Shown here: one piece after another, positions 1 through 64,000 of the stretch
Layout: each line of letters starts with the position of its first letter
Position numbering within the stretch: position 1 is the first letter of the stretch
Source: Whalleya microplaca
Lineage: Eukaryota > Ascomycota > Sordariomycetes > Xylariales > Xylariaceae
NCBI GenBank assembly: GCA_022497155.1
Contig: MU385713.1
Location: forward strand, 496,001-560,000
Direction of reading: 5' to 3'
DNA: 64,000 nt
Notes under the pieces: model-generated
Databases searched by the model: none
What the model was told of the DNA's origin: nothing
The model's input: the letters and a program-made list of their open reading frames with translations, nothing else
Translations under genes and position numbers: made by a program

Positions 1-2658
1 GGACTATTCGGGGTGAAGCTCCAGACGTGCGACTGACGACATTAGACCTCGATCCTGACGTATCACTCGACGACGCGAAGTTGACTAAGACGATTCTGAA
101 AGTTCTCCAAGTGCAAGGGGAGCCTCACAATACCGACCATGAGTTTGCTGAACGAAACGGTGCACTTCACGTCCTGCGCATCGGCCCTGATGAGACGCTC
201 AGCAAAGTTTTGACCCCGGACGTGCCACTGGAGGATAGGTTGACAACGCAGCCCATCAAACAGCCTGGCCGATCGCTAAAGCTCGACCTGAAGAGGACGG
301 GGGATCTAGACAGTTTCTACTTCAAAGATGATGACGACTACTCAACCGCCCTGGGTGATAATGAGATCGAGATTGAAGTCAAGGCAGTCGGTCTTGATTC
401 GTATGACATGGCGGTTGCCGTGGGCCAGCTTTGGGACCCCAATCTCGGTATCGAGTGCAGCGGTGTCGTGACTCGACTTGGAAAGGACGTTACAGATTTC
501 GGTCTAGGAGACCGAGTGATGACCTGCGGACTCGGCTGGTATAAGACTTTCATCAGAAACACGCAAGACATGTTCCAGAAGCTTCCAGAGACAATGACAT
601 TTGAAGAGGGTGCGACCACTATGATATCCTACGGGACAGCAGTCTACAGCATATTCAACGCCGCTCGACTTCAGTCAGGAGAGACTATCTTGATCCATTC
701 GGCTGCAGACTGCCTAGGCCAGACTGCCATCAACGCAGCACAGCATGTCGGTGCCAAAGTTCTTGCGACAGTTTCTTCAGAGACGGAGAAACAATTCCTA
801 GAAGAGAACTACAACATCCCCAAAGACCACATCTTCAGTAATAAAGATGCTGGTTTCGTACAGGGTGTTAAGCGGATAACAAAAGGCCTAGGCGTACAGG
901 TTGTCTTAAACTCATTGACTGGTGAGATGCTGAGGCAGACTTGGCATTGCATAGCACCCTTTGGTCGGTTTATCGAGCTGGGGATGAAAGATATCAGTAA
1001 GTTTCAAAGCCACCCATCTGCTAGTGCCTTCTATTGACTTCAATCACCAGAGAGTAATACGGGGCTGGACATGGTTCCTTTCGCGAGCAATGCGATATTT
1101 GCAGGCGTAAACATATTGACGATGTACCGAACGAATCGTCCACTTTTCAGCAACCTCATGGCCGACGTCTTCCGATATTTCCAAGAAGGGATAATCAAGC
1201 TTGTGAAACCACTCCACCTTTTCAAGTTCTCCGAGATCTCTGAAGCATTCAGGATGTTGCAAGCAAGAAAGCATGGAGGAAAGGTGGTTCTCCAAGTGGA
1301 TGACAACGACAGTGTGCCGGTACGTCCCATATAGCCCCACGGAATTTCTGGTATGGGAATACTAACGAGGAGGATATAGGTCACTCCAGCCAAAAGGGCC
1401 GAACTTTCACTTCGGCCTGATGCGACTTATATCATCCCTGGCGGCACAGGTGGTCTTGGCCGACCTTTGTTGAGGTGGATGGCAAGCAAAGGGGCTCGTA
1501 ACCTGGTCACCACGTCTCGGTCTGGTGCCAAGGATCCCCGAGTGCAGCAGCTTCTTCAAGATCTTTCCAAGCTTGATGTTCGAGCTGAAGCATTTGCCTG
1601 TGACGTCGGTGATGAGGAGCAATGCAAGCAGGTACTCGCCAAGATTCAAGAAGCGGGATTCCCTCCCATACGTGGAACCGTCATCATGGCCATGAATGTG
1701 CAGGTAATATTTCGACGAATCTTTTTCGGTATGGGAAGTGGGCTAACGCTATACGCTAGGACTCTATGTTCGAAACTATGTCGATTGACGCTTACTGGGC
1801 AGCACTGAGGCCTAAGTATAGAGTGACGACGAATATGCACCGCATGTTGCCTACGGACCTCGACTTTTTCATATGCATGTCTTCGGCAGCGGGTGAGATC
1901 GGTTCCATAGCGCAGAGCAACTACAATGCCGGTAAGTCTACCATCATTACACCATGACACAGGTGATACTAATGACAACAAAAGGCAATACTTACCAGGA
2001 TGCTGTCATGCACCACCGCCGGGCCCAAGGCTTGAAGGCAACTAGCATCAACCTCGGCTGGATGGGTGAAATCGGATTCGTATCTGAACAGGGCAAGGTG
2101 CCAGAAATTGTTCGTGCTGGCGCGCCTCAACTTAATGCGGCACAGTTCCTTTCAATTGTAGAGGCTGCCATGGCCGACCAGGTTGACACACAACCAATCC
2201 TTGGTCTTGCCAGCGGTGGCCTAGTCAGGGCAAATGGCTTTGACGACCCCTATTGGTTCTCGGATGCACGCTTTGGACCCTTAAGTGTGTATGACACACA
2301 GCATGCTGGGTCTCAAACTCGTGGACCAAGCAGCGTCACTGCTGACATGGCCACTGTGTTGGGATCCGCAAAGACCATGGACGACGCGAAGAGCTCTGTA
2401 TGCACAGCCTTGATGGCTAAGCTTGCTAAGGGCTTGATGATGGAGCTCGAAGATCTGGATAGCAGCAGGCCGATCAATACCTACGGGGTTGATAGTTTGG
2501 TCGCTGTAGACCTTCGTGCCTGGGCTCTCAAAGAGTTGCAGGCAATTGTGCATGTCTCCGAAATCCTGCGCAGCGTCCCTATGATGGAGTTGGCCGGTTC
2601 CATTGCTGCCAAGTCGAAGTTCCTACCATCCTCTCTTCAAAGCGAGACTTCTGCATGA
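1..2658 (+). CDS. Highly reducing polyketide synthase, C-terminal part (ER-KR-ACP); 5' end outside window
   Basis: The frame is open from base 3, so the gene began upstream. Exons read 3-996, 1051-1319, 1380-1703, 1760-1931 and 1985-2658; all four introns are 53-60 nt with GT-AG ends and in-phase joins. Domains in order: an enoylreductase (a quinone-oxidoreductase-like fold from about base 330, with the cofactor loop H-S-A-A-D-C-L-G-Q near 700); a ketoreductase (P-G-G-T-G-G-L-G near 1437, then the Ser/Tyr active-site stretch M-S-S-A-A-G and Q-S-N-Y-N near 1877-1928); and a final acyl carrier protein with the phosphopantetheine Ser in Y-G-V-D-S-L near 2482. No thioesterase follows, as is usual for highly reducing fungal PKSs. 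The enzyme would build a reduced polyketide chain. The ER loop lacks the common G-G-V-G, so ER activity is uncertain. No other polyketide tailoring gene is evident in this window. Confidence 0.9.
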
Positions 2659-2933
2659 TAGACATAGATCAAATTTTCTCATTGATACCTAAACATCAAG
2701 ATGGTAAACATTGGAATAGAAAGGAGCATTCACTAGATATTTTGGATAGTATACGTAGATATGAGTTTAATGAATAATGAGATGATTTAAGAACCGAGAG
2801 TCATTAAACAACACTTACCCAGTTATTACTTTGAAAACCACTGTCCCGAGGTCGAGCAAACCAAACATGCTTTCCCCTCTAACTAGAAATTCTAGTTCGT
2901 CGCTGGGATGAGTGTAAGAGGAGGCCACTATTA

Positions 2934-3821
2934 TCACAGCTGAGATAGTATGGCAGCGACTTCTTCGGCGTTGACATAATCCGATCCTGCGGCAGAAAGA
3001 CATGCTGAATGAACGTGATTCGCATACGTCTTCTCCTTAAGTTGTAGTCTCTGGATTAATTCGCCAACATTGCCCCTTCGCACCCCACCGCCAACAATGA
3101 TCTCGATCCCAAGACCCTCTGCTCTAACAATGACCTCCTCTAACCTGTCTATGTTTTGTATAGCCTTGCCGAGTCCGCCGGACGTGAGTATAGCATCGAA
3201 GCCGCAGGTTGCTAAATCATCAAGTCCTATACTCCAAGATTGACGCTCGTTGGGGTCATGTCCCTCCTCAATGCAGCTAACAATCTCATCAAATGCGCGA
3301 TGGAAGACGGCTTTGAGTGGACGAGCTGCTTGAACAAGGCGCATGCACCTCTCCTTGTCTACCATGCATCTCGGTGAGTAAAGGTCTGCAGCCCGACTAG
3401 ATTGGGGGAAGATAGGATCCCCTTTACGCGAGTCCTGTGCTTGTGACACATCTCTCCTGCTTTGATCCTCTTTCAAAATCCCAAACACAAAACCATCACC
3501 TCGTACCTCATCTAATAATCCTGTCTCTTTAAATCTCTGAATAGCAGTTGTCATCTGCTCAAATTCCTCATCTGAGTACATAAAATCGCGTCCTGCTGAC
3601 CTAGGCGGCGGCCCTCGCGGTCTAATCATGATGCGCACAGGGACATCGAGATGTGCTACGCGCTCAAGATCCTCGATGGAAGGTGTCAAGCCACCATCTG
3701 GATACGAGCCAGCAGCGTTAAGTTCGATACGAGATGCCCCGAGTTGCACTGCACTGGATGCGGCCCTTGCGCCGAAAACGGGGATTTCAAGGCCGGTAGC
3801 CATCATTCCTGCTGAAACCAA
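2934..3821 (-). CDS. cutC: CutC-family copper homeostasis protein
   Basis: An intronless 295-codon frame. It shows the CutC TIM-barrel features: an early I-E-L-N-A-A-G-S-Y-P-D-G-G-L-T-P-S segment (residues about 32-48), V-P-V-R-I-M-I-R-P-R-G (about 60-70), the K-A-V-F-H-R-A-F-D strand, and the I-L-T-S-G-G and I-I-V-G-G-G-V-R strands near the C-terminus. The family is linked to copper handling, although its biochemical activity is poorly defined. The protein is about 40 residues longer than bacterial CutC, mostly from a polar insertion around residues 115-155. The true start may be one of the Met residues at position 6 or 7, which better fits the barrel. The preceding PKS gene ends 275 bp away and converges on it. 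Function is by family only. Confidence 0.88.
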   Translation of the reverse strand: MVSAGMMATGLEIPVFGARAASSAVQLGASRIELNAAGSYPDGGLTPSIEDLERVAHLDVPVRIMIRPRGPPPRSAGRDFMYSDEEFEQMTTAIQRFKETGLLDEVRGDGFVFGILKEDQSRRDVSQAQDSRKGDPIFPQSSRAADLYSPRCMVDKERCMRLVQAARPLKAVFHRAFDEIVSCIEEGHDPNERQSWSIGLDDLATCGFDAILTSGGLGKAIQNIDRLEEVIVRAEGLGIEIIVGGGVRRGNVGELIQRLQLKEKTYANHVHSACLSAAGSDYVNAEEVAAILSQL

Positions 3822-4437
3822 GAGATTGTATTCACTTCGAGTATTTCCGTTTCTTCATTCAATAAGATGAACACAATCTACAAGCTAGAAAGCATCATGT
3901 TATGATGTTTTGAGTGTTAATCACAAGGCGGAAAAGTGGCGGAAGTGGGTGCGAGATTTAGTCTAAAGGCCGTGCGCAACGCTCCACTTTGATTGGACGG
4001 GAAGGACTGCCTGTCGTAAATAAGAAAACAACACCTTAACTGAACCGCATCAACATCGACCTACAGAATATTAGTAACTATTACTGTCTCCTTCAGACAA
4101 CCATGACAAAGGGCACTTAAGCATACTGGTAACGTCAAGTCACTTCAGTATCTAGTCACAGAAGGTAGGGCATCCGGTATAAATCTGATAAGATATCAAG
4201 GTTCAATTTACTACGTGTCATCCCATGATAATGGGTTGCCAGCATAGACTCAATCGAACTATGATTCAAAGCACCGCAGAAAACATTAATCAATATCTTG
4301 CGGGAACCATAAAGAACCGCATCCCAGAACGCCATGTCAATGACTTCCTCCCGAGGCCAGCAATTAGTATTGGCTCCATCCTCCTCCCAAATCTACACGC
4401 CTTTATCCGGAATTGTGATTAGATAGCAACAACCATC
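3822..4437. other. Intergenic region upstream of the CutC-like gene
   Basis: A stretch of 616 bp between the start of the CutC-like gene and the 3' end of the Myb-like gene, both on the minus strand. It should hold the CutC promoter. I see no RNA gene or repeat; the short open frame at 4225-4422 has no recognisable features. Confidence 0.5.
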
Positions 4438-5323
4438 CTACGTCTGAGTCTGGCTTGCTACATCCTTGCCCTTGCCCTTATGTACAAGATTGTCCCCATC
4501 CATATACTCGACACCGTACATATCCCCGCCTGCGTCGTATGTTGCATCTGAGTCATTATCTTCAACAAAAAGAGACTCATCTGCATCATCTTGTCTCGTG
4601 GCTGGACTAGGATACGGTGTCTGAGCAGGAATCGGCACAGATGACGGTCCAGCAAGGACCTGCTCTCTTACCTCGGACCGTACATCAGATAGTGGCATGG
4701 GTACATAACCTGACGGGGGGTAGTACATGGAAGGATTGACAGGTGTAGGGCTAGGTGCCGGCATAGTACTATTGCCATGTACAAAGGGTCCGGGATGCAG
4801 TTTCTGACGGCTCATCTCGTAATTTACAGGAGGAGCTTTGGAAGTAAGGGTGCGGACGATCGGCGTGCTAACAGCTCGACGTCTTCCGCGGCGTGAGACT
4901 GAATCAGAATACCGGCTGGACACGGTAGCAGGCTGTCGGTTGGGTCCTAACGGAAGCAATTAGTTGAAAAGTTCAATATCAACGAAGGGCAAGGACAGCT
5001 TACCAAGCTTCTTGAGATACTCGAACACATAAATCGCAGCATTCGGCGATCGCCGTTGGCTCTCAATGTTCTGGAAGTAATGCTCGACTGGAATTTGTTA
5101 ACATGTGTCCATAGATCAAAAGAGGTCAGTCCAACTTACATAGCATGGTTCCGCTATATTCACGGCGAGCGTCTGTTCCCAGGGCTACGAGCATTTCTTT
5201 CGCCAGCTGGTCCCAGGACTTCTCGTATCTGGCAAGATCGGCACCGGCGCGTTTGGCGGACTGCGCGACGGCAACACGCCAGAAGTGCTTCTCCTCACGA
5301 TCGGACCATACCCGTCCTCCCAT
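4438..5323 (-). CDS. Myb/SANT-like DNA-binding domain protein
   Basis: Three exons: 5140-5323, 5004-5087 and 4438-4946, with introns of 52 and 57 nt and consistent phase, giving 258 residues. The N-terminal 90 residues form a Trp-rich three-helix type domain (R-V-W-S-D-R-E-E-K-H-F-W-R-V, then K-S-W-D-Q-L-A-K-E-M, then Y-S-G-T-M-L-F-E-H-Y-F-Q-N-I), a pattern seen in fungal Myb/SANT-like proteins. The remainder is basic, then Pro/Ser-rich and finally acidic, with no fold apparent, suiting a nuclear regulator. The intron join restoring L-F-E-H-Y-F supports the model. Degenerate copies of the first exon occur near 53.3 kb in this window. DNA binding is inferred from the domain type; targets are unknown. 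Confidence 0.68.
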
Positions 5324-7686
5324 TTTGTCCTATTGGATAAGCTAACGGATAGCTAGGGATAAGCGATTAGCTGATGGGTATATGTTGTGTATTTTCCAAG
5401 CTTGGTATATATCAGAATGGCGCAGGTTACAAGCTGGTGCAGGATGGTTCGGAGTGAGGAAGATAGGAAGAGAGTAGAAAGAATTCTGGACGGCGGAGTA
5501 ATATAGGAAATTTATGGGTGAGGAAGTAAATTGATTCTGTGTCATTCCCTGACTTTGCACCGTGCAGCATAGCATGTACCCTCTTTTGGCAAATAATGGT
5601 GAGTACGTGACCTGCAACTGGTGCAATTCAGACGAAGATGATTCAGTGCCATGTCACTCCCAAGGCAGGCAAGAACCGTTGATGCACTTCACAGATAACC
5701 ATTAGAAGGGAGGTCATTGGACCTTGCAAATAGGGCCCCATATTGGCTATCCAAGCCATAGGGCCGTCTGATCTCAACAAGGTACTTACACAGCTTGTTT
5801 TGAACTGTCAAGGTACCTTCAGAGATCATATCAATCCTCATATATTCACGCGTACAGGGCAGTGATAGCATAGAATGGAACTCGTGCCATTCAGGTCAAT
5901 ATACAACGGAGTATCAGCCGTCTGGGCCAACTGGAAGGTGGAGGATATGACTAACCCCTTTCCAGTTCCAAATCCAGCCTTACAATGTAGACAACATTTG
6001 TAAATAAACATGTTCACCATCAGCCGCACTAGCTCTATTGAGCTATATTCCATACTATTTGACCCCTACTTATCCTGCTTGGGCAGTTACTCAACAAAGT
6101 GATAGCCGGTAGATGTGTGCCACAGGACTAGTCAACAGAACCTAACAATAATTACTTTCTGTTGACACAGCTACCTCCTTCCTAAATCTAGAATGATCTA
6201 CAATACAATGGAACAAATACATACACGATCAAGGCAATATCTGTGCTCTGGAAATAGCATACCGCCTCCCTCATTCCGATTCAGTTTGTCTTATGCGTCA
6301 TCGGCTTGCAAGAGTGCCTTAACCAGGTATCCAGTTCCCTGCCTGACAGTTCCTTTTACAGCATCATTATTCACTTGTTCTAAGCTAGCTTTGAGCTGAT
6401 TGTTACCGCCCGGACCTTCTCCCTGTGGCCTTCGTCAGGCCCACCAAGATAGAAGCTGTTCAATGACTTCGGACGAGTTTGCTTCCCGAATCGGAGCTTA
6501 CTTGTCATATTTGGCTGCAGCGGATGGACAACCACTAATGCGTCGTGGTCGGCCTCTTGTCAATTTTCTTGGAATTGCATGTAGTTATCCCTTAATCACC
6601 GTTAACGGCCTTTCCAGATCCATTAGATTCATCACAAGAAAACTACCCAACAAAACGCCATTAGGAGGCACCTACTTGGCGGGAAGCGATGGCCACTGCA
6701 GAAAGAACAAGAAATACTGTGATTAGTCATATTGTGCGATTTCCTGTTGAATCCTTACACTCTATTGTGCATATGTTCTGATAAATGTAGTAGGTAGTAA
6801 CATACCCTGGAATTCATGCGATATCAAATACGTCTGTATGCTCTTGCAGATTATCACCTACAGTTCTCCCATATTGATACAGTACTATTGAAGCCTTTCA
6901 ACGCTACACGTTGGAGATTATATCTTTATGAATCTAGATACAATATGATATAGGTGTAATTAACAGCTCACCTTGACTTGGAACCACTGGGCTCCTTACA
7001 GCGATAGCCCACTTCACATACCTCTTTCTCTCCTTATATGTACGAACTTACGTACCAACAAATTCATCATCACCATCATCAAGTATCTACTCAAGTTATT
7101 TAATAATCACTAGAATTTGGTATCTAAATGCTAAGGCCCTTACATCTGCACGCCACTCTCTTCCTGTCTCACATCATATAATTAATACTTAGCAGGATTT
7201 GCACAATTGATACACTAAATATTGCAACATGTAGGAACGGCAGTATTAAGGCTGGTGAGGCAGCCGCTGCATCTGGGAAGTATGGAAAGAATACAGATCG
7301 CTTTATTTTACGGGCAAGACTCATTGTTTCCTATAAAATGCTTTGCTTCGACCCTTATTGGTGTAATGCCATTCACGATGAAACTGACTCGGCTACAAAG
7401 AGCAATCCATAGGTTGCACAGTTTTGATCACCGATGGTGCTAAACCAGATCAAGACCAAGACAATATCATTGAAACTTGAGATCAGTCATAACATATCAG
7501 GCTTTGACCTCCGTTATTCGACTGCCTATATGAGGCGACGCCGGCAACTAGGGGCAAGAAAAGGGGTTCTATATACTATTACAGTCCTTCACAGACATTG
7601 TCCTCCGCCACAAAGGCAACATCCCGAGACTTATAAAATGGAGTCACGGATGGGTTTATGCTACTTCTAGGCCTGCATGTTTGGAG
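5324..7686. other. 2.4 kb intergenic region, no gene recognised
   Basis: Contains the upstream region of the Myb-like gene and the downstream flank of the Gep4-like gene. Several open frames of 60-110 codons (for example 6400-6726 and 7434-7670, plus strand) lack family motifs or splice-consistent extensions. I saw no tRNA-like or strongly repetitive sequence. Confidence 0.45.
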
Positions 7687-8503
7687 CTACTCAAATGGAC
7701 TCTGGGGATCAGAGGCTTTATATCCACGTGCTGTCAAGAACGGCTCAAGCCGCTGTTCGAGTTTCGAAAACTAGCAAATGTTAGCATGTCGTTCTATATG
7801 GAATGGTATTTTATGTAGGCCACATACGAAGCTCTTATCGTTCAGAGGCTTGACACCATTCTTAACCCAAAGACCCCAGCTGCCCATCATATTGGCCAGC
7901 ATCATATCCGTCATCAGGCGATCACCAATAATGGCGATCTGGCTGGGATGAGTTACTCCAGCCTCCGGATGCGCCTTGAAGTGTGCAAGGATCTCGTCCT
8001 TACAACCGGGCTTCTTCACGCGATGCGCAAGGACCGAGACTCCCGTCGTCGACTCCAAATCCTTTGCGAGCCGCCCATCCCGGTCGTAGCTCGTCGCCCC
8101 GGCAGTATTAGACACAATCAGAAGCCGGTGGCCTGGAAATTCTTTTTGAAGTTGCTTGAATCGCTCCTATAGCCGAGTTAATAGCGATTTTCAGGAACGA
8201 CGGGCAAATTTTGTCGTGGCCGGAAAATCTTAGGTGTGCTCCATCTATGAAGACTCCATCAAATGCCATTTATGTACATACCACATAAGCAGGATATATC
8301 TCATTAGTATCTGGATATGCAAAGCAATCGTCCTTATCAAGGACTATAGCTTTTATATCCACCTTCTTTCCCCGTCCTTCGAAGGCTTTCTCAAGAGGGC
8401 TTGGAAGGTCATTAAAAGTCGAGATTGTGGCATGAGGGAGACATAAAGACGGCTTCGCGATCAGTCTAAAGACATTTACAAACCCCGATAAATTGAGATT
8501 CAT
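7687..8503 (-). CDS. GEP4: Mitochondrial phosphatidylglycerophosphate phosphatase (Gep4-like)
   Basis: Three exons: 8282-8503, 7828-8166 and 7687-7770, with introns of 115 and 57 nt all in phase 0, giving 214 residues. The HAD-type nucleophile motif is I-V-L-D-K-D-D-C (Asp56 and Asp58), followed by L-L-I-V-S-N-T-A-G, K-K-P-G-C and the late I-A-I-I-G-D-R-L-M-T-D-M-M motif. This set and the length match the Gep4/PGP-phosphatase family, which dephosphorylates phosphatidylglycerophosphate in mitochondria on the cardiolipin pathway. The N-terminus (V-F-R-L-I-A-K-P-S-L) is compatible with matrix targeting. The gene is divergent from ORC2 across a 421 bp shared upstream region. Confidence 0.88.
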
Positions 8504-8924
8504 GATACTGGCGTTTGGAGCGATGCCCCTTTCATATCATGTGGTTGATTCACATGCTTTTGAGGATGAGACAGAGAATGCTGAACTGGAAAGCGGATAA
8601 AGTCCTGTGAAATGGAGCGAACACACTGTCGTTACAGGCGGGTCTAGCCGGACCTGGCGCTGTGATTCTAGCAGGATCCCCTAACGGGCCTCGCTACAAC
8701 TTCTATCGATATCCCTGCAGGATGTGGCTCCGATAACCCACCCTTGCGGCAAGCCCCTGTAAGGAGGAGAGAGCGGCTAATTGCATGAGAAGCTCCACCC
8801 AGCATTTGACGCGACAGTTCGCGATGCAAGGACAACCCGACCACCCTACGCATTGTAGCTCTTTCAAAATCGATATACAATGTCCATGTCCATGTCCATT
8901 ATGCACGCTTCTCGATAACCCATC
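8504..8924. promoter_or_regulatory. Shared divergent promoter of the Gep4-like gene and ORC2
   Basis: A 421 bp region between two divergent starts. An ACGCGA element at 8809-8814, about 110 bp upstream of the ORC2 start, resembles the MCB/SCB sites used by the G1/S regulators of fungi. Its function is inferred from the neighbour being a replication gene; a single site could be chance. Confidence 0.45.
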
Positions 8925-10715
8925 ATGGTTCGCACAAAGAGATCACAGCCCAAGGCTGTTCAAGCGGAAGCTAGCCCTAGGAGCTCCCCACGAAAGCGAG
9001 CCCTCGACCACGATGAAGAATCAACCCAAAGCACCCCATCGAAGCGGCGGAGCAACCGTCCAGGAGCCGGGTCGCGTGTAAATCGACTTGCAAATGGCCA
9101 CCATTCCGAATACGACTTTCCCTCGGACGAAGATCACAGCTTGGCAAATGCAGCTGTCAAAGAAACACCGAGCGGAAGGAAGAAGCACTCAGCCGTGACA
9201 ACACCCAAGACGAATGGCGAAGCCGCGACTCCCCGAGGCCGCAGGACTAAGGGCAACGGTACAGTGACGCCGTCCAAGACCAATGGCACCGCCAACGCGG
9301 AGACGCCGATGTGGCGGCGGAACGACCGCTCAGCAAGGAAGAAGAGCGCCAGAGCTCTGATAGAGAAGGTCGTGGCCGGGGAGGACAGCGACGAAGATGC
9401 CGACGAGGATCTAGAAAGAGAGATCTACGAATCCAGCGAAGAAGACGAGGAGGAGACTGGAGAGGAAACACGGCAGGACGTCGAGGACACCGAGAATGTT
9501 CCCGATGAAGCCGCCACCCCGTCCAAAAGGCCTCGCGGTCGACCGAGAACAAACAAAGTCGCGAAACGAGCACGAAAGAAATCGCCGACTCCGCCTCGAG
9601 ACCTCCCTCCGCACGAGCTGTATTTTGCACAGAACAGACCGGGGGCGTCGAAGACGTCGAATAATAGCCTCTCATCGCTAAAACTTCTTACTCACGACGA
9701 GTATTTCGCAATACTACATGACTACAAAGACCCGCACGCCGAGGACGTCGAGTTTCTGCAGTCTATACACGTCGAATCGTTCCCACAGTGGACATTCGAG
9801 CTCTCCCAGGGGTTCAGCGCGTGCTTATACGGGTACGGCTCGAAGAGAGCCCTACTTCACAAGTTCGCAAAACATATATACAACAGGTCACCCGACCACA
9901 GCGCCAACAAAATCGTGGTTATCAACGGGTACGTGCGGACGAGTTCCGTACGCGAGCTTCTAGGCACAGTAGCGAGCGCAGTCAGCACCTCGCACAAGCT
10001 CCCAGCGGGCAATCCCTCCGCCATGCTAGATAGCGTGAAGACACTCCTCTCAGCCCACGAGGTGACAATCACAATCATACTGAACTCAATCGACGCGGCG
10101 CCCCTGCGGCGTCCCGGGATCCAGCCGATCCTAGCGCAACTAGCAGCGCACCCGCACATCCAGCTGATCTGCTCGGCCGACACGCCGGACTTCCCCCTAC
10201 TATGGGACAGCAGCCTGCGGTCGTCGTTCAACTTCGTGTTCCACGACTGCACGACGTTCGCGGCGTTCGCGGGCGAGCTCGAGGCCGTCGACGACGTGCA
10301 CGAGCTGCTGGGCCGCAAGGCGCGGCGCGTCGGCGGCAAGGAGGGCGTCGCGTACGTGCTGCGCAGCTTGCCCGAGAACGCCAAGAACCTGTTCCGCCTG
10401 CTCGTCGGCGAGGTCCTCGCTGCTGTGGACGACGGGGGCGTGGCTGATGAGGGGGAGAGCCCGGGCGTGGAGTATAGGATGCTGTATAATAAGGCCGTTG
10501 AGGAGTTCATATGCAGCTCGGAGATGGCTTTCCGGACGCTGCTGAAAGAGTACGTCTATCATAGTACTACCGTTATATGCGTAATGCTAACAGTCACTAG
10601 ATTCCACGACCACCAGATTATCACGAGCCGCAAGGATGTCCTAGGTACCGAGTTGTTAAGTCTGCCCTTCCAGAAAGAAGAGCTGGAGGGCATATTGGAG
10701 GACCTAATGTCATAA
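8925..10715 (+). CDS. ORC2: Origin recognition complex subunit 2
   Basis: Exons 8925-10549 and 10601-10715. The 51 nt intron contains GCTAAC and has no in-frame stop, so the unspliced frame also stays open; splicing gives L-L-K-E-F-H-D-H-Q-I-I-T-S, the conserved ORC2 sequence, and 579 residues. The N-terminal 200 residues are charged and disordered with Lys/Arg-Thr-Pro patches and long acidic runs, plus an AT-hook-like K-R-P-R-G-R-P-R near residue 202. The ORC2 core begins near residue 250 (L-T-H-D-E-Y-F) and includes the degenerate nucleotide loop G-Y-G-S-K-R-A-L-L. The product is a nuclear subunit of ORC that marks replication origins. The 3' end converges with the GFA gene, with about 100 bp between stops. 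Confidence 0.93.
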   Translation: MVRTKRSQPKAVQAEASPRSSPRKRALDHDEESTQSTPSKRRSNRPGAGSRVNRLANGHHSEYDFPSDEDHSLANAAVKETPSGRKKHSAVTTPKTNGEAATPRGRRTKGNGTVTPSKTNGTANAETPMWRRNDRSARKKSARALIEKVVAGEDSDEDADEDLEREIYESSEEDEEETGEETRQDVEDTENVPDEAATPSKRPRGRPRTNKVAKRARKKSPTPPRDLPPHELYFAQNRPGASKTSNNSLSSLKLLTHDEYFAILHDYKDPHAEDVEFLQSIHVESFPQWTFELSQGFSACLYGYGSKRALLHKFAKHIYNRSPDHSANKIVVINGYVRTSSVRELLGTVASAVSTSHKLPAGNPSAMLDSVKTLLSAHEVTITIILNSIDAAPLRRPGIQPILAQLAAHPHIQLICSADTPDFPLLWDSSLRSSFNFVFHDCTTFAAFAGELEAVDDVHELLGRKARRVGGKEGVAYVLRSLPENAKNLFRLLVGEVLAAVDDGGVADEGESPGVEYRMLYNKAVEEFICSSEMAFRTLLKEYVYHSTTVICVMLTVTRFHDHQIITSRKDVLGTELLSLPFQKEELEGILEDLMS

Positions 10716-10819
10716 AACGCATGTATATATATATATCACAAAATCATCACAATCATGAGCGCACGGGATAGACAGACAGGACTTAGATGCATCATAGATT
10801 AGCCAGGCAAGATACCCGT

Positions 10820-11957
10820 TCATTCTCCATCGCATTCCTCGTTTCTAGCCTCGCCTACAACAGTGTGGTCCGTAGACTCGCGCTCTATCTCCTTCATCAG
10901 CTCGCTCTGCCCGTCCAGCCTCGACCACTTGGGCTTGCCGTCGTGCATGTCGACGACGCGCTGGCTGTAGAAGATGTGGCACCTAAATCCCCCCTCAATG
11001 TTAGCGAACCGCCACCACCACCACTACCGCCTCCACACAGGTGCATGCAGGCCGGGGGATCTAAGTAAATTTGACCTACTGCGGATCGAAGTGCTTCTTG
11101 TCCTCGGCGTCGCGGAACTTGATGATGCCGGGGAACATCAGCACCATGCGCCGCCCCTCGTCCATGATCGGCGAGTGGCAGTACGCGCAGCTGACCTTGC
11201 ACGGCAGCCGGTGGTGCGTCTGCCGGTCGCCCGAGTTGTAGAAGGCTAGGCCTTCGCACCCCTTCTCGAAGTGCAGGTCCCCCTTTTCGAAGATGGCGGC
11301 CCATTGAAAGGGTGCCCCTATGTGGTGCTGTTAGCTTTGCTTTGCTTCACTTTGGAGCCTGTCTCCATTTCATCCATTTTCTCGTCTCATCTCGTTTTAT
11401 TTCAACTCAGCTCAGCGCAGGTTCAGACACAATATCATATATGTAATACATGCATGCATGCGTCTGTGAGATGTAATGTGTGAGTGAGACGTAAGGAACC
11501 TACCGTGAAGCGCCTGGCAGTCGATGCAATGGCAGAACTTGCTCGCCAGCGGCTTCTCGCGGCTCAGCCAGTATTTGATGCGGCCGCAGTGACAATGTGC
11601 CGTCCACCGTTTGGTGAACTGCTCGTTGGCGGGCGACGTGCGGTACGGCGACTTGTTCTTCCACTCCTCGTTCTCCGGCGGCGACATTTCCCCCATCGTC
11701 CCTCGTGATCGTAGACTCGTCGAGTGAAAGGACCTTGTTGCTGCTGCTGCTGCTGCTGCTGCTCCTGTTACTACCGTGGCCACCCCTTTAAGATGCGAAG
11801 GCGGCTTCTTCCAACGGGATTGAGCTGGAAATGGTGATGGGAAGGGAAATGGGGTGGACGAATGGTTATGACGTTGGAGATTGGATTGTAAGGATTTAAT
11901 TGGCGGTGCTCGAGGTTTGAACATGCTCTTACAAAGGGTTTTGCAAGGGAGAAACAA
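10820..11957 (-). CDS. GFA/CENP-V-type zinc-binding protein
   Basis: Exons 11504-11957, 11080-11317 and 10820-10982, with introns of 186 and 97 nt, giving 284 residues. The zinc ligands of the Mss4-like GFA fold are visible: C-H-C-G at residues 122-125, C-H-C-x-x-C at 142-147, and a later C-x-x-x-C-x-x-C in K-V-S-C-A-Y-C-H-S-P. The family includes glutathione-dependent formaldehyde-activating enzyme and CENP-V; the substrate cannot be told from sequence. The N-terminal 85 residues are Ser/Pro/basic with a poly-Ala run coded by a GCT-type microsatellite, looking like a mitochondrial presequence. Met88 (base 11696) could start a cytosolic form lacking it. Confidence 0.8.
11738..11763 (+). repeat. 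Trinucleotide microsatellite inside a coding exon
   Basis: A run of CTG/GCT triplets, coding on the minus strand for the poly-Ala stretch in the N-terminal region of the GFA-type protein. Length variation would alter the presequence but not the reading frame. Confidence 0.9.
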
Positions 11958-13141
11958 TCCTATAGAATGAATCTAAACTTTTGAATCTGATCTTGGGGTT
12001 ATAACACCCGAACAGATGTATCTATGCCAGTTATCACTTACGTCGTCGATACAAAGCCATCTAGCAGCTCGAATTGGCTAGACCGTCATCAAATCCAGTC
12101 ACTTACACCATAGACTACCTAACCCACGAGCTCGGTTTGGCAGACCCATCAATGTAACGGTTCATCATGGCTCATCGAATCCCATCCCTAAACTTTAAAT
12201 GCATATAGAGTGGATATGACGTGAAGACTCCCGTTCGCATTAGAATGTGTAGCCCTACGTACAGATCCCCGGCCTCAGCTGTAGTTCTGCGGGGAACTTA
12301 CGGGTAGTAATCAGTGATAAAAGCATTACAACTGAAGAGACTTTCTTCTCTTTAGGAGCTAATAGAAACTGAGATATATGCTAGGTTTCACATAAAACGG
12401 TATTGAAAACATATGAACAATCCTTAGAGCCTGTACGAAATCGTCGATAGTATAGACTACGTCTAAGCCACTGAAGTGTGGTCTTCTGCTAGTTATGAAT
12501 ATCTATATGTATAAGTATTAATGAAAGCCTCAATGGACATCTTGGAGATCCAGGAAACTCATGACGAAGATATATGTACCTCCCGATGGTCTTAGACATC
12601 CTAGTGGTGTAAGACAAGAGCTAGATTCGACTACCTCAAATCCCGTAGGGTCCTCGGAGTTGAGACATGGATGTGAATAGGAAACTGAAACAATTCCTCA
12701 TTGACTTGATAGTGAAGTGTATTACCTATTATATGTAGATATGGCAATTCTTAAACTGAGGGTTACATACCATAGGTCTCCAACACGAATTATTCTGTGC
12801 AAATGCGTTAGTTAGAGCAGATTTCAGCGTCCAAAAGCAGCTGGATTTACGGCACGATGACGCAAAACCGCAGCAAGCAGCCGGAGCTCCCAGCCACGAG
12901 CTCCGACATCCGCCAAACAAACTCAATTGCGCCGAGCCAGCGAGCTCAACCCCATGCTCACATACCTCTTATCTACCTACCTACATACCGCAGACAGCGA
13001 CGACAGACCGGCGGCAATTGAACCGCCTCTACGACGAATAAAAGCTACATGATCGGTGATTTCACTGTTTCGTATAAACTGTAGTCCGCCAAAAGCCGGG
13101 GAACTTGCATCATTACCTAGCAGCCCCGCAATGCCCTCGCG
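11958..13141. other. Intergenic region between two divergent genes
   Basis: About 1.2 kb containing the upstream regions of the GFA gene (minus) and the small membrane protein gene (plus). The only notable open frame, 12729-12926 minus, has no family features. No repeat or RNA gene recognised. Confidence 0.5.
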
Positions 13142-13657
13142 ATGCGCCCTCACAACGCCCTAAATAGCGACGACGCCAACGAGGCGCAATGGGAGGCGGC
13201 GCGGGGAGCCGCCCTCGGCGCCGTGAAATGGGGCGCTGCGTCGGCCGTGCTCGGAGGGGTCGGCTGGGTGTTCTCGCCTCTGTACCGGGGCTTGACGATC
13301 CAGTTCAAAGTGTGAGTTTCAAACATATCATATCATATCATATCATATAAGCTTTCTATCTACCCGGCGTTCTATCTGCACATATCTGCACATGCCTGTA
13401 CGTATCGAAGCAAGTAAGATATATGTGCGATTTGAGGTAATATGAACTAAATGAGATACAAATATAGATACCTCCAGATGTCAGGTATGATCGTCGGTAG
13501 TATGATCGAGGCCGACTACCGGATGCGGCAGTACGAGCAGCACGTGCGGATGCAGCGCCGGATCGCGCACAACCGCGCCATGTGGGGAGAGTACGAGAAG
13601 GAGATCATGGAGGAAGAAGCTCTAGCGGCAACATCGTCGTCGGGGAAGAAAGAATAA
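13142..13657 (+). CDS. Small two-helix membrane protein, possibly mitochondrial
   Basis: Exons 13142-13311 and 13468-13657 with a 156 nt intron (GTGAGT donor, ATAG acceptor) give 119 residues. The first exon is too short for a plain ORF scan. Residues about 26-45 (A-A-L-G-A-V-K-W-G-A-A-S-A-V-L-G) and 60-72 (Y-L-Q-M-S-G-M-I-V-G-S-M-I) form two hydrophobic helices joined by a short basic loop, and the C-terminal third is a highly charged helix (R-M-R-Q-Y-E-Q-H-V-R-M). Size, hairpin and charged tail recall HIG1-type respiratory supercomplex factors, but I cannot confirm the signature. It converges on RFC4, with 217 bp between stops. Confidence 0.7.
13324..13349 (+). repeat. Pentanucleotide microsatellite in an intron
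   Basis: About five tandem copies of a TATCA unit lie near the 5' end of the intron of the small membrane protein gene. Confidence 0.9.
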
Positions 13658-13874
13658 GAGCTCACTCACTAGGTCACCAAGTCACCAAAAGTAGCAAAAT
13701 TAGTCTTTGTATAAAGCACTTACCTATGCTTGTAAATATTCAGCTATGTTTTGTATCCTCCCAGCAGCCAACCCGGGGAGATCATCATGAAATCTCGTGA
13801 ACGCCATGCCATGCAAAATTCTCAACCCGTCTCACTGTCCCGTACGTAGTCTACAGCTACCCATGTAAAACGCC

Positions 13875-15076
13875 CTACTTCGTCTTGGTCTCGAACCGCT
13901 TCGGGTCCATATTGATCTTGCACAGCCTGGCGACGCACCCGCTAAGCTGAAGCAAGGTCTGGACGCCCTCGAGGATCTTCATATGCGTAAACCCGATCTC
14001 CTTAATGAACTCGAGCTTCGAGTGCTCGCTCAGGGTAGGTATAGTCTTGGTGACCTTGAACATGGTACTGATGATATCGTGACTCGAATACCCCAGGTCC
14101 CACAGCTCGCGCAGGGCGTCGAGGGCGCTATCCACATTGCCCTCGTAGCAGGCCTTGAGCATAGCCTGGACCTTGACGGGGTGGGGGGAGTCGACGACGC
14201 GGAAGACGTTGTCGCCGGAGACGAAGCCGAAGCCGGCGTGGGTGCTCTGGAGGTTGTTGACGGCCTGGCGCATGTCGCCCTCCGCACTAAACACGAGCGC
14301 GGCGAGCCCGTCGTCGGAGTACGGCACGCGCTCGGCGGCGATGATCTGCAGCAGGCGCTTGACCACCTGCGCGTCCGTCAGCCGCCCGTACCGCAGGATC
14401 GCGCACCGCGACTGCAGCGGCTCGATGATCTTGTTCGACTGGTTGCACGCGAACGCGAACCGCGTCGTGTTCGAGTAGATCTCCATCGTCCGCCGCAGCG
14501 CCTGCTGCGCCCCCGACGTCATGCTGTCCGCCTCGTCCAGGATCACGAGCTTGTGCCGCCCGGGCGGCAGGGTGACCTTCTTCTGCGCGAAGCCCTTGAT
14601 TCGGTTTCGGACCACGTCGATACCTGATGAACACCCCCTAGATTAGCTTCCTATTTCCCTCCATGGTAGGAAGAGGCTATTAGTTTCAGACTTACCTCGC
14701 TCGTCGCTAGCATTAAGCTCCAACACCGCCTCCTTATAGCTGTCTCCGAGTAGCTGCCGCGCCAAACACAACACGCTTGTAGTCTTTCCAATACCCGGCA
14801 TCCCGGATATGATAACATGTGGCATATTTCCATCCTTCGCGATGATCTTTAACCGCTCGATCGTCTCTGTGTTGCCGACGACATCGTCCAGGAAGACCGG
14901 TCTGTACTTCTCTACCCTGTGCGGTACATATCAGCGCAGGCCAAACGGGCGGAACTGCATAGGCGGACTAACCATGGTAGCTCGTATGTGGGATTGCCAT
15001 TCGAAACGGAGCTCAATGCCTGCTTGGCCGCCGACGTCGAGGACTCGCCTTTCTCTTCTGCTTTTGCTGCTGGCAT
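13875..15076 (-). CDS. RFC4: Replication factor C small subunit (yeast Rfc4 / human RFC2 type)
   Basis: Exons 14973-15076, 14696-14916 and 13875-14623, with introns of 56 and 72 nt and consistent phases, giving 357 residues. RFC boxes are clear: W-V-E-K-Y-R-P (from residue 35), Walker [10 protein letters not shown] (73-81), L-N-A-S-D-E-R-G, Walker [11 protein letters not shown] (134-143), and P-L-Q-S-R-C with the arginine finger. The C-terminal [19 protein letters not shown] segment places it with yeast Rfc4/human RFC2 rather than other small subunits. The protein is part of the clamp loader that places PCNA on DNA. About 30 extra N-terminal residues precede the AAA+ core. Two MluI cell-cycle boxes lie just upstream. 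Confidence 0.95.
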
Positions 15077-15166
15077 TTTGGCGCTGGTGTATTATTAGGT
15101 AGATTGGAGTCGCGGAACAGCTGCGGCGGTCGTGGGCTGCGATAGCTCAGACCAAAAAATCAATTT

Positions 15167-15192
15167 ACGCGTGTTGGCGGGCAGAGACGCGT
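15167..15192 (-). promoter_or_regulatory. Pair of MluI cell-cycle boxes (ACGCGT) upstream of RFC4
   Basis: Two exact palindromic ACGCGT sites at 15167-15172 and 15187-15192, 20 bp apart and 91-116 bp upstream of the RFC4 start. In fungi such MCB elements bind the MBF-type Mbp1/Swi6 complex and drive G1/S expression of replication genes. The pairing and gene context favour real sites; binding itself is inferred. Confidence 0.72.
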
Positions 15193-15460
15193 CTATGCTC
15201 CACTAATCCTGATTGGCCAGGGCTGCCAGGGTCTCTAACACAGCGTCCCCCTTGTTACTTCTAATAAGTTGCATCACTGGTATAACAATGCAATGAAAGC
15301 AGAACTGTATAGCCACTGTTTCTGTTAACTTATATCACTAAGTCTTGGTGCCATGAATTTGAAAGTCGTAAGTCTATTCCTCAATTCAGCGTAAACCATG
15401 AGATCTAATAATTCACATATACGTATGTACACTCCCCTGACCAATTCCCAATGCCATGTC

Positions 15461-16990
15461 CTATGTACGGTAATCGCCATTGATCGTGCTGGCAGCAAAT
15501 GTTAGCATCCGCAGTGTATAATAATTAATTTCAGCATTGTACTCACATATACTCATGACTGTAATCGCATGTCCAGTAAGTCGCCTCCTTCGTCCCAGTC
15601 CCCAACCTCACCAAAATCTCCAAATCCTCAAGCTCCAGGATCTCCGCAGCACGAGCCTCATCAACCGTCTCCGGCTCGCCATGAACGAGCAGCTTCAGCT
15701 CCGGGCTGCCATCGGTGGGGATGAAAGAGACATTCGTCTTCTCGGACACGATCTCCGCCACCTCGTTCACGGGCTCCCCGGGCTCCGTGATCAGTGAGTA
15801 CCCGGTGGCGCACAGGATCCGACCCCAGTTGGCGTCCTTGCCGTAGAGCGCCGTCTTGACGAGCGGCGAGCGCGCGATGGTGCTCGCGATCTTGCGCGCG
15901 CCGTCCTCGCTCGCCGATTCCACCACCCGGATCGTCACGAACTTGGTGGCGCCTTCGCCGTCGCGCACGACCAGCTTCGCGAGGTCGGTGGCGAAGTCCG
16001 TGAGCACGGCTTGGAACGCCTTGAAGTCGGGCGAGCTCTCCGAAGTGACCTCCTGGCCACCCGCGGCTCCGTTTGCGAACAGAGCCACTGTGTCGTTCGT
16101 GGAGGTGTCGCCGTCGATGGTGATGCTGTTGAAAGACCGGTCCACAGCGTGCTTGAGGGCAGCCGGTATCACCGCTGGTGAGATCGGCGCGTCGGTGGCA
16201 ATTACACCCAGGAGAGTTGCCATGTTAGGATGGATCATCCCCGCGCCTTTGGTCGTTCCAGCAATGCGGTACTCTACTGACGGTGAAGACGGCAGGCTGA
16301 AGGTCTTCGATATGAGCTTGGGGAAAGTGTCTGTGGTGCAAATGGCCGTGGCACAGGTTAACCAGTGCTTGTGAGTGTCTCCCAGTCCTTGGTAGGCTTG
16401 AGGTACGTTGTCCAGGATCTTCTTGATAGGCAATCTGCGAACCCGTCAGCAACGCAGCTATCAGGTATTCACGCAGTTGAGAAAGCATTTGACCTTTGTC
16501 CAATGACACCAGTACTCATGACAATGGTAGCATTATCAGCCCCTAGGCTCTTATTCGCCTCCCTAGCCATGGCTTCCGCATCCTCGATGCCACCCCTTCC
16601 CGTCACGGCATTGGCACATCCCGAGTTAATGATGACACCGCGGAGACCAGAGTTCTTCTGTTCCTGCAGCAATGCGCGGCTGAAGGTCACTGGCGCAGCC
16701 TGGAACTTGTTCTTCGTGAACACGGCCGCCGCAGCACACGGCGTGTCCGAGGTAATAAAAGCAAGATCCGGCTTGGTCGTGTTCTTGGGCTTCACGCCGA
16801 CTATTGTGCCCGAGACCTTGAAGCCTCGTGGGTAAGCGCCGCTTGTTGGGACATATTTCCTTTTAGCTGCCGGGATGCTTCCGTTTACCGGAGCTGAGTA
16901 GAATCTCGCACCCGAGACCCTCCCTGCCAATTGAGTGCCTCGGTACTTCAACTGACTTGAAACCTGGACACATGAAGGTCTGAGAGCCAT
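15461..16990 (-). CDS. ARG7: Mitochondrial arginine biosynthesis bifunctional protein (ornithine acetyltransferase)
   Basis: Exons 16494-16990, 15547-16434 and 15461-15488, with introns of 59 and 58 nt, giving 470 residues. The tiny last exon restores the conserved end [12 protein letters not shown]. The autocleavage region [14 protein letters not shown] lies at residues 228-241, with cleavage expected between Ala238 and Thr239, the new N-terminal nucleophile of the beta chain. The N-terminus is basic and hydroxylated, suiting mitochondrial import. The enzyme (ArgJ family) moves acetyl from N-acetylornithine to glutamate, and some members also use acetyl-CoA. The gene sits 384 bp upstream of RFC4 on the same strand. 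Confidence 0.94.
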
Positions 16991-19611
16991 TCCGAACGTA
17001 GAAGCCGGGTTTTAGGTCCAACGACAAGGCCAATTGGTCTCAATGCACTTGATACAAGACAACCTAAGGGAATTAACAATTTAGCCGCTTCATTCGTGGT
17101 GACTCGAAAATTTGGCGGTCGAGGATGGCAGGAATCGAAATGCGCCGGGCGTATAGTGAGCCTGCCAGGTGGCGATCCAATCTGCCAGCTGGACGTCACT
17201 CCAGGTTAGTGACTTAGACAGAACAGTATCGGTGACTGTCTATGATCTACACATTGTAATTCTAAGAATAGATTATATTAGAAGTCAAAAACTGCTATAC
17301 TGGCATGGTCTCTCTGAAATAGTCCTTCAAACCCCGTAGCAGTTCGATCATTTCAATTTTTCTACCGTGCTGCAATGAAAGACGTCAAGGGTGTAGTAAA
17401 TCTTACAACCGGAGTTTGCATGTTTGACTCTGTAGATAATTCCTTTTCTTAGTCACTTGATATCGTTGTGCTAGGGGAGATCGGTATAAAATTCCTGGCA
17501 TTAAAGCTGGTCAATTGACAGAAAACCAGAAGGTTACTTTACCTACGCGTCAGTCAAACTTACAATAATGGTGATAAAAACGCAAGAGAAACGTATGTGA
17601 AACTTGTTGAAATTATGGGATCTAATTTCATATAGTTTCGAGCTTCATGGGCATTGAATATAGCTGAAAAAAAATATAATCAATTTCCCCAAGTATGGTA
17701 ATAGGAGCTAGAACATTGATGCTCGCGGATACCCCTATTTTTGGCGAAGTGATAAAGACGCCCTATCATTTTTGTGTTAATATTATGCAACACAGTATAG
17801 CATCTTTTTTATTCGACTGGGGGTATTCGCCTTTACGATATTCACTATAATACCTCTAGAATTGTGCTATTGTAAAAAGGGCTCTAGCGAGGGCATGGAA
17901 TGACTTGAATTTCAACTAATAATTATATACGGAGTCTAGATGCTTTCTGGCCTCCTTAACTCTCATCTGAGGCAATAGGTACTTACATAGACCAATTTTG
18001 ATAGTACAACGGTTTTTTTTTTCTTTTTTTTTTTTTCTTCTTTTTTCAGTGGCCGACATAGCCGTCATCAGGCTCCCATATCTTGCGTTAGGTTGTCATA
18101 CATTCCTCAGGTGACGAATAACAGCCAACATAATCCAATATATTGACTCCTTGCATATAACAAGTCTTAGCTCCATTCCCGTGTGACAGGTGTTAATGAG
18201 GGAGTCTTTGAGTATTGTTTCGTCGATGTTTTGGTGATTCTCCCCTTGGATGTTGGATGCGATCGAAAGCGAGAGGGCTGTAAATGGAAAACATGCGAGA
18301 CAAAGTATATATATTTGAAATCAAAACCAGGAGCGTGATCGTTTGAGTTTTTGGGCCAAAGAATATTGCCTGTGTTTTGTACACTGGACGAGTAAGTTCA
18401 AATTTGGTCCGTTTATCATAGTCATAGTGCCTGTCTACTACTTTCATCGTTGAACAATGTCACTATGCACACCATCTTCTACAATTCTGAGTCACTATTC
18501 ATTGTTCAATTCTTCCACGCCCACCATCTGCTATAAGTCATTATGACTGAAACCACCAAACCGTGAATGATTGCTTCACCTCGTTGTGCCTCCTTCTTTC
18601 TCTAGTTTGATACTAATAGCTGTGTCAGACCTAATACATGGATTGCGGCTATAGATATGATCACGACGATATTAAAAACCCTTAACCAACACCACGAGCT
18701 CGTTCTCCTCGTGGTGGCATTACTTGAGGCCGAGTTTAAGGTCCGATTCGTATTATGGCTCGATTAAGCCAAGTTATTTACAATTTGGTCTTTGGTCCGT
18801 TCGCAGAGAGACAACTGTTAAACCTTGTTTAAGACAACTCCTGCATATTCGAGATTATCTCAATGTAGCCCATGAAGATGTATTCAGGGTTTCTTGGGGG
18901 GTGGGGGGTGTCGAGGGTCCAACAGTGATACGCCCTATAATTTGTTTTCCCCTATTCACTGCTAAGATTTGCATGCTTTATTCAGGTACCCCATCTTTGT
19001 GATTGTATGACCACTGTGAGTGAGTACTTCCTGCGCCAGGTCGAACTTGGCGTACGCTCCGGGTGGCATAGGCAATGGAGCGGGAACAAGTTGGGAGTAG
19101 ATTAATGAAGATAAGTTACGAGGTTAAAGTTGATCACGATTTCTGTTCGACTACCATTAAATGAATACGATCTGGAAATTGATTGATCATGAACTACATT
19201 GAATGGTCAGACTACCCAATATACAATGGCTTCAGTAATAGACACTCAGCTTATCCGTTATCATTATTAAGATTACCCAGCCATGGTACAAGGCTTACAA
19301 AAGCCTGATATGCATCTAGAAACCTGCCTCTGTCTCTAATTGTCTTTGCAATAGTTGAAGAGCGCTACTAGGTGATATAACCTAAGGCTTGCACGCGAGA
19401 AGGGACTTAGAGATTAAATGGAAAGGGATTTGAGACGCGTCGAAGTGGTAAGCCCTTGAACATGACTTCAACTACGAAATTGTATTTCCTATGTCTGACG
19501 AGATTGGTCTCGAATGATAAAATACTTAATTACAACGGAAGCACTTATATATGACATGAAACGATCTCTTAATAATCCGCTGACTTGCACAGTTTTTCTC
19601 CAGCCGATGCC
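16991..19611. other. 2.6 kb intergenic region
   Basis: AT-rich DNA without a recognisable gene. It includes a polypyrimidine run at about 18012-18048 and a 9 bp perfect inverted repeat (18690-18698 with 18708-18716, loop 9 nt). Open frames such as 18193-18447 (minus) and 18724-19002 (plus) show no motifs or credible splicing. Confidence 0.5.
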
Positions 19612-20816
19612 CTAGGGGATATCACGCTCGGTAAGACTTTTAGCGACGAATGGTGGTGGCACGTCGACACCACCTTGGTGCAGAGGGTTCCTCGAGTCGC
19701 CACTTTTACCTCTTGGGAGGGACCACTCGGATAATTGGGCGTATTCGTTGTCTTCGATTCGGGGTTCGCGAACGCTCCGTCCACTAGCCCTTGTATTGTT
19801 ACCGCTGCTGTCATGGGAGCGACGAAGAGTGAGAGACACCAGGTGAATAACAGAGTTCGAGATTTTAGAGAGGTGCAGTTTGGCAACCAGAACTGCAAGG
19901 GTAGGTAGGCAGGCAGCCACAATGCCAATGGCGATTTCGCAAAAAGACCATACGCCGGACCACACCTGGTTGTCTAATGACGAGGTTAGTGAAGTAAGAG
20001 ACGTTGAATAGAGCGGTACCTACAGCTTGAATCACCCGGCGCGGCCCGCGCCAGAGCGACCACGCGCACGATGCCAAACACGCACACCACGCCACCGAGC
20101 AGGAAGATGCCGCACACCTGGATGCGTTGCGTGACCGTTAAACGGAGCAGTAGGACATGGCGAATAGGCAATGTCAATATGCCTACGTCGGTTACCACAT
20201 TGACGATGCTTGCCACGTTAGAATGTGGCCGAGTCGCAGCGAGGATGCAGACTTACCCAAGGGTAGTAAACGGCGGCAGTGTATTGAAGCATTTTCCTGG
20301 AGCCCCTGTCCACATCGATGAAAGTGGAACGCACTCGAATGCGGTGACGAAGATGAGCGCCAAATTATAGGCAACAATGAAGATGCCGAAGCCCCATGAG
20401 ATATAAAACAGTCTCTGTATAGGGAAGAAGATGCGGCAGTAGAAGCACAGTATGGAGAGCTTGGTCAGGACAACACATATCGCATACGCTACGATCGCCG
20501 TCACATATCCCTGGACGAAGCCAACTTTGTTAGTGACGAAGATGATGTGCTTGCCCTCGCCAAAAGAAACCACGAGGAAGCCTGTGATCGCGTAGGCTGA
20601 GAGTGGCGCCAGCGCCGCAATGATTAGCCAGTCGTCATGGCCAAAGGATGTCTTTCCCGCCTTGCGAGCCCAGATGCGCAATCCCACGAAAATGTAAGCT
20701 AGAATTAAGCCTGCGGCGTTGGACGCTATGAGGCTCGGTTGTAAACTATCACTCGCATGTTCTTTATAGTACTCGATCTCTTCTGGTGTTAGCGACATCG
20801 TGGATAAGTAGAACAA
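19612..20816 (-). CDS. PTH11-type fungal rhodopsin-fold membrane protein
   Basis: Exons 20257-20816, 20036-20208 and 19612-19973, with introns of 48 and 62 nt, giving 364 residues; Met7 is an alternative start. Seven hydrophobic segments can be traced. Typical family marks are R-I-W-A-R-K and G-H-D-D-W-L-I-I-A-A in the first loop and helix, L-T-K-L-S-I-L-C-F-Y-C-R-I-F, and the last-helix stretch D-N-Q-V-W-S-G-V-W-S-F-C-E-I-A-I-G-I-V-A-A-C-L-P, which the second intron join restores. The tail of about 80 residues is polar and cytosolic in type. Related proteins include PTH11, a plasma-membrane sensor of surface cues in rice blast fungus, but most are uncharacterised. The neighbouring retrotransposon block starts 275 bp upstream of its start. 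Confidence 0.85.
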
Positions 20817-21086
20817 ACAAAGTCGTCACAGAGGAATCGAAACCAGAAAGGGTCCAGCGGCGGGCACTAGGGACCACACCAGGATTTGCTGTGTCTGTTT
20901 AATAGTTGATTGGGTATACATACTGGCTTAAACCTCAAATATCGATCCCAGATTGAATGTTATCAACCGTTGGCTGGCTTCGCGAGAGCTTGGCACGGAT
21001 GCTGACAAGGCCGAGGGAGAGGCGAGATGGAGGGCAGTTGGCTACTTCAATGCTTGATAGGATGAATGCTATACGGAATTCATATC

Positions 21087-21091
21087 ATACG
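21087..21091 (+). repeat. Target site duplication, left copy (ATACG)
   Basis: The five bases directly before the outer 5' LTR are identical to 34818-34822 directly after the outer 3' LTR, marking a single integration event. Confidence 0.9.
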
Positions 21092-21305
21092 TGTCACAGA
21101 GCCAGGCTCAGAGGTTGTTATAAAGGCTGTTATAAGGGTCCACACGGATCAACAGTTACGCCGATCCGAGGCTCCATTAGGATATAACTAGGGCCCTAGG
21201 CCTCCTCACACACAACTGGTTTTTCCTCCTCCTTAAAGCTTACAATAGTCAATCGAAAACCTCCTATTTAAAGCTACGTGCTGCCCTTTAGTTATAAGTA
21301 TAACA
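21092..21305 (+). repeat. Outer 5' LTR (214 bp)
   Basis: Direct repeat of 34604-34817 with transition-type differences. Starts TGTCACAGAGC and ends TATAACA. Confidence 0.9.
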
Positions 21306-22393
21306 GTTATAAACCCGGTTGCCGCTTAAGCTATTAATTATGCTATCCGCCTAATAACTAATAGCGCGTAGCTCTCTTTTTTAGCCCTCGTCCGATCTTT
21401 TCGATTTTTTAATTCCATTCCCAAATTACCTAATTCCTCCAAAATCTTTCAGCCATAAAACCATTTACCATTAACGATCTTAACGCCTCCGTACCTACCA
21501 GTATTAAACTTACCTGCTCTAACGATTAGACCGATTAGTTTATTTAGTTACGCACCCACGCTCGCTAGCGTAGCCTATAAAATTAAATCGATCCCAATAC
21601 CCCTAATAATAGTTATTATCCGCTGTCGGGAGCTCTATAAGCCCCCACGCTCGAGTCAGTTAATCTAGCTAAAACTACCTGTCGTTAGCAGGAATATAAA
21701 AATTAGGTTACTATATAAAAAGGATTTAATAAAGGTGTACGGGATACTAAACTAAAACTTTTAATAATCCTTACGCGTAAAAATCTTAAAGCTAAATATA
21801 ATAACGAACGTAAAGATTACCTAATAAAATTAACCGAGTAATCCTCGACCTCGTCCCGATATATAACTATTTGGAATTAGATTTTAGCTACCGTCATTTC
21901 GAAACTCCTTTTAATAGCCCTCCTTAAGCTAAACCTCCTCTAAAATAAAAAGCCCATAATTTAAAAAATATTACATGCCCTAAAAAATCAACTAGCCCTG
22001 TTAAATCAAAACATCCTAAACGCCGTACGCGTTAGGTATTTTCGAACTTTCCAATCGGCGTAACTAAACTCGATACAGCTTAAAACCTAACTTAATAACT
22101 AAAAAAAAACTTACGCTAAAGCTAAAGCTTATAATATTCCTAAAATTTAGGGGCAGCTAGCTATATAAAATTTCCTAAGCTCGCTTTAAAAGCTCTTACT
22201 AAATTAAGCTAATTAGCAGCTTATAAAATTAGCGCATTATAAAGCCTTAAAAATCCCCGAGATATCCCTAAAATAATACGGAAAATAATTCGGCATAATC
22301 CTTCGGTAAAAAAGCCTAATCGATAATAAAAATTAAATATTTGTAACGCTCGGCAGTATAAAAAGCCAATTTAGAAATTTCTATTATCCCTAT

Positions 22394-22620
22394 TATTATG
22401 GGGCTAATGTGCCGTAACATATATATATCGCTTGTCTTTTTTTTTTACTCTCAAATAAAATATATACAGCTTAGACAGCCTCGTCGCCGATAATAGATAT
22501 ATTTTTTCTTTCGATTAATTGCTATTATAAGTGACTTTTTTATTTCGTTATTTTAATTATTTCCGATTAGCGAAGCCATAAAGTAGCACCTTTTTTACTT
22601 TAATACTTTATCCTAAGACA
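22394..22620 (+). repeat. Inner 5' LTR (227 bp)
   Basis: Direct repeat of 33674-33900. It starts TATTAT where the 3' copy has TGTTAT, a G-to-A change expected of RIP, and ends AAGACA. Confidence 0.85.
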
Positions 22621-24599
22621 TTTAGCTCCCCCGGATAGGCTTTAATTTTTTTGCCTTTCTAATTAATCGAGAAAAATAGTCTAAATAAAGGCAGCAATAA
22701 AATAAAACTAAAAGAAAAAGACTTTAATAAAACCCCTAAAACTATTAAACTAACCGAACCTATAAAAAAAAAGCACTAATTAAAAAAAAGAACTAACAGT
22801 AAACAATTATCCAAAATAAAGAAATAATGCTAAAAATAAATAAATTAATAGAGAGATTTATAAGAGACCTATAATATGTATTAATAAGTTAGTAATATAG
22901 AGATATAAAAATATAGAAAATATAGAATATATAAAATATAGGAAATACGAAAATATAATAATACAAAGATATAAAAAAGCATAAGTTTTAATAAAGCAAG
23001 TTAAATATAAGAAGATCAGTAGCACGAAAGATTGGGAAGGATTAGGAAATTATAAAATATACAGCAAATAATACACAAAAGTGTGCTACAGTTCAGACCT
23101 ATAGGATAAACCAAAATGGAATATAGATAACGAAAATAATATCCGAGCTTTTAATTAGCTTATAAATAATCTTATTACGCGATTAATTAATTAATATAAT
23201 ACAATAGCCAGGTTAACGACTTGTTATCGAGATTTTTTTTGAAAGTTTTTTAACCTTTAAAGCTATTATTAGCGTCTTAAGGGATAGCTGCAATTTTATA
23301 TCCAGAATATTAAAAAACTACAACCCAGTACAATTAAAAAAAATAGATTACATTCCCCTAAAATCAAACATAACTAAAGAATTAAGACAATTAAACGATA
23401 AAATATCTTAAACTACACTAGATATAGCTAAAAAAGGATTTTTCCGACCAACCGATAATTAAGGGATTATTAACCTTATTACTAATTAAAGATATTAATA
23501 AAATAAAAAAGATTCGGCATTATATAGTTAGAACACTTAATTAAAAATAACTGGCTAAAAGACTTTATCCTTTAATATAACGAAGGACGTATAAGTCGAT
23601 AAAAAGCTTACGGATTAAAATATAGCTTCCGATTAAAAGCGACTTACTACAACTGAAAAAACTAGGTTCATAATAATAGCTACGTTACTAAATTCTCGAA
23701 GTTATTTATAGCTTTTATTCGATAGAAATAATATTATAAATTAGATCGAAAATATAACACATATATTCGATAAATACAGCTTAAAAAATAATATTAAGAT
23801 TAGGGAAATGCCGTATTAAATAAATAATTAGACTAATAAGCGACGGATCGAAATTTTATTAAAAAGTGTTATTATTTAGAAAGAAATAAAGGTAGTTTTA
23901 AAGCGATATTTTAAAATTAGTAACCCAAAATAAATAAAAACCCTTATAAAACAGTTAAAAAACCTGGAAAAAAGTAACAAACTATTTAAACCGATAGAAA
24001 TCTATTATTATATTTTAAATCATTCGGTTCGGGTAAAAGACGTCCGGAAATAAAGGAAAATTAAAGAATAAAACGCCATTTTCGTCAATAATTTATAGCA
24101 AAAAATCGATTAAAAAGTTATTAAATAGATTATATAGTCTTACTCGAAATTATATAACAAGCTTTTCGAACTAAATTACGAAAAAGCCTAAAACGCTATA
24201 CGCATATAGGCGGATATTATAGTCGGCCTAATAAATTATAATAGCCATAATATCTAACGGGTTTCGCTTAATTAATAATATAAAAATAAATCGGTTAATT
24301 ATTAACGTTTAATTCGGTTCCGCTTACTACTAACAAGCCTAAAATAGCCTAAGGTTATTTTAAAAAAAAAGACTCCATCTTCCCAGCTAGACAAAATAAA
24401 AGACTTAATTAAGTTTATAAAATAAATATCTATCGCATAACTTAAAGCTAACGAAAATTTTACTATATTTATAAAGAAACTTCGATTAATACTACCGAAA
24501 TTAAAATACTATATTCTATAAAAAAAAACCTTTATTTAACAAAATATTTAAAGACGTAAAATAGGAGATATATCTCTTAATATTTATCGCGCCGGACTT

Positions 24600-27500
24600 T
24601 TAAATAAAAAAAAAAATATAAAAAATATAACAGCCGATAAAATTAAAATAGTTAATATATATTACGACCGATATTATTCTAAGGGTATAATCGAGATACT
24701 TATTTCTTTTGCGGAAAATTAGGCTACTTTTTTATTACCTACTCCCTAATAACGTTATTAAGCCGCAACGACATAATATGATATAATAATTAATTTAAGG
24801 GATATTTTATCGGAAATTTTTAAGCTGTTCCCGAAATTAAAAACATCCTATTCCTTAAACATATAATTACCGAAAGCAAAATAAATAAAAAAAATATTAT
24901 TTAAGTTTATTTACGATTTTTATATAAAATAAGGGTATGCGGTATTTAAATTCGGAAATTAGCTTATTATTACCTTTATAAATATAGCAAAATCGAAAAA
25001 AATATAAAGTTTAAATAAAACTATAATTTTATTCGATTAATAGCTAATTTATAAAATCGCAACCCGGAAATAACACTAGCCATAGATTTAAAAGTTAATA
25101 ATATTAAAATAAAGGGCCTAAAAAATAACACTTTTTACAAATTTATAAACCTATAAAATTACTTTTAGAAGGAACTAATTATTAATAAAAACGGAAATTC
25201 TATATATAAAATAATAATCAAACTATTTTAATATAAAAGCAAGAATAAAATTAACGTCTTAATATTAAAAAAGTATAAAAATATAAACGGTAATATATCT
25301 ATAAAAAAGACGATCGATAAAATATTACTAAAGCTAAACCCTCTATTTTTAATAGTCCCAGAAACGCCGAAACAAACCTAGGCTAATATGCCAAAAAGCA
25401 TTATATTTAATCAACCAGCCTTAGCTCTAACTTCGGAATATTAAAAAAAAAAGATCTCTAAAAATGCAGCAAAAAGATTTAAAGTCTTATAAGATAATCT
25501 AATCAAACACTATACGGGATTTAATAAAACATTACTTTAATATCTATTCGATAAAGCAGGTAAAATAAGTCGGAAGCTTTACGAAATAATTTATATCTCT
25601 CTAGCCGAAATAATTAATTAATAGCAATAAAAATAGTAATTTTAATTTAATTTTATACCAAACATATTATAGTTAATCTTTACGTCTAATAAATTTTAAG
25701 ACAGCTTTACAAATATATCGATTAATAACGTATTTATAATACCCAATAACGCTACTTAAATTGTTATAGTATTTCTGCCGGTATTTATCCGGAATATTAA
25801 AATATATATCCAACTATTGCCCCGATTAACTGTAAGAATTAGCTTTAAAAAATGCGAGAACTTAATTATTACAGTTATTAATACAGGTGCCTAATTAAAT
25901 ATTATTACGTAATCATATATTCTTAAGTATTAAATACCTATATAAAAAACTAAGATTACGTAATCCGGCTTTAATATATTAGTAAATAATAAAACTAAAA
26001 GCTTTAATTTAATCGAAAAACCTATATAATTAATAAGCTATAATTTGCCGCTACCGATTTATATAGTTAAAAACTTTAAGGCCGCATTCCCGTTACTTCT
26101 CGGCCTTAATTTCATTTTCTAATTACGCATAATAATTTATTCTAAAAAAAGCTTATTAATAGTTTCGATATTTTTCGGAAATATTAAAATTATAATACTT
26201 TTTATATATAATAAGCCAGCTAAACAAACCTTAGCCGACATCGTTAATCTTTCGGAAAACTAATAACTGCCGATACTAAAGGTTAGGTTAACAGTAAATA
26301 AAAGCCTTAAAATATTACAGTAATAACAAACTTAGCGAAATTTAGAAATATAATTTAAAATAACTTAAGTTTAAAATAAATCAGTAAACGGATAAAAATT
26401 ACTATCGATAAAATGTTCTAAAATAGCGATTAAATATAAGCCTCGCTATTTAATAATTATTTACTAAATTTATTACGGGAAACTATTAAAAAGAAATCTA
26501 AATAAGTAATACGGCATATAATATTATATTATGAAAAAATATTACGGAAAAACGAAATCAAGTTATATATAATATATAAACCAAAGGCATAAAAAGTTCA
26601 CCTAATCGATAATGCCGAATCGAATAACATAGTCTCTCCAAAATCGATTAATTAAAAGCAAGCGATACTATAAAATATAAAGCCGAATTTCGAACCCTAA
26701 AATATATCTAAAACAGATAAAAAATATAAAGGTATTATTTCGCGTTTCGCTTTCGCGTTACAAAACACTAAATTAACAAAAAAACGCCTAAACGTTATTA
26801 AAATAAAGCTGCTAAATATAAAGCTTACAAATTAAAAGAAAGTAATATTAATCGAGATTTTTTATCGACAAAAAATAACACTAATTTAAAATTTTATAAA
26901 AATCGGCCGTATTAAAAAAAAAGTGTTTCTTTTATATAAGATTAAAATAATATTATACAATATATAATAAGCCAGATTAATTTCTATTTTAGCGCTACTA
27001 AAAATACGAGTCTTAAATATCCTACGGAGTCGGTTTAAAAATAAAATATTAAAAAAATCTTATACCTTATATCGTAACGTCTAATTTATAGTTAAAAAAA
27101 AGAATAAAAGCTTTCGGTTAATTAATTCGGCTATAAAATTAAACGTTATATAAATACGAGACGTTTTCCTTCCGAACAATTATAATAAATTTGCGGAAAA
27201 ATTTATTATATAGGCAATAATCTCTATAATAAACTTCTTTTTAAAATATAATCAAATATTATTATCTATATTTAATAAAAATTATACTACATTTTCGACG
27301 CCGATCGGACTCTTCCGGATAACGATTTTACTATAAAAAGGAACTAATTCGGTAGCATAATTTTTACGTATTATTACCCGGATCTTATTCAACCTTATAC
27401 CTAATAAATGCGAGCCATTTTTCGATAATATTAGTATCAAAAGGCCAAAAACGAAATACAATAATCAAAAAATCGCACCAAAAATAAAACGATTTATTTA

Positions 27501-29400
27501 TAAACATTTAAAAAATATTAATAATGTTTTACTTAATTTTAAACTAGCGGGAGCCACAACTAGTGCGGAAAAAAGCGATTAGTACAAAAACGCCGCTATT
27601 ATTATCGGCTATTTATACAGTACTAATAATCGTTCCCCTAATTAAACTAAAATTATTAAAATTACGGAATAGTTACTTTATAATAATATTTTTAAAATGC
27701 GGGCATTTTTAAAAGTTACAGTTTATTATCGCATATAAATTATATACTATACATTAATTATTTTATTATTAATAAAATTTCTCCGGAAAAACGTAAATTA
27801 GGAATAGGAAATAAAGTAATAATAAACTATAAATAGATTTAAAACAGTATTAATTAATATACCCTATTTAATTACGCTCGATTATATAAACGGATATATT
27901 ATTTAGTTTAAAATTAATGCGTTAGGTATAAAATAGGGGTATATATTAAAATAAGAAATTAATAAATACGTTTAACCTATAAAATTTAAATCTGGTATAT
28001 AGAAAAAGCCAGAATTTAATTACAATATTACGAAACAAAAATATTTTAAAGTAGTTAAGTCTTTTCGATAACTACGAAATTACTTTTATAGCACGAGATT
28101 TATTCTCGAAATTAATACTAAAATTTTAATCGCTTAACTAAATAATAGATTTTCCAGTCTACTTGGCGTAACACTAACCCGGTAGATAGCTTTTATTAAA
28201 ATATTCGATTTCGAAATAAGGCATATTCCTAGGAAACGACATTAAGTAGCGAATAATTTATTACGTAAACTATTAAAGCTATCCGATAAACTAAATAATT
28301 AATAGAAAAAAAAAGTCGACAACTTTATTAATATTTAATTTAACGTCCTTATAATAAAAATATCTCGATTAAATAAATTAATATAAAAAATACCGGAATT
28401 CTTTTTATTATTTATTATTTTATACCCGCTAGAAAATTAATCCAAGGCTTTTTAGGAGATCGCAATATATTTTAGTACCCTAAAATTACTTAATCGACTA
28501 AAAGGTTTTAATATAACGAGACAATATTATACGAGAGCAAGCTTCCGGAATAAAGCTATTAAATACGTAATCCAAAAGGGAATTTTATAACGGAAACCTT
28601 ACAAGAAATATAGCTAACGGCGTATCGTTAATAATATTAATTAACGAAAACGTATTATTAGAAACTATCACTTAAAAGTTAGAACGTATTAAAAACGTAA
28701 ATTAATTTATAATAAAATAGTTAAGTTTTATTACTAAAAAAAAATATATTAGAAAATCTAAATTGCCGTTAAATATTGCCTAAAATGCCAGCCTTTTATA
28801 AATAAACGATTTAAAAATTAAGGATTTTTTTTAATGCTAAAATAGTTATTAACTATTTAGATTATTAATATTTAGTTTTTCCCGAACGATAATAAATATT
28901 CGGCTATTATCGAAATAAGAAATAAGTTATTAAGGTAACCTAAAGCTAAGGTACTAAAAAATGTTACAGCAATTAAAGTATAGAAATTCTTTTAGGATTA
29001 TATTTATACCAACTATAATATCCTTATAATAATTAAATATAATAAAGGCTTAAAAAATAAGGCAAAAGTAGCTAAAAATGCTATATAGCTAGGTATTAAA
29101 ATATAAGTCGGACCTATATATTACCTTCAGACATAAAAATAAATAAAAATAAGCTATTAACCGATTATAAAATCCTTTATATACATAACGGGAGAAACTA
29201 ATAAATTATAAATTAAAAAGCTTAAAGCTATACTCTAGGCTAATCGAACGTCTATACAAGAATATAAGTTTACATTATATAAATTAGTCTATAATAAAAA
29301 ACCTATTATACCGATCGAAATAATCTTACTATTTTAGTAGGTCCTTAATTAATCGGATATCCGTAATAAGGAAGATTTTATTACTAAAAAGGTAAGGATA
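24600..29400 (+). pseudogene. Decayed gag-pol of the inner retrotransposon
   Basis: Boundaries are approximate. Translation in plus frames, reading through stops, shows a Cys-rich knuckle near 24660, a protease site I-N-T-G-A followed after a stop by L-N-I-I-T near 25870 (active Asp codon changed to Asn), a reverse-transcriptase stretch with T-P-I-G-L-F near 27300 and P-F-F-D-N-I-S-I near 27410, and integrase-like sequence with N-K-G-L-E/K-N-K near 29040. Dozens of TAA/TAG stops interrupt all parts. No product can be made. Identity rests on these short motifs and their order. Confidence 0.72.
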
Positions 29401-30835
29401 TTTAAACGATGGGATAAAGATGTCGCGAAAGTAGTACAAATTTTAATAAAAAAACGAAAAAAAGCGGCGGAACGAAATAATCGATAATACTTATTAAAAA
29501 GACGGTTAAAACTATTAAAATAAGGCAGCCTAATTTTATTTTATAATATAATACGAGATATCGATATATCTAAAAATAAAAAGCTAAAATATAAATAAAC
29601 TAGGCCTTATTAAATTGCAAAAAAACAAAAATAAAACAGGTTTTTCCTTAAAAAATTAGACGGGGTAATACTACAAGAAGTATTTTTTTTTAATCGACTA
29701 AAAAAATTTATTCGAGATATAAAAAAGTACTAAAAGTTTAGCAAACCTTATAATAACTATTAGTTAAATAGTTATAATAGAATAAAAAATAATTAAAAAA
29801 ACTTTAAACTAGCAGATAACAATACACCACATCAAAATAAAAATATACAAAAAGGCCCGGTAACCTATAGCCAGACTAAAAAAGTCGAGCCTAATAAAGA
29901 TTAAAAGATTATAAAAAATAAAATATCTAAAAGGACAGTTAAAGTCAGACTATTTAAAATACCATTAGCGGAACGAGAAACTTATAATCGAATATTAAAA
30001 AAATAATATTAATAAATTGGATTATTTTTTTTTACGTTTTATATAAATTGACATTTTATAAAAACAGGGTTTTATAAGGTTACGGCAGATATAAAAAAGT
30101 AATAAAAGAAAAGGAGCTTAAATTAAAAAACATAATCGCAAACTCTAATATATAATTAATTAATTAAACGAAAAAAATTATTATAAGCTATAAATAAAAC
30201 CGCTTATAACCTCGGCAAAAAAGAACAGATTTCTCTAGTAATTTAGCCCAAATATATATTACCTTAAAAACGACCTATTAAAGTAAAATTATTATAATTA
30301 ATATCGCTATTAAAAAGAAGATCTTTCGATTAACGAGTTTTTAAATACGTATGTTTCTTATCCCGAAACGAACATTTGTTTGCTTAAATACCGACTATAT
30401 AATTCCTATACGAACCCCCGAACTAGCCTTTTATTAATCGATATCTATAAAATAGCTATATCCTATTATAGCGCCCGTTCTTAGAACTAATAAACCGATT
30501 TTCGTAAAGCCGGTAAAAAACTTTATTATAAATACTATATTTCTAAATAAAGACTCCAAATTATATACGGCAATTTTCGATTAAACGAAATATTAAGTTA
30601 CTAATAGGGTTAGTTTTACGGATCTCGATAAAAAAAGAATATCGTTAATCGAGGGGGTATTTTATTACTTTAAAGTACTTAATATATTTTAAGGCAGGCT
30701 TTTATATTTAATTTTTATAATAGAATTTCGAGACTGTAAATTTCTAAATATAATACCGACCTTCCCTAGAACTATTAAAAAGTCTAATTTTTACTAGTCG
30801 AATTATTTTATATTAATTAGCAGAAATTATATACG

Positions 30836-31245
30836 TTAGATAAAGAAGGGACTTACCCGGATAAACTTATTTGTTATATTAGCCTTTAAAAAGTAGCGGC
30901 TTATATTATTCTTCCAGAATAAAAGTAGCTTATTCTTACTAATTTTTAAATTAAGGTAATTAAATTTGATATTAAAATAAAAATTAAGGACGTAATTAAC
31001 GTTTTTTATTATCGAGCTAGAAATTTTCGATCGCTTAAAAACGGCAGACTTAAGACGCAAAAGGAGCTTAACGTTAGGGTATAAATCGATAGAAAAAAAG
31101 AGATGACGAAAGTCTTTAGCTATTTGTATAGCTAATTTACTTATTTTAGAAAAAAAGCGATAATAGAATAAAACGGAATAAGGAAGTCGAGAAAAAAAAT
31201 TGCGGAAACTAGGGTTATTTTAATAAAATTTAACTCGATTAAATA
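30836..31245 (-). pseudogene. Antisense open stretch of unknown origin inside the inner element
   Basis: Read on the minus strand, about 130 codons are open, the longest open run in the RIP-mutated block, and decayed sequence with only TAA/TAG stops continues to about 30650. The composition is Lys/Ile/Asn/Phe-rich as expected of AT-rich DNA, so coding origin is uncertain. It lies between pol and a further plus-strand frame. I recognise no family. Confidence 0.3.
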
Positions 31246-31991
31246 ACGGGGGTTTAGTATTAGTTTTACGAGTTTTAAAAAGAGGATTGCCGATACGCGT
31301 TTCGTCCCAGATATTTATTAAATTCTAACGAACTATTATAACCTAATAAAAGCGTTTAAGGTTATTTAGCTTTCGATTAACGTTATTATAATAAAAGATT
31401 TAACTCCCAAACGTAAGACCTTTTATAAAAGAGAGGGAAATAAATAACTTACGTAAAAGCTTAATAGAAAAAGTCCCCTTCTCTTTTTTCTGCCCCTTAT
31501 ATAATAATAAGTTTTGCGATATAATTACGAATAATTAATTAAGTAAATATTATAAAGCGAAGATAAAGGATAAATAGTTAAATTAGTAATTATTAAAGGG
31601 AAGAGAGGGTATAAAGTATAAGGATAAAATAGATAAAGGGTATAATAAGTAGCCTGGAAAATATATTAAAGCCAAATCGAGTAAGCCGACTTTTAAAATC
31701 AGTAATAACGACCCAAATGCCCTACTATATCTAATATCTAGCCTATTACAAGTTTAAATAACTAATTAAAAATAAAAAAGACTTCCTAATTTATTTTTAT
31801 TTATTATAAATTAAAACTTAACGTAGAAAAGTTTTCTTTATACCAACTTATTAATAACTCCTACCTAACTACCTGTCAATTTTTTGCTCTCTTTTTTTAT
31901 TATTTTTAATTAATTAGTTACGTTTTTTTATAGTTTTATATTAGCCTATCGCAACAACATCATACCTTAAACCTTACTTTTTATATATTAA

Positions 31992-33600
31992 GATGTCGTT
32001 ATAGCTATCGCAACCTAAAAAGTTACCTAAGTTACCCAGAAAAAGGAAAAATAGGCATAAAAACCGGAACAAGAATAAAAAAGTTAATTAAGCGGCCCGT
32101 AAGAACCTTAAGCCTACCTCGAAAGCTAATATTAAGTTTGAGGCTATACCTAAAGATGAGGCTGAAATTAAGTTTGCAGCTAATTCCGACCTTAAGTATA
32201 AAGCTGGAATAACCTTATTTATTAGTTTGCCCCTACAAAAGTAGCTTCCCTTTTCAGATTTTAGTGCGTTCGTTATAATAGCTAATATTAACTTCTGTAC
32301 TATTAATTAATTTCGCGGCCTTCTTATTAAAATACACAGACTTAAACTTTAGACTAAAAATAGGCTGTAGTATTTAAAGCAAGAAATTAAACAAATTATC
32401 GATTTCTTAGAAACAGATTTCTTATTAATTAGAAGCGATAAAATATCTGAAGTTATTTTTAATCGAAACGTCCCTCCTGGTTATAATAAAGACAAATAGA
32501 AGGTAAATAGAGCATTAAGTTTATATAATACTTTTTTTGCTTATTATAAGCGTTAATATTATAATATCACTTTTATGGCTGCTATAATTTAGATAAGTGT
32601 TGCCACTTTTAAAAAAAAACTTATTAAGACAGAAGTTTACTTTAGGACTACTGTGAAACTTAATTAAGAGGTTACTTAAATTAACGACCAGTTTTTTTTT
32701 CGGATTGTTTTAAATAACTCCCGGTTTCTTATATTAACGGCATTTATATATTTACGCGACCTTATAGCTACTAACGTTGAGAAGAAGGGCAGCCCTCACT
32801 TTTTTTTAATTGTTATATTAATAAAAACTTACATTGCCTTTTTGTTTAACTCTATAAATATTTGTGGTAAAGAGAGAATTTAGGCTACTTTTGATCGATT
32901 ACGCCAGGTTTAAATCTAATAAAATAACATAACTCCTATTTATATTAGACTTGTTTAGATAATATAATAATAGGATAGGTTTAGTTGCGGCTTTTAAGTA
33001 GCTTATTTAATCTTTCGCTTTTTTCGCTTCCCTATTACATTCCTTCGCTTTTATAAAAATTTTTATTTTATTAACGAAAAACGAGAAATAAAAAGCTGGA
33101 TTATAAAGATAAAACAAATAGTGGCTTATAGGGTTATTAATTAACCCGATAGCTCTAATAAACCAGAACGAGAACCCGAACCTAAGTCTATTTTTGTTTT
33201 TAGCTTATTTTAAGCGAAAAAGATATCCCGACGCTAGCCCAAACTATATAAAACTTATATAAGTTTTTTAAATCTCGATTAACATTAACCCCTTTTAGGA
33301 GAACGACAAGAAGCTACCTATCGAAATAGGAAGGCCTATACTCCATACAGATAGGTAAAAAATAAGTTTACCGCGCTAGGAAAACGACTATAGCTTACTT
33401 TTTTTATGGGATGGAATGGTTGGGCAGATTACGAAAAACGTATGGCTATTATTAATTAATAGAAAACCTCTTTTTCTGCTAAACCTAATCGATCAGAATA
33501 TATAAGATGACGTGGGTTTATTAGAAAGTATATAAAACTAAATAAGAAAGGAAGGGTAATTAAGCCTAAAGCGAGAGCTTATAAAAAGTAAATAAAATAA
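31992..33600 (+). pseudogene. Extra decayed ORF downstream of pol in the inner element
   Basis: From an ATG at 31992 a frame of about 530 codons can be followed, interrupted only by TAA and TAG codons that fit former Gln or Trp codons. It begins with a very basic region (P-R-K-R-K-N-R-H-K-N-R-N-K-N-K-K), as in nucleic-acid-binding proteins, then a mixed, apparently globular region with several Trp, Arg and Tyr residues near the end. GC content is higher than in pol. I recognise no family. Extra ORFs in this position occur in some LTR elements as env-like or captured genes; nothing here supports a membrane protein. Confidence 0.42.
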
Positions 33601-33673
33601 ATACTTTCTGCGTTTGTATTAATTAATTAGATTTTTTTATAATAAGGATATTTATAACAAAATTTAGGAAGGA

Positions 33674-33900
33674 TGTTATAGGGTTAGTATGCCGTAGCAT
33701 ATATATATCGCTTGTCTTTTTCTTTTACTTTTAGATAGAATATATATAGCTTAGATAGTCTCGTTGCCGATAATAAACATATCTTTTTTTTCGATTAATT
33801 ACTGTTATAAGTGACTTTTTTATTTCGTTGCCTTAATTACTTCCGATTAGCGAAGCTATAAAGTGGCACCTCCTTTACCCTAACACCCTATCCTAAGACA
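33674..33900 (+). repeat. Inner 3' LTR (227 bp)
   Basis: Direct repeat of 22394-22620, less RIP-altered than the 5' copy, preceded by a polypurine tract. Confidence 0.85.
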
Positions 33901-34337
33901 TTATATAATTAATCAGTTATACACCCATAAATGGCCTCTAAAAAGCTACAAAAAGCTTCTATATACCGTTAATAACACCACTTTCTCGAAACTCTTTAAT
34001 CCCCCTAATCCGATACAATACTTTATTATTAAAAAAAAGCTTAATATACCTTAATAAATAGAGTTAAAAACGAAGCTTTTTTAAAGAAGTTAAAAAAATT
34101 AAAAAAATCTTAAAATTCCTAATAAATTTATAGGCTAATAGTAATACTGTTAAAGCGGTAAGCGTAAAGCTAATAAAGCTAAGCTCCCTATTAATCTGCT
34201 AAGCAATTTTTCCTTTTTATATAATCGATTAGTATATTATAACCTAACGGCTAATATATAATTAAAGTGCTATCGTTATATACCCTAAAGATCCCCTAAA
34301 TAACGATCTATATAAAAAGAATTTCCTTAGGGAACTT

Positions 34338-34510
34338 TATAAGTGCCTTTTACGCATTCCTAAGGTTAAACCCCTTTAAGAACTGCTGAGAAAGCTTGGG
34401 CTTTTATTTTTATTTTTTCGATCAGTAGCTTTATAAATGCCTCTTACGCATTCCAAAGGTTAGGCACCTTTTAAAAACTACTAAAAAAGCCAGGGCATTT
34501 TATTATTATT
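34338..34510 (+). repeat. Two tandem copies of a roughly 91 bp unit in the outer element
   Basis: The segments starting at 34338 and 34429 share CTTTATAA, CTTACGCATTCC and AAGGTTA blocks in the same order. They lie just inside the outer 3' LTR. Confidence 0.7.
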
Positions 34511-34603
34511 TAGAGCTTAATTTTAACAGCCTCGGGGGTAAAAAAAGCCTGGAGAAATAGGCTTTTAAAATACCTTTAGGTTATCCTAAACCCCTAGGGG
34601 GTA

Positions 34604-34817
34604 TGTTACAAAGCTAAGCTCAAAGGTTATTATAAAAGCTATTATAGGGGTCCACACGGATCAACAGTTACGCCGATCCGAGGCTCCATTAGGGTATAAC
34701 TAAGGCCCTAGGCCTCCTCACACACAACTGGTTTTTCCTCCTCCTTAAAGCTTACAATAGTCAATCGAAGACCTCCTATTTAGAGCTGCGCGCTGCCCTT
34801 TAGTTGTAAGTGTGACA
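34604..34817 (+). repeat. Outer 3' LTR (214 bp)
   Basis: Direct repeat of 21092-21305. It starts TGTTACAAAGC, ends TGTGACA and is followed at once by the right ATACG duplication. Confidence 0.9.
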
Positions 34818-35459
34818 ATACGGTTGACTCGTCAGAGGAGCATTGCAACGTACATTCCTACAGGCGTGGTACTCCGTAGGATGGTGCAACATGAGGCGGG
34901 GAAATATTCTTTGTATCACTCCTACATTATTTTCACTGTACTTAATCCTGTTCTTCTTAATTACACACCACTTCACCCTCCTTTCTGTACCAAAGGAGCA
35001 GTTCGTTACGATACTGTACCGGACCGGTTTAAAACGGAAGTTGATTGAATATGTGACTTTTAATTTCATTTTACGAAACTAGAGAATAATCTCTAATAAA
35101 TGACTCTTGAACATTCGTTTTTACCTTCGCCACCTGATGGATTGATTGTATCCACGTCTGCGCCATGCTTGTGCATGATAGAAGCTTGGTTCTTTTCTGC
35201 CATTCGCTCGCGAGGGCCTTTTGGGTTTTAGCTCGAATATACGATATCCCATCCCTTGCTGATCAACTTTGTGCACTTTTGAATAATCTGTGTTGATTGG
35301 TAGAACTGGGTGTGCACACCCAGAATTTAGTGAGCTGAAATAGATTTTCCCAGGTAAGGGGTGAGAAGTAACCTCTGCCGTCTATTCAATTAACCTGAAC
35401 GCTGATCGGAAACTTCACTTCTCATCCTCATACAACACTGCATTAACTTCCAAGTCACG
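34818..35459. other. Flank between the retrotransposon and the biosynthetic cluster
   Basis: About 640 bp of ordinary composition starting with the right target duplication, holding the promoter of the MetE-like gene. Overlapping short frames on both strands at 34800-35082 are not convincing. The change from AT-rich mutated DNA to normal DNA is abrupt at 34817. Confidence 0.55.
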
Positions 35460-36527
35460 ATGAAGCCTACCGGAGTGCTCATGGTCGGCAGCGTTCCCGG
35501 AGCCTCGCCTGAGGAGGTCTTCACGCGTTTGACTACCGCTCTTCCTGGCCGCTTGCAAGCTGTACCAGATGGCGAGACCGGTGAGCGATGGAATTACATT
35601 GGATGGCAACTGCAACGCTTTCCTCTCGTAGCTCGACGAAATGAACTAGGAGGGATACCGTTACCTGAATCTGGATCGGGACTGCCGGCTTTTACGCTCG
35701 AAGATATCAAACCAACAGCCTATGATGAGGTGGCGTTGTCGTCATACAACGAGCTCAAACGACTTCGTGAGCAAAATATTATTCCGTCAAATGTCCGTTT
35801 CCAGATCGGCCTGCCTTCACCGTACAGCGTCTTGATTGGCCATGTGAAACCAGAGCTGGTAAATGCGATTGAGCCGTTATATGAACAACGTTTCGCGGAA
35901 ACGCTCGATCATATCGTTACGAATATTCCTCACGATGATGTGGTGATTCAATGGGACTTATGCTTTGAGATGACAGCACTTGAATTCGACCAAGGACGGT
36001 TTACTGAAACACGGCATCAAGCCTATTTTTCATCACCCAATGGCGTGCTACAGGGTCTTGTGGACCGTGTGGCACGGTTATGTGAGCGGATTCCTAAGGA
36101 CGTGAAATTTGCCTTCCATCTCTGTTACGGCGATCTCCGGCACAAGCATTTTGTTGAACCCCACGATACATCGCTACTGGTCGAGCTCGCCAACGCCCTG
36201 CTTGCACGCGAGACCCTCGGCCCACGAACTGAATGGATTCACCTGCCCGTACCAAAAGAGCGAACTGATCCTGAATATTTCTCACCCCTGACCGGTCTCA
36301 AGCTTGATGGCTCCGGCTCGAAACCTCCTTACATATATCTTGGTGTGGTGCATGCCAATGACGAGGCTGGGACAAAGAAACGCATCGAGACTGCACAAGC
36401 TACTGTCCCATTTTCCTTTGGCGTGGCTACAGAATGCGGCTTAGGCCGGACTCCGCCTGAAGAGATCGACAGTATCCTACATATCTGCAAAGAAGTCACC
36501 GCAGAGCGCCTACAAGAGAAGCTATGA
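35460..36527 (+). CDS. MetE-like (cobalamin-independent methionine synthase fold) zinc-site protein
   Basis: An intronless 355-residue protein with a UROD/MetE-type barrel: G-S-V-P-G at 11-15, the P-D-G-E-T-G-E-R-W loop at 36-44, V-I-Q-W-D-L-C-F-E at 162-170, F-H-L-C-Y at 219-223 and T-E-C-G-L-G-R at 324-330. The last two match the H-x-C and C-G-L-x-x-R zinc-binding motifs of MetE (here His220, Cys222 and Cys326), so a zinc-activated methyl transfer or related thiol chemistry is possible. The MetE N-terminal duplicate domain is absent, so it is not methionine synthase itself. It is the first gene after the transposon and runs toward the O-methyltransferase gene, making it a candidate cluster member of unknown role. 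Confidence 0.78.
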   Translation: MKPTGVLMVGSVPGASPEEVFTRLTTALPGRLQAVPDGETGERWNYIGWQLQRFPLVARRNELGGIPLPESGSGLPAFTLEDIKPTAYDEVALSSYNELKRLREQNIIPSNVRFQIGLPSPYSVLIGHVKPELVNAIEPLYEQRFAETLDHIVTNIPHDDVVIQWDLCFEMTALEFDQGRFTETRHQAYFSSPNGVLQGLVDRVARLCERIPKDVKFAFHLCYGDLRHKHFVEPHDTSLLVELANALLARETLGPRTEWIHLPVPKERTDPEYFSPLTGLKLDGSGSKPPYIYLGVVHANDEAGTKKRIETAQATVPFSFGVATECGLGRTPPEEIDSILHICKEVTAERLQEKL

Positions 36528-37041
36528 GCATGTGGTACACGGTGATAGTACTAAGGCTGTAATAGGGGCATCTACCTGGGGACCTGGGATAAGAGTGACT
36601 ATATCTGCTTGATAGTTGATTAAATATGCACACTTCAAAAATCTTGAATATTGAATTGAAATTCATTTTTGTTATTTTGAATAATCATCATCTTTTCAAG
36701 GAAGTATCAACTAAGTAGACCCTTACACACACCTGATATGTTATAAGCTAACTATGTGTGTAATGATTTCGGGAGGTTCTCTTGGTGAGAGCTCCCTGCG
36801 ACGCCGTTAGCTGACCTTGTACTTTGTTATTATACAATAATACGCACTCCACCTCCTCGCTTAAGCAGTCACAATAACTATGCAAAGGCTATTAACATAT
36901 CATAACGTACTCATAAAATCTATATAAAAAGGGATAAGTCTATAGGGAAGATAATTTACGCCTATTTAGATGCGCACCCGCGACGTCGGCACCCCGTGAG
37001 ACTCCATCAAACACTCTCAGCTCGAGTCAAGCCAAGCAGAA
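36528..37041. other. Convergent intergenic region
   Basis: About 510 bp between the stops of the MetE-like gene and the O-methyltransferase gene, which converge. AT-rich with no recognisable gene; probably 3' regions of both. Confidence 0.55.
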
Positions 37042-38516
37042 TTAATCGCCCTCCCAAATGACCTCAAGAATAGCAAGGGCAGCTCCCTGAACTGAGAAAG
37101 AGCGAACAGTCCCGAACCGGGAGTCGGCCGCGGTGAAAATGTCCTGCCATTCGGCCATAGTACGCAGTCGTGAATTGTTCGTCGTCAACATCAGCAGGTC
37201 AATGAAACTACATAGTAAAATTGTTCAGCACTTGAGTCTTGGATGCAATATTGGACACAAGATTTCTAACGTACCGGATGGTCCGCTCGAGCGTCAGCGG
37301 CAAGGAGCCAGGTGGCGAACTCAGGCTCTCGTTTACGAGAATTCGAGCCCCCTTGCGCAGCGCAGGGACCTGTGCCCGTAGAATCCGAACAACATAGTGG
37401 TCCGGCCAGTCATGGAATACCCAGCGGAACAGGTAGACATCCGCCCCCGCGACAGGCTGCGTTAAGAAGAAATCGTATGCCTGGTATAGAACGCGATTGG
37501 CCGGCGATGCCTGTTCCGCTGCTGCCACAACGTCTGGCAGGTCCTCGACCACCATGTTCAGCCGCGGATGCGCCTTGCTGAGTGCTCGGCTGACATGACC
37601 GTCTCCGCCCCCGACATCCACCACCGTGCCTGCGCCGAGCGCGTCCCAATCGTACCCCGTGACGAGGTGCGATTCCGAGTATCCCGGCACGCCCGCCGAG
37701 TAGAAGCGCATCGCCTTGCTGAACTGGTCGGCCTGGGAGGGCTGCGTGCGCAGGAAGTCGAACATAGTCTTGTCGGTGCTATGTGCCAATGCAAATCCCT
37801 GTGGGCATTAGCTTCTGCACCTGTGATCGGCTTTCTAGGCGCCGCGTACCGTGTGGTTGGGCTCGCCATCTTTGAAGCTATCCAGCGCATCTGCAGTCTG
37901 CTCACGAATCATTAGATGGTCAACGCTCACGCTGTTCGGCGAGGCCACGGGAGGAACACGTACTCTGGCAAATGAGCCGTAGAATTCGTCGAACGACTGA
38001 CCCAGCCCAGCGCGCACGATGTCGTCGGAAGCGAGCTTTTTTGATCCCACAGAATGCGCTACGAACCCCTCCTGCGGCTCCGTGAAGAGGCGATGGAAGG
38101 ACATCGCGAAGCGCATAATGCGTTTTAGGTCATTGGCGCGTAAGTCTGTGGCCTCGGCTAGCTCCGTGAATGAGATCATGCCTTCCATGGGAACCTTGCG
38201 GGCAATATCATGGCGTGAGATGATTTGTAGGCTGGTGCCATTGTACTACCCGCGTGTTAACTCACTTCTCAGGCCTGTTTTCTATGCACACCTTGGGTAG
38301 CATGCAGGCTATAGACCCCTGCAGCAGGTCCAGTAGCTCTTGAAGAGCATCAATCGCAGTGATGCGTGCGCGTTCTGCCTGTGGTGAGAGGTTCAACGTT
38401 ATGGGCCCATCGGCGTCGAACGAGGGATACGGTAGACTATTTTGGTGTAGGTAGTTGCTTATAGTGCTGGTATTAGCACTGATAGTAGCCGCCAACTGAT
38501 CGATACGTGGAGCCAT
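37042..38516 (-). CDS. SAM-dependent O-methyltransferase (COMT type)
   Basis: Exons 38292-38516, 37850-38245, 37275-37798 and 37042-37207 (introns 46, 51 and 67 nt) join in phase to 436 residues. A winged-helix dimerisation region precedes a class I methyltransferase domain. Visible motifs are the SAM-binding V-V-D-V-G-G-G-D-G-H (266-275), V-V-E-D-L-P (290-295), and L-F-R-W-V-F-H-D-W-P-D with the expected catalytic His336. The length fits fungal secondary-metabolite O-methyltransferases. In this cluster it could methylate a hydroxyl on the modified peptide, for example a tyrosine-derived phenol. This is inference, since other dikaritin clusters use differing methyltransferases. It shares strand with the first UstYa gene 427 bp upstream. 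Confidence 0.88.
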
Positions 38517-38943
38517 AGCGAACAGAAGTTTATTGATAGGTCAGCTATAGGGGGGAGCCACACGCTGGTATACTAGTACATGAGTGACAACAACTACTCA
38601 AAGTCACCAGCCTATAGCTGGCTAACTGAAAGAGAGTCCCCATGGCTAAGGAGTGAATAGATCAATGTGAATAATAGTGCTTCGTATTGCTGCAGCAGGC
38701 TGCTGTGTGTGCAAAGGTCTAAAAGTCCTCTACCTGAAAAGGCTGAAACTACGACGACGCAATGTGACTAGGAATAGTTACTCAAGGACCACCTAAGCTA
38801 CCTATCATGCAGTTCTACTACAATGACTTGATCATAAAGAAGGGGAAGGTGACACTTGGAGCAACTAACAATGTATTATTCACGAATGGGTGGATGGACA
38901 AATCCACTTTTTAATGCATTCCATACACTAAATTTGGACTGTA
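38517..38943. promoter_or_regulatory. Promoter region of the O-methyltransferase gene
   Basis: A 427 bp stretch between the UstYa 1 stop and the methyltransferase start, both minus strand. No specific motif was identified with confidence. Confidence 0.4.
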
Positions 38944-39789
38944 TCACGTTGTGGAATCGAAAATAAACCCCGACCCGTTGGTCGCCCGCCACTGCGTTGC
39001 CCACGCCTTGATCTCGCTGAAGTCACGGCACTGCCGCCCGAACATGACGTCGGGGTAGTGACCTGCATAGAAGGGCTCGATACCAACGTCGGCGGTACAG
39101 ACCAAGCTCTGCTGCAGGTAGTCTAGGCAATGGCCAATATGATCAGGCTCGCGGACGCCCGCTCTATTGAACTCCTGCCCAATTGAGGCGGAATATGCGG
39201 CGTAATATGCACGTCGAACGGTGTACTATTTCCCGGGCAGTTAGTAGACTTAGCCTTCACCAATTTGGGTCGGATCTCGCGGAAGCACTTCCCAGACAAT
39301 GCAATTGATGAAAGACACCGATGACCGAGAACTCAGGGGCTAAGGTGGGATGTTTGACGTAGCCGAGGCCATCTACCGAAGACTCAGCCCATGATATGTT
39401 GGTCAGCAGCATGTTTCTGCTCACCTGGAATCAGCTTGTCCCACGCAGGTTCGTGACTCCCATTGGCTGGAGGTGCGGTTTGCATTTCGGGCATGGTCAA
39501 CACCTGCTGCCGCGAGAAGCCAGTGAGGGGCACTGCGTAATATAATGTTACCCATCTGGAGGCACGTCTGGAATGGAATGGAAAAGTACGTACGAGATGG
39601 AATAATGTCCGGAAGTGTGGACGGTTGTGCGTCAGCTGCTCCAAGCATCCAACCGGCACCAAAGCTGAGAACACAGAGCAGCGACGTAACGGCTGTCACG
39701 AGCCAAATCTTCATCGGCTGTGTCGGGTCCTTGTCTGTGCCACTCTCGAGCTTGGAGTACCGCGGGCTTCCGTGGCATTGAGCGAACAT
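38944..39789 (-). CDS. UstYa-family (DUF3328) peptide-modifying oxidase 1, with a damaged splice donor
   Basis: Exons 39594-39789, 39425-39532, 39293-39372 and 38944-39225 would give 221 residues. One transmembrane helix lies at residues 32-52 (I-W-L-V-T-A-V-T-S-L-L-C-V-L). Both copper/metal-type family motifs are present: H-Q-L-H-C-L (123-128) and H-I-G-H-C-L-D-Y-L (157-165), each an H-x-x-H-C. The third intron (39226-39292) has a good branch site (CTAAC) and a TAG acceptor, and its removal joins H-C-L to Y-T-V-R-R-A-Y-Y in the family manner, but its donor reads GGAAGT instead of GTAAGT. No GT donor nearby keeps the second motif in frame. The gene may be inactive, use a rare GG donor, or contain a sequence error. 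UstYa proteins oxidatively cyclise dikaritin core peptides in the secretory path. Confidence 0.82.
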
Positions 39790-40518
39790 AGTAGGTTTTG
39801 AGATAGACAAAACAATATTAGAGCGGACAAATGACGGAAAAATAAACTAGGACATGAAGGGTACGAGTAAAATTACATGTAGATTGAGAGTAAACAAGAG
39901 GACAAGGAAGCAAGGCAACGGAGTACAGATACAGCTTATACCAGAGCGGCGGGAGCAATGACAGGGAGTATATTTACCAACCCCTTGGGCGTTTAAAGAA
40001 CATCCGATAGCATCACATCGGTGTGTGTGGTTCAGATCATATCTGACTCATGTGCTATGTGTGCCGCACCCACAGTTACAATACTGATCCTTACGCGTCA
40101 TCTCTGTGTAACGGTGCCACGATCAGAATCGAGACCTAGCAGCAATTTGGACCATGTCTAGGTGTCGCCAACTACATAGTTACATACAGGTTTAAGCATC
40201 GTATCAAACAAACCAAGTAAGCAGGCTGATATAGTATCATTCCATGAGCTATGGAACTGGTTTTTTTTTGTTGTATTATTGTTGTTGTTGAAGGTTGGGG
40301 GGTTTCCTTGTCTCTTCTTTTCTTTCATAATGTGATACTTTAGTTTAAGTCGTATAATCAATGTAAAGGCACAGAAGAACGAAGGCGTTTCTTACCGTAT
40401 CCCCTTGAGCGCTATAAATGAACGCCCCCCTATGACGCCCAAGAGGGTAATAGCTATGTATTATATGTTGAAGCTCAACTTGTCATTAACATTGGTCGGA
40501 TGGTTGTAGTATTAGGTA

Positions 40519-40593
40519 TCACCTTGAATATTTGGATACCATTTAGCAAGGACCCCTCCTGCAGGGAGCTGACAAGTGGGGTTACTAGCTACT
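40519..40593 (+). repeat. Degenerate direct repeat, copy 1
   Basis: Similar in block order to 41301-41378. The pair brackets about 700 bp without a gene and may be remnants of solo LTRs or a small transposon. Confidence 0.55.
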
Positions 40594-41300
40594 ATTAACA
40601 GGTCGTCACACAACTTCTGTGCCTCAGCCCTACATAACCTTGGCGTCCTTATGAACGCATATCACACATATATTAGATGAAGCCAAGGCGTGCGGTACAA
40701 CAGCCTTGGTTCATCCTCCACCAACCCCGACGTTCCATCGCCCGGGCCCCGCTCCACAGCTGTGCTTCCATACATGAGTACCCTACAGTAGTTTGGCGTA
40801 TTGCCGGCAGATGCTGACAACCTCTCTTGAGCAGTTTTTGATTGGATATATGCGAGACTGGTCGAAAGATATGCCCATTTTTGTCTCAGTATAGATACAA
40901 TCATTTAATCGGTGGAACTCGAATGCACCTCACGAAAACAGGAGAGCTATCATAACTAACAAGCCAAGCTTTATGCCCTGTTTAATACCTGGGCCTTGAT
41001 CGAAACCCTTGAGCACATCCTGCGAGCCGAATGGCACTCTATCTGTCTATTTAGCCCCTGCTGCCCTACTATGCGTGAGTGCGGGTGTACCCGCTCTTAC
41101 GGCCCGGCCCGCCTGTGGAGTACCCCACGAAGGAAAGTGGGTGCCACACGAGGCCATGATTTCACTATCAACGGGCATCGGAGGATTGGATGTCACCCTA
41201 TCCGCAGTGATGAGAAGATGGAGTACCACAACATGCCTAGTTGCAAGATCTACGAGTGCAGCTAGTTGTGATCCATAGCCTAGTACAAGATATTCAGCTG

Positions 41301-41378
41301 TCACCTTGAATTTTGATACCCATTTGGTGCGTGGGGGGTCCTATGCTAGTGAGCTGACTAGTAAGGTTGCTAGCTACT
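41301..41378 (+). repeat. Degenerate direct repeat, copy 2
   Basis: Partner of 40519-40593, differing by substitutions and small indels. Confidence 0.55.
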
Positions 41379-41599
41379 GCACGTAGTGTTCAGTTCGTTA
41401 CATGGAGTCGAAATATGGAGCACGTTATATGCATAGGAGAACCTGTTAGCCCAACAGTCGGGCACATAGTATTTGAAGTTGTACCCTCTGCATGGCCTTC
41501 GAATATCTCGAATATCATCAACCAATCCAGTAACAGGGAAAGGTGCATCTGAGCAGCTTGTGTAACCTGATATCATCCAATCATAACATGTTGATCTCC

Positions 41600-41990
41600 T
41601 CCGAGTCCCACCTATTGGCGGGCGTGTGGCGTTGGTATCGTGTGATGACATAGTCAAGCTCTGGATCGCTGACAAGGACAAGCTGCAGCAGACGCTCAAT
41701 ATCGGAGCTCCTTCACACAATCTATACCTCGATAACAGTAGTACACATAATGTAACTCTTATTGGATCTGTTACTCTTTGGGATATATCAGACTCCTATG
41801 TATCAGTTAGGGATGTCGAGATCCATGCTCGTTCTCATACAAAGGGTCATGAGCTCTTATCAAGCTTTGGCATGGATGTAGGCTATAGCATCAATAGCAA
41901 TGGGGATTGAACTGTATTTAGTAGAAAGCGTGTGTTTCGGTTACTAACCCTACCAGTGGACTGCCGATCTTGAAGTTTAGCTACCTCTTT
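41600..41990 (+). pseudogene. C-terminal remnant of a NACHT/WD40-type NLR gene
   Basis: From about 41605 the plus strand encodes a WD40-blade-like segment (V-A-L-V-S-C-D-D-I-V-K-L-W-I-A-D, then K-L-Q-Q-T-L-N-I-G), followed by S-H-N-L-Y-L-D-N-S-S-T-H and a decayed G-Y-S-I-N-S-N-G-D tail where a TGA stands in place of a likely Trp. This is the order seen at the end of fungal NLR proteins whose WD40 domains are followed by a conserved tail. A frame disruption also seems present near 41755. No upstream NACHT or effector domain is visible, so it is a gene fossil. It has no evident link to the peptide cluster other than position. Confidence 0.5.
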
Positions 41991-42840
41991 CGGTAGCATT
42001 TCTAGCAGGGTTCAAATGACGCATGTCAAGAAAAGCAAGTGTAAGATTATACTATCCATCTGATTAAATTAGCTTCTTAGTATATTACATAGTACTCAAT
42101 TAGCTTGTTCCTTTTATTCTCTTTGAAAGGGAGGGTGCTTGGGCGATAGTTTAATTTATGTAGAGGACGTAGTCAAAATAGTGTTCCTTGGCTCCCAAGC
42201 TGTCAATGTAGTATCTGAACTCCTAGTTCCACGTTTAAACGGCCAAGCACTGTAAACTCCACGATTGCTTCTTTTAACAATACATCTTGCCCAGCGCAAG
42301 AGGAAGCCGTTTCCGTTGTCTACTGTACTTTTACCGTCTTATAAATAAAATTCAACTATACTGTCACAAGTTTGCTAGCAACAACTGTGCTCTGAGCTTC
42401 ATAGTCCAGTACACCTCCTCGAGTCTCAAAGTCTAAGTGTGCCCCAGGCCACGGAACAATTTACCCAAACCAGAGACGGCTGGCGTTGCTACACCGTGAT
42501 TTCGCAACTTAGAGCCAAACTTGTACCTATCTGACATGCATATCGCCATGCGTCTCCGTCAAGCCTTGTCACTGTGTGGTGCACAAAAAGCAGGTCAGAT
42601 GGCACTCTGAGCCATGACTAGTAATAGATCGTCTGAGATTGTGGTATGAGTGTAACGAGTGTTGTTGCATCCAGTAGCGGTAGCATCACTGCCCCGATGT
42701 CACATTATGCCCCTATGTTTCCTACAGCCTCCGACTCCAGCAATGTACTCCGTACTCGCCAGCATACGGACAACTACTACTCCTAAGATTTGAGCTCCCG
42801 CAGACCTCATGGCCAATCCGATAGAGAATTGTACACTCCA
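41991..42840. other. Downstream flank of the precursor gene, no gene seen
   Basis: About 850 bp of ordinary composition with no open frame carrying recognisable motifs; the precursor transcript's 3' region should lie at its right edge. Confidence 0.5.
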
Positions 42841-43013
42841 TCAGTACTCATCGCCCACGGCATTGAAGTCCACTTCCTCGGGGGTTTGGATGTTCCGTTT
42901 ATACTCATCACCTACGGCATCAAAGTCGACCTTGTCGGGGCTTTGAATGCCTCGCTTGTATTCATCGCCCACAGAGCTAAAGTCGACCGCATCTGGGTTC
43001 ATAGTATCTAGAT
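42841..43013 (-). repeat. Three 57 bp coding tandem repeats of the precursor
   Basis: The repeat period is 57 bp (starts of the equivalent blocks near 42849, 42906 and 42963). Codons for the decamer differ at silent positions while residues are conserved, which indicates selection on the peptide. Confidence 0.88.
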
Positions 43014-43116
43014 CTGTTAGCTGAATCAATTATTTTGCTACGTAATCCATACGGCTTGAACTTAGCGGTGCTGCACTGGAAAGGAGACTAAACAAGAGTG
43101 CAGGCATGAAACGCAT
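42841..43116 (-). CDS. Candidate dikaritin RiPP precursor with three Kex2-separated repeats
   Basis: Proposed exons 43053-43116 and 42841-43013 (78 residues). The first exon encodes a hydrophobic secretion-type signal (M-R-F-M-P-A-L-L-F-S-L-L-S-S-A-A). The second encodes three units, 19 residues apart, each with the decamer V-D-F-x-x-V-G-D-E-Y; the first two decamers are followed by Lys-Arg and the third by the stop codon. Linkers are N-P-D-A, G-I-Q-S-P-D-K and N-I-Q-T-P-E-E. Secretion signal, repeats and Kex2 sites are the hallmarks of fungal KexB-processed peptide precursors. The unspliced frame meets TAA at 43030-43032; a 39 nt GTATGG...ACAG intron (43014-43052) removes it and keeps frame, but that is very short. 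The likely core includes the C-terminal Tyr and central Phe as cross-linking sites; the exact core is unknown. Confidence 0.8.
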
Positions 43117-43233
43117 GTTGAAATTTTTTGTTGCCGTTCGGACTGTGTTTAGAAGGATAATTTGCACCAAAAGGTAAGGCGTATGTAGATGTCGTCTGTG
43201 TTGGGGATCTAAAGGGCTTAGAGGTTACCTAGG

Positions 43234-43244
43234 TTTATATATAG
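43234..43244 (-). promoter_or_regulatory. Candidate TATA box of the precursor gene
   Basis: The minus strand reads CTATATATAAA about 120 bp upstream of the precursor start codon. Position and sequence fit a strong TATA promoter, as expected for a highly expressed peptide precursor. Function is inferred. Confidence 0.5.
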
Positions 43245-43659
43245 AGGTTGCGGTCACAAATGATACTTTTTACTCGATATGCTCAAGTAGACTCTTCAAA
43301 TCCTTGGGGGTTACAGTGAGCCAAACTAATCACCCCGAGGGCTGTAGTATATAAAACGCAAAGAGCTATAGCGTATCATTCATTGATGGCCGCTATGTGC
43401 TTGGCGCTGTGTACGCCCGGCGTGGAGTCTACTGCACTAGGCAGTGCATTGAAATGAGAAACAATGTTATAGCCAAAACATGCAAGTCGAGTGGACGACG
43501 TTGTGATACAACGATTTTGATAAGCTGACGCTCTGGGCTTGCGTAGCAGTGTGTACTATCAGCTCCCTACACATTAATTTTATTGCATACAGTGAAGTTT
43601 CCGACTAGTTCATATTCGACCCGTGATTGTAATGATATCGTGGAATTGACATATGAGTT
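43245..43659. other. Region between the precursor gene and the second UstYa gene
   Basis: About 415 bp without a gene: upstream control region of the precursor and the 3' flank of UstYa 2, both transcribed on the minus strand. No clear operator was identified. Confidence 0.45.
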
Positions 43660-44568
43660 CTATAGAATAGTTGCACCGTAGTCGATCGCTTTCACACCGT
43701 CATCGCCATTTTTTCTACAAAACCCAAAGTGGGCCTTGAGCGGTATATCCTCAATGCTATCTCGATAACACGCCGTGTTCTCAGCAGCCCAAGCACGCAG
43801 TTGCTCCCAGTCTTTACATTGATGGAGCTGTCCGTCGCCAGCTGTGTGGTCGCCAAACGAGTACAGCGGTGTGTTGTCTGCATTACACTGCACGTTCTGC
43901 CGCAGAGCATCGAAGCAATGGTCAACGTGCGGTCCCGGGTGATATGTGAACGGCTTTCCATCAATTGCTTCCCAGAACGTCAATCTCATAATGCGCTACT
44001 CGAATTAGCAAGACAATTCATCGTCGTGTACCTGAGAGACATACTATACAGTGAAGCAGGTGGTATGCTTCAAGGAGATACACAGCTTTTGTCTTATCGC
44101 CCGGGTAGTAACCGCTCAGCGGCCAACCCTGTGCCGCCGCCCATTCTCGGTCTACGCTCACAATGCCGTGCGCAGGGTTGATTTCGTTCCAGAGGCTATC
44201 GGCATCGGAGCGGTTTTCTGGACTGTACGCTGTATTCCACCAGAAGCGCTTATAGACGGTGTCGAGTTCGTCAGTGCGGGCTGTTTGTTAGTCAACATTT
44301 GAGTTCTCGAGGCAAATGACATACCTAATTGAGAAGGAGACTGCTCTTGCGGCATCCAGAAAGGCCAGCTAAGCGAGAGGAGGTTCGTCACCACAAGCAG
44401 AATTATCCCGTACATAAACCATCGTCTTCGCAGCCGTGTGTGATCTGTGTACGGATCTTCCGCAGCATAAAGATATTCTGGGAGTTGGGATAATGCCTGA
44501 TACGGAGCCATGGTGGAGATATTCGAAGTAAGAGTTGGCACGTTCGTTGTCATGCTTCTATCAGGCAT
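43660..44568 (-). CDS. UstYa-family (DUF3328) peptide-modifying oxidase 2
   Basis: Exons 44325-44568, 44045-44280 and 43660-43995, with introns of 44 and 49 nt bearing GTATGT donors and CTAAC/CTAAT branch sites, giving 271 residues (252 if Met20 at 44511 is the start). A membrane helix follows R-L-R-R-R (W-F-M-Y-G-I-I-L-L-V-V-T-N-L-L). The family motifs are intact: Y-H-L-L-H-C (154-159) and H-V-D-H-C-F-D-A-L-R (183-192), each H-x-x-H-C, with the W-W-N-T-A-Y and D-x-E-W-A-A-A-Q-G-W segments in between. UstYa proteins carry out oxidative ring closure on ribosomal peptides such as ustiloxin B and asperipin. It lies 540 bp from the precursor and is divergent from the tyrosinase gene, so the two may be co-regulated. 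Confidence 0.93.
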
Positions 44569-44945
44569 CGAGTACGATGGATATTGCTGTCAGATCTACA
44601 AGTGCCTGCACTTCAGCCAGGAAGGGGTGCGTCCAGGGTGTAGGCGCATCGGTTCGCTCCCCTGGCTCGTTGATCACATACTACCTACCCTGCTTGTATC
44701 AAGATACCTAATGCATTATTTGCCGGAATATTGAGCTACCATGCGGCGAAGAGGCACAGCAAGGCATCCTTATTAGGGTACGTACCAATACCTGTCTTCT
44801 TTTTTTCCCCTCCCATAACGTTGGGGGAATCCGTACACTTGGTGCAGAACAGAATTGGGGGGACGGCGACGCTCCTCGCCTATCTCTCCTTGCGAGTACT
44901 CATATCATTATTGTTACCTTCATTGAATGCCTCTGGCTTCACAGA
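44569..44945. promoter_or_regulatory. Divergent promoter between UstYa 2 and tyrosinase
   Basis: A 377 bp region separates two genes transcribed away from each other, suggesting shared control of two core enzymes. No Zn2Cys6 or other regulator gene is visible in the cluster; short GC-rich motifs exist but none could be assigned. Confidence 0.55.
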
Positions 44946-46152
44946 ATGCCGTCGAGCGAATGTGAGTGCGAGGACGATCAGACCATCGCGGAGCCTCTCT
45001 TACAGAAGACAGAGACGGGTGCCCCAGCCACATCGCTGCGCAAGCGGTATGTGGTAGCAGCCATCGCTGCTGTCGTGCTCATAATCGTATTGCTCTTCCT
45101 CTGGGCTCTGCTTGGTAGGATCGAGTATATCAACAGCGACGGAATATGTAGACAACCCGCTGTCCGTCGTGAATGGCGGGCGCTGGGTAGCCTAGAGCGC
45201 CTTGAGTATCTTCGCGCGGTCAAGTGTCTATCGTCGATCCCCTCAACCGTCTGTAATGGGACTCTGCACGACGAATTTGCATACATTCATCGTAAGATCG
45301 GCGACTATTGTACGTATCCCCTTCTTCTCCTTCAACAGCTTTGCTGATCTTCCAAAGCTCATGAAGCAGCCCCATTCCTCCCATGGCATCGATACTTTAT
45401 CCATATCTACGAAGAAACATTGAAGAACCGCTGCCAATATGAGGGAACTCTTCCGTGAGAGGCATCCCCCGACTTCTGGATTCCACTGATGTTGTGTTAG
45501 GTATTGGGATTGGGCGCAAGATTGGGCAAATTTGACCCAAGCACCAGTATGGAATGCTACAGAAGGCTTCGGGGGAAACGGCAACGTGGATCTGCCCACT
45601 ACTGTAGGCCACGGTCACTGTGTTCAAGATGGGCCCTTTGCAGGCTTGCAAGTCCAATACTACAACAAAGACTGGAATCCGCACTGTCTATCGCGAGGCT
45701 TCCTGACAGGAGAACTTCGAGACCATTTCGGAGCACAACGACTGAATAGCAGCGCTATGGCAACCGTGTTGGATGAGCCCGATTATTACGGGTTCCTCTT
45801 GATGCTGGAGGACGGCCCGCATTCAGCCATTCCCATTACCGTGCGCGGGGACTTCTCACGTTTCACGGCACCAAATGGTATGTTTACGACGTCCGTCTGG
45901 GGAATCCTACTTATCATGATAGATCCCATATTCTTCCTACACCACGGACAGATTGATCGGCTCTGGTGGAAATGGCAGAGCGAAGATCTTGAGGTGCGGA
46001 CGCTGGCCTATGACGGCCCATCAAGGCATAATTCGTCCATTGCGGCGCAGCTCACTGATCCGATCGAAATGGTTGGACTAGCACCTAGCATTCCAGTCAG
46101 CTCAGTAATGGCCATTAACAATGGGCTGCTGTGCTACAAGTACCAAGACTGA
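44946..46152 (+). CDS. Membrane-anchored tyrosinase (UstQ-like type-3 copper oxidase)
   Basis: Exons 44946-45309, 45358-45454, 45501-45877 and 45923-46152, with introns of 48, 46 and 45 nt, giving 355 residues. A helix at residues 35-56 anchors the N-terminus. CuA ligands: His115 (F-A-Y-I-H), His123 (S-H-E-A-A) and His132 (F-L-P-W-H-R). CuB: His261 (G-P-H-S-A-I-P) and the pair H286-H287 in D-P-I-F-F-L-H-H. The last intron is in frame with no stop; removing it restores A-P-N-D-P-I-F-F. The usual CuB H-x-x-x-H has Pro instead of the second His (residue 265), which may be a subfamily trait. In ustiloxin-type pathways the tyrosinase oxidises core-peptide tyrosine and acts with UstYa proteins in ring formation. 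Here the precursor's conserved Tyr is the likely substrate. Confidence 0.92.
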
Positions 46153-46460
46153 GAATCACGTTATATAGAAACACATATTTTAAGTACAATATGCCTTGGC
46201 TGATAGTGACACTCGTAGGAACAAAAATAAAAAACCAAGAAACCCTATGTATTCAGGCTGTGTTACACCTCGACGGGCGTGTAATTAAGCCCGAGTACGC
46301 CCAATCGGAGCTTGTCAAACTCATGCTGTTGTGCTCCCCAATATGTGACAGGGGTCCTAATTTAATACTTCCAATAAAAAGCTATCACTACCTTTGACAA
46401 CTTGACTATTTCCGTGAATATCGACTGAATCTCGCTGCACTCATTGTACTCGCGCACGCT
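46153..46460. other. Spacer between tyrosinase and MFS genes
   Basis: A 308 bp region holding the tyrosinase terminator and the MFS promoter. No motif assigned. Confidence 0.45.
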
Positions 46461-48385
46461 ATGTCGACCTACCAATCGGCCACTCCTGAAAACCCTGAAC
46501 AAGAGGCCAAGCGGGAACAGAATGCTGTCTTTGAAGACGAGCCCACTACAAATGCATCGCAATCTACTCACCTTTCGGGATGGCGGCTGTGGCTCACGAC
46601 CTCAGCGTACGTTGAACCTCGGTCCAGCTTGATTAGACTGACGTTTTTAGGATTATGTTGGCGACGTTCCTCGTTAACATCGAAGTATCGATCGTAGGCA
46701 CTTCTTTGATCACAATCGCCAATAGCCTCCACCGCTTCAGCGAGACTAGCTGGATCGTGACTGGATACCTAGTGACATACACAGGTAGGTATCTCGCCCG
46801 CCATGATTCGAAGCATGCTCATTCGTTCTGCAGGTTTCATGATCATCTGGTCCAAGCTGAGCGATATCATCGGCCGCAAAGTGACCTTTATTACAACCAT
46901 GGTCCTGTTTGTCGTCTTCTCGGGAGGCTGTGGTGCCTCGCAAACGATAACCCAGCTGTACGAAGCCACTTATATCTCCGCGAAGTTATCTAACACTGTG
47001 GCTAGAACAATTAATCGTGTCTTCCAAGGCGTTGGGGCTGCTGGTACCTACTCTTTGGCAGTGGTGATCCTGTTTGAGATGGTGCCGCCACGCAAGTACG
47101 CAGCTTACAGCGGTGGATCTGTGGCCGTGGTCTCAGTGGCTAATGTCCTTGGACCCGTCGTGGGCGGGTTGATCAACAATAATGGTTCCTGGCGCTGGGC
47201 TTTTCTATTCATGTGGGTTGCTTCAGACAGTCTGAGCTCGTTGCTAACCGTCTGTTGCAGTGTTCCTTTTGGCGCTCTCGCCATCGTTATCATGATGATT
47301 GGCTTCCCAGCCAAACGTCCGAACCAAAACGAAGGGTCGGTCTCTGGACTTTTTAAATGGGCGAATATAGGCCGACTTGATTTCCTTGGAGCGGCGCTCT
47401 TGCTTGCAGCATCTATGTTGTTGGTCACCGCGCTGCTGGAAGCAAGTATCCGATTCGGATGGAACGCGGGCGTGACTATTGCCCTTCTCACCCTTTCGGG
47501 CTGCGGTTGGGTTGGATTCCTCATATGGGAGCGATTCGTGACAAAATGGCAAAGGCCGGAGCCGATCTTCCCATGGACTTTCTTTTTCAATATGACGTTC
47601 GTGGGAATGCTTCTGTATGTTCATCGCCATTCCTTACGTAGACTTGCTCGCTAACTCTTTAGGACGACTTGCATGGTCGGCGTTCCATTCAATGCACTCA
47701 TAGTTAACCTGCCGCAACGATTCCAGGCACTGGATGGCAAGACGGCATTAGGGGCAGGCATTTGGTTACTTCCTTATACCGTGGTGTCACCCGTGTGCTC
47801 GGTCATCTCCAATGTTGTGGCTTCGAAAGCTAGGGTCCCACTGATCTATCTACTCCTTGCTGGTGCTGTTTGCCACTTGGTAGGAGTCACTTTACTATCG
47901 ACAACGAACGGAATCGACTTCCCGTCTGCTGGCTTAGGATATGAAGCCATAGCTGGCGCAGGCGTGGGCATAACTTTCTCTATTCTTGTCCTCGGAACCC
48001 CGTTCGTCGTAAACCCACGTGATATTGGTAAGTGAATCAAACGTGGATGATACGTTCATTCTAATATGCATCTCTAGCTGTGGCAACTGGAGCTATCGTC
48101 CAGCTGCGTTTCCTAGGAGGTGCCATCGGAGTCGCTGTCACATCGGCTTATATGAACAGCTACTTAAAATCGTCGCTCGCGAATGTCCTAAACCCGGAGA
48201 CGTTAGGCGCCATCCTACAGGACACCAGCGTTATAAAGGACTTAACCTCTGAGTTGCAAGAGGATGTTAAGCGAATTTTCGCCCATGGATACGCAACTCA
48301 GATTCGGATCCTTATCGGGTTTTCAGCAGTACAGCTCTTATCAATAAGTCTTATATGGCGTACAAAGCAGATAAAAGTACCTTAA
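46461..48385 (+). CDS. MFS drug/metabolite exporter (14-TM DHA2-like)
   Basis: Seven exons: 46461-46606, 46651-46784, 46834-46957, 47006-47212, 47261-47614, 47663-48027 and 48078-48385; all six introns are 44-50 nt and the joins give 545 residues. A polar cytosolic N-terminus of about 45 residues precedes the helices. Family marks are L-V-N-I-E-V-S-I-V-G, the loop 2-3 motif W-S-K-L-S-D-I-I-G-R-K, R-V-F-Q-G-V-G-A-A-G after the third intron, and the helix 5 region V-L-G-P-V-V-G-G-L-I. Such transporters export fungal secondary metabolites and give self-protection. The position 308 bp after the tyrosinase on the same strand marks it as the cluster's exporter. Substrate is inferred from context only. 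Confidence 0.92.
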
Positions 48386-50054
48386 TATTAGGAAGTACTG
48401 GGGTCTTCTTCGGCTATGGACAGACAGCGGGAGTCTACAGTATGGTATGCCCTTTCCTCTCCCGGAAGACTATGAGCTCTTTTAGAACGTGCGCCTCAGC
48501 TACCGGAGGTTTGGTCTTTGGAGTCGTTCTCATTGCTTGGTTTCTCTTTGGCTGGGTCGTCTTTGACTCCGTAGAAATAACATGCGACTATTCGGCAATT
48601 ATTCCATGAGGAGTCGTAATAGCAGGTTTACGGCCAACCTTGGCTGTCCGATTAAATCGGTGCTTCGGGCACCGGAGGCATTTTCCAATTCAAAAATTGA
48701 AGAAATAGACGCAGGTTATTAGCATCATAGTAGTTGTTGTTACGGAAGTAACATCACTAGAGTCTAGCAGAGGAGGGAGACCTCATATATCAGTCATGTC
48801 CCAGCCATCTGGATTACCAGTCACACATCCCTGTAATCCGTCAAAAGTGAATAACGTAAACATGGTATCAAGCTCCCCAAAAATGATAATGGGATATATT
48901 TGAGAACATTGCCCTTGGAACTTTGGATGTATGTCAACCACCTTCTACAAGTTCCAGTCAGGAGTCCAATCACCGTCGAGACGGTCATCATTATCAGAAA
49001 ATGGTGAGAATAAGGCGGGGACTTGGCACCAGTCACCAGTATTATATGTGTGAGATGCAACACCCGAGAGCATATCCGTTCCATCAGCTGCGGCATGCTC
49101 GTGCTCGACCTTTATGTAACTTACTCGGATGTCCTGGCCAAGGTCCCCATCTCTTTCGAAGATTCGACGCTTCCTTGTTGCATTTCCTTGTGTGAAGCGA
49201 ATTCAGTATAATAAAAATTCTCGTTGTTCAGATCAGCTACTATTTTATGGATGGATTGCCACTTCAACCGCACAGACTGTCTAAGGTCACGTTATTAGGG
49301 GGCATCGCAAATTCATCTACCATGGCGGTCGGTCCTGAGGCATCATCAATTCCATCGTCCATTTGTCTATTTGCCCCGGGTCTTCTCGACGGCCAATGGA
49401 CCGGCGAATTTTTCGATCGCGGCTAGGGGGTGCTGTTCGGAATTGGTGGCGTTGTCGTCTTCAGTATTTTCTCCTGTGTCCTATTTTTGTCAAACCCCAG
49501 TGAATATACGGCTCAGTTTTCGACAATCGCTAGTCCATCGGTGCTATGTTTCCTGTAAAAGAAGAGAGTATTCCATTGAGAAGATCTAACATTTGCAATA
49601 TCCGCGTTAGTTTATCTAGCCTATTATGCTTGCATTGTCCATGAATAGTATTGGTAACTCGTCTAAGCTATGACCGCCGTGGTAATAACCATTCCGTTAG
49701 GTGATGAAACGACAAGAATCCTACTAAATGTGTCGGACTACAGGGATGTGTGGCTGTAATAATTCAGGTGGCTAGACGACCCATAAGCTGTGGCTTATAT
49801 ATACGAGGCTCTCCCTCCTCTAGACTCTGAGCGATGATACTTCCCTAGTAATAACTACTATGATACTCATAACCTGCGCCTATTTCAACAAAATGTGCAT
49901 TGCCGTAATTCGAAAAATTCATTCATGGACTATGGTTCCGTAACGATGCTATCTAGCAGTATCTGACAATACTGACCCAGAGGAATACTGTATTTCTTTG
50001 CAGTTAAGCCTTATGCACTTCATTCTGGGCCAACTTGTGAGGCATAGCTACCTC
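48386..50054. other. 1.7 kb region, right edge of the cluster
   Basis: No recognised gene. An 84-codon frame at 48355-48609 overlaps the MFS stop and is hydrophobic but has no family match or promoter room, so it is probably chance. Other frames near 48821-49211 overlap on both strands. Confidence 0.45.
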
Positions 50055-51033
50055 CTAGGGATCGAGCAGAGAGGGCCCGCGTCTGCAAATGTTGCAGATG
50101 CCAGAAGCTAAGGAGTCGGAATATACGACTCTGACGTAGTATCTGTCTTCATACTTCCAGGGATCCTGATTGCAAATTGAGCATTTCTCAGGCTTCAGAA
50201 AGCCCGCGTACCGATGTTTGTCGACGACATATAATAGTCGAGGAAGCAGTTGAGCGGCGAATTCAGGTATGGACTTCAAATCGTCGCGGAAGAATTGATC
50301 AGTTAGCACCCACCACATTGTAGCCTTGACAAATTCGATCCACATAGCCTGGAACTCCTGAACCCCGAATTTGTAGGCTGCTTCGATCCCCTTCTTTATA
50401 GCAACGCGTATGCTATCCTCCATGATCAAGCATGGTTCTCGATCCTTGCAGTATGACTTCTGGATGAGTATAGCCATCTGGCGCAATCGATCTCGAATGT
50501 TCCAGTAGCACGTTTCTTGTAAGTCGTCTAGAAGGAAGAAATCAGCGGTCTTGTAGAGTTCCGCAGATGCAGCATAGACTACATCCTCGTTGTCAAAGTG
50601 AGCAGGATCCAATACTTCAGCGCAGTTAATTAGAATTATTCAGCGAGTGGAAAATCTCTTTCACGGTCAATCGTACCTCTAGTGTAGATCCAAGTTATTA
50701 CCCAGTCCACGGCTTCGGGTCTTTTCTCTTCCATCGTGATTTCGCTAGTTAGTGCCTCCTTTCGATCTTGTCAGTCAGAGTCCATATGACATATATCATT
50801 TCAAACAATTAGCTTACCTTCAATGGTCTGGTGAGGGCAACATTGAACCATCTCGAACGAGAGGGGAGGATTGCTTTGTGGAGGTGCCAGGTACGGTCGT
50901 CACATTTCACTGTAACATCGGGGGAGATTCCAGCAGACTCGAGCAACCTAACCGTAGGTCAGTGACGAAGTCCTCCAGTCCACAGTACATAGAAAGGTGC
51001 ATACTCCTCATTCTGTTCACGAGGTGTAGGCAT
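50055..51033 (-). CDS. BTB/POZ domain protein
   Basis: Well-supported exons are 50055-50614, 50677-50758 and a first part ending at 50818, with introns of 62 and 59 nt. The sequence shows a BTB pattern: D-V-T-V-K-C-D-D-R-T-W-H-L-H-K-A-I-L, then R-S-R-W-F, then P-E-A-V-D-W-V-I-T-W-I-Y-T-R and V-Y-A-A-S-A-E-L-Y-K-T-A-D-F-F. The C-terminal half is helical and ends with C-x-x-C pairs (C-S-I-C-N and C-N-I-C-R-R) that may bind zinc. The N-terminus is less sure: an ATG at 51033 needs a 36 nt intron near 50950 to join in frame. Such fungal proteins are numerous and of unknown function, perhaps Cul3 adaptors. Confidence 0.7.
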
Positions 51034-53182
51034 GGCGCCTAATGTAGTATCGAATGCAGCAACTTCGGTTGCTGTGACACGAGAAATTTTCTGTGTAGGT
51101 AGAAATATATGCTCAGCCTTTTCCAAGCGATTTCAAATGGGGTGATAGAAATCGACTGAAGAGAGTGGGTGACGGGTCGCATTAAACTAGGAAGTGCAGA
51201 AATTTTTGCTAAGGCTACAGACTCCAAATGATGCAAGCTGGAAGAGGTTTAATCTTTGGGCATCCTAGGCGGCAGTATTTTTTCCGTGTTCTGCGAGAGG
51301 TACTTCATAGGTAAATCATGACAATCTTGAATTGAATTCTTGTACCAATGGAGGTACTGCTTGATTTTGTACTTATGTAATTTCCTTCCATGATCGAGCC
51401 AGTGTTGCCTCATAAAGGAGGATTCTTGCACGGATGCCTTTAATGCAAATAGAAGATACCTAGGCGATACGCGCCTCGAGTCGAGGATTGTCGGTCATTT
51501 TCACGCCTAGATCCGGTGGTTCTCTATCATGTCATATATTTATAGGTTTCTGGGAAAGTGATGTTGCGAACTTCCTTTGAAATTCCGCGTACGAGATACA
51601 CGTTGTTCATAGTGAGTGAAATATCTTCATGTACTCCTATTTATGTATCTTGTTTCGCAAGTATAGCGGCTTACTTGTCCCAGAAACTTTGTAAATGGGT
51701 TCTAGGTGATTCAATAAGCAATATAGATTTAAATTTCCGATGAAAATATTCTAGTACCCGCAGGTCTCGATTCCTAACCCATTGCGCCTCAACCACAGCA
51801 CTAGGGGTATCAAGGTAGTGAGAACTTTGGATCTGTTACGATCTAATCCCCCGGCCCTAGGTCTAAAGAGAACAATCTTCTTCGCAAACTTTGCACGGGA
51901 TCCACTCGGAGCACTGATTCCATAGTAATCGACATTGATTGCACTCTTTCGCGTAACGACGTTCTTTAGTTTCCCTTCTTTGGCATGAGACAAGCCTTGT
52001 TACACCGTGATAGTTGCATTGGAGCATTACAAATGCTATTCTACGAGCTATCCTAACGTTCTCCGATAAAAATCACCGTAAATGGTTCCCAGCGTTCACC
52101 TTTTCGATAAATCATATCACAGGCGCCATTCGGGCTTGTGTGAATATTTGCCATCACTTTTTCGGACCGGTTGGCAGCAACCGCTATAGCGTGGCCAGCT
52201 ATGGGCTTTCTTATTAATAGTATCTTGAAACGATACTAAAATGACCTGGTCTTCCAAGCTTGGGCTTATGTTCACGTTATGATACTTGCAAACATGGCCT
52301 ACAATCATTTTAGTTCACTTACGAAGCAATTGATCACATATTTCGCCACACTACACAACATAAACTGGGCGAATAGAATGCTTTCTATTATAGGTACATA
52401 TGATGTCTCAGTTGACTCAAGAGATTCGTGTCTTCCAGTACCCCGATCGGATATCTTGCTATCACTCCCTATCTCTCTATCAACGACCTAATTCAAGCAG
52501 AGATGATATTACGCGGGATCATGAGCCATAGAATGTAAGAAAATGCCAGTGCTATTGGGGTTTATATTTGTCCCCAAGTGCGCTGGGTGAGAGATAAGTC
52601 GTAGATGCGACCGAGACAGACATGTAACTTCTCTAGAGTCAGGTATAATTAGCGAAACCTACCCAGGATTTGCTTTGTGCCACTGTGGAATGATTTGTTC
52701 TCAGTTGTTGAAGATGCTGGTTGTGTGAACATGTCTAGATCCTAGGATTGCCGACACGTGGAAAGCCGAAAATTCACACGATAGATGATGGTAACCAGAT
52801 TGTCCGTAAGAATCTCGAATATTTCTATGTAGGCCAAGAGCGATCTTTTGTTCTTAAGGCGCACGACAATTTCCGCGAGCCACACCGCGATGACTATTGA
52901 TTTCTTGTCTTGCAAGATCGGCATCAGCATGTTATCGTGGGGTAGGGTGCTAGTGTATAAGATATAGGGAGAGCCAATACACATCAATAGAGTAAAATAA
53001 CTTCAGAAGCCTATATAATACTTTGTCACGATAATAGGGGTATTAAAGATCTCTTCTGTAACTAGAAGATCCTTCGGATCTTAGATCTCTACACAATTTT
53101 ACTAGAGTGATCACGGCAGCACCTAAATGATCTTTGCACACACTGTAACTGTGATATACTTCTTGATCAAAGGGGAGAGGCT
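51034..53182. other. 2.1 kb region without a recognised gene
   Basis: Several frames of 60-80 codons on both strands (for example 51751-51993 and 52742-52987, minus) carry no motif and do not splice convincingly. The region looks like degraded accessory DNA. Confidence 0.45.
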
Positions 53183-53274
53183 TCAATTAACTGGTAACTG
53201 ACTGGCTAAAGTTGTATATCTAGAAGAAAAGAAAACCAGGCATCTTATATGCCACTGACTACCAGGTACGGCGT

Positions 53275-53435
53275 ACCAGCCGCACAACGATGTTTGGCAG
53301 ATTGCGCGACGGCAACATGCCAGAAGTGCTTCTCCCAGGGGATCGGACCATATCCCTTCCTCCCCCCTTGGGCCGGCCGCACAACGACAACATGCCAGAA
53401 GTGCTTCTCCCATTGGATCGCACCATAGCCATGTT
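53275..53435 (-). pseudogene. Two tandem degenerate copies of a Myb/SANT-like first exon
   Basis: Two segments, about 53283-53345 and 53375-53435, each encode E-K-H-F-W-H-V on the minus strand, the second-listed one reading E-K-H-F-W-H-V-V-V and the first E-K-H-F-W-H-V-A-V-A-Q-S-A-K. They match the first exon of the intact Myb-like gene at 5126-5323 (E-E-K-H-F-W-R-V-A-V-A-Q-S-A-K) at protein and DNA level, including AGAAGTGCTTCTCC on the plus strand. The rest of that domain is missing, so these are fragments, probably of a different paralogue, duplicated locally. Confidence 0.7.
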
Positions 53436-54598
53436 GGCTCTCTGAATGATTCAAGTTATTGCCATAGGCAAAGTTTTGGGTGTTACCCAGCCACGAATCT
53501 GTTCCAGAAGCTGGCGGGCATTGCACCACTTAGGGAAGCCCATAATGAACACACCCTCATTTGCCAGACGCTTTTATAGTTAGATATGGGCCTCGTAGTT
53601 CTGGTGCCCCTCCTAGCTGTGGCGCAACTGGGATGCCCTCTGGCTGAGCGACTGGCATATCTCGATGGGGCAGGATGGATGTAGGGGCGAAGGCAACACC
53701 CTGAACGATCTCTTCATGTTTGTCGTCCTTCCACTTCCTTAAGTAGGACTTACAAGGATCCTCGCCATGCATGGGTCCTTTCCGTACACGGATCCTCTCC
53801 ATGCAGGGATCCTCGCAGTAATTGGCCAAGTTACGAGCCTATTGATATCTCGGCAAAGCATATGAGTCATCCTCTGAGCCCAGGAGCCACGGGCCCGGTA
53901 AGCTGGTGAAGGGGCCGGAGATGACTGGGCCTGCTGCCTCCGGGCGCGGCAGTACGAGGCAATGTCGAATTGCTGAGACTGGCGGGGGTACGACGGAGGA
54001 TTGTTGGGGTACAGGAGGGGGATTCTAGGGTTGGGGAGAGGATTAGACACCATACGATCGTGGTAGCTAGTACGACTGCTGGAGAGGAGAGATGCAGAAT
54101 CCATGCCATCAATATAATACCGTTCGTCTTCGGATCCACGCAGGTTTGCGTGCGCGATTCCCGTCAAGGCAGGGAACTCCATGCCGATGCCTGGCGAGGA
54201 TTCACCAGGCGACTTTCACCTCGTCCCATAGTTGGCTTTACGTTCTGCCAACCAAGCTGCCAAATCAGGAACACTATGCAATGATCAAGTCAGTCAAAGT
54301 TAGACAGGTAGGGTAGAATGAGGGCTTACATGGGAGCATCTACACCCAGTAACTCCTCTAAATGTTTCTCCTCATCGACGCCGTCGTCTGAATCATCGTC
54401 TCCGGGTGTCAGTCCAAGCGTATTTGATCTTCCTTTGTGGAGCCAAGTATGGGTGAACCGGCTCTCTTGGGAGTCGCCGGAAGAACCTCTTGGTCTCTCA
54501 GTTGACCGGTGGGGGCCTCTCATCGCTTCTAATGTGTGCATCGTTTTGCGCACACAAATACCATTTGAGTTATAGGAAACTTCTACTTTCCCCTGATT

Positions 54599-54730
54599 GA
54601 TGTTGTTATTGGAGTTATCAAAGACCCCCTTGATGTTGTCATTGGGGTTATCAAAGACCCCCTTGATGTTGTCATTGGAGTTATCAAAGACTCCCTTGAT
54701 GTTGTCATTGGAGTTACCAAAGACCCTCGG
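54599..54730 (-). repeat. 33 bp minisatellite, four copies
   Basis: Units start at 54599, 54632, 54665 and 54698 and differ at few bases. On the minus strand each codes an 11-residue V-F-D-N-S-N-D-N-I-K-G unit, keeping frame. Confidence 0.9.
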
Positions 54731-54817
54731 TAAATTTTGGATGGTCTTCATACTTGCAGGACGCTTAACATCTCTTCCAGGGACTTCACTCCCACTTTCG
54801 GAACTCTCAGTATCACT

Positions 54818-54974
54818 TCCAGGAAGCAGGACATCTGCTCCTAGGATCCTGATTGACCTCCGGGGATCTTAACACCTAGTGTAGGAGACTAGGCTGGTGT
54901 TAAAGACTTCAATTTCTTTCAGAATCCCCAGCGTCGTTATCAGGATCCTTGGAGCAGATGTCCTGCTTCCTGGA
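54818..54974. repeat. 36 bp inverted repeat with 85 bp spacer
   Basis: Arms 54818-54853 and 54939-54974 are complementary over 36 bp with one mismatch and contain GGATCC near the inner end. They could be ends of a small element or form a hairpin. Confidence 0.85.
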
Positions 54975-56700
54975 GTTGCGCCTGGAGTTCCGCCACCCCT
55001 TTAGTCGGGACTTGGCACACGCTCCGACTATCACTCCCTCGAGGAGGTATTCAACCCGGTTGAAGACCTCGTCCTCAAGAAGAAGCAGTTTAATGCGACC
55101 ATATATCATAGGTCATGAGTCTCGGGGCAGGTGTCCTAGAGCGAGGGTAGGGCATTTCCCATCCTTTAAGCTCTCGTTGGAGACGGTCGTAGCCGTTCCA
55201 TCGACGCCACAGTATAGGTAGTCCTCAGGAAGCGAGTGGATGCGGTTTCAATGTGAATGCGGTCGCGTTCGTCTAGCTTCTGTGACGATTCGGCAGTGTA
55301 TTTGCCGTCTGTCTTGGACTTCTCCCTCTCGCCTATTACCAAGCGTTGCATATCATCCCAGCCACCGGTACGGTTGTAGTCCCACGTACCTGTTCCTCCT
55401 CTGCTGACTCGGTACCAATCTTGGCCTTTCGCAGCTCGCGCATGCGTGCTTCAATAGTCTTTAGATCGATAGGTTCGCGATCACATCCTCGGCCTCTGTA
55501 GTCCAGGATCATACTCCTTGAGAAGCCCACAAATGTGTGCTGCGGACTTGTCGCATGCTACCCACAGTTCGAGGGTTGTCAGGAGCGTCAGAGATGATGA
55601 CTCCGGGTCACATATGCCCTGCTGATGGCTCTTTTGACAATGCTAGCCTCTTCTTTTACCACGAATCGGCTGCTGGCAAGCTTTTCCGCTCCTCTGCCAC
55701 CATCGACGCGCCATCGACTCGCAGGTAGTCTTAACAGATACAATCCGGCCAGAAGGCTCAGATCATTAGTTGCAGTTCAATGGGAACTAGACACGTAGTC
55801 TATCCACGCTTCCTGTCGGTGTATTGGCGTTGTGGTATGCTTCATTACGACATTGCAGAGGCGCTAGAGACTTCGTGGGACCCGTCTTCACTATGTAGGC
55901 CAGTCCTTAGTACCGAGTAGGTCTGGGACCCCGCCGCGGTGAGCGTCCGGGTATCGTTCCACAACAAGAAAGAAAATGCCTGGGATGTATATACAGTAAG
56001 GTGCAGGCTCCGTTCATCATATAGGATGGCCTAAGCACTACCGATGCTGGGTATAGCGGCATTGAGGCTGCCTTCCCGTTAATCTAGGGTGATGACTGAC
56101 CCTCCTACTTTACATGTCGCGACATAGCAAGGCTACCTGAGCCTCCACGTTTCGATATATCTCTCCGGAGCGCGCCAGGTTCAGCGGCACCAGCAGTGTT
56201 GATTTGCGCGATACGCTGGCGGCGCTCCAAATTAATGGCGCCGCCACCCTTCCGACGCATCCAGGAGTTCGGGTTCTCCTTCTTGCGGTACTCCAGCTCC
56301 GCGTACACTTCTGTCACGGTCGTTTCGTAGATAGGTGGGTCGAGCTCCTCGCTGGGGCTGGGGCGGGGTCTGAGGTTGAGCCTGAAGTTGAGCCGTAGGC
56401 TCAGGCCAACCCTCATACTTGCTGACATCAAAAGAGGAATCAGAATTAGGACTGCTTCTGTAGATCGGCTCTGGGGGGCTATCATTGGAGCCATTCGATT
56501 CTAAGAGACGTTCGTACCGGCTCCACTCAGGACTCTCGTGCCGAGAACGGCCTTTTGATCTATAACCTGATCGAGATCGTAGATGAATCTGCCCGAGAAG
56601 TATCGGTCTAAGTCCCGTCGATTAACATAATCAGGGGGGCCCTCAATAAGGAGAACTCGGCTGAGGTCCCAGGCATTGGCTTCAGGGGCTACCTTGTTTC

Positions 56701-56805
56701 GATTCCAGTAAACCCGGGGGAATCGGCCACCGTCCGGTTCCAGTAGACCCGGGGGAACCGGCCACAGTGCGGTTCCAGTAGACCCGGGGGAACCGGCCAC
56801 AGTGA
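56701..56805 (-). repeat. 35 bp minisatellite, three copies
   Basis: Units start at 56701, 56736 and 56771; the second and third are nearly identical. Because 35 is not a multiple of three, each unit changes reading frame. Confidence 0.9.
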
Positions 56806-56824
56806 ATCGGCCACCGACAACCCA

Positions 56825-56887
56825 GTTGTACAACTGAGTCCGGTTGTACAACTGAGTCCGGTTGTACAACTGAGCCCGGTTGTACAA
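56825..56887 (-). repeat. 18 bp minisatellite, three and a half copies
   Basis: Units start at 56825, 56843, 56861 and 56879 and contain the palindrome TTGTACAA. On the minus strand they encode repeated L-Y-N-R-T-Q. It lies 19 bp from the 35 bp minisatellite. Confidence 0.9.
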
Positions 56888-59460
56888 AAACTCTGCATCT
56901 TCCCGGGTGAAGAAGCTCACAGAGGCCGAAGATGTCTTATGCTCTTCATTGGCAGGATGGACCACGGTGGAATGTACCCGGCCTACGCGTCGAATACTTG
57001 CGAGCAGTATTGGTATAGTTGTCCAGGGCGGAGTTCTCGGCCTTTCGTGGGATTGAGCGGATCATAGATTAATGGTGGCGAGACCGCACTCTTCCCAGGC
57101 GCGTTAAATGCGCTCGTGTGGGGTACTGAATCCTTGCCCTTGCCCTTGCCAATACTGGCAGGACTGGTGAACTAATCAGAGCCGATAGTAACGGTGCTGG
57201 ACAGCGGAACCACGCTGCTTAAGCTGAGAGTGACAAAGGCTCAGCCTGAGGCTCGTTGGCAAAGGTGAACCTGTTCGGTTCACGAGCCGCGGTACTGTCG
57301 CCTCTTCGTTTGTACCATCCTTCCATGGTAAGATGATGGATATTTGGATGGTATTCGAAGTGTCAGACCTTCTAGGTCCCCGACTCGGGTTGGTGGCCAT
57401 AGCCTGGTTGTGGGTTTGGTAACCTGCTATGATTTGTAGCGTAAGTCATATGTCTTAGCGTAATGAGATGGCAACTGTCATAGTGATATTGGCTTCATTG
57501 AGGTAGATCGGGCAAGGGTGATGGGGGAGGGGATAGGCAGGACGGCTGTGAGAGGATTACCAGGGTAGGAATGGTCCTCAGCTGGAGGATTCTCCTCTCT
57601 GGGGATTTTGGGTGAACGATGTAGTGCAACTGAAAGGGGACACCACTCTAGAGTGAGTGAACCAGAAGTTACTACATTAAAAGACCAACTCAATAAGACA
57701 TAATAGACTCATAATCCTACTAACCTAGTAACGCCAGACGCGCATAGCTGCCTGTGCGATATCGCCGGCAGTAAGCGAGTCCAGAAGTCTAAAGTTGGGC
57801 TGCGGTTAGTTACAAGACATATAATAGAATTTCAGTCGATTGACTAATGACAGGAACATGAAATCCGGCATCAACTCACCTGGACCAGACAATATGCGGG
57901 TCAGCAAGTTATCATAGTGACCAGCAGCGAGAATCAGCTCTCTGACTTGTTGGACCCTTGTTGGGGTCGATCACAGTCAGAAACTGGTGTATGGTCAGCT
58001 CTTCGCGGTCTTGATCTTCTCCTTTACGAGGAGCCATCATGGCTTCGGGGAGAAGATTCTGAGAGACAGTTAGTAATGAGACTTTACTTAGTGACTCAAG
58101 ATCTAAATCAACATACCAGAGGACGGTCGTAAGCTGGAGGCCAACGAAGACTGAACTACAAAGCTGGATCATAACAGGTGATTAGCAAATAGATCTTCCC
58201 AAGCAATCTGAGAAAGGCCGAATCAACATACAGCTGGTAAGTCTTCGAGGACACCTTTCCTGGCACAACTCTCAGAAGGCTTATGAGTGTTGTTTCTGCC
58301 ACCAGGAAGCCTTGACGCTTGCATCAGTTCGTCGGCTTTATTTTGCACGTCGACTTTACTCTGCAAGCGCTCACTTCGGAGGACCTCTACAACAGGGCCA
58401 CGATCTTCCTAGTCGGCCAGTACTGTATGAACGCCGACTAGGCGTTTGGCGTGGTGGCTGTTCCACGTTTGTACGGGTTCAGTTGTCCTTGGACTGCGGT
58501 CTGTATTTCGGAGGCTTTCGCTCGTTTTCAGCCTCAACGGTGCTTCTCTTGCACTTCCCACACGTCTGTTTGGGATGTCGAGCCAGATTATATAGGCGAA
58601 AGTGATGGGCATATATTGAATGTCCATGATGGTGTGGGAATACTCATCCTCCCAAAGACAAGGAGTGTATTTGCACGCCGCACAGGCGTGCCACACAGGC
58701 TTCCTTAACCACGGTCCTTGCGGTAGCTATCGGTTCCTCTAGCTCATACTTCGTTTGTTTCCCTCGAGCGTCTCAGGCGCAAGGATCTGGTTATCCGAGA
58801 TCCTGCCCTTATGGGTCTTGTTGATACCGTCATAGTTTCTTGTAATCCTAGTCAAGAACAGCTTGGAGAACTCAACAAGACTGGTGGACTCGAAGCGGTT
58901 TTGGGTGGTCCCGACCGAGGCCTTCAACTTAGCCATCGTGGCAGCTTAGCTGTCATCTGCGCCATCAGAGCTAACGCTTCTCGTCAATATACCTCTTGGT
59001 CATTGGGGTTTGGATGTATAGTACTCACCTGCAAATGATCGATTCATCGGGTTTATTGTCTCCCCGAAATTGTCACGCGCCGACGGGTTCGTCTGAACCA
59101 CTGCATCTTGAGAAGGCATGGGATCATAGGATCCCCTAGGTGCGTTTCTGCATTGGTAACCAACCAGTAGACTGGTTGGTCTGAACCGCGGCATCTAAGT
59201 CGTTGAAGATTTCAAGCCTCTGGGTGGCCGCGTCCCGTGTTCTTAGCTGTGAAGTCATCTCCAAGACTTGGTCTTCTCATCAAGGATCGCCTCAAAGTAT
59301 TGGCTGTCTTGATGTAAGGATTAGATGACAAAGCGTACAGTTCATTGAGAGCAGAAGTAGATGAAGAGATTGACGACGATAACGAGGTCGTCGAGCTAAG
59401 ACATCGACGACGCTCAGGGAATGTCTTTCCAAACGCCGACATGTGAAAAGAATCTGTCAA

Positions 59461-62400
59461 GACCGCATAAACCTAATATGCAAGCGAGCAAAGAGTCCTG
59501 CCATAACAGGTCCGTTAAAGTCCGACCATAACCGCCTGAAGCACCTGGACCAAGATGCCCCGTCGCCAATCCTTGCCGAAAGCTCGGCCAAATAAATGGA
59601 AGGGAATCTAGGTTGTGGGAACCATCTCCTCGTGCCACCTTATTCCGATTCCAGTAGACACGAGTGACTTGGCCCCAATCCTGGATAGGCGCGATCTTGA
59701 TAGATCCGACAAGACCTTGTCGTCCACTATATGTTGGGTGAGTTCCCTTGACCCATATAGGTTTATCTTATGGTGTTGATGTATTTACCTAGTCTTCGAG
59801 AAAGTCGGGAAAATGTGTCTTCGTCCTCAGAGTTGACGAGGCTCTGACGGGGATGTCACAAGGGCTCATTAAGGGCCCTTGTGACATGGGAGGAAGTGGA
59901 CTGAGGCTAGGGCTCATCCCAGAGTCCACTGTATCATGGTGACAGGAGAAGACAAAGTTTTTAAAGTGGTTGAGACTGTTGGAAATCTCTAAACATATGG
60001 TGGGAACCAGTATGTGAAGAGGAGAAGTGAAATATGAATAGAGTAGTAAAGTGGTGGGTTGTGTGCTTTGTGTTGTTGGAAAAGTTGAAATGGGAAAAGA
60101 ATTTTGGAGGGGGGCAGGGCCGGTATATATAGATAATCAGGCCTCTGTGGACACCCTGCCTGACTCATTGGTGCCTCACCCCAGAGGCACAGTGCCTGCA
60201 TCGTGACTAGTAGTTTGTGACTCTCGAAGAAGGCACACAAGGTCCAGCCACAGGGCCGGACCTCGCAGAGCGGATCCTGGATCCGCGAGGGAGTCACACG
60301 GATCCGCATGATAGGCCGCGAGGCTAGTCGACGAGGCTGAACCTTCCTCCTATTTGTCTCGGCAGCAAGGCAAACTGTTTCAAAGTGAACACTCCCCCTA
60401 CTAGTCAGGCATGAACCTAGCCTGTAAAAGAGTCAGGCACTGTTTATCTGGCAACAGCCTAGGACAGAGTTTCAATCTGCCTAATAGCTCTAGGCATTCA
60501 CATTCAGTGGCACTATGCCAACACCATGGCTCCGCATTTAATATGGCAAGGGCTTGGTCAGCTCCTTGTGACACATTTCCTTTGTTGAATCTCTTAGACT
60601 CGATGTACAATCCAAGATCCCGGTTTGGCCTTGCCCATATAGTCAGGCACTGACCCTTACCCATCAGAAAAGGGGATGGACGCAGGTATGTTTCACTATA
60701 GGTGGCAGGGAAACAAAATTGTTGACTATACCTATGTTAGGTTTCCCGGATTTTACTCGGCTGACACGTTAGCCAAGTCTACACAAAATGGGTCTATGTT
60801 AACTTAGATGAGCTGTGATCTTTGTATATAGAATGTACTTTTGGACGGCTGACACCTCTTCCAAACTCAAGCTTCTTTCCTCAGCCTTAGTAGAATGGCC
60901 AATAGGCTACGCGAATTCTTCTAGATCTGATGGACCGGCACTATGGTTTATCATTTGTGTTGATATTAGGGCGTTAAACATATATTCTTGGTCAGCTAAA
61001 CGTTGAATAGCCCAATGTGGTAGATTTATATTGATCCTTGACTAATTGTCACTTCAGTCTCGGCCCGCGGTCTTGTAGCAAATGTTAGTGGGATCAAAGA
61101 ACTACACCTGTATTTATATCGAACACACTCAAGCCCTCTAGAGTCCGTCAGTATGATACATTTGACTACGAGCTGCCAGAAACGAGAGTCAAAAATTTAT
61201 AGCAACGCCTGGTATAGAAATAAGCTCAGGAATGAGATGACTTCCGTTTCAAGAATGGGTTTTGGTCAACATATTCCCATATGATAACTTGCCTGATTGT
61301 TCCGCCCATTTAGGCTGACATATGTTCTCATCATAGTGCGTTGTATTTGATATGAGTATATACAGCTATCGGGAATTACACAGGAATCTTTGGCTTTATC
61401 GTGTCAAGTTTTAGCCGCATTTGACTTCTACAAGTAACTAGTCGCGCTGTCACGCATTGTTGATGTAATAGCCAGGGCAAAGCCCGTACCCGAAGCATTC
61501 CTTTCTCTTATCATCAGTGAAAGGAACAATCTTCAATACATACAGCTTCACCAAGTCATTTGTACTCCTAGCACTGCACGTACTACCCCTACCTAATTAG
61601 AGTTAGCTGTACTGTCTTCCAGTCCCTAGGAGTGCTATGGATTTATTTACATGAACCAGAGTGCCATATAATGTATAGGACCCTGAGGCATCGCAACACG
61701 CGCAGTATTGTAGGTAGGTATTAGCAGTAACGAGTCAACTCGCAAACAGAACGGGACAGATTTCTATGCTTTGCGACAAATGGGAAGACGGATCCAGTGC
61801 CAGAGTAGGAATATTGTATAATATGTAAGCAAAGAAGTCAACCGGAGGCATTTGGAGAATAAAGGGGACACGTCACTCGGGGCTTCAGGCTGTCAGTGAA
61901 GAGAAGTGGCCATAAGGCTTCTATTACCCTAGAAAGAGCCTATCTACTGTGTGTGTACATGCGATGGTGAGCTATGGTTGTTTCCACTGTTGCTGTTAGG
62001 GATCAGGTGAGGTGTGAGGTGAGGTTGTGCTGCTATCAGGTATGTAGTGATTGATTATGATTAGTCAGATATCCGGCAATGTCAAGCAGTCAGGCACTGT
62101 GGCAGGTAAAGCAGGACACTTGTAGGAATGTTTGGCGAGCAGCTGCTTTGATTCAATGGTCTGGCTAGAAGCACTTTCTAGGATACCAATCCTACACCGC
62201 AGAAGTTTCCAAGGACCTTTTGATTCGTTCTCATTAATAAGCATCAGTAATGTCGAGAAAGCCAGCATGGTAATCAAGCTCCAACGGAAAAAGGAAAGTT
62301 ACCTAGGATTGCGCTAATGGACTAAATACACAAACAACGCTTTCAACCTAATGTTAGGTTACGGCTTGCAGATCCCCCTGTTCATCGTATTGGCATACAG

Positions 62401-63162
62401 CTGCGGAGAGAAATCTGATTGTGATTCATAAGGCGGCGGTATTCTTGCAGCATTAGGACCTGTAGGAAAGGGAGGTGGCCCCAACAGTCTCTGACGTGTG
62501 TGGATGACTGGACATGGAGCTACCCAGACAGGTGGAGTCAACAAAACGCCGCACACTTTCACCAAAACACTACGTATTAATTAATTCATATCAATTCTAA
62601 TGTATATGAAATAAGATATTAAAAATTGCTTCATTAATCTTAAGAGTGTATAATTGCTGGTTATAATTTTTTGCATTTTATCCAAGTAACTCTTCAGCTT
62701 ATAAGTGTTATGTATTATATATTGGCGTTTGGCCCGTATGCGAGCTTTTGCTGACTCCACCTGCCAGACTACCCAGCCACAGTTCGGGAAGAGCTGTTGC
62801 GCCACCGTTGCGGCAGATGTGGGTATCATCAGGAACATGATGTGGCTTGGGCTTCTGGTCTGTTCTGTACTAAGCTTAGAAACTGGACACGAAGCAAAAA
62901 TTCCTTTCCTTCTCTTCACCTACCTCCCAGTCCTTCCCATTCACCGAGCTCGCTCAATTTCCATTGGTTGACCAATATGCTCACGGCAGCGCAGTTGTCT
63001 GCCTGCTTGCTAATTGTGCCACTACCACCTTGAGGCTAACGTGTCTTCGACCTGCTATTCCAATCTTCCATTTCCTGGGCTTCCTCTTGGAGCCATCATT
63101 GATTCTCTGCTTCTCTTGATATCCTTGTATCGTTAGACGGATAGTCACACAACGTCGCAAAC
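59461..63162. other. 3.7 kb region without a recognised gene
   Basis: Holds a perfect 11 bp hairpin sequence at 59855-59885 and GGATCC-rich palindromes near 60270. The word AGTCAGGCACTG occurs at about 60431, 60641 and 62088. A segment near 59640 resembles the 35 bp minisatellite at 56.7 kb. Short open frames (59989-60309, 60401-60664, 62065-62277 and 62581-62919) have no motifs. Confidence 0.45.
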
Positions 63163-63807
63163 ATGTCGGACATCGCGAGTGTATACATGAGCACCCCTCC
63201 TATCGCGAGGTAAGCTTTGGTCAGCTCTACTTGACTGCCAGCCGCGTCTTGCTAACGGCACCTTCACAGGACGGTGGCGACCACCATATTCCTCTGCTCT
63301 GTGGGCGTCTACACGGGCATGTTGTCGGGCGGACCCTTTATCTTCCACTGCTCGCTCCTCTTCAAATTCCCGCCCGCGGTACATCGACTCGTGACGAGCT
63401 TCCTGTTGACGGGACCGGGCATGGGCGTTCTACTTGATACCTATTTCGGTATGTGCATTGCAGTTGGTATGGCCAGGACATATACTAATGTCAAGCTCTA
63501 GTCTTCACATATCTGAGTCAGCTTGAGAAAAGCAACTCCAAATTTACCAGGAAAGAGGACCTTATATGGTATCTAATGTTTGTGGGCAGCGTCATAATTG
63601 TAGGTGCTATATCCGCTTCGGCATTCCGACGACACTCCCTCCAACCTTTCCTTACGTTTTCATATTCCCCTTCTCGCAGCCTTCCCCTTCAAAGTACCTC
63701 ATATATCTGCCCGCATGGTGATGATCCTACGGCTATCGCGGTTCCTGGAAATGAGGAAGATTACCCCTGCACTGTTGGCTGGCCCGTTTATTCGCATACC
63801 TCATTAG
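63163..63807 (+). CDS. Short Derlin (Der1)-family protein, possibly truncated
   Basis: Exons 63163-63209, 63270-63448, 63502-63603 and 63680-63807 (introns 60, 53 and 76 nt) join in frame to 151 residues. The start M-S-D-I-A-S-V-Y-M-S-T-P-P-I-A-R-T and the following helices with G-P-F-I-F-H, R-L-V-T-S-F-L-L-T-G-P-G-M-G-V-L-L-D-T-Y-F, L-S-Q-L-E and D-L-I-W-Y-L-M-F-V resemble ER membrane Derlins, rhomboid pseudoproteases of ER-associated degradation. The loop-1 W-R motif reads H-R here. The protein ends early, around half to two-thirds of usual Derlin length, so it may be a decaying duplicate or the last exons may be misread. Confidence 0.6.
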
Positions 63808-64000
63808 GGCCAGTCCGGAGTGTGGGCACGGTGGGATGTCTTAATGGATGACTCGAGCGAAGTCTCCGGACTTGTTTGCTCGGGTGGTTTCTAGCGCCCT
63901 ACATAATTATCTTTCTGTCTTGGTTTCTTTCGTCTTCGCCAACCCTCTGTTTTTCCATTGAATATAGAGGAGCGTACTTACTAACCAAGTCATCAGACCT
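63808..64000. other. Window end downstream of the Derlin-like gene
   Basis: 193 bp with no recognised feature; further C-terminal Derlin sequence was sought here and not found. Confidence 0.4.

What the first reader, a model, noticed from the sequence alone, without database searches (positions are those of the whole stretch)
35460..48385. A candidate dikaritin-type RiPP gene cluster
Within 13 kb lie a repeat precursor with secretion signal and Lys-Arg sites, two UstYa/DUF3328 genes, a tyrosinase, an O-methyltransferase, an MFS exporter and a MetE-like protein. The precursor + UstYa + tyrosinase combination defines the ustiloxin/phomopsin-type pathway class. The precursor is easily missed because it is tiny and interrupted by a stop in the genomic frame.
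Basis: partly seen in the sequence, partly recalled or inferred. Interest (0 to 1): 0.93.

Follow-up and report, generated by a model that had tools for sequence, protein, structure and literature searches.

The report
Fungal cyclic-peptide (dikaritin-type) gene cluster
A fungus carries what looks like a set of genes for making small cross-linked peptides from a ribosomal precursor; the set belongs to a known and widespread kind, with an unusual precursor sequence and one unusual neighbouring gene.

Summary
The window is from Whalleya microplaca (Xylariales). Between 37.0 and 48.4 kb lie an O-methyltransferase, two UstYa/DUF3328 genes, a 76-aa precursor with three repeats parted by two Lys-Arg sites, a tyrosinase and an MFS transporter. 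The in-frame stop in the precursor lies in a 45-nt intron; the public 76-aa record fits that splice. The repeat copies differ mostly at third codon positions. Among the matches found, only here do UstYa and tyrosinase genes lie side by side in this genome. The dikaritin-type reading is well supported; product, chemistry and expression are untested.

It is a new member of a known kind: a survey lists 1,758 Kex2-repeat precursors near DUF3328 genes (PMC7329392). The precursor search found only itself; the tyrosinase has close relatives in other Xylariales-type fungi.

Two additions. The MetE-like gene shares a contig with the related tyrosinase in 8 of 15 comparable species, so it may belong. 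The tyrosinase clade lacks one canonical CuB histidine (kept in 3 of 58). UstYa-1 lacks a convincing third intron, so partial decay is not excluded.

The parts
35460..36527 (+). MetE-like protein, 355 aa, intron-less; possible cluster member or conserved flanking gene
   Evidence: No Pfam/NCBIfam match above cut-off. AlphaFold model (pLDDT 91) matches cobalamin-independent methionine synthases best in the PDB (Foldseek best E 3.0e-8, prob 1.00, 12-15% identity). H220, C222, E325 and C326 conserved in 52 of 52 aligned sequences. Relatives at up to 87% identity in many Xylariales-type fungi.
37045..38516 (-). O-methyltransferase (4 exons as read: 38516-38292, 38245-37850, 37798-37275, 37207-37045)
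   Evidence: PF00891 Methyltransf_2, E 1.1e-22 on the third exon; introns; spliced protein not built.
38945..39789 (-). UstYa-1 (DUF3328); the third intron, between the two HxxHC motifs, has no good canonical GT-AG solution
   Evidence: PF11807 57.9 bits on the last exon; HQLHC at 39310 and HIGHC at 39141.
42841..43116 (-). Precursor, 76 aa: signal-like N-terminus and three units ending VDFxxVGDEY, two followed by KR, the last by the stop codon; intron 43052-43008
   Evidence: public protein P0001 fits this model.
43660..44553 (-). UstYa-2 (DUF3328), 266 aa, exons 44553-44325, 44280-44045, 43995-43660
   Evidence: PF11807 55.0 bits on exon 3; open spliced frame with HLLHC and HVDHC and GT-AG introns.
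44946..46152 (+). UstQ-like tyrosinase, 355 aa, 4 exons, predicted helix 31-57 near the N-terminus (membrane anchor inferred)
   Evidence: Spliced model 100% identical to public W. microplaca protein P0122; PF00264 134.1 bits; nearest solved folds are fungal polyphenol/catechol oxidases.
46461..48385 (+). MFS transporter, several exons; exon limits not worked out
   Evidence: PF07690 67.4 bits on 46776-47651; efflux-type NCBIfam matches, none over its cut-off.

Best explanation
This is a dikaritin-type RiPP cluster in Whalleya microplaca. The precursor enters the secretory pathway, Kex2 cuts after Lys-Arg, and three peptides ending VDFSSVGDEY, VDFDAVGDEY and VDFNAVGDEY are released. The two UstYa proteins, with the tyrosinase, oxidise the tyrosine that ends each unit and link it to another side chain; the O-methyltransferase methylates the product, perhaps at a phenol or catechol; the MFS protein exports it. 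Shown here: gene content, repeat conservation, enzyme families and motifs. Inferred from the class: secretion, processing, cross-link, methylation, export and the limits of the active core.
For: Family matches for both UstYa genes, tyrosinase, O-methyltransferase and MFS; precursor repeats with third-position-biased change and Kex2 sites; public 76-aa record fits the intron; among the matches found, the only UstYa-tyrosinase neighbourhood in this genome (1.5-1.7 kb, against about 180 kb or more, or no UstYa match on the contig); 11 near-full-length tyrosinase relatives at 67-85% identity in Xylariales-type fungi and a row named ustQ by its source; tyrosine in all three units, as in 65.6% of DUF3328-associated repeats (PMC7329392).
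Against: No expression or product data. UstYa-1 lacks a convincing third intron. No N-methyltransferase or peptidase match among the frames that I scanned. The precursor search found no relative outside this species, although the tyrosinase has close relatives. Only three units and two Kex2 sites.
Confidence: 0.78

Rival explanations
1. A partly decayed dikaritin cluster: the ancestral pathway was functional, but UstYa-1 no longer splices in this strain and little or no product is made.
For: Between the two HxxHC motifs only one GT-AG intron of 35-160 nt keeps an open frame, with a poor acceptor; the other eight solutions are GC-AG. An AT-rich block (24-30% GC, 22-34 kb), perhaps marked by repeat-induced mutation, lies beside the cluster.
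Against: UstYa-2, the tyrosinase and the O-methyltransferase read with GT-AG introns, and the precursor repeats look constrained. A GC-AG intron, an assembly error or an unseen exon would explain UstYa-1. The MFS exon structure was not checked.
Confidence: 0.17
2. The repeat gene makes a linear secreted (signalling) peptide, and its neighbours form an unrelated oxidative pathway.
For: 6,120 of 7,878 catalogued KEPs have no DUF3328 gene nearby (PMC7329392), and Kex2 repeats are shared with pheromone precursors.
Against: The precursor lies between the two UstYa genes; in the survey DUF3328 counts peak at the position next to the KEP gene (PMC7329392); 3 of 20 other UstYa stretches of this genome also hold a Kex2-repeat frame.
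Confidence: 0.05

Closest known systems
Ustiloxin / phomopsin clusters (dikaritins)
   Same: Multi-core precursor with Kex2 sites, two or more UstYa proteins, tyrosinase; a transporter here
   Different: Core not of the ustiloxin (YAIG, recalled) or phomopsin (YVIPID, recalled) type; tyrosine at the C-terminal end of the unit; an O-methyltransferase, while no N-methyltransferase was seen in the frames scanned; MetE-like gene alongside
Lichen Clan R1 clusters (Parmeliaceae; PMC12048977)
   Same: Two UstYa proteins, tyrosinase and O-methyltransferase
   Different: Clan R1 also has FGE-sulfatase and a SAM-dependent methyltransferase, and no repeated precursor was identified; here a precursor is present, and the O-methyltransferase is not between the two UstYa genes
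Putative ust-like RiPP cluster reported in all Hypomontagnella species surveyed, Hypoxylon rubiginosum and H. pulicicidum (PMC8403587)
   Different: Its gene content is in a supplementary figure that I did not see. Against identity: H. rubiginosum, H. pulicicidum and Hypomontagnella submonticulosa are not among the 120 listed tyrosinase rows
Victorin, asperipin-2a and epichloecyclins
   Same: Victorin is cyclised through a C-terminal Phe (PMC9233826); here a Tyr ends each unit. Epichloecyclins link an N-terminal Ile to an internal Tyr (PMC9233826); units 2 and 3 here have an Ile near their N-terminal end, unit 1 has none
   Different: Different core sequences and tailoring genes

Membership tests
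Dikaritin (UstYa-type RiPP) | Precursor with repeated cores set off by Kex2 sites | tested here: met
   Three units, two KR sites, last unit ended by the stop codon
Dikaritin (UstYa-type RiPP) | ER signal peptide on the precursor | tested here: inconclusive
   Hydrophobic N-terminus judged by eye on P0001; no signal-peptide predictor was available
Dikaritin (UstYa-type RiPP) | UstYa/DUF3328 protein with two HxxHC motifs | tested here: met
   UstYa-2 fully; UstYa-1 has both motifs but its splice is uncertain
Dikaritin (UstYa-type RiPP) | Oxidatively cross-linked cyclic peptide product | not testable with these tools
   Needs mass spectrometry and gene deletion
Ustiloxin/phomopsin subtype | Tyrosinase in the cluster | tested here: met
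   44946-46152; relatives include one row named ustQ by its source
Ustiloxin/phomopsin subtype | N-methyltransferase | tested here: inconclusive
   Only a PF00891 O-methyltransferase found among the frames scanned; not every frame was scanned
Ustiloxin/phomopsin subtype | Core with N-terminal Tyr linked to an internal Ile (as described in PMC9233826) | tested here: not met
   Tyr is the last residue of each unit, and VDFxxVGDEY holds no Ile
Kex2-processed repeat protein (KEP, definition of PMC7329392) | Three or more repeats of 8 or more aa between dibasic sites, with signal peptide | tested here: inconclusive
   Three units (two of 17 aa, the first of unknown start), but only two dibasic sites: the ends are the signal-like region and the stop codon
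Canonical type-3 copper tyrosinase | HxxxH at CuB among six histidine ligands | tested here: not met
   Second CuB His is Pro here; across 58 aligned sequences Pro 51, Ser 4, His 3; a profile alignment sets it opposite the His of solved hemocyanins

The most novel reading that the evidence does not exclude
A conserved subclass of dikaritin clusters in Xylariales, and perhaps beyond, uses two enzymes not described for this chemistry: a stand-alone MetE-type zinc methyltransferase that handles methyl groups for the pathway, and an UstQ-like tyrosinase whose CuB site lacks one canonical histidine, perhaps helped by the invariant His215 or Cys216, so that it assists UstYa cross-linking rather than acting as an ordinary phenol oxidase.
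Probability: 0.2. Interest if true: 0.6.

Novelty: new member of a known kind. Interest (0 to 1): 0.38.

Why it matters
It gives a concrete precursor for an UstYa/tyrosinase cluster that also carries an O-methyltransferase; in the similar lichen Clan R1 clusters no repeated precursor could be found (PMC12048977). It names three peptide sequences to look for by mass spectrometry. The missing CuB ligand in 55 of 58 aligned sequences makes a testable point about how the tyrosinase takes part in dikaritin cyclisation.

Tried and rejected
Tyrosinase broken in this strain: rejected, since the missing CuB histidine is shared by most relatives. MetE-like as plain housekeeping flank: not decided. It occurs in many fungi that have no row in the tyrosinase listing, but it shares contigs with the tyrosinase in several. 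The contig comparison rests on equal contig lengths in two lists cut at 120 rows (of 3,662 and 640 found). It used the 15 named species that I saw in both: 8 match, 7 do not (Xylaria longipes; Nemania bipapillata, whose contigs of 6-9 kb tell little; N. diffusa; Paecilomyces variotii; Bogoriella megaspora; Aspergillus oleicola; Byssothecium circinans). Four tyrosinase species close to ours (Hypoxylon texense, Hypoxylon sp. NC1633, Xylaria telfairii, Seiridium cupressi) were left out because no MetE row of theirs was listed; unnamed rows were left out too.

No Pfam match in 10 frames of the 39.9-42.8 kb gap, the first O-methyltransferase exon and the stretch just downstream. UstYa-2 against PDB sequences: nothing. 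MetE-like against PDB sequences: three matches at E 0.7-1, taken as chance, none with a profile. Tyrosinase exon 3 alone against the PDB: nothing. The precursor's four Pfam matches at E up to 10 (best Myb_DNA-bind_8, 0.0056; also Chi-conotoxin, 0.13) are all below cut-off and were dismissed. Literature in the held library only: 0 papers with UstYa + methionine synthase + RiPP, 0 with ustQ + tyrosinase + histidine.

Two script slips: UstYa-2 was first joined one base out and corrected; the intron scan listed nothing for tyrosinase intron 3 and UstYa-1 intron 1 because of its branch-site filter, and I read those two by eye.

Full report
What is there. The window is part of a 48-Mb, 114-contig genome. 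The precursor exon matches one protein in the database, from Whalleya microplaca, placed in Xylariales by the taxonomy; the spliced tyrosinase matches a W. microplaca record at 100%. Left to right lie a MetE-like gene (+), an O-methyltransferase (-), UstYa-1 (-), a spacer of about 3 kb without Pfam matches in the six frames scanned there, the precursor (-), UstYa-2 (-), the tyrosinase (+) and an MFS transporter (+).

The precursor. On the minus strand a start at 43116 opens a hydrophobic N-terminus; the frame meets a stop, and exon 2 carries three units ending VDFSSVGDEY, VDFDAVGDEY and VDFNAVGDEY, the first two followed by KR. A donor at 43052 with acceptors giving introns of 39, 45 or 60 nt keeps the frame; the public 76-aa protein fits the 45-nt one. 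Whether that public model rests on transcripts is unknown to me. Over 13 codons the unit pairs differ at 13, 9 and 11 of 39 nucleotides yet share 10, 10 and 9 of 13 residues; 23 of the 33 changes are at third positions, and random placement reached the observed identity in 0, 133 and 247 of 20,000 trials. So the repeat is a constrained coding sequence. A simple scan for Kex2-repeat frames gave no hit in 20 codon shuffles of the window. Exon 2 has no second match in the genome and only itself as candidate among 5.8 billion proteins; that search needs shared 5-residue words and annotated proteins, so diverged or unannotated relatives would be missed.

The enzymes. Pfam places exons of both UstYa genes, the tyrosinase, the methyltransferase and the transporter above their cut-offs. 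UstYa-2 splices cleanly to 266 aa with two HxxHC motifs. UstYa-1 shows both motifs in separate frames, but between them only one GT-AG intron (127 nt, acceptor preceded by G) and eight GC-AG candidates, of those 35-160 nt long, keep the frame open. I treat that gene as uncertain. I number the two UstYa proteins 1 and 2 because I could not test which corresponds to UstYa or UstYb of A. flavus.

Genome setting. 34 UstYa exon matches lie on 17 contigs and 18 tyrosinase exon matches on 10; of these only the pair in this window is close (1.5-1.7 kb; the next is about 180 kb). The tool calls such counts lower bounds. Three of 20 other UstYa stretches that I fetched hold a Kex2-repeat frame and 17 do not; the scan saw single open frames only and, in places, partial loci. 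So this genome has several such systems.

The tyrosinase. Eleven near-full-length rows (P0123-P0133) are 67-85% identical; the next near-full-length row is 48% identical, while five shorter rows between and below them (P0134, P0136, P0138, P0143, P0144) score 51-82%. I aligned 58 of the 120 listed rows (640 found), leaving out shorter and redundant ones by hand. CuA histidines 115, 123 and 132 are kept in 58, 57 and 58 of 58, CuB histidines 261 and 287 in 58 of 58, but position 265 is Pro in 51, Ser in 4 and His in 3. A profile alignment sets this position against the second His of HxxxH in solved hemocyanins. Other tyrosinases of this genome keep HxxxH, for example on C7, C9, C10 and C20. His215 and Cys216 are invariant in 58 of 58. 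The model (pLDDT 88) matches fungal polyphenol and catechol oxidases best. That loss of the ligand changes the chemistry is inference.

The MetE-like gene. It has no Pfam or NCBIfam match above cut-off and no credible PDB sequence match. Its model fits cobalamin-independent methionine synthases best (TM-scores mostly 0.5-0.6, rmsd mostly 6-8 A, 12-15% identity; uroporphyrinogen decarboxylases follow). An HxC pair and a later Cys, the zinc ligands of MetE as I recall them, are invariant in 52 of 52 aligned sequences (52 of 120 listed rows, chosen by hand). It is the only match in this genome. About 0.2 would be expected if each contig were weighed against an assumed 40-Mb genome. This suggests linkage, but old synteny among related fungi would give the same for seven of the eight, so it does not prove a shared function.

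Comparison with what is known. Umemura found 7,878 Kex2-repeat proteins, 1,758 with DUF3328 genes among the 15 nearest, and 341 tyrosinase genes within 15 genes of a KEP gene (PMC7329392; abstract and two sections read). A lichen survey describes clusters with two UstYa, tyrosinase and O-methyltransferase but without a recognisable precursor, and says that O-methyltransferases had never been reported in dikaritin clusters (PMC12048977; abstract, first part of the discussion, and passages). A Hypoxylaceae survey reports a ust-like RiPP cluster in Hypomontagnella and two Hypoxylon species (PMC8403587; passages only); it may or may not be this one. A review gives the cross-link types (PMC9233826; passages only). 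The present locus is therefore a member of a known kind, with a core that I found in no other record.

Mechanism, by certainty. Shown: gene content, motifs, constrained repeats. Inferred from the class: entry by signal peptide, Kex2 cleavage, UstYa-driven cross-linking at tyrosine, methylation, export. Speculative: a role for the MetE-like protein and for the altered copper site.

Noticed in passing
L030 (G000:C27:278001-288000), minus 8351-9451: A Kex2-repeat frame with 22 scored units of the type SDADAATKYIADKR beside several UstYa exon matches: a second, longer dikaritin-like locus; no tyrosinase match on its contig.
   Followed up: partly
L032 (G000:C13:912001-922000), minus 4887-5180: Three units of the type TNDYPKYGSASEYEAVNNEKR with a signal-like N-terminus, near three UstYa exon matches.
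   Followed up: no
L041 (G000:C78:54001-64000), plus 7296-7568: Three scored units of the type SPEPPLWDGGVDFEEEKxKR, with tryptophan and no tyrosine, near an UstYa exon match.
   Followed up: no
window 22001-34000: AT-rich block (24-30% GC against about 41-52% on either side) next to the cluster, perhaps from repeat-induced mutation; not tested.
   Followed up: no
window 48686-48758 and 49830-49902: Inverted repeat arms of 73 nt, 79% complementary, 1,071 nt apart, just downstream of the MFS gene: possibly a decayed transposon at the cluster edge.
   Followed up: no
window 1380-2658: Likely end of a highly reducing polyketide synthase (ACP_SdgA_C and KR matches on 1936-2655), a separate secondary-metabolite gene.
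   Followed up: partly
window 54597-54726 and 56703-56887: Tandem repeats of 33, 35 and 18 nt inside open frames without Pfam matches.
   Followed up: no
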